A DNA stretch of 64,000 nucleotides from Neelides folsomi (Eukaryota; Arthropoda; Collembola; Neelipleona; Neelidae). Each line of letters begins with the position of its first letter. The stretch's first letter is position 1. The stretch spans positions 62,001 through 126,000 of the forward strand of contig JAQGBZ010000129.1 of assembly GCA_034687125.1 (NCBI GenBank), written 5' to 3'. Position numbers and translations under genes: made by a program. Positions 1-64,000 of the stretch are shown here, one piece after another. The notes below the pieces were generated by a model. That model was not told the origin of the DNA and ran no database searches. It was given only the letters and a program-made list of their open reading frames with translations.

Positions 1-3000
1 TTTGAAAAAATAAATGATTTTTACCTTAATAAAGCCAGTGGAGGAATTTCCAAAAATATTAAATATTCCGACGGCCCAAAAGATGAAAATAAAGACGACA
101 AGGAGTGAAACTGGAGAATGAAAAATGAAATTAAAAGTTGAGATTTGATTCGCCGGGATTAAATGGAGGATCCACCATTAAGATAAGGAGGAAGTTCTCC
201 GTGTGTGTGTGAATTACAAAGGGCTTGTCAGTGAGTCAGAATGACATGAACTCAAAAAATGAGATTTGGTGTGGTTTGGTTTGAGGGGGAAAATACCTTG
301 GGCCGTGGACCTTTGATTTGGCGGAGCTCTCAGCCGCTCCTCCGATCACGGGATATCAGGAAGGAGAACTGGCTGGAGAAAATAGAATATTCCAGGAGAG
401 GAGTCCAAGCACATGGAGAACAACTCCACTGAAAAATTCCTCCAAAGACCGTTGAACTTCGCCAAGGCATAAGAAGCATGAGAAAAAAAGTTGACCCCTT
501 TGGGCTAAATGAAACTCGTTTTCGGCTCGCAAAAAAAGCTATATTCTGGCCATGTTTTTGTTGTCTTTTCTCATTTTTTGCCACCTGATTTAATTTCAAT
601 AATTCGCCATCAAACACTCGGGGGCGAGGAGGGAAAAGATAGTCGGGGGCGGCGGCCGCCGAAATCCCCACAATTCCCCAAAATCCTCAATTCGGAGGAG
701 CAATTGGAAAAGATTCAAATTGGTTCCTGGAGGCTCCTTTGAATATCCTCGATGGGGTTTGGTGATCCTCAGCTTTTTGGATATAAGTCATATAAGTACA
801 TATGGCCAACTACGCCTACATAGCCCTTCTTGGGTCCACCATATATCGGACATATATCCTCTCTGGTTCCTCTGGAAGAAACTCGTCATGGAAGTGCATA
901 GAGAAGAAGGAGGAAATCAGGTATTTTTCCTGTTCTCCGATTCTCAAATCATTGAAATGCAAAGAATTCCTCTGCGGATACGGAAGGATTCTCAGGGAGA
1001 GTTCTCTGCCGAGTGATTGAATTGATAAACCCATTACCCACTTTACTCTATCCCTTCCTCTCCCACTACTCCACTCACTTCAATTTGACATCAGGATCGA
1101 TCACAAACTGCACGACTCAAGAATCAATACATTTTATCTAACCAGGAAAACTTACAATATTATTAAACAATGAATATTCACACACCATCCATATCAGACT
1201 ATGCTTAATAATCTATACTTAAGTTCAACTCCTATTATTTCAATGACCAATTTCGGTCAAATATTACCTACTATATAGGATTAGTGTTGTATTATTAAAA
1301 CATTTTTCCTATATTCCATAACGCTTCATACTCCCTTTTCCCTTAACTATTTTTCTCAACTCCCTCAATTCAACTCAACTTGAGCTTAATTTGATGAAAT
1401 AAGTTCAAGTTCAAGTTTACACGAATCCCAAATTCCCTATTTTAAAATTTAAATACCGCTCATTTCCTTTGGCCTCCACTCACAGTCCAATTTGGAAACG
1501 ACAAGGAGATTAAACACACTGGGACACTGGGAAATGACAACCGCAATCATTTATTTACAAACAATTTCTATTTATGCCCTTTTATGTATGCTTTTGATGG
1601 CTTTTTCATTTTTAATCAACTTTATGCTTGGATTTCTACGCTACAATTGTCCTTATAACTTTTACCCCATTCATTTTAAATGCAGAGTAAATATAAAAAA
1701 GTTATTTATTCACAATTTAACATTCTTCAACAGACTTAAACTCATCAATATTACTGGTATTATTAAATGGAAATGATACTTGTGGACATATCTTAAACTT
1801 AATTGCGCCATTGATAACATTTCTTTTGTTGAAGCCCTTTATCATTAATTGGCGTCCATATAAAAATTAAGTACATTGGAGAGAACCATTCATTAATACT
1901 CAATAACGCTAAGTATGGATAATTGGTTGAGGAAACAACTCTTAAAAGATAGGGAAGTTAAATTAATTGTCAAGACCTCAAAAGGAGTAAATAGAGGTCT
2001 TGTCGTTGATGGGACGAGTGGGAGGGAAATATATAGAGAAGCATTAGCAAATTATACTTTATTTTCTCTCAATTACTAAAACGTATTTTACCTTGTTAAT
2101 CAGCAAGCTTCTCCAACAAGCCAACAACTGAATATTATTTCACAGACAGCTTAATTGGGAAAAGGAATAGTATTGATTTCACAGAACGATCGAAGTAAGT
2201 TGATTAGGTAAAGGGAATAGTTTTAGAGCCTAATAGCTGAATTGATGGCTACTTCACGACTTTACAGGGACTTGAACTGGTGTGAAGGGAAAACGACTTT
2301 TTTAACACCAAATCGAAATGAGGAAGCTTCTACTCCGAGCATTTGATTTTCTTATATTATTCCTATACCCAAAAATTAAACCTTTCCGTTCAATACGTAT
2401 TAAAACGCAATATGTAAGCCATAGGACGTATTATAATCCATATGAAATGAACGCCCAACATTTGGCTCAACAATTCTCCAGCACCACAATTCTTCATGTG
2501 TTAATCTCACAGTTTATGCCATGAGTATTGTGTTTCTCGTCCAAGAGGGAAGAGATAAGAGATAGAATTTTTATATGGATGATATATTATTAATACTTAT
2601 TTATGATTTCCTTTTGTTGAGAAAAGAATGACTCCTTTTGACAAATAAGATGCTCCAATAGACTACAATACAATCCATATTATGGCTCAACTCAATGGAT
2701 AATAAATGGATATGGTGGGATCATCATGTATTGGACAAAGTTTTTGAGTATTCCTTTTTTAAATCTTTACATCTAACTCAAATCGCATGCATTATGCATT
2801 GAAAAATTACAAGCTTGCATTATATTTTATATACCTTTCCTTCATTTATAAAAATATATTCGAAAGATAACCCCTACGATAAATGAAATATATTTAAAAT
2901 ATGAAGCAATGACTTGCAAGATGATATTTATTTAATTATAATTATTAATTAGTTATCTATGATTATTAAAAAATAAATTATATAAGAAGATATATAAAAT

Positions 3001-4988
3001 GTAAATCTAATTATAATTTTATAACGAATAAGGAATGAAAAACTGTACACATACAGGTTATAAAAATTATAAAAGTATTCTTTAGATTTTATAAACAATA
3101 AACCCGATAATAAATACTTGACTATGTTTTGAATAATAAATATAAATAATAATAATAATAACAACATTCAACGCTGTCATCAAATTCTATTCATTGAATT
3201 AGTCGACTATAAACATTCGGCATTCACGTTTCTCATGTGAAGTGAGAACATTATTATAAAATTGATTTATATTATTATTTTAACGTCCTAAATATTTTGG
3301 ATTAATATTATTTTGATGCGAATAATCAAAACCGTCAACGAATATAATTTTATAATTATGAGAGTAATTCTTGTAGAGTAGAAATGTCTTTGGACCCACC
3401 TAATTTCAGGAGGTCTATGTTATGGAGAACCCCACACGATCCCGTGTTAAAGTGACATAACAAAAAAATGAATCGGACAAAACCCGCTTACCTTTCAGAT
3501 AGGTGAGGTCGTGAAGTTTAATATATGTAGAGTTGATTGCCGAGAGTAGCACCCGTCTTGTTTAAGGTACGAGGATGTAGTTAAAGGTCAACCCTATTAA
3601 GCTACAATTTTTGGGTTGGGCTTCTTAAAGCAGCTTTGAATTTTCCTGCCGAGTTCCCAAATCGCGAAACCCATACGTTTCCTTCTTAAAGCCAAATTGC
3701 AACTTCCCCGAGAGTAGATTCGCCAATTGGAGTCCTTCCCTCTGGATTCGATCCCGACCCGGGCTGTTGGCCCTGAACAGGGAAATTGATTCAATGAAGT
3801 GCCTGGTCCTTGGTGTGGGGGAGATAAGGGAGATGATCCAGGTGGGCCAACTCCTCTTCCATCTAGGGATGGCGAACGAGGAGATTATTAATTGCTCATT
3901 TTTACAAGCTCCTCTTTATGAGATCTCTCCGCCCTATCCTTTTTAATAATATGCATTATGCCGCTGCTCTTAAATTGTACCGTTCATTTGATCCTTCGCT
4001 TCACCTTCATTCTTCATTTCATTATGCTTCACATTTATAAATCTCATGTATGCACATTCCAATGTATCCCGACGACATTTCCGATACTCATTATAAACAT
4101 AGGTTTATAGAAATACGTGGAACACATGCGAATAATAAGACATTCATGAAATTATTAATTGTTGTATAGTCAAAAGAAGGTCTTCACATACAACGGCGCA
4201 TGAAGAGCCATTAAAAGAGAATCGGCAAAATAAAAAATATTATGATCAGATTTTTTACTATGATTTATATTAGTTTTTTTAGAGATTACAGTGCATTATT
4301 ATTCTGTTGTTCATTAAGCAAAAAGTTATGAGTCGTAATTATTGTCTTCAGTAGTTGCGATAAAAGAGTTGCGTTTAAACTCTTAAGTTAGTCACTAGCT
4401 CTATAATTGGTAGAAAAATTAAACTTACAAAACTTATAGTAATAATTAATAATTTATAAGTATTGAGTGATCAACAAAAGGATTTACTAAAAAATTTAAG
4501 ACGTAGTAAAGTAACTGGTAACTGTGATGTTTTATGATTTGTAATAATAAAATAAAAATAAAGCTATTATAAATAAATAAAAGTTAGTTGAAACCAGCAA
4601 ACTGCGCTTCAGACTGCTATTTTCCACAAATTATCAGATTGCCATTGTCAGTCTTAATTGTCTTAATGCCTGTAGATTATATTTTATTTATAATTTTTAA
4701 TACAATAGCATTAAGACTAAAAAATAATTCCAACCGTTTTCTTACTTTTAATAAGTAAACAATATGCTAATAATAAATGTTTTTGTCAAGTTTTAAACTT
4801 TAAGAAGTATCAAAGACTTTGTTTATTTGATATTTGAAATAACAATATAATAATGTTGTATACATATTTTATAATATATTTTTGTAATACATGGTATAAA
4901 TATAAATACTTTGTTTATAAATATATTCACCGAATATATTGGTAGTTTGGTAGTGAAGAATAGATCATGAAAAGGATATTGTTATATT
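1..4988. other. Intergenic, no gene recognised
   Basis: I see no splice-linked coding segments. The first 1 kb is moderately GC-rich; the rest is AT-rich. A tract near 3145-3165 holds a short AAT-type microsatellite on the plus strand. A GC-richer patch at about 3560-3850 contains the 13-mer GGGGAGATAAGGG at 3818-3830, which recurs near the odd-skipped genes. A short open frame at 3597-3794 (-) has no recognisable motif. Confidence 0.5.
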
Positions 4989-6765
4989 TTAAAGTATGTG
5001 GAGTTTCTCGGGAGTCAGATTCCCGAGGATGTCCTTTGCAGTTGAAGGCGTAATGAGAGGTGTGAGTCCGGTGGGGGTCTGGAGATCGCTCCAGTCAAAG
5101 AGATCAGTGGAAGGCGTAATGCCCGGAGTCACAAGGGAAGCTCCCAATTCTTGACAATTGTCATTGTGGACCTGAAGGCTGTCAGGTCTCTTTGGAACTT
5201 TTCTCTTGATGATGTTATTACTCCTTCGGCAATTGGGCTCGTGAGCTTCGAGGATGAATTCGAGCTCCTCCACTTGGACATTTAATTTATTGATCTCTTC
5301 TTGTAAGTTCTTTTTCTTTAGCTCAAGACCTTCAGTTTCCTGTAAAACAAAAAAATAATGAAAACAATGCTTTAATTAATGATAACTTAAAATCTCATTT
5401 AAAATATTTCTCATTCAAAGTAAGAGTATAAGTAGAATATAAATACCCTGATTAGATATATAAATACAATGTATCAAGTCAATGTAATTTCAAAAACTTA
5501 TTCTTATTATTGATAAATTAATTTTAAAAATTAATTATTGGTAAATTAATAAATTTTTTAAATAAATAACAATCTTAAGAAAATCATTGAAAAAATAAAC
5601 TGACAAATATTTTAAAATGTAATTCCAAAATTAAAATAATATTCATCATAATATTCCATTGTAGAGAATTAAAATATAAAAGATGGAGTTTAATTTTGAA
5701 GAAGGCTCGAAAACATATTATTGCTCGTAAATTATTTAATAAAGATATAAAAACATTTCAATATTTGTCAAATACCTCAACAAGCAAATTCGTTTGATCG
5801 ACTCGGCGTTTTCTGCATCGTGCAGCAGCCAATTTATTCCTTTCACGACGGACACGACGTCTTTCTTCTTCTTCTGGACTTAGCGATGAATCTTTCCTTG
5901 GTCTTCTTCCTCCCCCAGGTTTACGACCAACGCTGGGCTTTCTCTGTTTCTTTTCTGGAGTTGGGGCGTTGTCATCTCTTGTTGCTTCTTCCATTTCGCC
6001 TCCTTGCCAGTTCCTTGTGAGGATGGTAATTGAGGTGGGAGGATCATGTGAAGTCATATCGCTATTCTCCATTCCTTTAAATTAAATCACAGGTTAAAGG
6101 CTTTATTCTTCAAATTTAATTATAGCAATTGCGTAAACTTCTTCTCAATTTAGGTAATTCCTGGCCAGAATCTCTTTCTTTGTGAAATTATTTATAGAAT
6201 CGGCTAGCTTTAAACTCTAAAATCTTAAATGAACTCACTTTACAATTATTAACTTAAAATAAAATTAATACAATTTCAATTTATTAAGATAAGTAAATCA
6301 TAAAAATCTGAATAAATACAAAATATTTTAGAAAGTTTCATCTTATCCTTTTGGTTAAAAATTTTGAACATATTCCAATTAAAATCTCGATCCAATTATT
6401 CAAAAATTCCAAATAAATAAGAATTAAAATTATTGAATCTACCTTATTTTGTTCTGGTCAATTAACTAACTCACGTGGGTGTATCAATAATAACTCTTTG
6501 ACAGCCCAACGCGTAGTTTTAAAGATGACGCAATAATTGGGGTTTTGGCCCAAGCTGATTTCAAATTCGGATAAATCTAATACCTGTGACGGTTCCAATC
6601 CCGAGTTCTTGCTCAATGTGTCGAAGAGTTGTCGGAGTGAGGATGTCAGGTGAAATGAACTACAAACACGGAACAAACTAAAATTAGACTTCCGACTAGA
6701 AGATTAAAATAATTGGGTCAGGAGGGAAATGTCTTACCATTGCAGAGGGCGGACTTCTTTGCATT
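4989..6765 (-). CDS. kay: Fos family bZIP transcription factor (kayak)
   Basis: Fos forms AP-1 heterodimers with Jun in the nucleus and binds TGACTCA or TGACGTCA sites. Four coding exons fit in phase: 6739-6765, 6584-6659, 5776-6074 and 4989-5339, giving 250 residues. Exon 2 carries the Fos/Fra signature [10 protein letters not shown]. The basic region (about residues 106-125) reads [19 protein letters not shown], and the zipper that follows aligns without gaps to vertebrate Fos, ending in [12 protein letters not shown], the family's LEFILxAH block. The intron falls inside the zipper, after the glutamate of LLVE. The C-terminus is short ([10 protein letters not shown] then EKLHIL) compared with fly or vertebrate Fos. 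The start is the only ATG in exon 1, about 100 bases downstream of a TATA-like box. The 3' flank has several ATTTA pentamers, as in unstable Fos messages, but the background is AT-rich. Identification is firm; exon 1 could be one of several alternative first exons. Confidence 0.93.
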
Positions 6766-6893
6766 CTTCCTGACCAGACCAATGACTGGAGTTAGTTGAT
6801 GAGATTTAAAGAGGATTGACGAGATGGACAGCGGAGAATGACCAGGAGCCACTCGAACGTAGAGAATGATTCATCAGCCCAAGGAACTCAATG

Positions 6894-6935
6894 TTTTTAA
6901 ACCCCAACACGCGTGACGTCACGAGGATGACTCAT
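6894..6935 (-). promoter_or_regulatory. Fos core promoter: TATA-like box, CRE, palindromic AP-1 site
   Basis: Read on the minus strand, a perfect AP-1 palindrome ATGACTCAT (6927-6935) and a perfect CRE TGACGTCA (6914-6921) lie just upstream of TTTAAAAA (6894-6901). That puts the start of transcription near 6865-6870, about 100 bases before the Fos ATG. The order CRE then TATA resembles the vertebrate FOS promoter, where the CRE lies near -60. The AP-1 site would allow autoregulation. I found no canonical CC(A/T)6GG serum response element upstream. Confidence 0.7.
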
Positions 6936-9900
6936 GGAGGATTCTCGTGAATTCGAACGTTTGGCCATACACGAACATTTCACGTTCCCCTTCTTCGCCC
7001 ATGACGTACTTCCCCCCCAATTATTTCCATTGGCACCTTTCCCCTCGCAATGTACAACGCTACAATATACATTTATACATGCATAAATACTTCAATTTGC
7101 TCTGTACTCCGTATACTTCAATTACCCATAATGTACTTCTGTGTATTATTGTATTTACTTCAATGTCTATCTGGCTCTTGCTCTTGTACAGATTGTTATA
7201 GTATTGGCCATTCATGAATATGTTTAATATGTCTGTAGTGTGTTAATATGTGTGTTTAATATTATAGTAAGTTCGTATTATGTTACATGTATTTGGTCAA
7301 TTATTATTGTTGTGTTTATTAACCCTTTCCTACTTGTTGACTCCTGAAACTATTGATGCATAAGCGGTTATAAGAAGAGCTTTTCATCCGCTCTTCATGT
7401 TAATACATTTGTAAACAACTATGGGTTCTAAGAGCAGTTAACATTTAATGTCTCCTGATGTTACAATTACATTATTGTGCAATCCAATGGTGCACTTTAT
7501 CCCTTTACCATTACGATGAATTATCCTTACATTTTTGCACGTATATCGTGGTTTTATTTTAGAGTGGAACGGCAAGGAACGTTCCCATACTCTATTTTTT
7601 AATTTAATAAAGTATATATTTTGCATTTTTAATTACACTTGTGATTACATTGATGACTGATGAGTGATGAGTTAAATGCGAGAAATAAAATGATATGTTA
7701 TTATTGGTGTTTTGACTGACATTGAGTATTTTGACCGACATGTGCAAAATTACTCATTGGATTATTTATTTTGGTATAAAATTTATAAGCATTTTGGAAA
7801 AATGGGACTGAGGATCAATCAAGAACTTATTTTGGACAAATTGACAATCTCAATTTTTCCGGTCATCAATTTCTACGTTTGTTAAATAGCCATTTTGCAT
7901 TTTACATGAATGAATGAACTAGTGGACTTTTAAATTTTGACCAAGTATTTGCGGAGTCATTAAATAGTTAAATCGGTAGTGGATTATGCAAATGAAGAAT
8001 ACAATTAGATTTATTTTTGTTATTCAATATTCAACAACATTGTTTACGATTTTTGCTATCCAATTTATTGTATGAGTCATTGTCATACGTATTTGCGTCA
8101 GCTTGGGACAGTTTGTGAAAAATAAAATTACAATATTTGATTATGAATGAATGAATGAATTAGGTGTCCTCTTCTTATCAATAAAAGAGCATTTATAGTA
8201 AACACATTAGAACTTGTTTGTAGACCATTGAGATATCCGCTTCGTTCATAAAAATTTAGCCAATTTAATCGTAATTCCGACAATTGGAGATTGCATTTAA
8301 TTATCTGTCATTCATTTGAATGAAAAGGCGAGAATCTCTGAGAATGAGAGATAAATAAATTGATACAAAATATATGGCAATTTGAAATGTATGACATGCA
8401 GGGATTAGCGTAGCAAGTCAAAACTCGTATTTTTTTATTTAATTTATCGTTTTTAATTGTGTGCATTACAGTAAATTGTCTCGTAATTTTATCTTTATTT
8501 AAATAATACGATATCGGTTTGCTTAAAAAACCAAAAAGTCTCCAATCTCCTTACATGCCAAAAAGTTAATTAAATTAAACTTTGGGAAAAATTGCACTTT
8601 TGGAATTTTTTTTCTTGAATTTCACTCATATTTCGCTTAATCTCATTGTAAAAAATTCCAGAAGCAAAAGTATTACAGCAAACTTATCATTTTCTGCATT
8701 CGCGAGCATCGATTTACTTAATTTGCATATAAAATTCTAAATCTCCCTATTTTTAGACGAGTTAATTAGAATTAAAATTAATAAAAATGATTAAATCTCT
8801 ATTTTCGTAACAAACTGCTAAATAACGCCATAAAATAAAAGCAAAAAGTCGTTTATTATTTTTTTTCTATTATTCATATTTGCATTTGTTAAATATGCTC
8901 CTCTTGTTCTCATTCATCATCAGTTTTATATGGAGTGCATTTATCTAGGATATAATGCTGATATTTGCAAGTAGTGTAAATTAAATCTATTGCTCCAATT
9001 TCCGTTTCTCTTTCTTAAAGGATGCAGACTGTTCCATAAACGTTCAAGGAAAGTTGCATGGCGGCATTCTTAATCCATTGCTCATCAGTGTCATCAGCTC
9101 CTCTCTTTCTCTTTTCTTCACTTCATCGCACATCATCACAACCATCCTCCTTCCAATTAACAAAGAATTCAGACATTAAGGTAGTTTTTTTCTAACAATA
9201 TCGCATTCATTTTGCATCCTTGTACCTTACATTTTCCTTCAAGTTAACCATTTCGCAAAAAATAGAATATAATGGTACCTACATAAATGCATACCTAAAT
9301 TGCATTAAATAGTTTTCAATTATTTTATATCTAACTTTAATGTAAAAGTAGAAATGTTTCAAATAAAGTTTGGTCAAATTGAATGAAAAATTAAATCGAA
9401 TACATTTTATCGAATTATGCATTTATATTGTAAATATAAATAACATTAGTATTTATTAATGTAGAATAAAATAGTGATAATATTAATCTACTAGTAAATA
9501 AGTACAGAATATGAGAAAGTGCATTGTGGTGGAAAATAATTTAAACAGTAAGTTAAAAGCCTTTTTGGGCAATTTTAATGAGTCTTTATCTTTACACGTT
9601 GTTCTTGTCGTGTTTGTTACTAAAATTAGAGAAATACTTTGACGCGTAATTATATAAGAGTTTGTTATCAAATTGAGCCCCAAGATAATTATTAGTTTTA
9701 CGTATGCGTTATGTATTTTTGATAAGTTATCAGTTATCACAAAACTTCAGACTAACCACTTGCTAAATATTTAACAATTTACAAATATATAATATTAGAC
9801 CTAGATCCATATTTAAACGATCGTGAATGAATGAAATGAATATCGCGTCTACACGTTTTAAACTATTTAGAAGACAAACAAGAGTCCATTTAATAAATTA

Positions 9901-10287
9901 GTATTCAAGTAGTATATCTGAATGCAGTTGGATTTTTTAATTGCCATTATAATTTACTTTCAGCATAGTAAATTAGTTAGCTCTCGTATAATATTCTACT
10001 TTTGAAAATCCATCATTGCAATGTTGCATAATGCAAGTCTTTTGTACTTTTGGGATTAAACTTTATTTTACCAGTTATAACCACCTTTGATTAACTAAAC
10101 ATTTTTATAATATTCTTTAAACGAGTAATCTATTATTTGTTGTAGTAGTTATTTCAAACTGGACGGAATAATTTTAAATGATGCATTTAATTTTCCATTT
10201 AATCTATCTAATATACTTTTTCGTAATATATCTATAAGATCGTCTATCTAATTATAGTTATGCAATTGTTATTAATTTTTAAATGAA
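6936..10287. other. Intergenic, AT-rich
   Basis: No gene recognised. The Fos-proximal part (6936-7100) may hold further promoter elements, including a CRE half-match TGACGTAC near 7002. The rest is AT-rich with short GAATGAAT-type tandem tracts around 8145-8160 and no coding-like stretch. Confidence 0.4.
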
Positions 10288-13158
10288 TTATTTTGGTTCA
10301 AAGCGGCCTCTCGCTCGACCAACTGCTCCTTCACAGACCTTAAGGTCAATTTCTTCCTCAATGACTTCAAAGTCATTTTTCAGGTTTAATTTCCCACTAA
10401 AAGTTTTAATTAAGTCAGAAACGCTTTTCTTTTCCTCTTCGCTCAGTTCGTCGTCGGCGTTCTCCCGCGAACTCGTCTCTTCAGTTTCCAATGAAGGAAA
10501 TGAAGCCACAGATGCCCAACGAAGATTTGTGCAATTCGTATTGTTTTCCATTATTGGATCTGGTGTTGGAGGCTTGTCCAAATGCATCTAAAATATAAAA
10601 TAAGAATATTATTAACATTTAAAAATAAATGACTTTGTATATAAAGAAAACAATAATACTAAAGTATTATGTTATAATTTTTCGTTATTTTAATAAATTA
10701 TTTAAAATAAATCAATTCACCTTGCTAAGCCAAAGTTGTTCTCTCGATTTACTCAAATTCTTCCTTGAGCCTGACTTGAGCATTTTCTCTAAGAGCAATT
10801 CTCTCGATTTTGTCAAATTTTCATTTATATTGTATTCTGATTTACTTGCTCTCAAAAGACTCTTTTTCCGTCCACTACTTCGTTGAGGAGAGTGACCTTA
10901 TAACATTTAAACAAATTATCAATTTTTAATAATATTATGATTAGAATTGAAAGAGTAAGTAATGAATTAATGAATCATGTTATTAAAAAGATAAGAAATG
11001 CAGATCATCTCTTAAAATGTAAACAAAATCCGCATGACATAATTAAATATTTGAATCATTATGAATGCATCGAATTATTTTACTAACAGATGTGTAGCCT
11101 GTAATTATGTAATAAAATAATAATACATAATGTGTAATACAATTTGTACATAAGTTGTATATGTACCCAATATGTAATATATCAGTATTTTTAATATTAT
11201 AGTAATGTAATTAATAAATACAAAACCTCTTCTTGGCTGAAAGAACCAGTCGTGAGCCAAAGCTTCTGTCGCACTTATCCTCTTCCTAAAGAAAAAAAGA
11301 GAATAGTCCTCAACTTCCAAAGAGTTGACCTTTAATTTGAGTGATAACCTCGTGTCTTTTCTAAGAAAGAGGGAGATGATTTGAATACACTCGAAGGAAA
11401 CGTCATCGAAGAGCTCGGAAGGGAAGTCGACTTCTTCTTGGAGGATGTTTTTAAAAGTGAGGGGATCGGTGTCTCCTCCGAATGGAGAAAAGCCAGTAAT
11501 GAGAACATAAGTGGTTATACCCGTAGACCAAAGGTCAGACTTCGTCGTCAGACGTTTAAATTGGAGAATTTCTGGAGCTGTAATATGAGAAAAATAGATT
11601 AATGACACGCATGATGAAATCAATTAAACATTAATGTTTTAGAGTATTACACAATTATTTAATTAGCGTTAGGAATTGTAATAGAAATTATGTTTAATTG
11701 TGCCTATTTTTATATTATTAATTTCAAGACAGAAAGTAAATCACTGATATAGTACTATTAAAAATATAAGAATTTAGATTCATTACCTAAAATGCATGAA
11801 TATTTATATTATTTTAAATGGGGGAAAGCATTTTAAAGAACTTGATATAAGCACATAATAACTTACATTTATTTTAATGAGATCAGAAATCATAGAAAAA
11901 TGATAAACTAATCAAGTTAAACTAAAAAAGCGCCATAAGAAGCATATTAAGTTAGATGATTTATTGACTATAAATCAATGAAGCAATGTTTATAGCACAT
12001 TCAAGCTTTTTTAATGATTAATGATATGATATAAAATTATATTACATAACATTTTATGAGTAATTAAATAAAATGATCTAACACAAGTAGTAATTTTAGG
12101 AATAACCAACAATAAACCCATCTTATAGTTCGGTTAGCTTGAAAAGTAAAGGAAATTAGCTTAATTTTTACGTTATTTTTTCCTTGTAGTATCCTCTATA
12201 TAGCATTGATGCCCTGATGAATTTGATCAGTTATTGTTTTTCATCATTATTTTAACAAGCAATTGTTTCCCAATACCGCAGTTACATTAATTCCCATTTC
12301 CGTTTTAATCAATTTCTTGACCAAATAGGAAAATGAAGCTCCTCATGATCAAACAATAACCCCCAAAGCACAGGTGAGTTCAACGTTAGGTTGTGTACAT
12401 AAACGTAGGGAAGCGGATGCATGGTATTTACCGACATAGTCAGGGGTTCCAACAATTTCCCTGATTTCCGCGTCAACTTTTTTGCTTAACTCGAAATCGC
12501 AGAGCTTAATGTTGCAGTTTGGGAATTGCCCCATGAGGAGGAGGTTTTGCGGCTAAGGAAGTCAAAGAGTTCGTATTTGCTTTTCCTAATTGGTAGCTTA
12601 CTTTCACGTCGAGATGAGCAATGTCTTTGCAGTGCAAATACTCCAAACCGAGCAGCAGCTGCCTCATGAACTTCTTCACGTCTTTTTCTAAAAGCACAAG
12701 GTCGGCATCTATCACCGACTGCAAATCCCCACCCGGAGCACTTTAAATAAAAATTAAAATCACCAAGTGAGGAAAAAAGTGAAGAACAGGAATTGGAATG
12801 AAGGTGTTGAAAAGGGAGGGAAGCTCACAACTCCATGATGGTAACGATATCCCCATTGTATACAAAGGCGTCGATGAACTTGATCAAATATTCGGACTTG
12901 AAGCTTGAAAGAAGTGCAATTTCATTATACGCTTCCTTCATCTTGGTGATTTTTGCAGCGTAGCTTGACCCGTTCTTGTAACAGCGACGGACCGAGGATG
13001 AGAATCCGCTACACACCAAAGGGGAATTAGGGAAAAGTTGAGACAAAGACCGTTGGTTTTCGGTCGTGGTTTTAATCTCACCTGGCAAATGCCTCATTTT
13101 CCACACGGTAAAATCGGCGGAAATCCGCCTTCCTCACCAGCCCTGGAATGAGTTCCAT
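10288..13158 (-). CDS. Drak: DAP kinase-related serine/threonine kinase (Drak/STK17 type)
   Basis: Drak-type kinases phosphorylate myosin light chain and act in actomyosin control and apoptosis. Eight exons fit in phase: 13082-13158, 12829-13008, 12602-12740, 12432-12552, 11349-11577, 11227-11285, 10721-10896 and 10288-10587; 426 residues. Visible kinase motifs: a degenerate P-loop (FASGFSSSVRRC), YAAK lysine (about 45), helix-C NEIALL, catalytic HLDVKPQN (Asp about 130), GTPDYVAPEIL activation-segment end, DLWSTGITTYVL, and SPFGGDTDPLTFKNI, which closely recalls fly Drak. The DFG motif reads DFE (about 151-153), and the first P-loop glycine is alanine. The roughly 175-residue tail is Ser/Lys/Glu-rich and unrecognised. 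The ATG at 13158 has an in-frame stop just upstream. Intron 4 is about 850 bases; the others are mostly short. Confident in family; DRAK rather than DAPK because it is short and lacks a calmodulin/ankyrin region. Confidence 0.9.
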
Positions 13159-13807
13159 CGGGGTTCAATTTTTGATCTCCTCCTCTGCGAAAAGAGTCCT
13201 CAGAATGGAAAGTGAAATTGGCCTTCATCCATTGCCTTATATGGGGTGATTTGGTTTGCCTGGGAAGAACAACTTGTTCAATCTCCATTCCATTCCATGA
13301 GAGGGTGCAAAGGGTTGTTGGGATGAGGAACGCCTTGCAATCAACCCCACCCTTGTTCATCTTCGATGATGAAGCAGAAGATGAAGAGCTCGGGAACCAC
13401 CCTCGAAGATTCTCCTTGCAATTCTCCCAAAGTCGCGACTCTCTCACGATCAAATGCCAAATGGAAGGAGATGACAAGGTTGAGAAAAGTCGCATGAATG
13501 AAGTGCGAATCGAAGAAGCAGTTTTGTTTACCAACTTGAAGTGAATCTCTTTTCTACTCACTTTAAAACCTACCCCACATGCCACATAAAAACCAACTCT
13601 TGATTTCCCTATCCTTTTCAACGCTTGTCCACATATGCCTTCATAGATTTGTAGCCGTAAAATATGTTTGCGACTCGGCTTTGAATCATTCAAACTCTCC
13701 ATGCATTCTTTCGTCTCTTGGCGTTTTAATTTGTAGAAAAGATGTTCAATCCCCAGATCTCCCTCGTCTGATCTTTCCCTCAACATTAACAAATGAAACA
13801 TGAACAA
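13094..13807 (-). other. Long unassigned open frame overlapping the Drak start
   Basis: A stop-free frame of about 238 codons runs upstream of and into Drak exon 1 in a different reading frame. It contains a serine-rich stretch (SSSSSASSSK) but no domain I recognise, no signal peptide and no membrane span. It could be the 5' leader of Drak, an upstream ORF, or chance in a locally GC-richer tract. I do not claim it is a gene. Confidence 0.2.
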
Positions 13808-16700
13808 ATGAACATGGAAAAAATGATAAATAAATTAGGTAAATGATTCCCTCGTGTTTTATTACTCATACAACTTATACATTAAATATACATCTGTACT
13901 TTGTATTAGCTTCGCTCTGTAGTTGGTGAATTTATGAATCTATTCCATTGATAAAGTCAACATTTAGTATTTTATACCTTGTTTAAACCTTACCTTTAAG
14001 CTCGGCCTTTGGAGATCTTGAAACCTTAATGCATCTATGTATACGGAACTTAAGGACCTTAAGAGTTAAGACCTTTAGACGTAAGGTCTGGAAGTCGGTG
14101 GTTTGAATGGTGGGGATGAAATAAGAGTGAGATTGAGAGAAAGAGTGAAACCGAAGCAGAAGCCGAAATCTGACACTTCGGAAAATTCATTCATTTCTCC
14201 TTTTGATCTCTGTTGAGTGTGAAGAGTTTGAACCTGGTTTGCATAAACCTTAAAACTCAATGCATCATACTTGAATTTGAGAAACCTGAAGGGGTCAAAT
14301 TACCCTTTAACGTGTTCATTCCTATTCACAATTACCGAGAACGAAATGTTTTCATAAGCCTTCACCGCGAGACTCAACACGTTCAGCGACAAATTATGGG
14401 CGTCTGGAAGTGAGTATTACCTAAAGAATTGTTATGAATGTAATTCTAGCCGCTAGTTAGACATGGCTTTCTTAACCGATACCGAATGTCGGGATACCTG
14501 AAGATGTCTTCATTTCCCTTTCTTTCATAATGGAGGAACAAAATATTCCATTGGCACTTAAATTTACGATTATTCGAGGGAAAGTAATTCAACCGCGCTT
14601 TTCTATTACTATTATTTATGATATGAGCTTATTAGTAGGTATTAATACAAAATCAAATGGATAAGTTTACATAACAGAACAATTTATTGCAAACATATTA
14701 AATACAAAACTTTAAAATAGGTGCTTTTATTACATAATCTGTATAATCATTTATTCATAAACATATTAGTAAGTGTATACAATTAACTGTATACAATGAT
14801 TACAATGTAAGGTATAAGTACAAGTCGTATAAGATAGGATATGTATAAGCATTTATTACTGTGTTACTTTTGCAAAATTAAATATTTAATAAACAAATCC
14901 AACCCAAATTATTGCATGGGTAAACTATTCATTTTGTACGCCGAAATAAAAACTTGGGAAATGGGAAGACACCATAGGGTTAGGAAAAATATTTTATAAG
15001 GTGGGTTTTGGGCATACTCTAATAATTTCCTTAAGTTTACACTAGTACTTTAATAAAAAAGGCTTAAAAGATATAGTGTGGAGACTCTTTGAAATGGATA
15101 TACCAGATACCATGAAGCAGTGTCTGTTTTTTTGTACTGAAATACTACAAAAGTCTAAATTACAGATATTAAATACATGTGGTTATAGGAAAGATAGAAA
15201 GATGAACCTGAACCGTATTTTGTTATTTTTGCAATTTTACAATTTGTGCCAATTAAGGTAAACAGTAGGTTGAGAGTTTATAAGATTTATCTGAAACACG
15301 AGCTATAAGTGCAATAAGAAGCACAAAGATGTATTATTTGGTCTAATTGATTTCAGCATTGACTCATCCGATCTATCCTAATATGCTTCATTTACATTTA
15401 CATTTACATTCATAACAAGTATTTAGCTTATAAATGGAAATTGATATGAATCGGATGAAATTGACAATAAAAGTAGTAAAACATGAGTAATCGGAAAACC
15501 TTTTAAAATAATCTTTCCAGCCCCATAAATCCGTCTGTCAATACAATGTGAAGAAGAGAGGAAAATATATCCAACTGATTGAAGATCGACAGATGCATTT
15601 GATCATAAAGTAAAATCAATACTGCGGAGTTGAATACTGAATAAGCATATAAAATATCCCATGAAGGCATGATGCATAAACAAAGAAATAACTTTAACCA
15701 AACACCCAAAGTCCAACAATTTTGGCCATACAATATGGCATTTATACTAATACTTTGTATTTATAATACAAGTAAATGCTATTTTGGATTTTTAAATGTT
15801 AGTGATTCGTTCCTAAACAGAAGGACGATGATTTGACGACACCTCTTTGTACACTTTTACAAAATTAAAAACGGAGGTGCAACAGTTTCTCAATGTGGAA
15901 TGGACATATGATTTTGGGCATTAAAGTTATTGAACAAGGATGACTACATTATTTAGCCATTAAAATGTCTCACTCTTAAACTTTAAACATCAGAGATTGC
16001 AGAATTGAGTTTAAATGTCATTTTGATGCAAATGAAGATTGTAAGCGGAATGCATAAACAAATAAGTGCGCAAGTTTATTATTCAGCGGAGGAACAGAAG
16101 AGGTTGAGAACATTTTCCAAGACTTCTTGCATACATATATGATCTTTTGGTTCTTTTAGCCGATTTGAAAGTCAAATGAAATCCCTGAATAACATTTTTA
16201 TTGAAGCCGTGAGGAAAAGGGTGTGCTTGGCTTCTTGAATCGAAGGAAACTTTGCCTCTCCCTCCGCCTCTCATTTTGGAGCTGTGGGTTGCCAAATAAG
16301 GGCAAATATAATTATTTGGAGACCCATTGATAATTTAATGCTTTTTCTATTTCTCTCCCCACTTCCCTTCTTAAGGAGATGTGAATCGAAGTGTATGGGA
16401 AGGGATTTAAATTTAATCGACCGAGGTGGAAGAGTGGCCAAGCGAGGTGTATGGGATTTAGTGTGGCTGTGTGGGGCCCTGGTTGTGTCACAGGGGCTCT
16501 GATTTCATTTTATGGTTCGATGTGTGGGGAGATAAGGGAAGGATGAATGCCGTCTGGTCGGTGACAGGGAAGCTTCGGCCGGGCGGTCGGTGTTAATTAC
16601 GCCCTTAGAAATGGACATCTCAAATAGAGACATTGTTCCTGAGTTCCTAGGTTCATCTTCATGAACCCAAGGAATCTCCTCACGAAACTCATGATACTCA
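13808..16700. other. Intergenic between Drak and the odd-skipped complex
   Basis: No coding exon recognised on either strand. The tract is AT-rich to about 16.2 kb, then GC rises approaching the first odd-skipped gene. A second copy of the 13-mer GGGGAGATAAGGG lies at 16526-16538, about 500 bases upstream of that gene's probable start. Confidence 0.4.
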
Positions 16701-17025
16701 GGAAGGGCTGATTCAGGTTCCAGGGCTGATGCTGGCTGATGGTGAGTGCGAAGAGTGGGAGGGATTGAGGGCGATAGTCGCCACAGAGAGCGGCTTGAGT
16801 TTCAAGGCAGTGGACGGGGGCGTTTCAGTAGAGTTGGGGAGCAGCTGGCTCCTTCGAGTTGGTGGCTGGGAAGCAGTTGCGGGTGCCTCCACAGTCCCAA
16901 CCCAACAGGGCGTCTGGGACGAGCCAATCCCCTGGCCCTGTGAGAAGAAAATCGGCTGCTCCCAGATTCAGAGTTCAGTTCGAGCTCTGCTACCGGAGCT
17001 CCCACGCCGACTTCTCTCTGCTCCA

Positions 17026-17967
17026 ATGGACTTCAGAAGCAAAAGCCCCGGACTGGGCCGTCTGCTCCCGGGCAACCTCCTCACCCCGCCAGTGACCCCC
17101 ACGGACCTCCAACACCTCCCGGACTTTGTCCCCAACTTCCCGCATCTCCTCATGGCGGCTTCCCTCTACTTGAACCGATTCCCGCCCCTGCTCTACTCCC
17201 TGGAAGACTTGAGGAAGATTGCGCTCCTCAACCCGCCCCAGGACCTCTCCTTCAAACGGTTCCACCACCACCAGGAAGGGCCGCCGATGGCCGGAGCTTC
17301 AGCACCTACAATCCACCCGCCGGCCCCGCCGACGGCCCGGGCATCCCGCCCCAAGAAGCAGTTCATATGCAAGTACTGCAACCGCCACTTTACTAAGAGC
17401 TACAATCTCCTCATCCATGAGAGGACCCATACGGACGAACGGCCCTACTCCTGCGATATATGTGGAAAGGCCTTCCGGAGACAGGACCACCTGAGGGACC
17501 ACAGGTAACCCGCCCTTTTAAACCCTTAACTTCTTAAGTCTCCCTTTTTAAACCCTCATCTCCAGACATCTGAGGATGAAGTCCCTTAAGTGAGACGACG
17601 ATTGTAAGATAAGCTTTTGTCGTGCAGGTACATCCATAGCAAGGAGAAGCCTTTCAAATGCAGCGAGTGCGGCAAGGGCTTCTGCCAGTCGAGGACGTTG
17701 GCCGTTCACAAGATCCTCCACATGGACGAGTCGCCCCACAAGTGTCCGGTGTGCTCACGGGCTTTCAACCAGCGGTCGAACCTCAAGACCCATCTCCTCA
17801 CCCACACTGACCTCAAGCCCTACGAGTGCACAAGCTGCGGGAAGGTGTTCCGGAGGAACTGCGACCTCCGTCGTCATGTCCTCACCCACGACCCCAATTA
17901 CGACGAGTCGGCCGAGACGGGGAGCGAGAAAAAGAAGACCTTCCTCATCAGTGACATCATGAAATAA
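17026..17967 (+). CDS. Odd-skipped family C2H2 zinc-finger repressor, paralogue A (+)
   Basis: Odd, Sob and Bowl proteins are nuclear repressors in segmentation, leg-joint and gut patterning. Two coding exons: 17026-17504 and 17628-17967, joined in phase 2 inside the HR|YIH of finger 2. Five C2H2 fingers follow the family linker [13 protein letters not shown]: two in exon 1 (CKYC..H, CDIC..H) and three in exon 2 (CSEC, CPVC, CTSC). The C-terminus [12 protein letters not shown] fits an eh1-like FxIxxIM Groucho-binding motif, known in Odd. The N-terminal half is Pro/Leu-rich. Start: the frame stays open up to an ATG at 16729, but a perfect donor (GGTGAGTG, near 16740) sits just after it, so I prefer the ATG at 17026 and suspect a 5' UTR intron. 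Poly(A) signal AATAAA at 18134-18139. Exon 2 is almost identical in bases to paralogue B at 32.1-32.5 kb. Whether this is odd, sob or bowl I cannot tell. Confidence 0.9.
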
Positions 17968-20900
17968 AAGCGGCTCCTTTGTTATTTATCTATATAGTCG
18001 CACCCTCAAAGTAGAGCCGCCTTCTGATAGCTCTTTCAACTCGCCGCAGCACCCGCACTTTAACAGATAATTCCGATCAGTTGTTAAGCTCCTCATCGAG
18101 TATGGTCCTGTACATACATATTACTTATATGCAAATAAACTTTCCACAATCATGTATACTCTCACTCGGAGGCATTTCATTTCGCACTTGGCATGGACAT
18201 GGAGTGGGGAATTTAAGTGGATGTAGTTAAGTACATACAGATATGTAGTTAATTGTAGTAAGTGGGGAGAGGGAGTTAGCTCATACATAGGTAGTTATAT
18301 GCTGTGTAGTTATAATGGCAGTTAAGTGTGGGCTCGACGGCCCTGGGCGGGTGCGGGATTTGAGGGCGGGGAGGAAGCCTATCGTCTGCTTCATTAGCAC
18401 TCTTCATGACTAATAAATTATGCATGCAAAGGCTATTGGTGGTTGGCCATAGAGTAGGTCTTGGAATCGTGGGAAAAGGTCAACGTGGGTGGAGATAATT
18501 GATGTGTCATCGCCTGAAGCCCCGTATTAGCATATTTCGTCATGCACTGCTCATTTGCGGATGCGAGGAGTCGAGCAGTGGAAGAAGGGAGGCGTGTGTC
18601 CTGGCTATCTCCTCTAATGGAAAGACGTTGTCGGCGGGGAGATAAGGGCCTCGTGTGAGGTGGGCCCGGACCGGGGAGTTATGGGCCGATGGGGCGATAG
18701 GGGATCTGGGGCGGGGGAAGGAATTCGACGACGGCCGGGAACCGTCCGCCGACCCATCGTCGGGGCCAGAGGTCAAGCAAGAACACGCGGCCAGCCCGTT
18801 TCCCACGATTTAGAAGAGCATGGCCTCTTGATCCCTCTACTTGTATGGGAAACTGCTCGGGGGAGAATTCCAACACATTCTTGAGCACGAGCTCCGTTCT
18901 GTTCGCTCTCTACCTGGTCGGGGAGGAGACGAGCTGCCTGGCCACAATGCCCCGGCCCCATTGTCCGCCGATCCGTTGGCGGGGAGAATTCAGATCACAG
19001 TTGACAGATCTTATAGGCCGCTCCCAAGGCCCAGAGAGCTCCAGACCATAAAGTCACCGAGCCATTGTGTCCACGGGGCAAAAAACGAATCGCTGTCATC
19101 GAGTTTTATTGTGTGGCCTGCCTGGACCACCCCTTAGTTTTTTTAATGCCTCGCACGTTGTCACCCCTTTTTTACCTCCGTCGGCCCTCGCCCCTGCCCA
19201 CTCCTCCCTCCCGCACACACAAGAGGGTATTAATAAGAAACTGATGTGTGTCAATACGCTTGTCCAATTTACAGGTGATGGAATTTGTATACCCCCAACT
19301 ATAAACCCTCCACTCTGCTTAATAACAAATCGGAGAAGAATGCTGAAGAACACTTGTTGACGACGACGCGTGCGGTTTGGAATTCCAGCCAGAGATGCAG
19401 CCGAGAGATTATGCAGGGGGGTCCCTTTTAAACATCTTCCCTTTATTATTACTACGCTCCTTTTTTACTTCTCGCCCAGCCCTTGCAGAATCCTTTTCTC
19501 ACGATCCTTTTCGCGGACTTGCCAACAGTCTCGGGGCGAGAAGTGGGAAGGAGTTAGAACAAGTGGGAAGGAGCTGCGGAAAGTGGCTGAGAAAATATCA
19601 TTTGCTTATTATTTCTGTGGGGTGAGAAAAAAGGCCAATTGGTTCACTTGTTTGTTTTCAGAGATAAGGAGACGGTCGAGGCGCGAGAACATCTTCAAGA
19701 GACCTCACTTTATTTACCCTCCATTTTTCACCCGTCGACCACTCCCTTTGAATGGAATACAAATTTCTCCCTTGTAATTCCCATAATCAATCTCAGATTA
19801 AACATGTCATGACAGCTCCACCACTCACTCCCAATTCCCAATTCCTCCTCCCAGTGAAATCCATCTCGGCTCATTACCATTAACATTACCCTTCCGGGCC
19901 ACATTTCATGATCCAATAACCTCGCCTTTCTCTCCTGTGCCAATCCTCGCTCTCGCCAATCCCCGTTCTCTTCACCAACGGTAAAGATCCCCAAAGAAAC
20001 AATAAACCATCTCGAAGAACAATTTCCCATCGGCCCAAAGACTTCTCCAACTCCTCGTCAAATCCTCTCTCTTTGAATCTCTCCTTCCAATGAGTATAAA
20101 CCATCATGCCTTCACCCTCCCATTTAAGACCGTTGTTTATGTGCAAATGAAAGAGAGATCTTTTTAATCTCGCCATGGACGTTTTGCAAGGTTTGCCCAT
20201 TAAAAGCAGATCCTCATCTTTACGACCCGACAATTTGTTTCTCCTCATCCCCTCATCATGAGGAAAGAGGTTAAAATTTTAATCGTTCCCCGCACTTCAT
20301 AAATACATAATATTATTACATATTTTAAATGAACTCCGGGGAATGGAAGTTGATGTGAAAGGACTGAAAGGATATTAAAAAGGCGCTGAGATCTCTCAAT
20401 CACTCACACCCTCGCTCTCGGAGGTTCGACGGGTGGGTAATCCAGGTTGATTCTATCGCCCCATTATCTCCCGATCCACTCCTGTATAAATAAAGACGAG
20501 GTGATAGAGAAGAAAGGGGCCGCGTGTGCGAGCAGAGAAGCTCGAGATTCCAAGGAGTGTAATTGATCCTCTGCCTGCACCCTCCGCGTTCCGCCGCCGT
20601 TTTCTATTAGACCCGACCTATTAAATTCGAGATGGCTATTGAACCCAAAGCCGCTCTCAGAAATGATGATATTATGAAAGGGAAGCCTTTTGTTTACAAT
20701 CTGCTTTTTTGGAGCACCTCTTTACAGCTTCGACAAGAAACGTTTAAAGCAGTTCCCTATATGAAACATATGAACCACATGATACATTGAAACATTTAAA
20801 ACACCTAGATATTGGACATGTATGTATGTGGATCTGGTGAGTAATGTGATATATATTGTACCATATTGAAGAGTATGAGAGGAATGATAGAACCATGATT

Positions 20901-21430
20901 GTAAATGTATTTATATGGCTTTGAAGGTGATGGGTGAAAATGATGGAAAGTGGACGGAGCGAGTGAGGAATAAACCTGTTGACAACTTTATTGATTGCCT
21001 GAGAGTTATGTGGTTTATTGGGCGTCTTGGGGGGCCATTGATGTTCTTATTACCACATCAATTTCCTCTTTATGATTTATAAATATTTGCCTCAATTTGG
21101 TAAGTGAGGGGTGACAGGAGCCGGTGTGTGCAATTGGTCGTGAGAAGGGCTCTCCACACATCTTTTCAAGAGACCGAGGGGTAAAAAGTGGTTGGGATTA
21201 ATAGAAGGGCCGGCAGCCGAGGGAGGTTCATCCTCCCCGATTTGCTTTATGAGAGATGCAAAGTAAAGGTGGTTATTAACACGTTAAGGGCCACTCCAGC
21301 TCCCTGTCTCACCCCTTCCCTCTCACTCCGCCCCGGAAGAAAAATGTCAAGCTCAGAGAAAGAGAGCCCCTTTTAATCTCACGCCCCGCCTCACACTGTC
21401 ACCCCGAATGAGTGTCAGAGATGTTTGAAC
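17968..21430. other. Non-coding tract between odd-skipped paralogue A and drumstick
   Basis: After the paralogue A poly(A) site no gene is recognised. A GC-rich island spans roughly 18.3-19.2 kb and holds the third copy of GGGGAGATAAGGG (18636-18648). A minus-strand open stretch of 88 codons at 18540-18806 lacks an ATG and follows an in-frame stop, so it is not called. A TATAAATA box near 20484 (+) within a GC-richer tract could mark an unassigned promoter. Given its position in a developmental gene cluster, enhancer content is likely but not shown. Confidence 0.35.
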
Positions 21431-21508
21431 GAGAAAGGTTTTTAATACACACAATCGAGATCAGAATATTTACAACAAAAAAAGAAATCGTCGTAGAGGT
21501 CCGCGGGC

Positions 21509-21857
21509 TCAGTAGAAGGAATTCGTCGGGGAAGAGTTCGGCGAGTGTTGGGACCTGAAATAAAAAACCAAAACATGAGCAACTCTGATCCGGAAGATGT
21601 GGGAAGAATGGGTTGGTATGGATTAATTGGATTAATTGGACAGACCGATGCTGTCGGAGGCCGTCCGACTTCTTGAACTGCTTCCCGCACACCTCGCACA
21701 CGAAGACGTCGATGTGGGTCCGCTCGTGGATCATGAGGTTGTAGGATTTGTTGAATCGTCGCTGGCAGAATTGGCAGAACAGGTCGATCTTCGACTGGTT
21801 CCGGATGATCCGACGGCGATGGAGCCGCTCCGCCTCCGCGTCTATGATCGCGAACAT
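21509..21857 (-). CDS. drm: Drumstick-like two-finger zinc-finger protein
   Basis: Drumstick is a very small odd-skipped family member that binds Lines and so relieves Lines' inhibition of Bowl in hindgut and leg patterning. Two exons, 21646-21857 and 21554-21509 (phase 2), give 85 residues, near the fly protein's length. The start MFAIIDAEAE recalls fly MFAVM. Finger 1 is CQFCQRRFNKSYNLMIHERTH and finger 2 is CEVCGKQFKKSDGLRQHR, after which the protein ends within 16 residues (SQHSPNSSPTNSFY), like fly Drm's short tail. The frame is open upstream but no ATG with family similarity is seen. A poly(A) signal ATTAAA lies near 21440-21445. It sits between two five-finger paralogues, matching the drm-sob-odd grouping in flies. 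Confident. Confidence 0.93.
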
Positions 21858-24800
21858 GGTGAGCAGGTGAGAGATTTGATTGAGACACGAGAGCTCTTCT
21901 CCGAGACTTCTCCGAGAATGAAGATGAGGCGAGATGTTGGGACGTGGGCTCTGTCTTCGCCTCCTCACCACCCCCTTCACTAGTACCTTTGGGGATCATA
22001 GGTCTTTTGGCGAGATGGTCATAGCCGGGTCCTCACACTTCCACGAGGTCTCCCTGAGTTGGTCGGATCATTTCCGACGTGTCGAAGAGAGGGGCTCAAA
22101 CGACACCGATGAGTTTTAATCTCTTGAGCTAATATTTGACTTCCTCCTTTGTCTCTCCGCCTTGAGGACAAACTTCCTGGGGCAAACATCCGAGGAGTGG
22201 TGGACCGGGGTCGGAGGAGATTAAGCTCAATTACATTAGTACATCTGCCGAGGTGTGAATCATTTAATGGAGGGACACCCAGGTTGTTTGTCACCGATCG
22301 GAGGGACGCGGAGTGGCGGGGTGCGCCGCTTCGCCCCCCACTGGAACAAACCTTAAAAATCGATTTTACCTCTCTTTGACTCCCCGCTGACTTCTTTTCT
22401 CCAAGAGAAGAAGAATTTTCACGGCGTAATTTTGAGAGTGATGACAAATGGTTTTTTACCCAAATTGTACCTTACCCAATTTGGGCCCCCGAGCCCCAAA
22501 CATCATCCTTTTATTCAGTAATATGCAGACAGGTATTTCCACAAACGGCGGCGGAACTCACTTACGATTACGGCCCGAGTATGACATTAGAGAAGCCACC
22601 ACCCTTTGACTCCACTTCACCTTGCCGGTAACGAGTAGAGTTAATCGCTTTGGACTCTCAGATTCTCCATTACCTCACTCTTCAAAGGACGGAAATGTCG
22701 TGTTTCCCACTCTTGTTTCAATAACTTTGCCAAACTCAAATCACTCATTGTCAGATGAGTCTCTTACAATACAATGCCTAATAGTAGTAGAGAAAGGATA
22801 TGAGAGGTAATCCACACAGGTAAGGTAGTCAATAAGGTAAGGTAAGATAGTTAATGATAGCAAAGGATCTATATAGGTAAGAAGTACGTAAGAAATGAGT
22901 GGATGTGGGAAGGGTTCGAAGATTCTGTTTGAGCATGAGGAAGTGTGAGAGACTGTGTGCCGGGATGAGGTGGGGATTATGAAGGGCGAACGGAAGTGTG
23001 TTAGTTTTTGAGGGTATTTGAGAAAAAAGTAACTCCTGTGCCCTGCTGAGTCATTTAATTTAAAAAGCAGAGGAAACTGAGATTTACTCCTTTGACTTTC
23101 AGATCTTTTTTCATCATTTTGAATAATTAGGCAGGGTGGGTGTTGGCGGCCTGGAGACATGGGAAGTTGGTTATTGTGTCCTTAACCCCCGCTTTTGCCC
23201 ACTGATGGGCCCATAATGGAATTAAGGAGGCAATTGGGCGGGATGGTTGGAGGCAACTGCAAAAAGGAAGATCAAAGTGAGGAAGGAATTGGCTTCATTC
23301 CCCTCTAACTCTCCCGACCCAAGGACCCGATGAGGAGCAGATGAGGAGGAGATGAGAGAACAAATTGAGTTTAGTGACAAGAGGAGAAGAAAAAGGGTCT
23401 CTCCTGAACTCAACAGGCCCCTGGGTGTCTGCCAAGTGCCCCCAAAACTTAACCTCTCTCTGTATCAAACCGAATAGGAGCTCCATAATTGTATGGCTCT
23501 GCACAGCTTGAGTTAATTGCATGTGGAGAAGAGGGAATTTTCCAGGAAAAATTCCTTCCTTGCTACCTGAGAATATTTTTTGGGATCTCTCGCACTTCTC
23601 CACCTCCCCTTCCCATATCTCCCTTCTCTGAACGTCTTCGCCCATCGCGCCCAAAGACCAAAAACTCAGACCAATCTGTGAGAGATCATCCACAGACCCC
23701 AATATTTTATTCCCAAGGTGAAAATCGTCCATAAATGAAGAGGAGTCTCCGCTGGGCAGAGGGACAAAGTAGCCAGTTCAGGTTCTCACAACTCCTAAAT
23801 TGCCGAGTAAATAAATATTGTGAACTTTTACGATCTGCAACCAGTCAAATCTAATCAAGGAAACGGCCGAGCCGCCAATCTCCATCCTAATTAAACAGAA
23901 CAATTACTCCGCCGCTCTTATCTTTATTATCGCACCCATCACCAGCTTCGCCTTCAATCACACGAAACTCCCATTTACGATGGCCAATTCGCAGGAAGGG
24001 GAGATGATCGCCGGATTAACAACTTCTATTCATTCCACATCATTTCCTTTACACCCTCACTGTTTGAACTGCGAATTCTTGTGAAATGGAAGATGGCCGG
24101 ATGAATTTATTTTATAGGCTTTTAGGCCGCGAAGAACACGGAGGTCGTTAGCCGCCTTTCCAAAATCTGCATTTGTAAATTGGTCTTTCTGGCAGTGAGT
24201 TTTGAGTGACGGGTCTTCATTTTCCCATCAAATGATACCAAGGGTTTTCCTAATTATGAAAATTGGATGACAGACATAATATGGATTCATTTCCCAAGGC
24301 GAGCATATTGAGGCATTCTTTGCTCCCTGGGAATTCACATCCTCCAAATTCCTAAATAACTCCTCATATGAATAACTCCACATAACTCCAGACCATCTCT
24401 GGCCCACTTGGGCAATGAGGAGAAGAAAGAGTAATTAGCGTGAAGCACCCAGGGAATTCGGAGAATGAAAAATGAAAAGAATTGATTTTTGATTTATTAT
24501 TTATCAGCAGAGGCTCGGGCTCGCCAACACCTGACGACTCATCTCGGGAGTAAATAGCTCTTCTCACTCTTTCTCTCCCTTATGGATGGGGTCAAGTGAG
24601 CTTGGAGGAATGTGCTGAGAAATAATTCACTGTTCCGGTACATTCGTTTAGAAAAAATGCTTGGGATTCCAATAAGTTCGAAGACAAGTGTAGTACGAGG
24701 AGATAGGGATCCCTCTCCTAATCTATTCTGCCTCGCACGCATAAATAGTGAGATACCCTTTCTTACGCTCATTACTCCACTCTCGGATGTTTAAACTCCC

Positions 24801-26950
24801 ATTCCCCACATAAATCTCTTTCCATCATCGGGGTCTTCGGCAGGGCATGAAGCTCATGAAAAGGATAAGTACAATACAATACCTGTAGTAAGTCATAAGA
24901 GATGAGTAGTACTACTACGAGGAGTATTCTAATATTACTACGAGTGTGTTGTGGCCGGTCGGAGCGTGGCCGGGGCCGCTGCAGGAATCCTCGATAATAA
25001 ATTTAATTATGCGTCCCCTGGCCTCGTGGGAAGGGAGTAATTAGGGGGCTAATGGGTGTAATGTGTCCAAATGAGGGGAAGGTATGCAGAGGTATTTACG
25101 GCTCCTCCGCACCCGAGTGTCAATTGGGATCATCATCGGAGGAATTATAGGAGACCGACAAGGGCCGGATGGCGGCCGGAGTAATTAAGTTCCGGGGAAA
25201 TGGGATTACCCGAGTAATGGGAATGTTTATGAGAGAGGTCCGAGAGGGAGTTTGGGGGCAAGAAGGGTCCAGTAGCCTCTGCCGCCTCCGCCGCCACCAA
25301 ATCCACTTTCACTCCCTTCCAAATAAATAGGGCTGGCGTGTCCTTGTGGGCCCAGGACCAAGGGGATCATTACTGTGATCAAGGGAGGGACGCGGTCAAA
25401 GGTTGCCTCCGTCTCTCCCCAATTTGAGGTTAACTGTCAAGGCTTAGTCGCGTCTGGAGCCGGGCTCCCACCTCCAACCCAAGCACAACTCAGAGGTGAA
25501 GTCAGGTAAGTCTCCTCCACAATCTCTGCCCCTTTGTCAAGAGGGGTGAAGGCGAGCCGGAGAATTAGGAGATGTAAACATTATGCCCAGCGTATGCCAT
25601 AACTTGTCGACTCGAGAGGAAATCTCGAGTAACTTGAGGACTTTGTCTCCCCCTCTCCTTTCCATGCTAATGGCCAAAGACCAAGAATTTATTGCCGGAT
25701 AATGATTCTCCTTCGCACAAAAGGAGTTCCACATAAATTGCCGCATAAATATTAACCATTGACATCTAATGAATTTACAAGAGATTACCGTCCTCCTATT
25801 CACGAAGAAGCCTTTTCTCTCCCACGACTCCCAATCAACGCCTTGCCAATAGACAAATTCCAATAAGCGCCTTTGCCAAACACCCGCAATCTTTCTTTTT
25901 AGTCTTTGGCCTCCCCAAGCCCTTCCTTCGACCCGTGAGAAACGAATACACGACATTGTGCATTTACTCATTACATTCATTCATGCCAGATTACAGATAT
26001 TGTATTAGAAGGAAACCAGCAACGAATTCAGACTTTGGACGTAGATCCATATTATACATTTATCCATTGGTGAATGTATCATCGATGGGATAGTTTGAAG
26101 GAGAGAGAGAGAGTATGATAACAATAAGTTGCTCGCAGACAGATTGAGATCAGAGACGGGGCTCTGGTCTCGATTCCCATTCAGCACCCTCGCCCCGAAT
26201 CTCTCAACTTCTCTAAAGAGAATTCACAGAGAGAACCTCGACAGAATCTCCACGAATCTCTCAAGAGGCTCAAGAGACGCAAATTGTAAATCATCGGTGA
26301 GAGGGGAAAGAGAAAGACGAGTTTTATTCTCATTAGAAATAAATGGGCACATTAGGCTCCTAATGTGTGTTTACATCAATTGTTCACTAATTTCCCTCCT
26401 CTGAGACTTATGAAACACGACCGTTCTCCTCGCCAAAAGAAACTCCTTCGGAATCCATAGAGGCTAATTAAAAAACATTTATTTGATTTAATTATTATTC
26501 TCCATCTTTCCCCATGCACGGTTTTATTGGAGCTCTTCGAGCCGACACGGCCTATTAGAATACTTTCTACATTCATCTTGACCATATTAAAATTGAATAC
26601 ATGCATAATGTTCGTGTTATTAGCGGTACTCCTTTCTGACTTTTTTTGTTCATTATCCTTCTATCTAATGGAAATTACATGATTGGAGCGCAAGGAGTAT
26701 TTATTGTGATATTGTAACATGCTTATAAAAAATAATGCTTTATAATAGAACTTCAAACTGACACTTTATAAAGGCAAAACAATGTACGAGTATTTAAGTA
26801 CATATTACTACAATAAGAAGTTTATGCTTAATAACGTTCGTTGTTTTTGTTCGGCGATAGGCTTCTGATGTACGTACATGAATGTCTTCAAGTCTGCATT
26901 TAAATCAGAAGAATATAGGCTCATTGGAAAGAGAGAGATTGGTGAAGAGA
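21858..26950. other. Long non-coding tract upstream of drumstick
   Basis: About 5 kb with uneven GC content and open frames up to about 145 codons (for example 22019-22447, 23295-23732 and 25537-25980, all minus). None shows a domain, splice-linked partner or convincing start. Composition is richer in GC than the AT-rich deserts elsewhere in the window. Such a tract beside a developmental regulator is a natural place for enhancers, but I see no defined module. Confidence 0.35.
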
Positions 26951-26958
26951 AAAGAGAG

Positions 26959-27448
26959 TACCGTATTGGTCCGTGATTTGTCCGGTGCCCGAATTATATC
27001 CGGGGGTGGGACCTGAGATTTTAAATTATATCCGGGGTCCAAAATTATACCTGGGTTAATTTTTAAAATGAGAGAAATATTTAACATTTATACGCATTCA
27101 ATTGGTCTTAATTTTTATTTCCATTCAATTAATATGTCACAAAGGTTTTTTCGTGTTGAATTTAAATTAAAAGTGTTTCAATATGCTGAAACAGATATTG
27201 GAAAAGCCACTTGCAAGCATTTTAAAATAGAAGCAAGGTGAGGCTATTATTAATGATAGTAACAGTAGCCATTCTACATCTGAAGATTCAGGTTTTGATG
27301 ATTAAAAGTTAGTTTTGAATGAAAACAAAAATTTCCCAAATGTCATTTCCTTAAATATTTTAAAGATATCCGGTGCCCGATTTATATCCGGGGGTCGGAG
27401 GTAATATTTTTAATTATATCCGGGGACAAAAATCGGACCAATACGGTA
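26959..27448 (+). mobile_element. Internally deleted pogo/Tigger-type DNA transposon
   Basis: The element is bounded by perfect 15-base inverted repeats, TACCGTATTGGTCCG at 26959-26973 and its complement at 27434-27448, with TA at both outer edges as expected for a Tc1/mariner/pogo TA duplication. Subterminal blocks containing CCGGTGCCCGA and TATATCCGGGGGT occur at both ends as direct repeats. Inside, an ATG at 27134 opens about 35 residues with the pogo/Tigger N-terminal helix-turn-helix pattern (RVEFKLKVFQYAE), ended by a stop. A nearby acidic tail ending EDSGFDD then a stop resembles the transposase C-terminus. The catalytic core is absent, so the copy is non-autonomous. Assignment to pogo rests on the HTH pattern and TA ends. 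Confidence 0.75.
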
Positions 27449-28855
27449 ACCATGTCTCATCTTTGCCAGGACTCAATTGAGCATGAGGGAAGGGATCTTC
27501 TTTGTTCCTTCATCACTCCTCTTCAATGTCTAAATAACTCAACACCTTCGCTGCTTAGCATAAAATCCTATTGGGGATTTTAGTCCTCGCCGAAGATCCT
27601 CCATGATCTGTATGGTTTCTCTATGGTAAATAATGGGAGAGAAGGAGTGAAAGAAGAACAAGGAACCCGGAGCACTAAATTACATTCGTTTGGAAGGGGA
27701 TTCACAACAAGTTTTATTCCCAAATCTCCATATCCATTCTCCCACCAACCATGACTCTGACTGGGAGAGTGCGGAGGGAGACATTTGAATAAAAATGGAG
27801 AATTTGGGAAGAGTCAAAAACGACACGCTGGATATTACAAGTTGAGAAATTATGGGAAATTATAGTATTTGGAAGAGAAGGAGGTGTGGTGGAACGACCC
27901 TGTTTTTCCTCTGCATCTCTTTATGTAAATCCTGGGATGAGAGGAGTGCGAAGAGGGATGGCCTTGTTTACTATGAAAATTAAGATTAAATAGGTCAATT
28001 AGCATGGGGTTTAAGGGGCAATTAAGATTAAACCGTATTAATTGAGGCTAATTTTTTTACTCAAGAATCATTTGCAAGGGTGAGATAAAACTTTCCTATG
28101 GTGCTCACACTCACACACTTACATCAAACTCTCATCAAATGTTTGCTTTTACATAGCTGCATAAAAATATAAGTATTTAAACGGCTAAAGATTCTCCTTA
28201 AGTTTCTCCTATGATTAATGTCCTTTAATTGATCTAAATATTAAAATTAAGAGTTGAAGAGCTTTGGAGTTTTCGAGGAACGTCTTTGATGGAAATGAAG
28301 AGATGTTTAAGCAGCGCCGAGTCCGCCTCCTTCCGCCTTCAAACCAAATCATTTGGAGTTGTAATGTTTACAAATTTAACACTCTCGGCTTTCAACAATG
28401 GACAACACTTCAAACTTGCTCGACCCAACTGTTAAGGTTTGCCCTTACTTCTTTCTCAATTATTGGGCGATGTGCGAAGGGAGCCGGTGACTTAATTTAA
28501 TTTTTAGATAGAGACGAGAGAGGGTCGGCGAACAAGGAACAACAACGATGATGACAAGGTTAGAAAAAAATTCCTCTACGCACCAACTCAACCCTTAACA
28601 TTATATAATAAAAAAAGTTATTCGCGCAGTGGACAACTCCTATTATTAACCATATATATTTATAATAATAGATATATAATTGACATATTTAATGGATATA
28701 AATATAATAATATATAAATATATATATATATATATAATATACATTATACCAGATATAATAGATAAATATTAATAGTAAATAGAATAGTTTTAATTATTCT
28801 TAACTATTTTGATCCCACTTGGTAAAACTGAGATCGTCAAAATTTGTCTAATTAG
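27449..28855 (+). other. Region upstream of the OATP coding exons; candidate first exon
   Basis: The first recognised OATP exon starts in phase 1, so an upstream coding exon must exist. One candidate runs from an ATG at about 28289 to a GTTAAG donor near 28431 in the needed phase, but it has no family similarity and is speculative. The stretch 28560-28800 is very AT-rich and includes a TA microsatellite. Confidence 0.2.
28719..28736. repeat. TA dinucleotide microsatellite
   Basis: Pure TA run of nine units inside a wider AT-rich tract (about 28640-28790), in the presumed first intron or 5' flank of the OATP gene. Confidence 0.8.
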
Positions 28856-31800
28856 ATTTATTTCGGATTGGAAAGGATCTCCGGTTCGGGTGGTCAAAGT
28901 CATGTACGCCGAAATGTCTCCAGTTTTTGGCAAATCGGAAAGCCTTTCTCATCATCTTCTCCACGACTTGCATCCTCCAGGGAACCTTTCACACTTATTT
29001 TGTCGCTGTGATCACGACGCTGGAAAAGCTGTTTTCAATACCAAGTAAAACAACGGGGAGTTTGATGGCCGCCACAGAAATTGGACAGGTGGTTATTTCT
29101 CTTTAATCAATTTAACTATTTTTCTCTCTCAAAAACTTTATTATATACATTAATCATCACCATTTTTTATTTTAAGGCTAATAATCTTAATATATAATAT
29201 TCATTATTTTATTTAATTTATTAGGTTGGTTCAGCTCTTTTGCTCCCATACTACGCTGGGCAAGGCCATCGTCCAAGATGGATGGGAGTCGGAGCAGCGT
29301 TGTTTTCTCTTGCAGCCCTCCTCTGTGCTTCTCCACACATCCTCATTCCGCCCACGAATGTGATTGAAAATCAGCAGGATGAATATTGCGTCCCTGGTGC
29401 AAACATAACATGTGAAGATTCACAAACAATCGGAGGACCTCCGTACCTTCTATTTGCCATCCTCTTCTTGAGCTTACTCACGGTGGGACTGGGACAAACT
29501 GCCGTGTACACTCTCGGGATGCCTTACCTCGATGACAATGTGGCATCGCGAGACTCTCCTTTATACTTCTGTAAGTCACAGAGCTTCTCGAAGCTCGCCC
29601 ACAATTTTGACCGATATATTTTCATTTATTAATTATCACAAAAGGAGGATTTGAACAAATAATTGACACCGACTTATATTTTTTCAGACGAGTCTTTTCC
29701 CCCATAATTCAACCATTTTTATTTATTTACACACCCAAAATAACACTAATAATAGGTAATTAACATTATTACTACACACACACTTTGATATGGGCATTAA
29801 CCTACTACTCCTTAATTGCATATTTGGTCTTCTCGTCTATCCCTTTGTAGATGATTTGGATGATTTCTCTTTCAATTTTTATCTCAATTCTTTTTATGTT
29901 TATGGGTAGATGCTTAAAGATAAAAATATTAACTGGAAAAATGGATATTTTACTGTTTTGAAAAATAGTGGAATAATAAATATTTTGTCCTTCATTTCCA
30001 GCAATCACGATAGGAGTGAGAATCCTAGGCCCGGTGACAGGATTCATATTGGGGGCCTTGTGCACGAGGATTTACATTTATCCGACAGAGACTCCGCCAC
30101 CAGATTTGAATCCAAGTAGCAAGGGCTGGTTGGGTGCTTGGTGGCTCGGAATGGTCCTCATCTCCGTCCTTCTTTTCCTCACTTCCATCGTCATTTACGC
30201 TTTCCCAAGGAAGTTGACCAAGAAAGCGACGACGAAGGGGAAGCCAACGCTCAAGAATTTCCCACAAACCTTCAAACGTCTCATAAATAACAAAATTCTT
30301 CTTTTGCGAACTTTCTCCTCCGTCTTCCATCTCTTTCCCATTTCCGGACTTTACACTTTTCTTCCCAAGTACCTTGAGTCTCAGTTTCACATGGCTGCTT
30401 ACGAGAGCAATATGGTGACGGGAATTGCGGGGATTCTTGTGATGGGGATTGGGATTTTCTTTTCGGGGATCCTGATCCGGAAGTATGGGCCTACGGGGAG
30501 AACTGTCGCTGCTTGGGTTGCTGCATGTGCAGCGATATATGCCATTGGCATGTTTGTCCTAATGGGGATCGGATGCGATGATGCGCAACCAGTACTTAAT
30601 AGCACCTATGGGTAAAATATTAATACTATTAATTAAATTAAGTTAAATTAGTAGTTATTTCAGAACCGATATAAAAATTATTTTAAAGCATTTATATATA
30701 TTTTTAATAGATATTTCAATAAAAATTAATTATATTTTGTTTTGAAAATAATAATTTGATTTTAACCCAATTAAATGATTTTTAGGTGCAATACTACTTG
30801 TTCCTGTACAGGTGCAAATTTTTCTCCTGTTTGTGGGAAAAATGAATTTGGGAAAGAAGGAATCAACTTTTATTCTCCTTGTCATGCCGGGTGTCCGAAC
30901 AAATCGGTGAGTGATTTATTTAATTAATAAATGGAATGATTATACTAAATATTATTATTATAATCAAAAATCGATTTTATATTACTAAACATGAGCATGA
31001 TTATGAATTAATAAGTCTGTTTGGAAATGCTAATATTTAATGCCAATAATGCGAAACAAAGTGATGGGATATGCTTCATAATCTCCTCGTGTGTATAAAT
31101 GAATTTCGTTTCATAAATTAAAATGACTTTAATGTTTAGTGTATTAGATTCTAATGTGAATGAATATTTTATTATCTAATCTAATTGAAAGGGCTTTTCA
31201 ATTCATTAAACTCTTTGTTTTTGTATTTATTGATTGATGATTTGATTGAGTTGATCGCATTTGATTTACAAATATCATCTTTGGATCTTTAAAGACTTAT
31301 ATTGAGATTATTAAACAAGATTAAAGCAGCAGATAGCATTAAGTACAACTTACTGAGATGGCACATTTATATAAAAGAGAGACAGAGGTAGTAGAGATAT
31401 TTATGACACATGGATTAACTTAATATTGACATTTGGTAGGAGAGTATGTATAAGGTAGTCTTTGCGCGGAGGAATTATGAAGTCGATGACGAAGACGATT
31501 GTTGATTCATTTTTTCTTTATTTAGTTGAAGGACTGTAGCTGTGCGGATAAGGTCGATCGAGGGTTTTGTGACTTGGACTGTCGGGCCTTTAGTCTTTAT
31601 CTTGCCATCTTCATGGTCATCGTCCTCGTCCACTCGACCTCGGAGGTTGGGTCGATGCTGCTGACCCTCCGGTGTGTGGAGCCAAGAGACAAGGCCATGG
31701 CCTTAGGGTTCATTCAGTTTGCCATCGGCCTGTTTGGGAACGTCCCTTGCTCGGTGATTTATGGAGCCATCGTGGACTCGACGTGCCTTATTTGGGGCGA

Positions 31801-32051
31801 GGATTGTAGTGGGCGTAGGGGCCACTGTGAGCTCTATGACAGCCACCGGTTTCGGACTCTTTTCCACGGTAGGAAAAGTTTTTATTCTTCGCCCCCGCGA
31901 GTTTCCTCCTCCTCACGTTGTTTGGTTGTTTTTTGGTGTTTCAGGCACGACGGGGGCTTTGATGCTCGTCGCCTTCGCCATCGACCTCACGGTCTTCTTC
32001 CACGCCCGCGAAATCAAACTCGAGACTGACACTGAACTCCAGCCGATTTGA
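28856..32051 (+). CDS. Organic anion transporting polypeptide (SLCO/OATP), 5' exon missing
   Basis: OATPs are 12-pass plasma-membrane importers of organic anions, bile acids, prostanoids and steroids; fly Oatp74D is the ecdysone importer. Six exons fit in phase: 28856-29088, 29225-29570, 30002-30611, 30786-30906, 31526-31868 and 31945-32051; 585 residues. Landmarks in order: CTPKCLQFLANRKAF before helix 1, the loop GQGHRPRWMGVG, the superfamily-type VGLGQTAVYTLGMPYLDDN, GWLGAWWLGMVL, a Kazal-like Cys-rich extracellular domain (CSCTGANFSPVCGK ... SPCHAGC) and the helix 10-12 block. The model enters in phase 1, so a short N-terminal exon is unassigned. The last intron is only 76 bases. The stop TGA at 32049-32051 is followed by AATAAA (32071-32076), 37 bases from the stop of the convergent zinc-finger gene. 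Family firm; subfamily and substrate unknown. Confidence 0.92.
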
Positions 32052-32070
32052 ATAGTTCTTGTGCAATATA

Positions 32071-32087
32071 AATAAAAATGCTTTATT
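32071..32087. terminator. Back-to-back poly(A) signals of convergent genes
   Basis: AATAAA on the plus strand (32071-32076) serves the OATP gene, and AATAAA on the minus strand (32087-32082) begins one base after the TGA of odd-skipped paralogue B. Cleavage 10-30 bases downstream of each would make the two messages overlap at their 3' ends, each entering or nearly entering the other's coding sequence. Confidence 0.7.
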
Positions 32088-32088
32088 T

Positions 32089-33180
32089 TCATCTCCTCAT
32101 GATTTCATCAATGGTGAAACCGCGTGGCACGTGTTTGGTCTTTCCACTCTCTTCAAGGCTCACCACATCGACCTCTTCCTCCTCACTGCAAGGGGCCCTT
32201 GAGCTGGCGGCCGCCACTGGGTGTGACGATTCCTCCAAGTCTCCACCGACAGTGTGAGTGAGCGTATGGCGACGGAGGTCGCAGTTCCTCCGGAACACCT
32301 TTCCACAGTTGGTGCATTCGTAGGGCTTGAGGTCAGTATGGGTGAGAAGATGGGTCTTGAGGTTCGACCGCTGGTTGAAAGCCCGTGAGCACACCGGACA
32401 CTTGTGGGGCGACTCGTCCATGTGGAGGATCTTGTGAACGGCCAACGTCCTCGACTGGCAGAAGCCCTTGCCGCACTCGCTGCATTTGAAAGGCTTCTCC
32501 TTGCTATGAATGTACCTGCACGACAAAATTCCTTCTAATTAGGATTTTAAACATTAGATTTTAATATTTTTTAACCTGTATTTAATTATTATCCCAAACT
32601 ATTTTTATACAAGCCAGAAAAATGTTAAGCTAGTGTACATATGGACCATGGTTTGACAACTATTAATTGATCATTATATAAATATGAATAAATGATCTTT
32701 AATTATTTTTTCAATGCATTTTCGGAATTTTCTCATGTTCCCCGGAACTGTTTCCGTTTCGGGGTTTATTAATATGCGGGTGATTTTGGTAATAAAATAC
32801 CTGTGGTCACGTAGGTGGTCCTGTCTGCGGAAGGCCTTTCCGCAGATGTCGCAGGAGTAGGGTCGCTCGTCCGTGTGGGTCCTTTCGTGGATGAGGAGAT
32901 TGTAGCTCTTTGTGAAGTGTCGGTTGCAGAATTTGCAGATGAACTGCTTCTTGGGGCGGGATGCTCGCTGCGTGGTGAGGGCCGTGCGGGATGCGGGGGA
33001 TTGCTGGTAGAAGAAGGGGTTGAAGTAGAAGAGCTTGTCCTTGTCCATGGCTTCCGCCGTCGTGGAGGGGCGGGGAAGGACGGGCTGGAAGGCTGAGCCC
33101 GCCGGAGGGGTCTGGGGGAATACGGGGAAAAGGGCCGGGAAGGGGTGAAGGGCCCCGGGTTGGCTCAGGTCGGTCGGCAT
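32089..33180 (-). CDS. Odd-skipped family C2H2 zinc-finger repressor, paralogue B (-)
   Basis: Second five-finger Odd/Sob/Bowl-type repressor. Exons 32801-33180 and 32089-32515, with the intron in the same phase-2 position inside finger 2 as in paralogue A. The first true in-frame ATG is at 33180 ([16 protein letters not shown]). The N-terminus is Pro-rich with [10 protein letters not shown] before the shared [13 protein letters not shown] linker. Fingers: CKFC, CDIC in exon 1; CSEC, CPVC, CTNC in exon 2. The C-terminus [11 protein letters not shown] is an eh1-like motif close to that of fly Odd/Bowl proteins, which recruits Groucho. The exon 2 finger region is base-identical to paralogue A for 161 positions, although the exon 1 fingers and both protein ends differ. 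The poly(A) signal starts one base after the stop. Its promoter must lie within about 400 bases of the upstream gene's 3' end or use a UTR intron. Confidence 0.92.
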
Positions 33181-33587
33181 GGCGGCGGACCCGGGAGAGC
33201 GGAGGAGAGAAGTCACTACTGGAACTCCACACAGAAGCTGAACTCAGAGAAATGACTACCTGTGGTGACCTTCAAGAAGAAACCACACCTGAATTATTCA
33301 GCCGGTAGCGATGGGGTTTGTAGGGTGGCTCCTGATGAAAAAAAGCCTGAATTCTTGTTGCCAGTTGGCCGGCCCTCTTTTTGTTCCTCCCGAGGACGGA
33401 GGCTGGATTTGACAACCATACCTGCCACTGGCGATGCACCTGTTTCATCAGGGACCCAGACAGGGACCCGATCCCCTGCCCATCACTCGCCCTCTCATCC
33501 CCGCACGAAACGAGACGAATTCCAACTCTCTTTTTATTACTTATTTATAGATTCTTGAGATTCCTCCACTTAATTCCACCAGATGAA

Positions 33588-35044
33588 CTACTTCCCCGAT
33601 GGGTCCTCCTCCCAGACGAAAGGATCCTCGAAGGGCCCTTCGGTCCCCGACAAATCCTCCATTGGCTGCTCTGGATCTTCGATCGGCTCCTCTGGTTCAT
33701 ACTCCTCGGCTGGCTCAGATGGTCCCTCTGAACCTGTCGCTGCCGCTTCCTCAGCAGCCGCTTGCTCCTCCCCCGCTGGCTCCTCAGCTCCTTCCTCAGG
33801 AGCCGACTCGACTTTCCCCACCGACTCCTCTTCATACGCCGCTTCCTCTTCTTCTTCGTGATCGTCATGGGCGTGGTCGTGGTGGTGGTCCTCGCCCTCA
33901 TCATCATGATCGTCTCCAGCTTCGTGGTCATGAAGGTCGTCCACGAAACTATGATGATTATGGTCCTCTTCTTCCCCTAATCCACCTGGAATTTTTTTAA
34001 TTTCATTAGGGAGTCGTATTCTTTAATGTGGTTTTTAAGTATAGGGCTGAACGATACTCATGCCACACACAACACTACACACGTTACACGAAAAGTTTTC
34101 CTTTGTTATTTAACATTTACTCATATGCAATTTTAAAGGAATAAGTTATTATTATATACCATACATATATTATTTTGGTCTGTTGAAACATGCTAATTCT
34201 AATTGAATATGTTATATTTAATCGATGCTTTAAACGTGTTAAAAATGGGTTAAAATAATTGTCAATTGGTCAATTAAAATATAAAGATTATTACCAACAC
34301 CGTGCCATATACTATACTATCTGTATTTAGGCAAAGGTAAATAGGTAGTTAACTACATAATATAAGTAGTACTTGTTTAAAATGATTTAAAAATACTTAA
34401 TTAAAATAATAATGATAGATGACTAAGGTTAGTTAGGTGATTACTTGTGAAGATCATTAAAATTAACATTCGTGATTAAAATTAGTTGTCATTTACATTA
34501 ATATATTGATAAAGTAAATGTTCACACTCAATGGCTTTCATTGTTGTACTTTTCTTTACCTTCTCCCATGAAATGAGCAAATTGAACAAAGACGTTTTCT
34601 GTGTCTTTTGGTGTTTCCGTTGAGATGGAACTTGTGTTGTTCTCTTGAATGAGAACAACTGTGGCGACCCCGCCAAGGATGAGGAGAAGCAGAAAGAAGA
34701 TTATCTTATAAAGTACCCTGGTGTCTTTTACGTCTTCGTCAATACTTGAGTTCGAGTCGTGGGACTCTGGAAATTAATATAATTATCCTTCTAGCTAACT
34801 GCTTCAAGAATCGGTTCAATTAAAATGATTGTTTTCCTCACCCCTTCTTTGAGGGAATTCTTCCTCTTCCTCGAAATCATAGTTGGTTTGCTGCACAAAG
34901 GCGGATCTTTCTTCTTCATACTCTTCCGCTTTGAGACTCTCAATTTGAGCTAATGAAATAAAGAGAATTAAAATGAGTATTAATTATGATATTCAAAATA
35001 CCCTTCTTTTTCTTCTTATTACGTCTTCTATTCACTTCAGACAT
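33588..35044 (-). CDS. Acidic, His/Asp/Glu-rich single-pass membrane protein
   Basis: Four exons join in phase 1 each time: 35002-35044, 34842-34949, 34560-34766 and 33588-33985; 251 residues. It starts MSEVNRRRNKKKKKA, a basic cytosolic head. An acidic patch (FEEEEEF) follows, then SIDEDVKDTRVLYK and one hydrophobic span (IIFFLLLLILGGVATVVLI). The last 130 residues are strongly acidic with a His/Asp run (DDHDDEGEDHHHDHAHDD) and Glu/Pro/Ala repeats. A basic N-terminus and acidic distal part suggest type II topology with the acidic domain in the ER/SR lumen or outside. The layout resembles junctin/triadin or the non-catalytic N-terminus of aspartyl beta-hydroxylase, and calcium binding is a fair guess, but I recognise no diagnostic motif. 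The terminal poly(A) signal is at 33533-33538 (minus strand). Confidence 0.75.
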
Positions 35045-36755
35045 TTTTATAATGCTAAAATTAGCTTTTCATCCCGGGACTCCGAGTCTCTTTCTTGGCA
35101 GGAGATCAAGGGGCTCAGATGTGCCGGGTCTCATTTTCCCCGAACGCGAGGAGAAGAAGAAGAGCAATCATCGTATTAACAGCACGCATCACAAAGGCCT
35201 TAATCCCCAACTTCGGATTCCGACACTTGCTCCTCTATACAACTATTTGAATGTCCCATCCATGTAAGATTGGGCAAACAGGATTATTATTACCCCATTC
35301 GACCTTCTTTATGGCTACGTTGTCGTAAAAGTCTCAAGAATGCGACTCCCCACTTGAAACCAACCGAACCATTTCCTTTGTTAAGCTTTTCTTAATACTA
35401 CAGATACTTTTCAATTCAATTATCCTTTTAAACTGGACAGGAAGAATATCAACATGATGAGTATACAGGATATACCTTTTTCATTGAATTATTAATTGTA
35501 AGTATTGTACATTATGGTAATGTCATATGTAAATTCTCCAAATTGGATAAACTTTTCAATTAAAAACTATAATAAAAAGAAAGCAACAAGCAACTGTTTA
35601 AGCACGCTTAGTACAAGATTTAATTTGTTAAAAAATAAATAAAGATACCATCAGCGAAAAAGTTAACTGGTTTTTAAGTGTTTAAAAGTTGAACTTGACC
35701 CAATATTTAAAATAGATTATGAACAAAATGATCCATTCCTTTTGATGCGTTGACGAGTAGCACATGTGTATGAACCCTTATTGAAGATGATGTTTGGTAT
35801 TGAACTCATCAAATCAACGTCAATGGAAGTATAAATAGGCTTTATAAACTAAACTTGACATTGGCCCTTTGACTCCTTTTCCTATATTAAATTATGTATT
35901 AACTCTTTTCATTACCGTTTTGATTAACTCGCTTCAATGTCAACCTTTTGTGACTTAATTCTTCCGATCAAAGAAAATTGTGTAGATCAATGGTTCAATT
36001 TAATAATTTAACCTTTTGAACGTCGATCATTTTTATATACAGAGGCTGAAAAGCGAAAAAAAACGCTTTCAAAATTTGCCGCTATGAAGATTATGCATAT
36101 TAATTAACATTTTGCACAGCGTTTTTTTTCTCTTTCACCCTGTACATTACTTATTGTTAGTTTGTACCAAAATAAGTATCAAGGAAGTATTTAGCAGCTT
36201 TATATCATGAATAGATTGAGAAATGAGAACTATTTAATAATGATAGACTGGTGTAATAAAAATGTCCGTATTCAACTATATTAATATTATTTAATCGTCC
36301 AAGATGAATGAGCAGAATGGCATTGAAAATAATTTTCCATGATATTTTCCTAAGCGAATGATCCTGCCATTATGAATCTGTCTAGAATGGCCATTTGTGT
36401 TCATCCGACTCCGTCCCTAATCGACTATTGTAAGAAAACTCGTAAATCCCAACTAGCAGTGTTGGAGTAAATGATAGAACTAAATGGTAATGGAGGATTT
36501 TTGAAATGGTAAGAAGGACCCCCTGTGAACGTTGGCTCCCGACTCACAGAGAGAATAAATTATTTCCACCATCAGCTAAATGATCACGAGGTGATTTATT
36601 AGAAAAACACTGGCGCTTTAATATATTTATATAATTCATATCATCATTAAATAAGTATTTTGTCCGCACACGCAACTCTTACGATCTCACAAGCATTCAC
36701 AATATATGTATACATTATTAAATTAAGTTAATAGCAGCACTAGAGGGTTTCATTG
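35045..36755. other. Intergenic, AT-rich
   Basis: The part next to 35044 should hold the promoter of the acidic membrane protein gene; I see no clear TATA box. The rest, towards the NPC1 3' end, has no coding-like stretch. Confidence 0.4.
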
Positions 36756-39700
36756 TTAGAGGAATGTCTTCTTCGCCTTTGGTCCTATGAATGACAAGAG
36801 AACAGGTAGGAAGATGAGGCCGTGAGCAGCCCCAAACAGGACGATCCCGAGGTACATTTTGAAATAGAACACTCGGAAGATCTGACTCTTCGCAAAGCCG
36901 AGGACGACGATTCCTCCGAACTTCGTGAGTGTGATTCCGCTCAAGACAGAACTTCCCATGTTCACAAGAGCGTCCCGCGCCCTGGCAATCTTCGACTTCT
37001 CTTTGGACACCGTGAAGGCGTGCACGATGTGGGTGTTGAATTCCACAGCGATACCAACAGCCTGGAAATTAATTAAACATTAATCAACAATAATTCAACA
37101 TTTATCTAATAAATTCAATTCAATTAAAGTTTCATTTTAAAATAGGAATAGAAGACGTGGACTTACCATGACGAGATTTACAAGACTCACAGCGTTGAGG
37201 GAAATGTTCCAGAAGTACATCAGGCCTCCCAAATCAACAACAATCATGAGAATTGTTCCAAGAACAATAATACTTGAGTGAATGTCGAAACCCGTCAGGA
37301 GGAACGTCACAACAAAAATGGCAGCGAAACTAATCGCCATTGATCTCAATGTGTCTTCCCACATTGTCAGGTACTGTTCATAAAATACATAGAAGATACT
37401 ATAAGGGTAAACTTCATGGTGCGAATCGGTTCCGTCTGAAAATAATAAAGCATCATTTTATTACAAGTTCATCGTTAATAATTAATTTCACTTCGCCCAG
37501 TTATTGGAAGTTATGAAGGTCAGAATTGAATACATATACAGAATGCATGCGTGTATTAAAAGTTCTTAACCAAACACCCAAATTAATTAAAATCAATATT
37601 AATTAAAGGAACTTACTATTTAGCTCGTCAGTAATTTCCTGTGAAAGTTTTCGGGCTTCTCTCATGGCCTCGGTGTAATCTTGACTCGATTTCAATATCG
37701 TATGATAGGTCATGAAATAACTCGAAGTCGCTTTACTAAATCCAGTTGTTTTGTTCGTCTCTGTCCTTACACCTTGTCCGTAAGCTGCATGACCTCCCTT
37801 TGGACATGTCTCCGTCGGATTATCCCTCAAGAACCATGTCAAATATTTCTCAAAGTCATTTGGAGTAAGTCGTTCGTCGTCAAGTTCAATACGGCACTTC
37901 TGGCAGAGGTTGCTAAAAGCATACATTTCAAATTTATTAATAATAAATTCAGTTATTTTCCATTGCATAAGATCACGCAAGAATAAGTAAATATTAAATG
38001 ATCATATTATGAGCAATATTTATTATTAAAACTGCTTACGTGTTTTCTACATGGTTCGGACAGAAATCATGTGTAGTGACGTTATATCTACAACATTCCT
38101 CATTACCAGCCCAATCAATGAAATCATCAATCCATGAGGAAGTGGGCTTGGCAATGTAAGTCCTATTAGAGATCCGACTTGCTGAGAAGATTCTTGACAC
38201 CATGGAGTTTGCATTCTCCCCCGCTCGCACCCGGTCCTGACTCGAATAATCTTCATAGTCATATCCGGTGTTTTTAATGACGAAGTAAACCGGAGGGCCC
38301 ACGGACAGATAGTTGAACATTGCTCTGCATATCATAAATATTCATTTTAAAATTTGAATTACAAAGTGAAGAAAGTTATGGCCAACATCTCCAAACCATT
38401 GCCATAAACAAGGAAAACCAAATATGGACCTGAAGTAGGTGAGGACGTAGGAATCTTCTGGCATGGAGAGTTCTTGGTCAAGGCCGACATCAATCCTCGG
38501 CAGCACAGCAAAGGAAACACAGAACCATCCAAAGAAAACAATAAGAGTAATGATCCGCACAGGGTACTTGAGAAGGAACGGAGCATAAAGGCTCTTGAAC
38601 ATCTTGTAAAGAAGCCCTTCGCTCTGCTTCACTGCCTTTTTCTTTCCCTTAATGCTAAAAAGAATATAAGCAAATTGTTAATTTCACTCATTTTCTCTTT
38701 CATAACTCTTATTTACATCTCATATAACACAAATCTCGTAAAGCTCATAACTCATCATTTATGTGATAATCTCTATGTCTTGCTCACCAGCAAAGAATGT
38801 CAAACCGCGATTCTTCTTGTCTTGCTGTATCAATAGAAAGAAGTGCCACGAAACATGTAATTTGAAGAACAAAGTCGAAAAGAAGGGCCATTCCAGCATA
38901 GAAACTGAATGCTCGAACTGCAGGCATATCACTCAAACCGCCTATTTAATACAAAACCATCAATCATTGAGTCTTGTTTAATTTATTTAATTAACACATT
39001 GTGCACGTTGCACTCATTCTTGAATTGGTCCACTTACCAAGGAAAAAACACGTGGCATCAGTGATGGAACTCAAAAGCATGGGTGGGGCAACTTCTCCAA
39101 TCACACGCCCAATGTGCTCACTATGACTTTCTTTGGGAATCTTCGGCGTTCGTTGGTAAGTTTGCACCATGATAAAAATGTTATCAACACCGACGGCCAA
39201 AACAAGGAAAGGAATAACTTCAATAATAATAAGTGTAGCGGGAACACCAAGGAATCCAAAGAGACCCACTGATGCAGCTACAGACCCCAATACAATCATG
39301 ACTCCTCCAAGTCCAAGAGTCACTTTGCTGTCAATCTATATAAAAGTAAACAACGATTAAAAAGATTCCATCACAAAGGATTAGCTTTATTAAGTTTATT
39401 AGTCATGGTCATAAATCTCAAGAGAGTAAGTAATGGAGATAACATACCAAAAGTCGAGAAAATGAGTTAGCATGACCAAGAGCGACGGAAATGTAGAGCA
39501 ACATGATCACGTAGGAAATGACCACAGTCGAAATTTCTCCTTCTGATTCTCGAGCCAATTCATCCTCAATGGATCGTTCAGAACTGAAGGCGACCTTCAT
39601 AAAGCTCGGCTTCTTCGTCGCTACCCAATCTTGCATAAAGGCAATATAGGCCTTTTCCCATTCCATGGCCATCTGAGTGTCTTCCTTATGGTAATGATTA

Positions 39701-42700
39701 CTCACTACGAAAGTGATGATTGCAGTCGTTGCATCTTGGTAATTCGGATCTTGTCCGATCGATTCCCCTGGACGGAGGAATCCTCCCAAAACCACAGAAG
39801 GATCAATCGGTCCACCATATTCTCCAAGACAGGAAAGATGAAGGGCAGTGGAATCTTTAGGACTTGCTGGATTTCGACTGCAGAATTTAAAATGATCCAA
39901 GTAATTGTCGACAAGTCCTGATTCATCATCTCGTGTGTGGTTGAGATGCAATGTGTCTTTGTCTCCCTGCCAATAGCCGACAACGCTGAAGATGGTGCAG
40001 TTTGTATTGTCGGGGTCAAGGGGCTTGAAGCAAATATCAGCAAGAGTCTCGTTGTGAGCACCATTGATCTGTAAAGATTTCATAATTTATTCTTCATTCA
40101 TTCCCTTTGCATTGCACAAACATTGCACCAAGACTTTCAAACACAATTTTGGTAATTGCACATCAGAATGAAATTCAAAAGTTACAACTCTTCCATTGTC
40201 ATTCACTATGCCATGTGAATGTAATGAAGCCATACAGATGAGTTTCAAATTATTAAAGTACGTGTAAAATCATAATGAAACTCTCATAACAATAAAGAAA
40301 AATGGGAGAGAGAACTCCCCTGTTGATCAAACGTCTTAAAGGAGGGATAAAAAGTTGTTAGCTCACATTTTTTATTTGTTCTTGTAGGTCTATCACGGCT
40401 TCAAGGAACTCCATGTTGAAAATAGGACCAAAAATTTCAATCCCTGATCCATCTGGAGTTGTGTGGTTTACTTGCTTAAGACCTTCAGCCGTAATGATAA
40501 TTTGCTCCGTTCGATAAAAGGGCTCGAAGTTTCGGTCAAAATGATCCTTTTCCACTCGAGATCGAGAATTGGGGGCCGCCCAGAGTTCCACAGGGTTGGT
40601 TGTAATGTCCAAATAAAAAATTCCAGTCGACAAGGCGCAAACCATAATGATTCCAGGTACGAGACACGCGAACGGATGACGAGCACACTCTGTTCAATTA
40701 TTCATTCATATTGAGCTCATTAAGAAAAAAATAGTCAGCCTGACTCATCAAAGTATTTTAATCCATTGTTACAATGCAAATATCACATCAAGGGCTATCA
40801 AGTTCCCATAAATGCGTATAAATATGACCATTTCCTTCTCATTCAATTATCCAATTATTATAGGAGGTTCCCTCATGTAAATAATGTAAATAATATGCAT
40901 GCATTTTATTTTAATAAGGTTATATAAAAAGCTAATGAAGTTACTTTCTGCAATTCCACCAAAAAAGGCAGAAATGGCGTGTTCAAAGCCAGCCCCAATT
41001 CGCTGCAAACAAGTGACCTCTTCATCAGTTTCATCTGATTTGCCTGTAATCAAACAAATCATGACCCATTAATGATATACCCTTTGACCTTCCAGGTGTC
41101 AAGAACTCAAATTAAATTATATTAAAGAGCGAGTAATAATCAAATCAAGTGCGTAATGGCGTAAACCAAATTGACCGTCCAGTTGGTCAGATGAGTAAAA
41201 TGTAATATACTGTGCAAACACAAAGAACAACGTGTGTTTTGATTAAGTGAAATACACAAAGTTGTAATTTACAGTTTTCGAGTAGGTCTTCTTCTTCCCG
41301 AGCCGGCCGAGCAACTTTTCCTTTAAGCCGCGTCACAGAATCAATTACATCGTCAATCGTCAATTTGTCATTTATTTTACTCTTTTGCTTTACAAGTGGT
41401 TTTAACTTTTAAGTAATTTTTGTCATTATATGAAAATATGAGCCTTTAGCTTACCGTCCACTTTGAGGAAGGCCATAAAGAGGATGAGAAGGGTGCCGAG
41501 GACGAAGGCGATCCCAGACACAACGAACATCCCTTCGACTCCAAAGATCTTCCATCCTTCATCGAGTGGAGGAAGAGGAGGAGCAGCAGGGCAACTCTCA
41601 GTACAATCGACACAACTGCACACCTTGCTCGAACCCTACCAAAATCATTTTATGATATTTACCATACAAATGGAAAAACCATCAAAATGTTTAAGATCCA
41701 AATGTTTTAGATCCAAAGATTCATAACAAAGATCAAGTTTTTAAGGAATAATTGCTATGTGCATCCTTTTTATCGACACTTGATTACCCTCAAAACCCTG
41801 CTCCTAAAATTCACGTCCTCCTCATGTTCAACTTGAGCTCATTTCATCTTTAACTTAAAGCATTTAAAGGAAGGGAGGAAAAAGAGAATTACGGCTAGTA
41901 AAAACTCCTTTGTTTACATTTGGGACCTGATGAGAGATCTTAACAAGGGCCTTTTCTCCTACACCATCTTGAAGAATAAACAGAGGAGACCAGAATGTAT
42001 AAAATGTGTATATGTGTATAAAATGCACACCCCACCCGCTAAACATTCTTCTCTAATTTACCCAGAATAAAGAATGAATGGTTCGCTAAAATAGAAAATT
42101 GCTAACAATAAAATTAAACACCAGATGGTCATGTCGAGTTAAAATGATGATTATGGGGCGGTAAATAGCTTCAATGGCTCCTAGGCTCACGAGTTGAAGT
42201 TGAAGGTTGCAAATTCAAATGAATTATGCAAGTTAATTTTGGGAGCAAAAAAGAGTGTGAAGAAATGCACATTTTGAAAGGATGGTGATATTACGACTTT
42301 GGTCATTTTGAATAAATAAAAGATTGAAAAAAGATGAGACGATGAGGAGTGGGAATAATTAAATTAATTAAAGAGAAATGTGTTTGTTTTAATTCTTACC
42401 GGCAATGCTACAGAGCAGTGGAAGGTTGTGTGGTTAAATGGGATAATGCTAGTTTCACGTTCTCCCAAAGATTCACCAGCTTCGTTGAAGAAAACCGCAT
42501 TGTGGGTGGCTATGTGATCGTTGATAAACCCGCTCCCATTCGAGTACCGATATCTGATGTCAAAGGGAGAGAATCCGTTCGACACGCTGCCCATGTAATC
42601 GAACCACTTCGTCGCTGTGCACCTGTAAGCTCCCCAAGGACCGCAGAGGAAATCCATTGCAGGTCCATTGGTGGAACTCATAATCACATTTTTACAAGAG

Positions 42701-45674
42701 TCGTACGTATCCTCAACATGAGTAAGATCGATGAACACGTCCAGCTTGTAAACCATTAGCTCATCTGCCAAAAAACACTCTTTTAAATGACATGCCTCAA
42801 GGAAGGGAGTTAAATTGCAAATAAAAAAGTTTGACTCTGACAATGAGAAAATACACATCGTATATTGCTAAATTACATCGTATTCATTAAATGACATCGT
42901 TCAACTACTGTATATAAAAAATACTACTCACAGGTAGTGTCATCAATTTAATTGGTGATTGACTCACAAGATTAATTTGGTAATTTCAAGGACTTTTATA
43001 TTTTTTTAATTTATTTTTTTACCTGTAGAATTTTCATTGTGGACGATCTGTGTTGCATTGAGGAACTGGTACTGTTTCGGTGAACATGTGAGAGCACAGA
43101 ACGACTGCCTGAAGTTGTAGAAACAGGCGGGACAGCGACCGATGATCGTTTGAGGAAGGGCGAGATTCGAGACGAGGTCGATGACTTGGCTCGGAGCACA
43201 GCATAATTCGTCCCCGTATTCTTTAATAAGTTCGGGACAGTAAAGTTCCAAGGTGTGCATCGAATCCTCGTCGAGTTTTCTCGGCGGAGACGTGTCGGCG
43301 CAAGGGAGTTCATGGGTCGGGTCATCGTCCCACGACCCGCATTTGTCATACATCACACATTGCCCGATTTCTTTTTCCGACTGAGCATGGCTCTGAAAAG
43401 GAAAAAAATAATCTTATCGTCTTTCATTCTCCAGAATATTTATTCTTTCACTTTAGATTATTATTATGAACTTTACCACAAAGGAAGTTCATTTACCACG
43501 AAGGAAGATAAAACAAATAAAAGTACATTATAACTACTGTATTTGTCGGTAATAATTTACATATATTCAATTATTCTTTACTTTCGACAAAAGTTAGAAA
43601 TACATCCTTAATGCACCAATGATATTTATGTTGAGGAAGGGAAGTTAAAAGAAGTTTAATATTTTAATTCTATAACTTTAATATTAAAAATAGAATTATT
43701 GAATGAGGTGCATATTTATTTATATCAAACAATTTCATTCATGCGAATTCTTTCCATTTTCATGGTTTAAATCAATAATTCTTCAAGAAATCGCAAACTG
43801 CATATTTAGAATTAACCTCCAAAATGTTTCATTTAAATGCTAGGGTTGATCCATACAATCAAGGGTCAGCTCTGAGCTTAACATTGCTTAATAAATATGC
43901 ACCATTTAAAGTTATATAATCAATTGATAAATATCCATAATATAATATTCATATCTCGTGCATGCTTTGATGAAAGCTAACATTTTACGTTTTAAAGAGA
44001 TAATATGCAAAACTAACTCAATAATAGATATTAAATCGAAAGTGCCTATTTGATCTATTTCAGTACGTGATGAGTATAATTTCCGGTTTTTACATTTAAA
44101 ATTTATTTGCCAATAAATATAAATGGCTAAATGTTATTTAAAACTAGACCTGACGAAAGCCAATAATACAATTAGAATCAACTCAATAATACAATTAGAA
44201 TCGACTCAAATAAAAGTCCACTTCATTAAATAAGCTTGAATCACTACATGTCAATTAGCTTGTCGAAACCACAGAATCAAATGTGAGTTGAAATTGGCTA
44301 CCGATGATAATAATACACCCAAAGTATTTAAATTGACATTTAGGTACTTTGTATTTATTTTAGTCATGCAATGTATGGGAAGCTCTGACAAACTAACTAA
44401 ACTTATGATATGATGAATTGATGATAAGTTCAAAGTATTTCATATACAGATATAGTAATATAATATGTATTTCATATTTGAGGTAACTGAGCAAGTATTG
44501 TTCAAAATCCGCACTCATTCGATATGAATGGAGCAGAATAATTCCCCTCTGATAAGGAGGAATTTTAGCACAAAGTTGACTGCATGCAGCTACTGGGCCA
44601 CCGGCCACTTGAATCAATCTATCGATTACGAGACCCAAGCAGGTGTAATTGTAATCTCCTCGAGCAGGTGTTGGAGGATCAAGGGGCGTTCGTTGTCACT
44701 TGTCACCCGCCTTGGGTCCAAGGAGAGCCTTAAGGAATCCCATGTAAAGATCTGTCAAGGCTGCCCCTCCACCTCCGGGACTTTCTTATTGTCGAAATTG
44801 TTATCCAATAGGATCCTGACGTCACAAACCAGTTTGGCCAATTTGCCCAACACAGTCAATTCACCTCATTTTTTGAGCATTTCATTACAAGGGTTTTAAC
44901 TCCCACCAAAAGGCTTTTAATCCGATCAACTACTTTTCTCCTTCTTGGGTTTCTTCCCTGATGGAGAATAAGAAAATAAAAAAGTCGGGGAGAATAATGT
45001 CTGCAGCAATGACGTCAGCCATGGCTCCTAAATCTGCGACTCGCAAATCCTACAACTTCGTTCAAGATCCATGAAATTCATGATAAACAGACCGACGATA
45101 AATACAATCAGAATTGTTCCTAAACTCTCCACAATATTATTTGAACAATATTCGTCATATTTCAACCCATTCTAATAAATTATTCTGTAATCTTTCCATC
45201 CCCACCGCAAGAGATGACGATTTCGAGGAAATGTGATCTATTAAAGGGATGACAAATCTCCCTCACCCCCTTCCACATTCAAAGGTGGAGCTTTATAATT
45301 AAAAATCCTATTAGGTAATGGAAGAACAATGATGTGAAAGCTGAAGCTAAAGGAAAGGTAAAGGTGTCCTCAAATTCCGGCTACAACATCAGAAGGAATC
45401 GGCTCAAGGGGAAACAAGTGAGGGAGAGCGGAAAGTTTCTCTCTGGCCAAAATTAAAAATAGAGGGATGTTATTGAAGATTCGGCCAAGGCGAAGAGCTT
45501 AACCTAGCCCTAGGAAGAACCCGAAGACCGAACCACCCATACGCCCAGGTGTTCTGCTCCATCCCAACTTCTCAACAACGGGACAACCCTTAAAGCTACA
45601 TTTAATTTTTAAGGAGAAATTAAAGGGCTTACCAGTTGGAAGAATACTATTAGTAAGAGGAACCTCCACGCCAT
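36756..45674 (-). CDS. NPC1: NPC1 intracellular cholesterol transporter
   Basis: NPC1 takes sterol from NPC2 through its N-terminal domain and exports it across the lysosomal or gut apical membrane. Fourteen exons fit in phase: 45633-45674, 43023-43392, 42400-42764, 41455-41635, 40945-41043, 40367-40689, 39448-40068, 39038-39335, 38788-38941, 38430-38654, 38040-38324, 37617-37912, 37167-37435 and 36756-37061; 1277 residues, matching human NPC1 (1278). Exon 1 is a signal peptide ([14 protein letters not shown]). The Cys-rich sterol-binding domain follows ([19 protein letters not shown]), then the first helix, [22 protein letters not shown], and the sterol-sensing domain ([19 protein letters not shown]-like block). 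The luminal Cys-rich loop includes [17 protein letters not shown], and the C-terminal RND half includes [20 protein letters not shown]. It ends KAKKTFL without the LLNF-type dileucine of vertebrates. Intron 1 is 2.2 kb and carries two CREs. Confidence 0.96.
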
Positions 45675-45838
45675 TTGATCACAATATGAGGACAGGATGA
45701 AGAGGGCTAAGAAACTATTTTAAAAAATAATAATGGAGCTTGTTGGAACCACACGGCTCCCTCGTTCACTCTTCGAGGAATCCTCACGAATGAAACGGAA
45801 ATGAGGAAAGATGGTTATTTTATGTACCAGTGACGTCA
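44817..45838. promoter_or_regulatory. Three perfect CREs around the NPC1 start
   Basis: The palindrome TGACGTCA occurs at 44817-44824 and 45010-45017 in NPC1 intron 1 and at 45831-45838, about 157 bases upstream of the NPC1 ATG. About one copy per 64 kb is expected by chance. A TATA-like TTTTAAAATAG lies about 45 bases upstream of the ATG on the minus strand. CREB control of NPC1 has been described in vertebrate steroidogenic cells; transfer to this species is inference. Confidence 0.5.
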
Positions 45839-46572
45839 GACAGAGTTGCCACGTTCAAGTTCATCCACTTTTTGAACAAATCCATACACACGTCGACTCG
45901 CACACACCAACACACCTCCAATCACACTCCTTTCATCGCCTTAGAACTCCTCATCCTCAAGTAACGAGATCATTCCAATGGGCACCGTAATCAATGGCTA
46001 ATAACATCATGTGTATATGTTAAATACATTTATTATCCATCTCCGTCGGAACTCGTTGAGACGTAATAGGACTGGCCAAATGATGGGAATTCTTCTAATA
46101 ATTTAATTAATTCGGATGGAAAGATGAGCAATGGATTTGTCCAGAAAGATCATGAATGGCCGGCGGGATGAATTCACGAACACGGAAATGAGGAGATGAA
46201 AGAGATGAGCCGATTGAATAACCTGCCCGAAACATTATGTCATTGAGCGTCCTTGCCGCGGACGCTTCCGGCTGCCCATGGAACCAGAGGTCAACATGTC
46301 CGAGTTTGTGTGTCTCAGAATCAAAAACTCGTTTATTATTACCCAATATATAAAAAGTGTAGAAAAAAATAATAAGGGAGGGAATTCAAGGGTAGAGAAG
46401 GACAATGTTTGGAGATTGCTTCTCTTTCAAGATCTGGTAGTAGGAGTAGATGCACAGGAGGCAGTAGATCTATTAATTAAACAAACACCAAAACACATGA
46501 GAAAAACACGCCCAAGTTATGAATAATTTTATATTTACAACATTTTGAGTAATGTCATAAAGGCGGAATTGA
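45839..46572. other. Gap between NPC1 and the tetraspan gene
   Basis: Likely upstream promoter sequence of NPC1 plus the 3' flank of the tetraspan gene. A 79-codon minus-strand open stretch at 46107-46346 has no recognisable motif and is not called. Confidence 0.35.
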
Positions 46573-49202
46573 TTAAATTATTCTTATTTTCCTATTTACG
46601 TTGTAAGACATCCAGAGCCAGACGCAAAGAGTAACGAAGACGCTCTCGAGCTGGAAAGAGAAAAAAAAGGATGAGATCTGATTCCGGCTCGGACTGGCCA
46701 AGGACCAAAGAGCCAAACACCTACTCAATGCCATTTCCCTCATGTGTGTGTGTTGTGAGTTGGAGTCGAAGAGGAAGCCATTTACAACCAACACGATCCT
46801 CCCTTCTTCCTCTTCTTGCGGAAGGAAGGAAGTGAAGTCGATAACTCATCCTACGCTTCCACAACAAAGAAGCTGTTTAAAAGAAAGCTTGAGGGAGGAT
46901 ACGTCATGACTTCGTTGTTCTCTTAGGTCTTGAGACGTCCTCCTCGAAACCTCATTGAGCCTCATTGAGAAGTATTGTTATAATTGCCTCATCTTCACGA
47001 GCACCTCAAGACTCCTTGTCTTGGAATTAGGACTGAATAAACTTTGAATTGTAATTTTGTTATTAATTATCTTCGACTACGCTTTTGGTCATACAATCAC
47101 CAATAACTCACAATACCACTGTGCAATCATAAAATCATAACTTATAACTTCCAATATTGATTCAATTGATGTCTAATGTTTGTAGCTTGGTTTAACTCGT
47201 GATGTTCGCTTTGTTAGGTTGTTACATACAGATACTTGTACAAGTACATATTAACATAAGTATTTACAAGTTAATTGATATATCCCTGGCAGGTGTTCAT
47301 ATCTTTTACAATTAAAGTACTATAATACGTCCTTCGCTCTGGTCTGATAATTACTCTAGATAATTTTGTGCTGTATCTGATATAATTACATGCTTACTTT
47401 TAATTCACCTGTTCAAGAGAAAATATTAATGATGGCGAGAAAATAGACAAATTATGAACTTTGAAGTCAATACTCCATCTAATCATTAAATTCATTGTTC
47501 ATCTGAAATTGCGATTTATTATATAAAGCAAATATTTAAAGACTATATTAGTATAAGTATTTATTCATTATTATTTTCAATTACGTTTTAAAATTATGCA
47601 TTTATAAAATATCTGACTTGAGCATGGCCTCAAAGCAAAGTTACCACAATAAAAATTACTATGCTTCAAAGTTACTACATTAAAAATTACTATACTAAAA
47701 CTTTACTAAATATTCAAAAAAATTATTACTCCATACTATTAATAATCGGTTTTAAAGTTTTAGGGTTAACGCTGTCACGATATATTATGTTAAAAATTGT
47801 TTTCATTAACTTATATGCTTCATTAATTTCATTAATTATTTAACTGCAAGGGGAAAATATATTAATATTGAATTTAGTTAATATTTAATATTGAATTGAA
47901 TTGAATTGCATTTGTGGTTATTTTATCAATAAAGGTAATAACTCGAGTACAATATAATAGTTAATATGAAGATTTTCCTACAACAATCCTAATTTATAGT
48001 ATACAATCCAGTTACAAATAAATAAACGAAATTATTTTAAGATTAAGATAGTTTTTATAAGTATAATATAGGTATATGAGAAGAATACTTATGATAATAA
48101 TTTATATTTTATAAAGGACCATTATATAATTTTTCGCACAATATCAAAATTTTTAATATTAAGGCATAGGTGCCTCAACGGCAAATATTCGTTTTGAATA
48201 TATTGGTTAATCGGGTAAAGTAATAATATGAAATTTGGGGATATCTATAAGGTAAATGATACGTATTATGTTTAAAATAAAATAATCGTGGCATTTGAGC
48301 AGATGTTTGTTGTTTGAAAGAGTAATCAGGAGAGATAAATATGAAAATGTCTCTTAGGTGTGTTATCACTCGGTCCATTGAACTGATTAATTTATTGTTC
48401 CAAATAAAAGAACTACTTACATAAATATAATACTTGAAGAGAAGCGAGAATCCGTAAACGAGCTGATAGATGATGACCATGGACATGGCACAAAGCCAAG
48501 GGATGATTAATCCCCGATTCTCGATCCGAACTCCTCTAAACATCATATAACTGAAGGCGATGAAGAGGAGGAAGAAGATAATTGACAAAGCGCCAACCCA
48601 TTGAGTCGCTATTAAACAAAGTCATTCGTTTTATTGGCAATTAAAAGTAAATATACTAAAAATGTGTCAATATCAAGGATCAAGATGCATTCATTTGGTG
48701 AAAAAATGTAAACAATCTAATTTTAGTAGCCCAAATTTGACTCAAAAAATACCAAAAGAGATTTCCTTATTTTGAACTTGACTATTATTCCTTGTTTTAA
48801 AATTGTAATTGAATTTTTAATCATTTAATTCCAAGTTGTAATTTCACTTGAATTAATTATTTAATGGTTTTTACTTTTACTTTCATTATTTGTAATTTGC
48901 ATTATTTATGCATTTTTATTAAGCTGTCAACTTACAGTCCCTTAAGTCAGTTTCAAAATACGGCATGTAATGTTGGGACGATTCGCCTCCGTTGATGACA
49001 TACGATGTATAAGCAATGATGACAATTGACATCATCTGCAAGTGAATAATATTAAAATCAATTGATTAGAATGAAGGTGAGCAGAAGGTGACAGTTGGTG
49101 GGAAGTGCATCTTACCGCAGTGTAGAAGGCGATGGTCGTGGTGGCCACCTTGACATCGTCATACCAGTAACACGGCGTCCAGAAATTTCTAAGGACGACC
49201 AT
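46573..49202 (-). CDS. Four-transmembrane protein, DUF4728-like (pasiflora-related type)
   Basis: Four exons fit in phase: 49116-49202, 48936-49035, 48421-48608 and 46573-46650; 150 residues. The start MVVLRNFWTPCYWYDD resembles a Cys/Trp-rich N-terminus I recall from arthropod DUF4728 tetraspans. Four hydrophobic spans follow: about residues 22-46, 63-85, 92-120 and 128-142. The extracellular loop GGESSQHYMPYFETDLRD and the closing LESVFVTLCVWLWMSYNV also match that family as I remember it. Related fly proteins (pasiflora group) act at septate junctions, so a junctional or plasma-membrane role is possible, but this is inference. The last intron is 1.77 kb and AT-rich; the terminal exon was placed by family match and phase and is the least certain piece. 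Its 5' end lies about 200 bases from the TATA box of the divergent NPC2-like gene. Confidence 0.78.
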
Positions 49203-49656
49203 TTCGAGGACGGGATTGGACGGAGGAATGTGAAGAGATTCAAAGTTAAGTCAAACCATTTGAGTTAATCAAGCAAAGGTGTGTCGGCCGGATGGAGGGA
49301 TGAAGGGTGGGTTTTAGTCCTACAACAACCCTCATTGTATTTAAATCCACTCATGTTCCGGAATCAATCAACCTCGGCCCAGTTAATCACCTTCCCACTC
49401 TCCTTAATGTATAAAAGAACTCAAGAATCGCAAATTATCATCATTCATTCATCGAATTTTTTCTTTACTCCTCTCCAGGTGTTTTTATCAAATTATTTCA
49501 TAAGTTTCAACGACGATTCTCAACCAGGAGTTTCTGTAATTTCTCATTTTACTCCGAACGCTTCAAAAAGAAACAAAGAGATCCTTTGGGAATTCATTTT
49601 GACATTTAATTTCTTATACATAAAGACACTATTAAAGTCATCGTCGTCACATAATG
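49203..49656 (+). promoter_or_regulatory. Divergent promoter and 5' leader of the NPC2-like gene
   Basis: TATAAAAG at 49410-49417 on the plus strand predicts a start near 49440. The first ATG after it is at 49654-49656 and is followed directly by GT, so it could be a minimal coding exon spliced to 49880. The tetraspan gene starts the other way at 49202, so the two genes share an interval of about 240 bases. Confidence 0.5.
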
Positions 49657-49879
49657 GTAGTTTAATTTTTAAGTATCTCATTTTTGACCTTTTTTACTTT
49701 TACTTTTTAATTGCATAAATTATATTATTAAAATAAATAGGTATTTTTATACTAATATACTTCCATTGTGCATATTAAATAGGTACACGAAGTGTAAATA
49801 AATGTACCTCTATTAGTGTTGAGCTTAATTGTTAAATTATACGAGAGTAGTTAATTTTAGTGAAATTCTCTTATAATAG

Positions 49880-51584
49880 TTGCAATATCTTCAAGCCGTT
49901 ACTTTGCTAAACACGCTAGTTCCGTTTCAAGATTGTGGTTCGACAATTCCATTGACTAGACTGGAGGTTAAGCTTAATTAATTTTTTTAATCGTGTATTT
50001 ATTATTTTTAAATAATATTTAATAGAATTAATTAATTGCAATACTTTAATTCAGGTTAACCCTCCATGCGATCCAGACCAATGTGTTGTAACGAGAGGAG
50101 AACCTTCTTCTCTCATTGCGGATTTTATTCCTGACAGCGTAACGGATAACTTGAGAGTTCATGTTCTCCAAATTGATCCTAATTTTCAATTTGAGACCAT
50201 GCTTTGGCCCGTATGTCCAAAAAAAATTCGTATGAATTTATGAAATTTTTATTTTGAAATAGGAATTTGGTGTTTGCAACAAAACTGGCATTGTTTGTCC
50301 AACAGAGGCGAGCAGGTTCGTTGCATTTATCATATTTTCCTTTCTAATTTTTCTCTGCAACATTATCTAAAGAATTTCAATCAAACTTATAAAATGTAAT
50401 TTTTTTCAATCAAGTTAGCGTATTTGTATTAGAAACTTACTATTTATATTATACGCGATATTGACACTTTATTTTATATTCTATTTTAATTTTCTGATTT
50501 CATATACAAATTAATATTTAATATGCGCTATAACTTATAATAACTAGTATTTACTAATGTTGTGGTTTAACTTCAAACTAAAGTTATCAAAAAACCTTAC
50601 GATTTTACTATATGGTGTTGTTTATCTTATTAAAATGGAACAGATTCCACAAGATGTATAAAAATCACCACATTTATCTTTTTTGTGTAAAAACTTTAAT
50701 CGTGAATGGGGGCTTTACTCTATTACTTGGTATTCAATATAATTTATTTATTTTAATAATACAATTGGATTTTATTTACTGTTTTGGCCATTATCTTTTA
50801 CGCAAATGGAATAAGACTATCACGTAGTAGGCATTATCTATATTTATTGTTCTAATTTCTCAATCGGTTGATATCGTGGCATGAATAGAAAAATCTACTT
50901 TTGAGTTCTTTTTATTCATCTCTCAATTTTTTTGAAACAAAGGGATGACATCAATTGCAATTTATTTTGTTTTATTGGAAAATTAGTATTTTTAGCATTC
51001 CACGAATTTTCAATTCACGAGTATCATAGTCTGGAATAACAATTTAACTTCAAAAAACATGAACATAAACAAAAGAAATGCAAAGCGAGTCAGTAACATA
51101 AAAAAAGTAATTTCAGGGCACTAATAAAATTAAGTATTAAATAAACAATGTGTAAATTGAACTCGTGTTTGGCAAATTCATAGCCGCCCACATACTTTAA
51201 AAGGACATTAACATTGTGTTAGAATGTGCAAGTCTTGATATTGACATCTTCCAGTATCATTTCTTGATTACATAAGACGATACTTTTTTTCTCACATTTT
51301 AATGAGAGTGTAAAAAATGAATTGTTCGTTAGTCGGATCATAATAATGCGAATGCAAGTTTTTATTGGTCAAAACGTTTGTGGAGGTTTCCGAGAACTTT
51401 TCTGATTAAAATAACAATATTTGTTAAGTGTATTTTACAATTAATCAAAAGTAGGAAGTGTGTGTTCGAGGAGAAATGCGTTGTAAATGCTCAACTTCCC
51501 ATATTTGTACCTTTTTTACAAGATAAAATGTCTTATAAGGAAAGATTGAAGGATTATCAGTTTCTTCTCGAAGAAGGAGAATAA
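49880..51584 (+). CDS. NPC2-like ML-domain lipid-binding protein
   Basis: NPC2/ML proteins are secreted or lysosomal sterol and lipid carriers; NPC2 hands cholesterol to NPC1. Exons 49880-49966, 50055-50210, 50263-50315 and 51359-51584 fit in phase. Family landmarks: FQDCGSTIPLTRLEVNPPC, then CVVTRGEPSSLIADF (compare the CxxxRGxPxxLxAxF of Der p 2), CNKTGIVCPTEAS before the CP pair, FYWSKRLWRFPRTFLIKITI for the YP strand, and KCVVNAQLPIFV for the last strand. Eight cysteines are seen, against six in NPC2. About 28 charged residues (KMSYKERLKDYQ...) extend beyond the domain. The N-terminus is weak: the likely model adds only the ATG at 49654 to a modestly hydrophobic leader (LQYLQAVTLLNTLV), so the true signal peptide exon may have been missed. 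Exon 4 has a poor pyrimidine tract but strong family fit. Intron 3 is about 1 kb. Confidence 0.78.
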
Positions 51585-53900
51585 ATGCCAATGAGAATGA
51601 TGGGAAGGAGTTTAATATGTTTTAACCCTCTTAACTTCTTGAAGGACGGAGCATGCAGTCCTGAATGGCTCCTTGTCCAACGCGACACCAGCCTTCCAAA
51701 GAAAAATTAAAGTAAATTTTTAATTCTTTTCATGAGAACCAACCCATTAGCTAAAAGTAAGAATGTTCCAGCTGCTCGATATACCAACTGTTTTTAGTAC
51801 TTCTAGAGTCTCATTAAATTAGTATAAATACAATGTTTATTTTACACATAGTGCTTAAATTATATTATAAATACTAATTTTATATATAAGTATAAAATGG
51901 TGTAATGGTGAAATCCTTTGTAAGTGGATCTCATATCAAATTGCATTATATTATTTTTTATTTAACTTATTGTGAGAGCATGAGAATAGGTATATGAAAT
52001 GGCATATAAGAAGATGTGAACAAGGAAATTATCATTTTCTTTATAGGTAAAAGTATTCGATGATAACAAGCGACTCCTAATTTGTGCCATCGTTCCAGTC
52101 AAAGTGCAATAAAATAGAATTAAAAATTGAAATCAGCCTTTTTTGCATAATGGAGAACAAGACATGAGAGCATGATGCATATGGATGGATTGTAACCAGA
52201 ATGAATTTTCCCCATTTGTCTTGGCAGTCGTGGCAGTCTGGCAGTGTTCGTGCCTGCTGAGTCTCCTGGTCATCTCACCCAATGTCTTTCCCCATCTTGT
52301 CCAACATTTTATCCAACATTGTTGAATGATTCAACAGAGGTTTTCCATCCAAGATAACTCCACAACTCTCACGACTCACAAAATGACCCTTACAATCACA
52401 ATTTCTTTTTCTAATAAAAACAAGGGATTCTTGGGGATTCTCAAATAAACCATTCTTTAATTTATATTCAAGTAAACTTATTATTCAAATTGATGTAATT
52501 GTGAAACTACCCGTTTGGTCGATTATGTCATTTCTCTCATAAACTCACTCAAACTCATTATACGATTATTGGTTAACTATAATTGCTACAAGACTTTAAA
52601 TAATTATTACTGGTTAAAACTAGCCAAAACATATCTTCCTATATAGATTACTTTCATCTAAAATAATTAACTTTTGTGAATATTTGAATTGTTAGAATAA
52701 TGATACGAGTTTTTTTTTAAACTTTTTTGCTCTTAAGTATTTATGGTTAAGGCAGAATCAAAACAATACTAAAGTTGATGTTTGTTAGATGGTTTATTAA
52801 AGTATTTGTAAGTTATTATATTAATAAAATTTTATTTCCTCTGTGGTTGTAAAGATGTAAAAATCTGACACTCAAACAAAGTTTAACAAAGTTTCTCTCT
52901 CACTTTATATAACTTATATAATTATTCAGTTTATTCCCATTGCAGATAACTTGCAGTGATATTCAAATCCTCAGATAAAGAGAGATAAAGATAACAGGGA
53001 ATGGCCCTCGGCAGATTGTTTCAATTGTCTTCCCAATTCCCTACCTGATCCCAAATTGATCATTCCTTTAGTCAGTTGGAAACTTAAAAAATTCGTGTAT
53101 ATCCATTTATGTATTTGAATATTGGCTATGCCTCTGTCTGGGATCTAATTATAAGTATTTGTATTGAGTTTTGTGTGCATTGTGCACATAGAAGAACCAA
53201 TTTTATCTTATTCTTTCTTTGTTTTTTGATTACTTTCGTGGGGTATGAATTGGATTACATCACCAGATGAATCGAGGAGAGATTTGGAAAGATTGCCTTT
53301 ACATGCAACCACGACGTTCACCCTCAATTATGCCAATCATGTGCGTCGCTCTGAGGATCCAATACATACCAATGAATACAATATGCAGAATATGCATTGA
53401 GCTTTGACATTGGCATTGAGGGTTCTTGCGTACTTGCGTATATTTTCATATATTTGGCTAATTGTTCAGAAGTGGTCCATTTCCTATTGGGCAATTGAGC
53501 GAGACCTGAAGCTCTTTACCCTTTTCGCACACACATTATCAAATAGTTATACAATTTCCACCAAATTCGCGTATCCTGCTACCACCTTGGTTCTTCGCGA
53601 AACAATAAATGGCTTTTAACATGTCAATGTTAATAGCCGATCTCGCTCCTACATGCTCAACATCCTCCCTTGGATTTAATGTGTTTAATTAATGGTTAAC
53701 TACTTAGCGAGGAAAGTCATGCGGTCCAACATTCACGATCTAATGATGAACATTTATTATTTGCCAACGGATGCAGAGTGGCCGATTCCTCCATTGTATA
53801 ATTGTATATTATTGTGTGTTGTGATGTACCTTGTTTGAGTTGTTTGCTCTCGAAAAGAAAAGCAGTGAATCAAATGGAGTCATTAAATCATTAAACCATC
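51585..53900. other. Intergenic, AT-rich
   Basis: Follows the NPC2-like gene. A short coding-like stretch near 51645-51708 (+, containing CSPEWLLVQRD) is not linked to any model. Nothing else recognised. Confidence 0.35.
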
Positions 53901-53924
53901 CAGACCCCAATGGATCAAATCTAA

Positions 53925-54145
53925 GCCTGCTGGGGCTAGATTCAAAGCAAGGGTTACTTTTTTATACCATGGGTTTAGGCTTATCTTGATTCAAAACTCA
54001 GGTATAATTAAAAAGTTACCTAATTTTCAATTAAACCCCTCAAATATACTTGGTTTGTGAATGAGCTCATTCAGAGGGGAGGTAGGTAAAAACTAAACCA
54101 TGGTTTTTGAGGTTAAAACTACCCCAGCTCAGAGGCAGGGAATAT
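53925..54145. repeat. Fold-back (MITE-like) repeat, copy 1
   Basis: An imperfect long palindrome centred on the perfect 14-mer GAATGAGCTCATTC (54059-54072). Both arms share CCATGG(G)TTTAG and GGTTACTTTTT-like blocks in opposite orientation. The left arm resembles the complement of copy 2 at 55.2 kb (GCAA-GGTTACTTTTT, AAGTTACCTAATTTT, CTCATTCAGAGG). No coding capacity; edges approximate. Confidence 0.55.
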
Positions 54146-54149
54146 GTCA

Positions 54150-55200
54150 GAGTAAGAACGCTTTGTGACATAGAAATTGTACCATCTCCTATTTAATAGG
54201 AATAAAATCAGTTTGGCATCATAGATTTGGATTTTGTGGATTTTAAGTTTTCAGTCTAAAAAATATAAGTTTCAAGGTCTTAAGTGCCGCAGCCTTATAT
54301 GGCAGTGCCTTTTTGTGTTAGATAATGAACGAGCTATAGAATTAGAAATATCCCTTGGTTTTTTAATTCAATTTGAATAATAATAGTAGTAACAATTAAA
54401 ATATTTGATTTTAGTAAAAAAAAATAGCTTTCCAACTTATTAAAAGTGCATTAGTAAACTAGTTTATTTCCGTCATCCGTCAACTTTACTACAAAAGTGA
54501 GCGGGTAAATTAAAAATACCAACATAACAAGAATCTTTCAGTGATCTAATTGACGAGAATGGTTTTTGATTAAACTGAATGACACTTTACGATATTGAGA
54601 TAACATTTTAAATATAATTTTATAATAAATAAGGAATTTGGTAATTTTTATTATAAATGCCGTTTTTTAATATTTTAATTCAGTATATACAGTATATTAA
54701 AATAAATTCCGTGATGAAATTCATATAAAAATCGATATTTAAATAATTAAACAATTTGTTAATTCAGTTAATTTCAGATGTATGTTTATTTGTTTTTAGT
54801 CATTCAAATTTGAAGCTAATTAGGTAATCTGAGTATTATAAATATTGTGTGCTATGCAACAATTATTTGTCACAATTAAACTGTAATCGTATTTCTAAAA
54901 ATTATTTGCGGGTATTTCAACCTGCACCGATTTTCCGAATAGAGATAGTAGTTAATTTAATAATTTTAATAATTTAGGCCTTGACACTTAATAATTTTTA
55001 TTAAGGCCGTGGCATTAAATAAGATTTCTTTAGATGTATGGATTTGAGTAAAATGCTGTGTATTGTGTCTTTGCCAGTATTTCTTCGGGAATTAAGAGAT
55101 AGAAGCGGAAGAAAATGAGATGCGGCATGACGCGAGTGATGATTGAGGTGGCAAGTTGGGCTTGCGTAATAGAGTAGCGTCGCCAAAAAGCCGAATGCCG
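54150..55200. other. Intergenic, AT-rich, between two fold-back repeats
   Basis: No gene or defined element seen. Confidence 0.35.
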
Positions 55201-55204
55201 CGTT

Positions 55205-55362
55205 GTTTTGCGGAAATTACCAATTTCACTTTTTAGGGTAACCTAAATTTTTAGGTTTAGGTTTAAAACCTCTGAATGAGGTGGTAAAAATTAGGTAACT
55301 TAAAAGTTTAAAGTAACCTAAAAAGTAACCATTGCTCAGAATACGGCCCCTGATGGTTATCT
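55205..55362. repeat. Fold-back (MITE-like) repeat, copy 2
   Basis: Read on the minus strand it shares with copy 1 the order GGTTACTTTTT, AAGTTACCTAATTTT and CTCATTCAGAGG. Its own arms are imperfectly complementary (GGGTAACCTAAA against TTAGGTAACTTAA) around about 55285. Short TTTAGG units near the centre look telomere-like but are only two copies. Confidence 0.5.
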
Positions 55363-56020
55363 TATTCTTACTGGCATCTCTGGATGTCTCCAGCCATTTA
55401 CAGATTCCCATCCAACGACATGGTTTTATGGGACAAAGATAATGAAGCCTCAAAATGAAACATTGCACCAATGAACCATAAACATTGAAAGTCATATTAA
55501 CAATTAGCATAACAAACTTGCATTAGCATAAATTTATTCTTTTATCAGCCAAGAAATCATTAGGACATTTTTAAATCATGATGAATAAAAAGCGATATGA
55601 AGAATAGATAGCTTAATTTGAACAATGGGGGTAAGACAAAAACGCCTACTCGACGACGACTAGAAAAATTATGAAAACATTATCAAAATTCATAAAGCAG
55701 ATTTTTTTAAAAACTTTAAATTATAATATTTATAAACCTCGTTGGATTTCTGTATATTAATTAATGGAACTAACCATTTAACTATTAAATAACTAAACAT
55801 TTTACACATACAAGATTCAAGATACAAGGATAAACGTGAACAAATGTATTTTTTATCATTAATGATAAAACTGAAGGAGAAATATAAAAGGGGTAAAATA
55901 TAAATTAATTTACTATATATAGTCAATGGATCTGATTTGATCATTCTCCCTCCATGAATCACTTACAGTTGGAGTGAAAAGTCGGTGTTTTTGAGTATCG
56001 TTAAAGTAGAAATTAAATTA
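55363..56020. other. 3' flank of the glypican-like gene
   Basis: AT-rich, no gene recognised. Confidence 0.35.
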
Positions 56021-56107
56021 TTTATTCAGTCAATTAGTAAATATAGTATGTATGTATAAGCGTAGAACACGTTATCACAGACAGTGGCGGCGCGGAGGCG
56101 AGGGGTT

Positions 56108-59100
56108 TCAGATAAAAAGGGAGCCCCAGACCAGGGGGATGATGGGGAGAAGGGACGCTGCGGTGGCGGCCGGAGGCGGCAAAGGTGGGGCTGGCGGTCG
56201 CGGGGGTTCAATCGTTTCAATATTGTTGTTGTGGTTGTTGTTATCCTCCCTGAGGTCGCCCGAGCCCTCACCGGAGCCTTCAAATCCAATCAAATCCTCG
56301 TCGTCTGTTTCGTCGGAGGATATGCTGTGAGGAGAAATGGGCGAATGGCCGGATCCTGTCCACGCTTCATCAGACTGAGGCTCACCAACTTTCGGCCAGT
56401 GTTTCGCCAAGCGCTGTTAACAATTAATAAAATAATCATTAATTAATTAATGACGAGGAATAATTATATGGTTCACCTGCATAATGTTAACAAAGTTAAA
56501 TCTGAAGTTGATGTTAATAAAATTATTAAAAATTGTAAACTGGAGCCATAAATTGTCCAATAAAAACTGATGAATAAAGATAAAACGTGTTATAAATTAT
56601 TGGCTTTTGTGATTAAAGAGGGGAGTGCGCTAATGTGTTATTGACATTGGCCCAAATGCTCTTATTTATTTTCGGAGGCGGGGAGAGGTCTCATTATTCC
56701 TGGAAGGAGTCGTCGCTGGTAGACGGAGGGGATTAGGTAAACAGCGGGCTCCTTTTTTATGCCCATGGGATTAGATCGAGGGTGGTCTCCTGACGTCTAA
56801 ATTCCCTTCTAAGTGGGTCTGGGCTTTTTTTGCTCTCACCTTCCGGATTGACTCTAGCTTGTCTTTCGCCTCGAGAACGAGACCGTTCTGCTGAACCAAA
56901 TGCTTCGGGTTGTTCCGAGGAGATGACCAGCTATGCGTCGGACTTTCCCATTCGCCCTATAGAGAACAAAAGAGGTTGTGTAGGATCCTCCGAGGAGGTC
57001 GTCGGAATGAGGCACAAATTAAGAAATTCCTTCACTTACGATCTCCTCCCCATTGTAGCAGTCGGTCTCGGGCAGCCCTTCGCACTGGAAACATAGATCA
57101 CTCCGATTACTACACTACCATAAACAAATTACACTACCTTAACTATTTACTACGCGTACATATAACTCCTAATATCTTGTACTTAAATATATAGTTATTT
57201 ATGTTGTTCTTTCCTCACGGATCTATTTCCATGTCTTTTCTCTGGCCCACACAAGGGAAGAATCCATGTAGTGGGATTTCATGGAGTTAATTGCCATTCA
57301 CCATTTAATTGCCCATCAAATCAATCAGGGATGAAAGTGGGGTTGGTATTTGTAAGCATTTAACCCATACTCCGTCCCACATCCTTTTACTACTCCCATT
57401 AACATTCCCCTGAGTACACACCGAACACACGTTCTTTGAAAAGGGAAGGAAATCGCCACATTCCTGGGCTCCTTTGAGGTTCCGGAGAATGGGCCAAGAA
57501 GAATGGGAAAGAATGGAAACCAAAGGAGGGTGTTGAGAGACTTCGGTTATGAATCTGCAATTGTGAGGGTTCCTTTGAGGCTCACTCAACTGTGTTCCTT
57601 CTATCCATCTCTCTATATCCCTCTCTTAAATATCTAGTTAATATAAGGAGTCTGAAGGTAACTACTCGGTACTTGTAAGTATGTATCTGTATGTATGTGG
57701 AGCAAAAGGGCTCTTACCGAGGAATCGATCCAAGAGAGGGGCTGCCTCCATTCATTGAGTACTCCCAGGGACCAGCCGTTCTTGCACATCCCCTAAAGGC
57801 ACATTCCTTAGCACCCGACCTTCGTCCTCCGCATTCCTCTCGGGGGGCCTTACCTGCATGCTCAGCATCCGGAGCCCCGTGGCCACCGAGCTGGTCGCCT
57901 GCTTCCACGGTGACTCGAGAGCGGAGTAGAGTCCGTAGAAACAACCCCGAAGACTTTTTTGGCAAAACCCGCGGCACGGTTCGGCCGTCGAGTTGAACTG
58001 GCACGCTGCACAGGTGAAGGTTTGGACGAGCTTCAGTCGACACTCCGTCGTGCTCGTGTTCCAAATCAGAGTCGGCCAGTCGAGGGCTAACTCAGAAATG
58101 GACTTCAACGTGTCTTCATATAAGTCGCCCTCGCACTTGTCAGCTGTAATTTACGAATTAAACCCAAAGTTAAATCAGACAACCATATGAGTTTATGAAT
58201 TTATGAATGTAAAACCAGAAATTAATGATGATTGGGAGTGAAACCCTAAACTAAATAGAAATAAAACCGAAACATGGTAAAATATAATTGAACTCGAAAC
58301 TAAACCATAATTGAAATTTAACCCTATCTTAAACATTTATACTTATTATTATTATACTTAAACCAGAAACTCAACCACTATTTAAATTTAACGAGATTTT
58401 GTTTTATGGAGGACGGACTGAATTATTAATGTAATGAGAATCTCTTTATAATCTGAGAATATTTAATGTTATTATGTCAGAGATGAAGTTTACAAGTAAT
58501 GAGTGCCATTGGAGAAAAAAACTCGTGAGAAATATGAGGAAAGTCGTAAAAACCAGAAGGGCTGCTGCTCCTACCCACTATTTACTACTATATTACTACA
58601 TTACAATGTAAAATATCCAGTTTCAATAAATCATTTCCTAATCGTTGAAATAAAGTCAAAGGAGTGTGTTGTGTGTTTGAGCTCGGCTGTGTGCGCCTCC
58701 TCCTTTCAAGACCCCTATTATCATTATGCAGAAAATGAGAGAATCGGCGACGGGGAAAGTCGCTGTTCTTTTAACCTTCTTGTGCGGAGACAGACAATGA
58801 GCTATCTGAATTAACAATGCACTAACTAACTCGATATTTACTATCCACTAACAAATAAACTGTCCACTAACTAGGAATATAACCGAAGATAAATATTTTG
58901 AATGCACTGACACATGTTCCGAGCTTAATCTCAACTTGAACTTAAAAGAATGAATTTGATGAGTTTGATGATGATGAAGATCCTTTTGGATGCCGCGTGT
59001 TTGAGTAATGCTCTGTTGTGGATTCTTTGAATAAAACGTGGATAAATTGGAGAGGCGGCCGTGGAATTTGGGCAAGGGATGTGAAGTCGGGTTATCAGAG

Positions 59101-59480
59101 GAGGAATGCGAGCTGGGCGGCCGAGTTCCGAGCCGTGGGAAGGTACGGAGGAATGCGTCTCACCTCGAAGTTCGGCCTCGGTGGCTCGGAGCCGTTCCTC
59201 CATGCTCCGGACCTTCCCCAGGAAGGGGGCCAGGGCCCGGTTGAATCCGTAGCGTTCGAGCCCCATCCACCCGCGACAGCATTCTTGACCCTCCGAGTTC
59301 CCGAGATGACAGAAGCCTGGATGAGAGGGAATTGAGGGTCTGGCGGGGGGAAAAGGGCGGCCTACCGTCGGTTGTCACACCGACTGTGGTGAGGTTCCCG
59401 AACCTCCGCGGGACGGAACACGGGTCGGAGGATCCTTGTGAGAGGAGGAGAGAGAAGGTCAGAGTAAGTAAGGTCAGCAT
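56108..59480 (-). CDS. Short glypican-like GPI-anchored heparan sulfate proteoglycan
   Basis: Glypicans are cell-surface proteoglycans that shape Wnt, Hh and BMP gradients. Six exons fit in phase: 59366-59480, 59164-59316, 57854-58143, 57040-57084, 56840-56956 and 56108-56413; 341 residues. It starts with a signal peptide (MLTLLTLTFSLLLSQG). Thirteen cysteines follow in glypican order: DPCS, FC, ECC, DKC, EC, CAAC, PCRGFC, GC, QCEG and DCYNG (compare CWNG); the lone Cys before CWNG is absent. The block CAACQFNSTAEPCRGFCQKS then GC matches glypican CxxCxGxxxxxPCxxYC...GC. Glycosaminoglycan sites EGSGEGSGD and TGSG precede a Pro/Ala linker and a hydrophobic end (ASLLPIIPLVWGSLFI) typical of GPI addition. 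At 341 residues it is far below the usual 550-plus; the stretch between CC and the next Cys is about 40 residues instead of well over 100. No missing exon is visible in the introns. Poly(A) signal at 56021-56026. Confidence 0.75.
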
Positions 59481-59638
59481 GGCAGTTGGGTTCTAACTGA
59501 GCTGGGAAGGATGCTGCCTGCTTCTCCGCCCACCGTTCCACATTCCACCCTGCGCCCCTACAGGTGCGATCACCCTACCCCCTGACATCCTAATCAGCCT
59601 AATCAGAGACACGTTTGACACAAAGAGAGCTTTATTGG

Positions 59639-60004
59639 TCAGTATACAATGCCGTCCGCGATGAACTTCTCCAGCCAGGTCGCTTGGGGGTCATGGATGG
59701 ACCGGGCAGGTCTGGATCTCGAGTTGGTCGTCGGAGTGAAGGATGGGAACATCTGCGGCATGTACGTGGACATGAGGGACATGAGGGAGAATGCCGGGAC
59801 GAAGAAAGAAAGGTTGACCGACCGCGGTGAGGCCTCCGAACTCCTCAGCTTCGGGGCGTGGGTGAGGTCGAGTACTGGAAATAAATAGAGAGATGAGGAT
59901 TGACCCAACCGGGCGATGATCTTACCGTTCGGGGAATTCCCGGGCATCCCGAGGGCCAGGATGACGAGGGAGGCGGTGAGAGAGCAAAGGAGTGTCAGCT
60001 TCAT
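59639..60004 (-). CDS. Small secreted protein, unknown function
   Basis: Two exons, 59926-60004 and 59639-59874 (phase 1), give 104 residues. It starts MKLTLLCSLTASLVILALG, a clear signal peptide. The mature part has no cysteine and is rich in Ser, Pro and Met (SLMSLMSTYMPQMFPS), ending EKFIADGIVY. Near the middle RSRPARSIHD could be a proprotein cleavage region. An ATG 36 bases upstream is in frame but lies only a few bases from the TATA box, so transcription probably starts after it. AATAAA (59632-59637, minus) begins two bases after the stop, making a very compact gene. It lies about 150 bases upstream of the glypican-like gene on the same strand. A secreted peptide, cuticle or salivary protein is possible; I recognise no family. 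Confidence 0.7.
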   Translation of the reverse strand: MKLTLLCSLTASLVILALGMPGNSPNGKIIARLGQSSSLYLFPVLDLTHAPKLRSSEASPRSVNLSFFVPAFSLMSLMSTYMPQMFPSFTPTTNSRSRPARSIHDPQATWLEKFIADGIVY

Positions 60005-60040
60005 GGCTTCGGCCGAGTAGTCTGCCGAAGATCTTCCCAT

Positions 60041-60052
60041 CCTATTTATATA
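60041..60052 (-). promoter_or_regulatory. TATA box of the small secreted protein gene
   Basis: Minus-strand TATATAAATAG lies about 40 bases upstream of the MKLTLL start codon, which places the transcription start roughly at 60012-60022 and argues against use of the ATG at 60040. Confidence 0.65.
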
Positions 60053-60059
60053 GCTTTTT

Positions 60060-62770
60060 TGTAGGGCAGTTCTTGGAGGAAACCGTTAGTCTATTTTTAG
60101 CATATGGGAGATCCTACTGACCTAATAGGAAGTCACCCTCGGCTCATCATCTTGTCCTTTGTCCGGCCATTCGGCGTGTTTTTTTTAATCCCAGCTTTCT
60201 TTCCTGCATTGTCATTTCTAATGGGGATAAAATGGAGCCCCTCGTTGGCACCATTCAATTCATGAGGGCTATTTGTGGAGATCCGTCTCGGAGGCTCTCA
60301 AAGCGAAGGTGAAGAGTGATTAGCGAAATATGGATTAGTGGAATGCACGGAAGGATGCGGATCTTCACACTTTTACTCCTCTTTCCCCGGTTCGACTTCC
60401 ATCACTTCCATCTCACTCGCCCGAGTCGTAAAGACGTAAAAGTGGATGTGGGGAGTTATGGATAAATAATCTGCAGCTGACATAATCATCCGCTGGCCCT
60501 CTCTACTCAGGAATGACCTCATCCTCGCAATCTCCAGCAGAGCCATTCTAATTACTCACGATTAATGCGAACTCGACAATTTATTAATTGCTTGCCGACC
60601 CGCGGACCCTTCAGACTCCCTCAGACGACGATGAATATTTAAATACATTTATCCACCCCCTCATGAGCCAGCCTTATCCTTAACCAAACAAAGATCCCAA
60701 GCGTGAATGAGCACACAATGCTGATTAATAATGCATCTTTATCAGAACAACAACACCATTAAGGCTTGAGCTATCTACTCTATGCAATCGTGGGAAAGAA
60801 TCTCGAATCATTCGCTATTGTCAATTCCTTATGTCAATTCTCTTATGCCAATGCTCTTCTATGCCAATGTTCTTCTATGCCAATTTCTCAATGCCAATAT
60901 TTCAATGCGTATCGGTTGGGTTGTTTGGAGTGTTTGGAGTGATTCGTTTGGGAGGAAGAGACAGGGGGCTCCGAACCCGGCACTTTAATAATGGAGGCGG
61001 TTGATTGATGGACTGATGTTATGTTTAAGGTTGGCGAGATCTCATCGCCGGTCTCCGTCTCTTTTTATACCCCTCCTCTCCCTATCTATAATGAGGTGAT
61101 TGGAGAAGCCCCGCACCCCTTCAATACACACCAACATCCTCCTCACTCGCCCTCCGCATTTGCATTCAATGAAGTGATCTCTGGAGTTGAATTCAAATCG
61201 CCTCTCCTTCGCAGAGGACAAATGATGGAAGGAGAACTGACGACTCTGTCGGTTCGAATTAGTACAAAAGGTATATGGTCGAAGCTCTCAGGTGAGTTCA
61301 AGAGGGTTTGGCTCCTGCAGCATGTAATAAAGCCAATATAAAGGAATGCCTTTACTTTTATGATCAATTAGTTGGAGGACGAGTCGGATGACATGGGACG
61401 AAGTGAATGGATTGGGCAAGAGCCAACTCTCGCTACTCGGACCAGATCCAGAAATTTTTTTCCCTTCTACTTACTCAAAAACAACGTCTCATCTCATCCG
61501 GATCTCTCGGAATTGGTTCTCAAGGACCTTTAACAACCACCTGTAAACATGCTTTGAATCTCGGCTCAGTTTAAATTCGCTAGATTGGTAGAAAATGTTA
61601 AGTGTTTCTACTTTCACACATGCTGGTATTAAGCCTTGCCACATAACATTACCTACTTGGATTTTACAATGTTTTGTTACTTATATAAATATGAAATATG
61701 ACGACCATACATAGAGGTTTATCAGTGTTCTGAAGGAAGTAGGATCATAATGATAAAATAATTCATCGCAATTTTCCTTCCACGCTTCCATGCTGTGCCA
61801 TTTTTTGTGATGAGCAAAAGAGCAAGAAGAGCTGAAATAGCTTTTAAAAGCTTAAGGTAACTTTACTTTGATATTAAAATGACTTCTTAAAGACTGATCG
61901 TGTGCTCGGCTAAAAAGCTCGTGGATCCGTGTCGAGCGTTTGACCTAGACCTAGGAAAAAGTGGCGGCCCCCGAGAGAAGCAAGAGGGCAAATCTATTCC
62001 TGACAGCCACCTTCCTTCCTAATCCGCCTCCATTTACTACTCAATTTACCTTTTCTGTTCTGGAGGAAAATATTTTGTTGAGAAGGCTGTCGAGTCCTCT
62101 CCACTCCACCATTTGTAAATAAATGGATCAATGGATGAAGAGGAACGACAAGCGACAATAGGCCCAAATCCTCCCTCAATTTGGTCAAGGAATGTGAGGG
62201 AGTGAATAGGGAGGAGATGAGACACACACGTCTTCACAATCCTTACAATGAACCTCCAACGGGGAATTTGGAGAATTTGTCAAACCACGTTCTCTTAAGT
62301 ACTCGCTATAACTCCCCAGGTATACCATACATGTATCACTGTTGTAACATAATATACTGTATACAAATACTCCTCAATACTTACATCAAATAAAGTATGG
62401 TACACAGTTGTTGTAAATGAGTATATTGGATATATCGAGAAGGGATTAGGAGGTGAGAAAGAGAGAAATCCACTGGAGATTCCACAAATCTCGGCTCAGC
62501 GGCCTCATTAGAGTCATTGTCATTAAGCTCTGCCAACTACCTGCATTGCATATTGGCCAATTCGCAATTCCTATAGTGTAGATCCAATGAGGATGAACCT
62601 GTTCCAAGAGCTACTGTTTAGACTTGCCCAAGACCTTGGTTGTGTAGCAGGAGAGATGTAATTGAGAGTGAGATGCAGAAACTGCAATATAGTTAAATTA
62701 ATATATTTCGAGATCCTCGCCTTGAGGAGATGCCAAAAAACTGAGACTTTTCAAACAATTTGAAGAGGAG
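60060..62770. other. Intergenic
   Basis: No gene recognised. A 106-codon plus-strand frame at 61021-61341 follows a GC-richer tract but shows no domain or splice partner. Mixed composition. Confidence 0.35.
60830..60907. repeat. Tandem repeat, about 16-base unit, five imperfect copies
   Basis: Units of the form TATGCCAATGTTCTTC repeat about five times, degrading at both ends. Confidence 0.75.
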
Positions 62771-62773
62771 TAT

Positions 62774-63034
62774 TTTATTTATATACACTTTGTGTGTGTA
62801 TATAAATATATAAAGAGAGTTCTGATAGCCAGATGGCTATCCCACTAAATCATTGTTAAGGTTAAGAAAATGAGGACGTAAATCCTGTGAAATCCACATT
62901 TGATAATTTGGATCCTCTTCGTGTCTCTCCTTGGAGGAGACGGACGTGGCGTGGGAGTCAAGTCGAACCGAACTTGGCCGTGGCCCCGATGATCAACCTA
63001 AGGAAGGCAAACGACCCGCTGGCATCCCACAGCT
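62774..63034 (-). CDS. Probable terminal exon of an unidentified gene
   Basis: After an acceptor at 63035-63036, a 24-residue frame (coding part 62958-63034) reads LWDASGSFAFLRLIIGATAK then FGST and a stop. A poly(A) signal AATAAA lies at 62774-62779. It looks coding because of its composition and clean acceptor, but no upstream partner is certain. It may join the segment at 63.5 kb as an alternative C-terminus. Confidence 0.3.
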
Positions 63035-63492
63035 CTGTTCAACATTTTAAACATTAAAAAATAACATTTAAAAAAGTTCATCATGTCTCATCATGATCAT
63101 GTGAAGATTGACGCGATTAAAGACCTTTTTCCAAAAGCAACCTTTGGCATCTCAAACGGCTCTTTTCCTTCTCTGCTCTTCCTCTTTCTTGCTCATCAAC
63201 TTTCCTACTTTTATTTAATAAACTTTCCTGCTCGTCCAGGTGGCTTGGTCTTTGACCTCAATGACCTATCATAGCAATCCTCTAGTGAATAAAGAGAAAA
63301 AAGACTTTCGGTTAAATTGCATAGTAAATCGGCTGGTAAATTGCCCGAGTTTTGTCAAGTAACGGATCAAGTTTGAAGATCCCCGTGAGGGAATCCCCGT
63401 AAGGGAATGAGAGCTGGGGCGGAGGGCTCAAAGGGTTTATGAGATTTACGACCTCTGGATGGAGAGTGTAGACATCGGAGGGAAGGTTGTAG

Positions 63493-63619
63493 TCAATCCC
63501 TCGCCTCTGCGACCTTGAGTGCCTTCCAATTGACCATCATGACGGAGCCGATGGCTGTGAGGACGACAAAGCCGTAGCCACTCCGGACGGGGCTTTGATC
63601 CGCCGAACGGAGCCCCCAC
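63493..63619 (-). CDS. Probable last coding exon of a small membrane protein, partial
   Basis: From an acceptor at about 63620 the frame reads WGLRSADQSPVRSGYGFVVL, continues as a hydrophobic span (TAIGSVMMVNW) and ends KALKVAEARD and a stop. AATAAA near 63285 would end a 200-base 3' UTR. The shape (one span followed by a short charged tail) is common in small mitochondrial inner-membrane proteins, but I cannot name it. The upstream exons were not found and may lie beyond the window. Confidence 0.35.
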
Positions 63620-64000
63620 CTTCCTTCAGTTCCTTCCCACACGACGGTCCGAAACGTTCATTCAACTTAAACATACAATCAGACATTCCATGATCCCTCA
63701 ATGGGTGACCCTCCCGAACTACTTTACCTTTATTTTTAGTCACCCCCAGTAAATTCTGACCCACCCTCTCCGGACTAATTGAGCTAATAGGGAAACTTCC
63801 TTAAACACATTCACTGCCTACTCTCGTATTTCTTTCGAGTCGTAAATGTCCCTTTGGAATTTCAATCCGCTCCCAATTTCCCTTCCCCTCGACATCAACT
63901 TCTAATTTGTTGAGGATTAATTGCAATTTCCAAAACCAAATTATTCTCACAACCCTCAATGGGGATGGGCAAACGTGTTGAATGATATCTCGTGAACGGT
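63620..64000. other. Window edge, nothing recognised
   Basis: Possibly intron or 5' flank of the minus-strand gene ending at 63.49 kb. Confidence 0.3.

Follow-up and report, generated by a model that had tools for sequence, protein, structure and literature searches.

The window analysed here, a 64-kb stretch of the Neelides folsomi genome considered as a whole, contains two zinc finger genes, designated paralogues A and B, that are transcribed convergently about 14.5 kb apart. At least two other genes, namely, a drumstick-like gene and an OATP-type transporter, intervene, so that the pair is not a simple adjacent palindrome (Table 1). Translated from the predicted starts, A comprises 272 residues and B 268. 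Both encode five C2H2 fingers, as counted by eye in the translations, and in both, a single phase-2 intron interrupts finger 2 at an equivalent position. The drumstick-like gene, with only two fingers, has its intron at the phase-2 site common to A and B; its spliced model yields a protein of 85 amino acids, in which the splice completes the H-x3-H of the second finger and the donor, GTCTGT, is weak.

Table 1. Genes and identical segments at the locus (positions within the 64-kb window)
Feature	Positions	Strand	Remarks
Coding portion of exon 1 of paralogue A, with fingers 1 and 2	17026..17504	+	Stop-free spliced CDS of 819 nt; start codon predicted
19-base tract extension in A, 13 bases intronic (splice acceptor)	17615..17633	+	Identical to 32510-32528 reversed
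Exon 2 of paralogue A, with the remainder of finger 2, fingers 3-5 and the EH1-like C-terminus FLISDIM	17628..17967	+	Phase-2 GT..AG intron; Pfam zf-C2H2, three stretches
Identical tract in A, whole finger 3 and most of finger 4	17635..17795	+	161/161 bases identical to 32348-32508 reversed
Two-finger drumstick-like gene, third family member, between A and B	21509..21857 (coding 21857-21646 and 21554-21509)	-	tblastn match; predicted spliced model
OATP-type transporter between A and B	30016-30615 (matched)	+	Pfam OATP, 1.2e-52
Exon 2 of paralogue B, with the remainder of finger 2, fingers 3-5 and the EH1-like C-terminus FTIDEIM	32089..32515	-	Spliced CDS; Pfam zf-C2H2, three stretches
Identical tract in B	32348..32508	-	161/161 bases identical to A; within inverted-repeat arm I1
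19-base tract extension in B, 13 bases intronic	32510..32528	-	Identical to 17615-17633 reversed
Coding portion of exon 1 of paralogue B, with fingers 1 and 2	32801..33180	-	Stop-free spliced CDS of 807 nt; start codon predicted

The run of fingers is of the odd-skipped-related kind: the structure of odd-skipped-related 2 (PDB 2ee8) matches query residues 2-90 with an E value of 1.9e-52, ranking fourth among 245 matches; the three above it are chains of ZNF568, a poly-finger protein, and span more of the fingers. Both proteins terminate in what we take to be an EH1-like motif, ...FLISDIMK in A and ...FTIDEIMRR in B, the two being alike by eye and judged by eye against the EH1 consensus. The protein ends had been called unrelated in a preliminary description of the locus; this applies to the remaining tails, which blastp leaves unaligned, but not to these last residues. 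A study of Drosophila odd and bowl likewise describes C-terminal EH1-like motifs in both proteins (PMC1310626). Furthermore, fly, beetle and butterfly carry drm, sob and odd as a cluster, according to the account of these genes in PMC4704060, and the present pair is accompanied by a drumstick-type gene, whose name rests on its two fingers and on its position between A and B. Altogether, A and B have the look of two genes of a clustered odd/sob/drm-type locus. Scans for relatives produced, among genome contigs, two loci from 27 candidate stretches, which were weak prokaryote matches (29% and 48% identity) and were not used as relatives, and, among viral contigs, none from nine candidate stretches; neither collection gave an arthropod sequence.

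When the window is compared with itself using blastn, three matches are obtained at an E value of 1e-3 or better: a 275-base block in exon 2 of the paralogues (95.3% identity), a 194-base block in exon 1 (86.6%) and an unrelated 65-base direct repeat elsewhere in the 64 kb. The exon 2 blocks are the arms of an inverted repeat (275 bases, 95%), separated by 14.4 kb, and within these arms lies an island of complete identity. The preliminary description had put this identity at 161 bases, silent sites included, followed, after a single mismatch, by 19 more identical bases, 13 of them intronic, and all of this proves exact: the lone mismatch, at 17634 (ATC/ATT), is silent, and exon 2 starts at 17628 in A and at 32515 in B, which places 13 of the 19 bases of the extension in the intron. 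Beyond 13 bases upstream of exon 2, the alignment of the two introns ends, and part of the identity of these 13 bases is accounted for by the splice-acceptor consensus. The edges of the tract are sharp, one located near the intron boundary, where homology ends, and the other within finger 4. The silent identity that had been attributed to exon 2 and its acceptor is indeed present in both but is not exon-wide, ending at 17795; from 17796 onward, the 32 finger codons that complete the exon 2 alignment differ at 12 bases and include 2 replacements. The sequence GTCGTGCAG occurs three times in the window, compared with 0.10 expected; the third occurrence (1108-1116, minus strand) is followed by no finger exon in any frame and was regarded as a chance match.

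The finger regions of A and B align without gaps over 142 codons, with 31 of the 426 bases different, and 25 of the 138 degenerate codons for the same residue differ. Among the codons of this kind, 16 of 53 differ in the exon 1 fingers, together with one replacement and 18 of 162 bases (the 18 differences, nearly all silent, had been noted before, over a slightly short base of 137). In exon 2, 1 of the 3 such codons that precede the tract differs, none of the 52 within it and 8 of the 30 that follow. The flanking fingers together thus differ at 25 of 86 degenerate codons versus 0 of 52 in the tract (Fisher test, 1.8e-6, for boundaries picked after seeing the data). By the Nei-Gojobori method, dS in the aligned fingers is 0.80 in exon 1, drops to 0 in the tract and is 0.58 after it. 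When the 25 silent differences were shuffled, 52 or more consecutive degenerate codons stayed unchanged in 9 of 200,000 trials; when only exon 2 was shuffled (84 codons, 9 differences), the result was less extreme, with such a run in 155 of 200,000. A run of 161 bases arose in 15 of 200,000 shuffles of the nucleotides in the 275-base block.

Chance, aided by codon bias in fingers that change slowly, might be thought to account for such a run, given that GC3 of the tract is high (0.85, with 0.72-0.84 in the flanking parts) and that the fingers are constrained as protein. We gauged this reading against two codon-usage sets, one derived from A and B outside the tract (434 codons, flanking fingers included) and the other from five further stretches of the window presumed to be exons (738 codons). 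With the A and B usage, 26.1 of the 52 tract codons are expected to match at saturation, against the 52 observed, and 27.5 of 53 in exon 1; because the expected share of matches is about equal in exon 1 and in the tract, amino acid make-up is not the cause of the difference. The chance of 52 matches at full saturation is approximately 10^-17.5 under the A and B usage and approximately 10^-22.4 under that of the other window exons, figures that, along with the shuffled runs, render an origin by chance and codon bias hardly credible.

The protein is strongly conserved where the tract sits, and constraint at the level of the nucleotides themselves is conceivable there. Selection on splicing enhancers, RNA structure or an overlapping element could have frozen the tract since the duplication, in agreement with its reach into the acceptor and the exon start and with the strong constraint on the amino acid sequence (dN is 0.016 before the tract and 0.044 after it). 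Such selection, however, would have to hold 52 of 52 degenerate codons fixed while, in the same exon, 8 of 30 neighbouring degenerate codons of the fingers changed. Furthermore, the RNA from the start of exon 2 to the end of the tract shows no stability beyond that of shuffled sequences (z -0.32; 70 of 200 at least as stable), and a search of the window against Rfam recovered no family at its gathering score. We consider this explanation quite improbable.

A different type of explanation invokes an artefact, in which assembly or polishing might have homogenised the similar exons such that a few real base differences were overwritten by one consensus. The length of the tract is of the order of short reads, and cross-mapping is possible because the flanking fingers, with differences at 18 of 162 and 12 of 96 bases, are approximately 87-89% alike. 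Nevertheless, differences survive one base past each end of the 161 bases (17634 and 17796), with more following soon in the rightward direction, the 13 intronic bases match as well, the exon 1 fingers, which are almost as similar, were left unhomogenised, and the window is without N. These observations are not decisive, and our estimate is that an artefact of this kind is unlikely.

The best reading of the locus, which we hold with considerable confidence, is recent gene conversion between convergently transcribed odd-skipped paralogues. Conversion had been suggested in the preliminary description, and it stands as the best explanation of an island with dS of 0 between flanks with dS of 0.6-0.8, with artefact and nucleotide constraint remaining as its rivals. 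Two features that are looked for in ectopic conversion are found here: excess identity, silent sites included, that is bounded within more diverged homologues, and continuation of the identity into non-coding sequence, in this case, 13 intronic bases, a stretch that is short and partly splice consensus. Under this reading, approximately 160-180 bases of one gene, encompassing the third finger, the greater part of the fourth and the splice acceptor, would have been recently replaced from the other by non-reciprocal copying. The likely route would be a double-strand break in one exon 2 that was repaired with the inverted paralogue as the template, possibly, with a fold-back between the inverted copies during the repair. 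The inverted arrangement had been thought to suit conversion, and it does fit, but it is not evidence in itself.

Codon usage offers a potential handle on the direction of the transfer. The likelihood for the tract favours A as the donor by 5.5 log units, just over the span of -4.9 to 5.2 for held-out blocks of A; held-out blocks of B also favour A (mean 2.8, up to 10.3). Because the blocks of B, too, lean to A on average, this comparison is uninformative as to the donor.

An exchange might also have come about through inversion, with recombination between the inverted exons, or through partial duplication, with insertion of a recently copied piece of exon. Arms of 275 bases at 95% identity could recombine, flipping the drumstick-like and OATP-type genes between them. 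By our reasoning, though, an inversion swaps flanks only, so that identity would still call for heteroduplex repair, that is, conversion, and an inserted exon piece would need to substitute exactly for the resident homologous segment, with the reading frame kept. We regard these routes as very improbable.

The tract of presumed recent conversion is embedded in fingers that are themselves more similar than might be expected. Among the flanking finger codons, 61 of 86 are identical, compared with 44.1 expected at saturation under the A and B usage (P 6e-5), and, with 33.7 expected under the usage of the other window exons, 61 of 86 was, to the precision of the output, reached in none of 100,000 simulations. 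At silent sites, the flanks have diverged less than codon bias alone predicts, so it appears likely either that older, partly eroded conversions extended over all the fingers or that the duplication occurred fairly recently, with rapid change at the ends of the proteins. Outside the fingers, the A and B proteins hardly align, with the blastp alignment trailing loosely, and with gaps, into the N-terminal part. A more ambitious scenario, which we offer tentatively and consider possible but rather doubtful, is that the finger domain has been homogenised repeatedly, with the fresh exon 2 tract laid over older, eroded ones across the five fingers, while the ends diverge freely; in that case, two repressors would keep a single DNA-binding specificity by conversion, and the repeat arms might flip the drumstick-like gene. 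If true, repeated homogenisation would make odd/sob the zinc finger counterpart of engrailed/invected.

Among the known odd-family loci, the insect drm-sob-odd cluster resembles the one described here in that Bombyx sob is a two-exon gene encoding five C2H2 fingers, and the description of that cluster in PMC4704060 makes no mention of gene conversion. In Daphnia, there are four odd-family genes, two of which are located on one scaffold about 25 kb apart, according to the main text of PMC2889900, from which the term 'gene conversion' is absent; the relevant passages of PMC3058060 contain nothing that bears on gene conversion in the odd family. More broadly, in a partial library of the literature covering titles and the starts of abstracts, no case of gene conversion in the odd-skipped family was found. 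The terms 'odd-skipped' and 'gene conversion' co-occur there only in work that, by title, deals with bone genes and the origin of bird flight.

When conversion is limited to the DNA-binding domain, trees built from developmental paralogues can be misleading, and the orthology of odd, sob and bowl could become harder to settle, as has been said, in the relevant part of PMC6444547, for engrailed/invected. If such conversion is recurrent, then recombination, rather than selection alone, can keep paralogous regulators alike in DNA recognition. A and B represent a single case in one genome and, as such, a modest, clean example of a known process.

Two pairs of homeobox genes provide the context for this example. 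The hexapod pair, engrailed and invected, was reportedly the subject of a 2006 study by Peel and colleagues, which, judging by its title, ranged across hexapods. In the arthropods, this is the case that A and B, as convergent paralogues, resemble: engrailed and invected are described, in the passages of PMC6444547 devoted to them, as ancient tandem, tail-to-tail paralogues whose orientation is said to enable ongoing gene conversion. They differ from A and B, which encode C2H2 fingers and come from one genome, in being homeobox genes (PMC6444547). Given these precedents, namely, engrailed/invected and the Dlxa/Dlxb pair of the annelid Capitella teleta, and with no odd-skipped case found in the partial library covered, the kind of process is already known, and the odd-skipped pair appears to be new as an instance of it. 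The closest match to A and B that we found is Capitella Dlxa/Dlxb, for which PMC3199776 reports that a portion of the homeobox, along with adjoining intron sequence, is 100% identical at the nucleotide level, a pattern attributed there to gene conversion. Like A and B, these are linked, tail-to-tail transcription factor paralogues with divergent proteins and with silent-site identity in part of the DNA-binding domain and in the intron; the differences are that, in the annelid, the domain is a homeobox and the identity lies 5' of the intron, whereas in A and B, it involves C2H2 fingers 3' of the intron, with at least two genes between the paralogues (PMC3199776).

The drumstick-like gene, which encodes two fingers and a predicted protein of 85 aa, has its phase-2 intron at a position common to A and B, the two odd-skipped-family paralogues. 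In the gene model, splicing makes whole the H-x3-H of the second finger, and the donor site, GTCTGT, is weak.

Features around the two paralogues and elsewhere in the window
Feature	Position	Strand	Basis
Drumstick-like gene, two fingers	21509-21857	-	predicted spliced model
Repeat-bounded element, about 490 bp	26959-27448		terminal inverted repeats and direct repeats
OATP-type transporter gene	28900-32030 (limits estimated by eye)	+	Pfam OATP, 30016-30615
Open frame, acidic protein end	33588-33944	-	reading frame
NPC1-like gene piece	39418-40083	-	Pfam NPC1_MLD, E 8e-53
Glypican-like exon	57752-58108	-	Pfam, E 1.6e-7

Immediately upstream of B lies an open frame that encodes a highly acidic protein end, rich in His/Asp/Glu, for which a Pfam search gave no match; the 3' ends of B and of the OATP-type transporter gene are near each other. 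The repeat-bounded element has terminal inverted repeats of 25 bp (88% complementary), an apparent TA at both ends and, close to these ends, two direct repeats of 65 bp, and looks like a non-autonomous DNA transposon.
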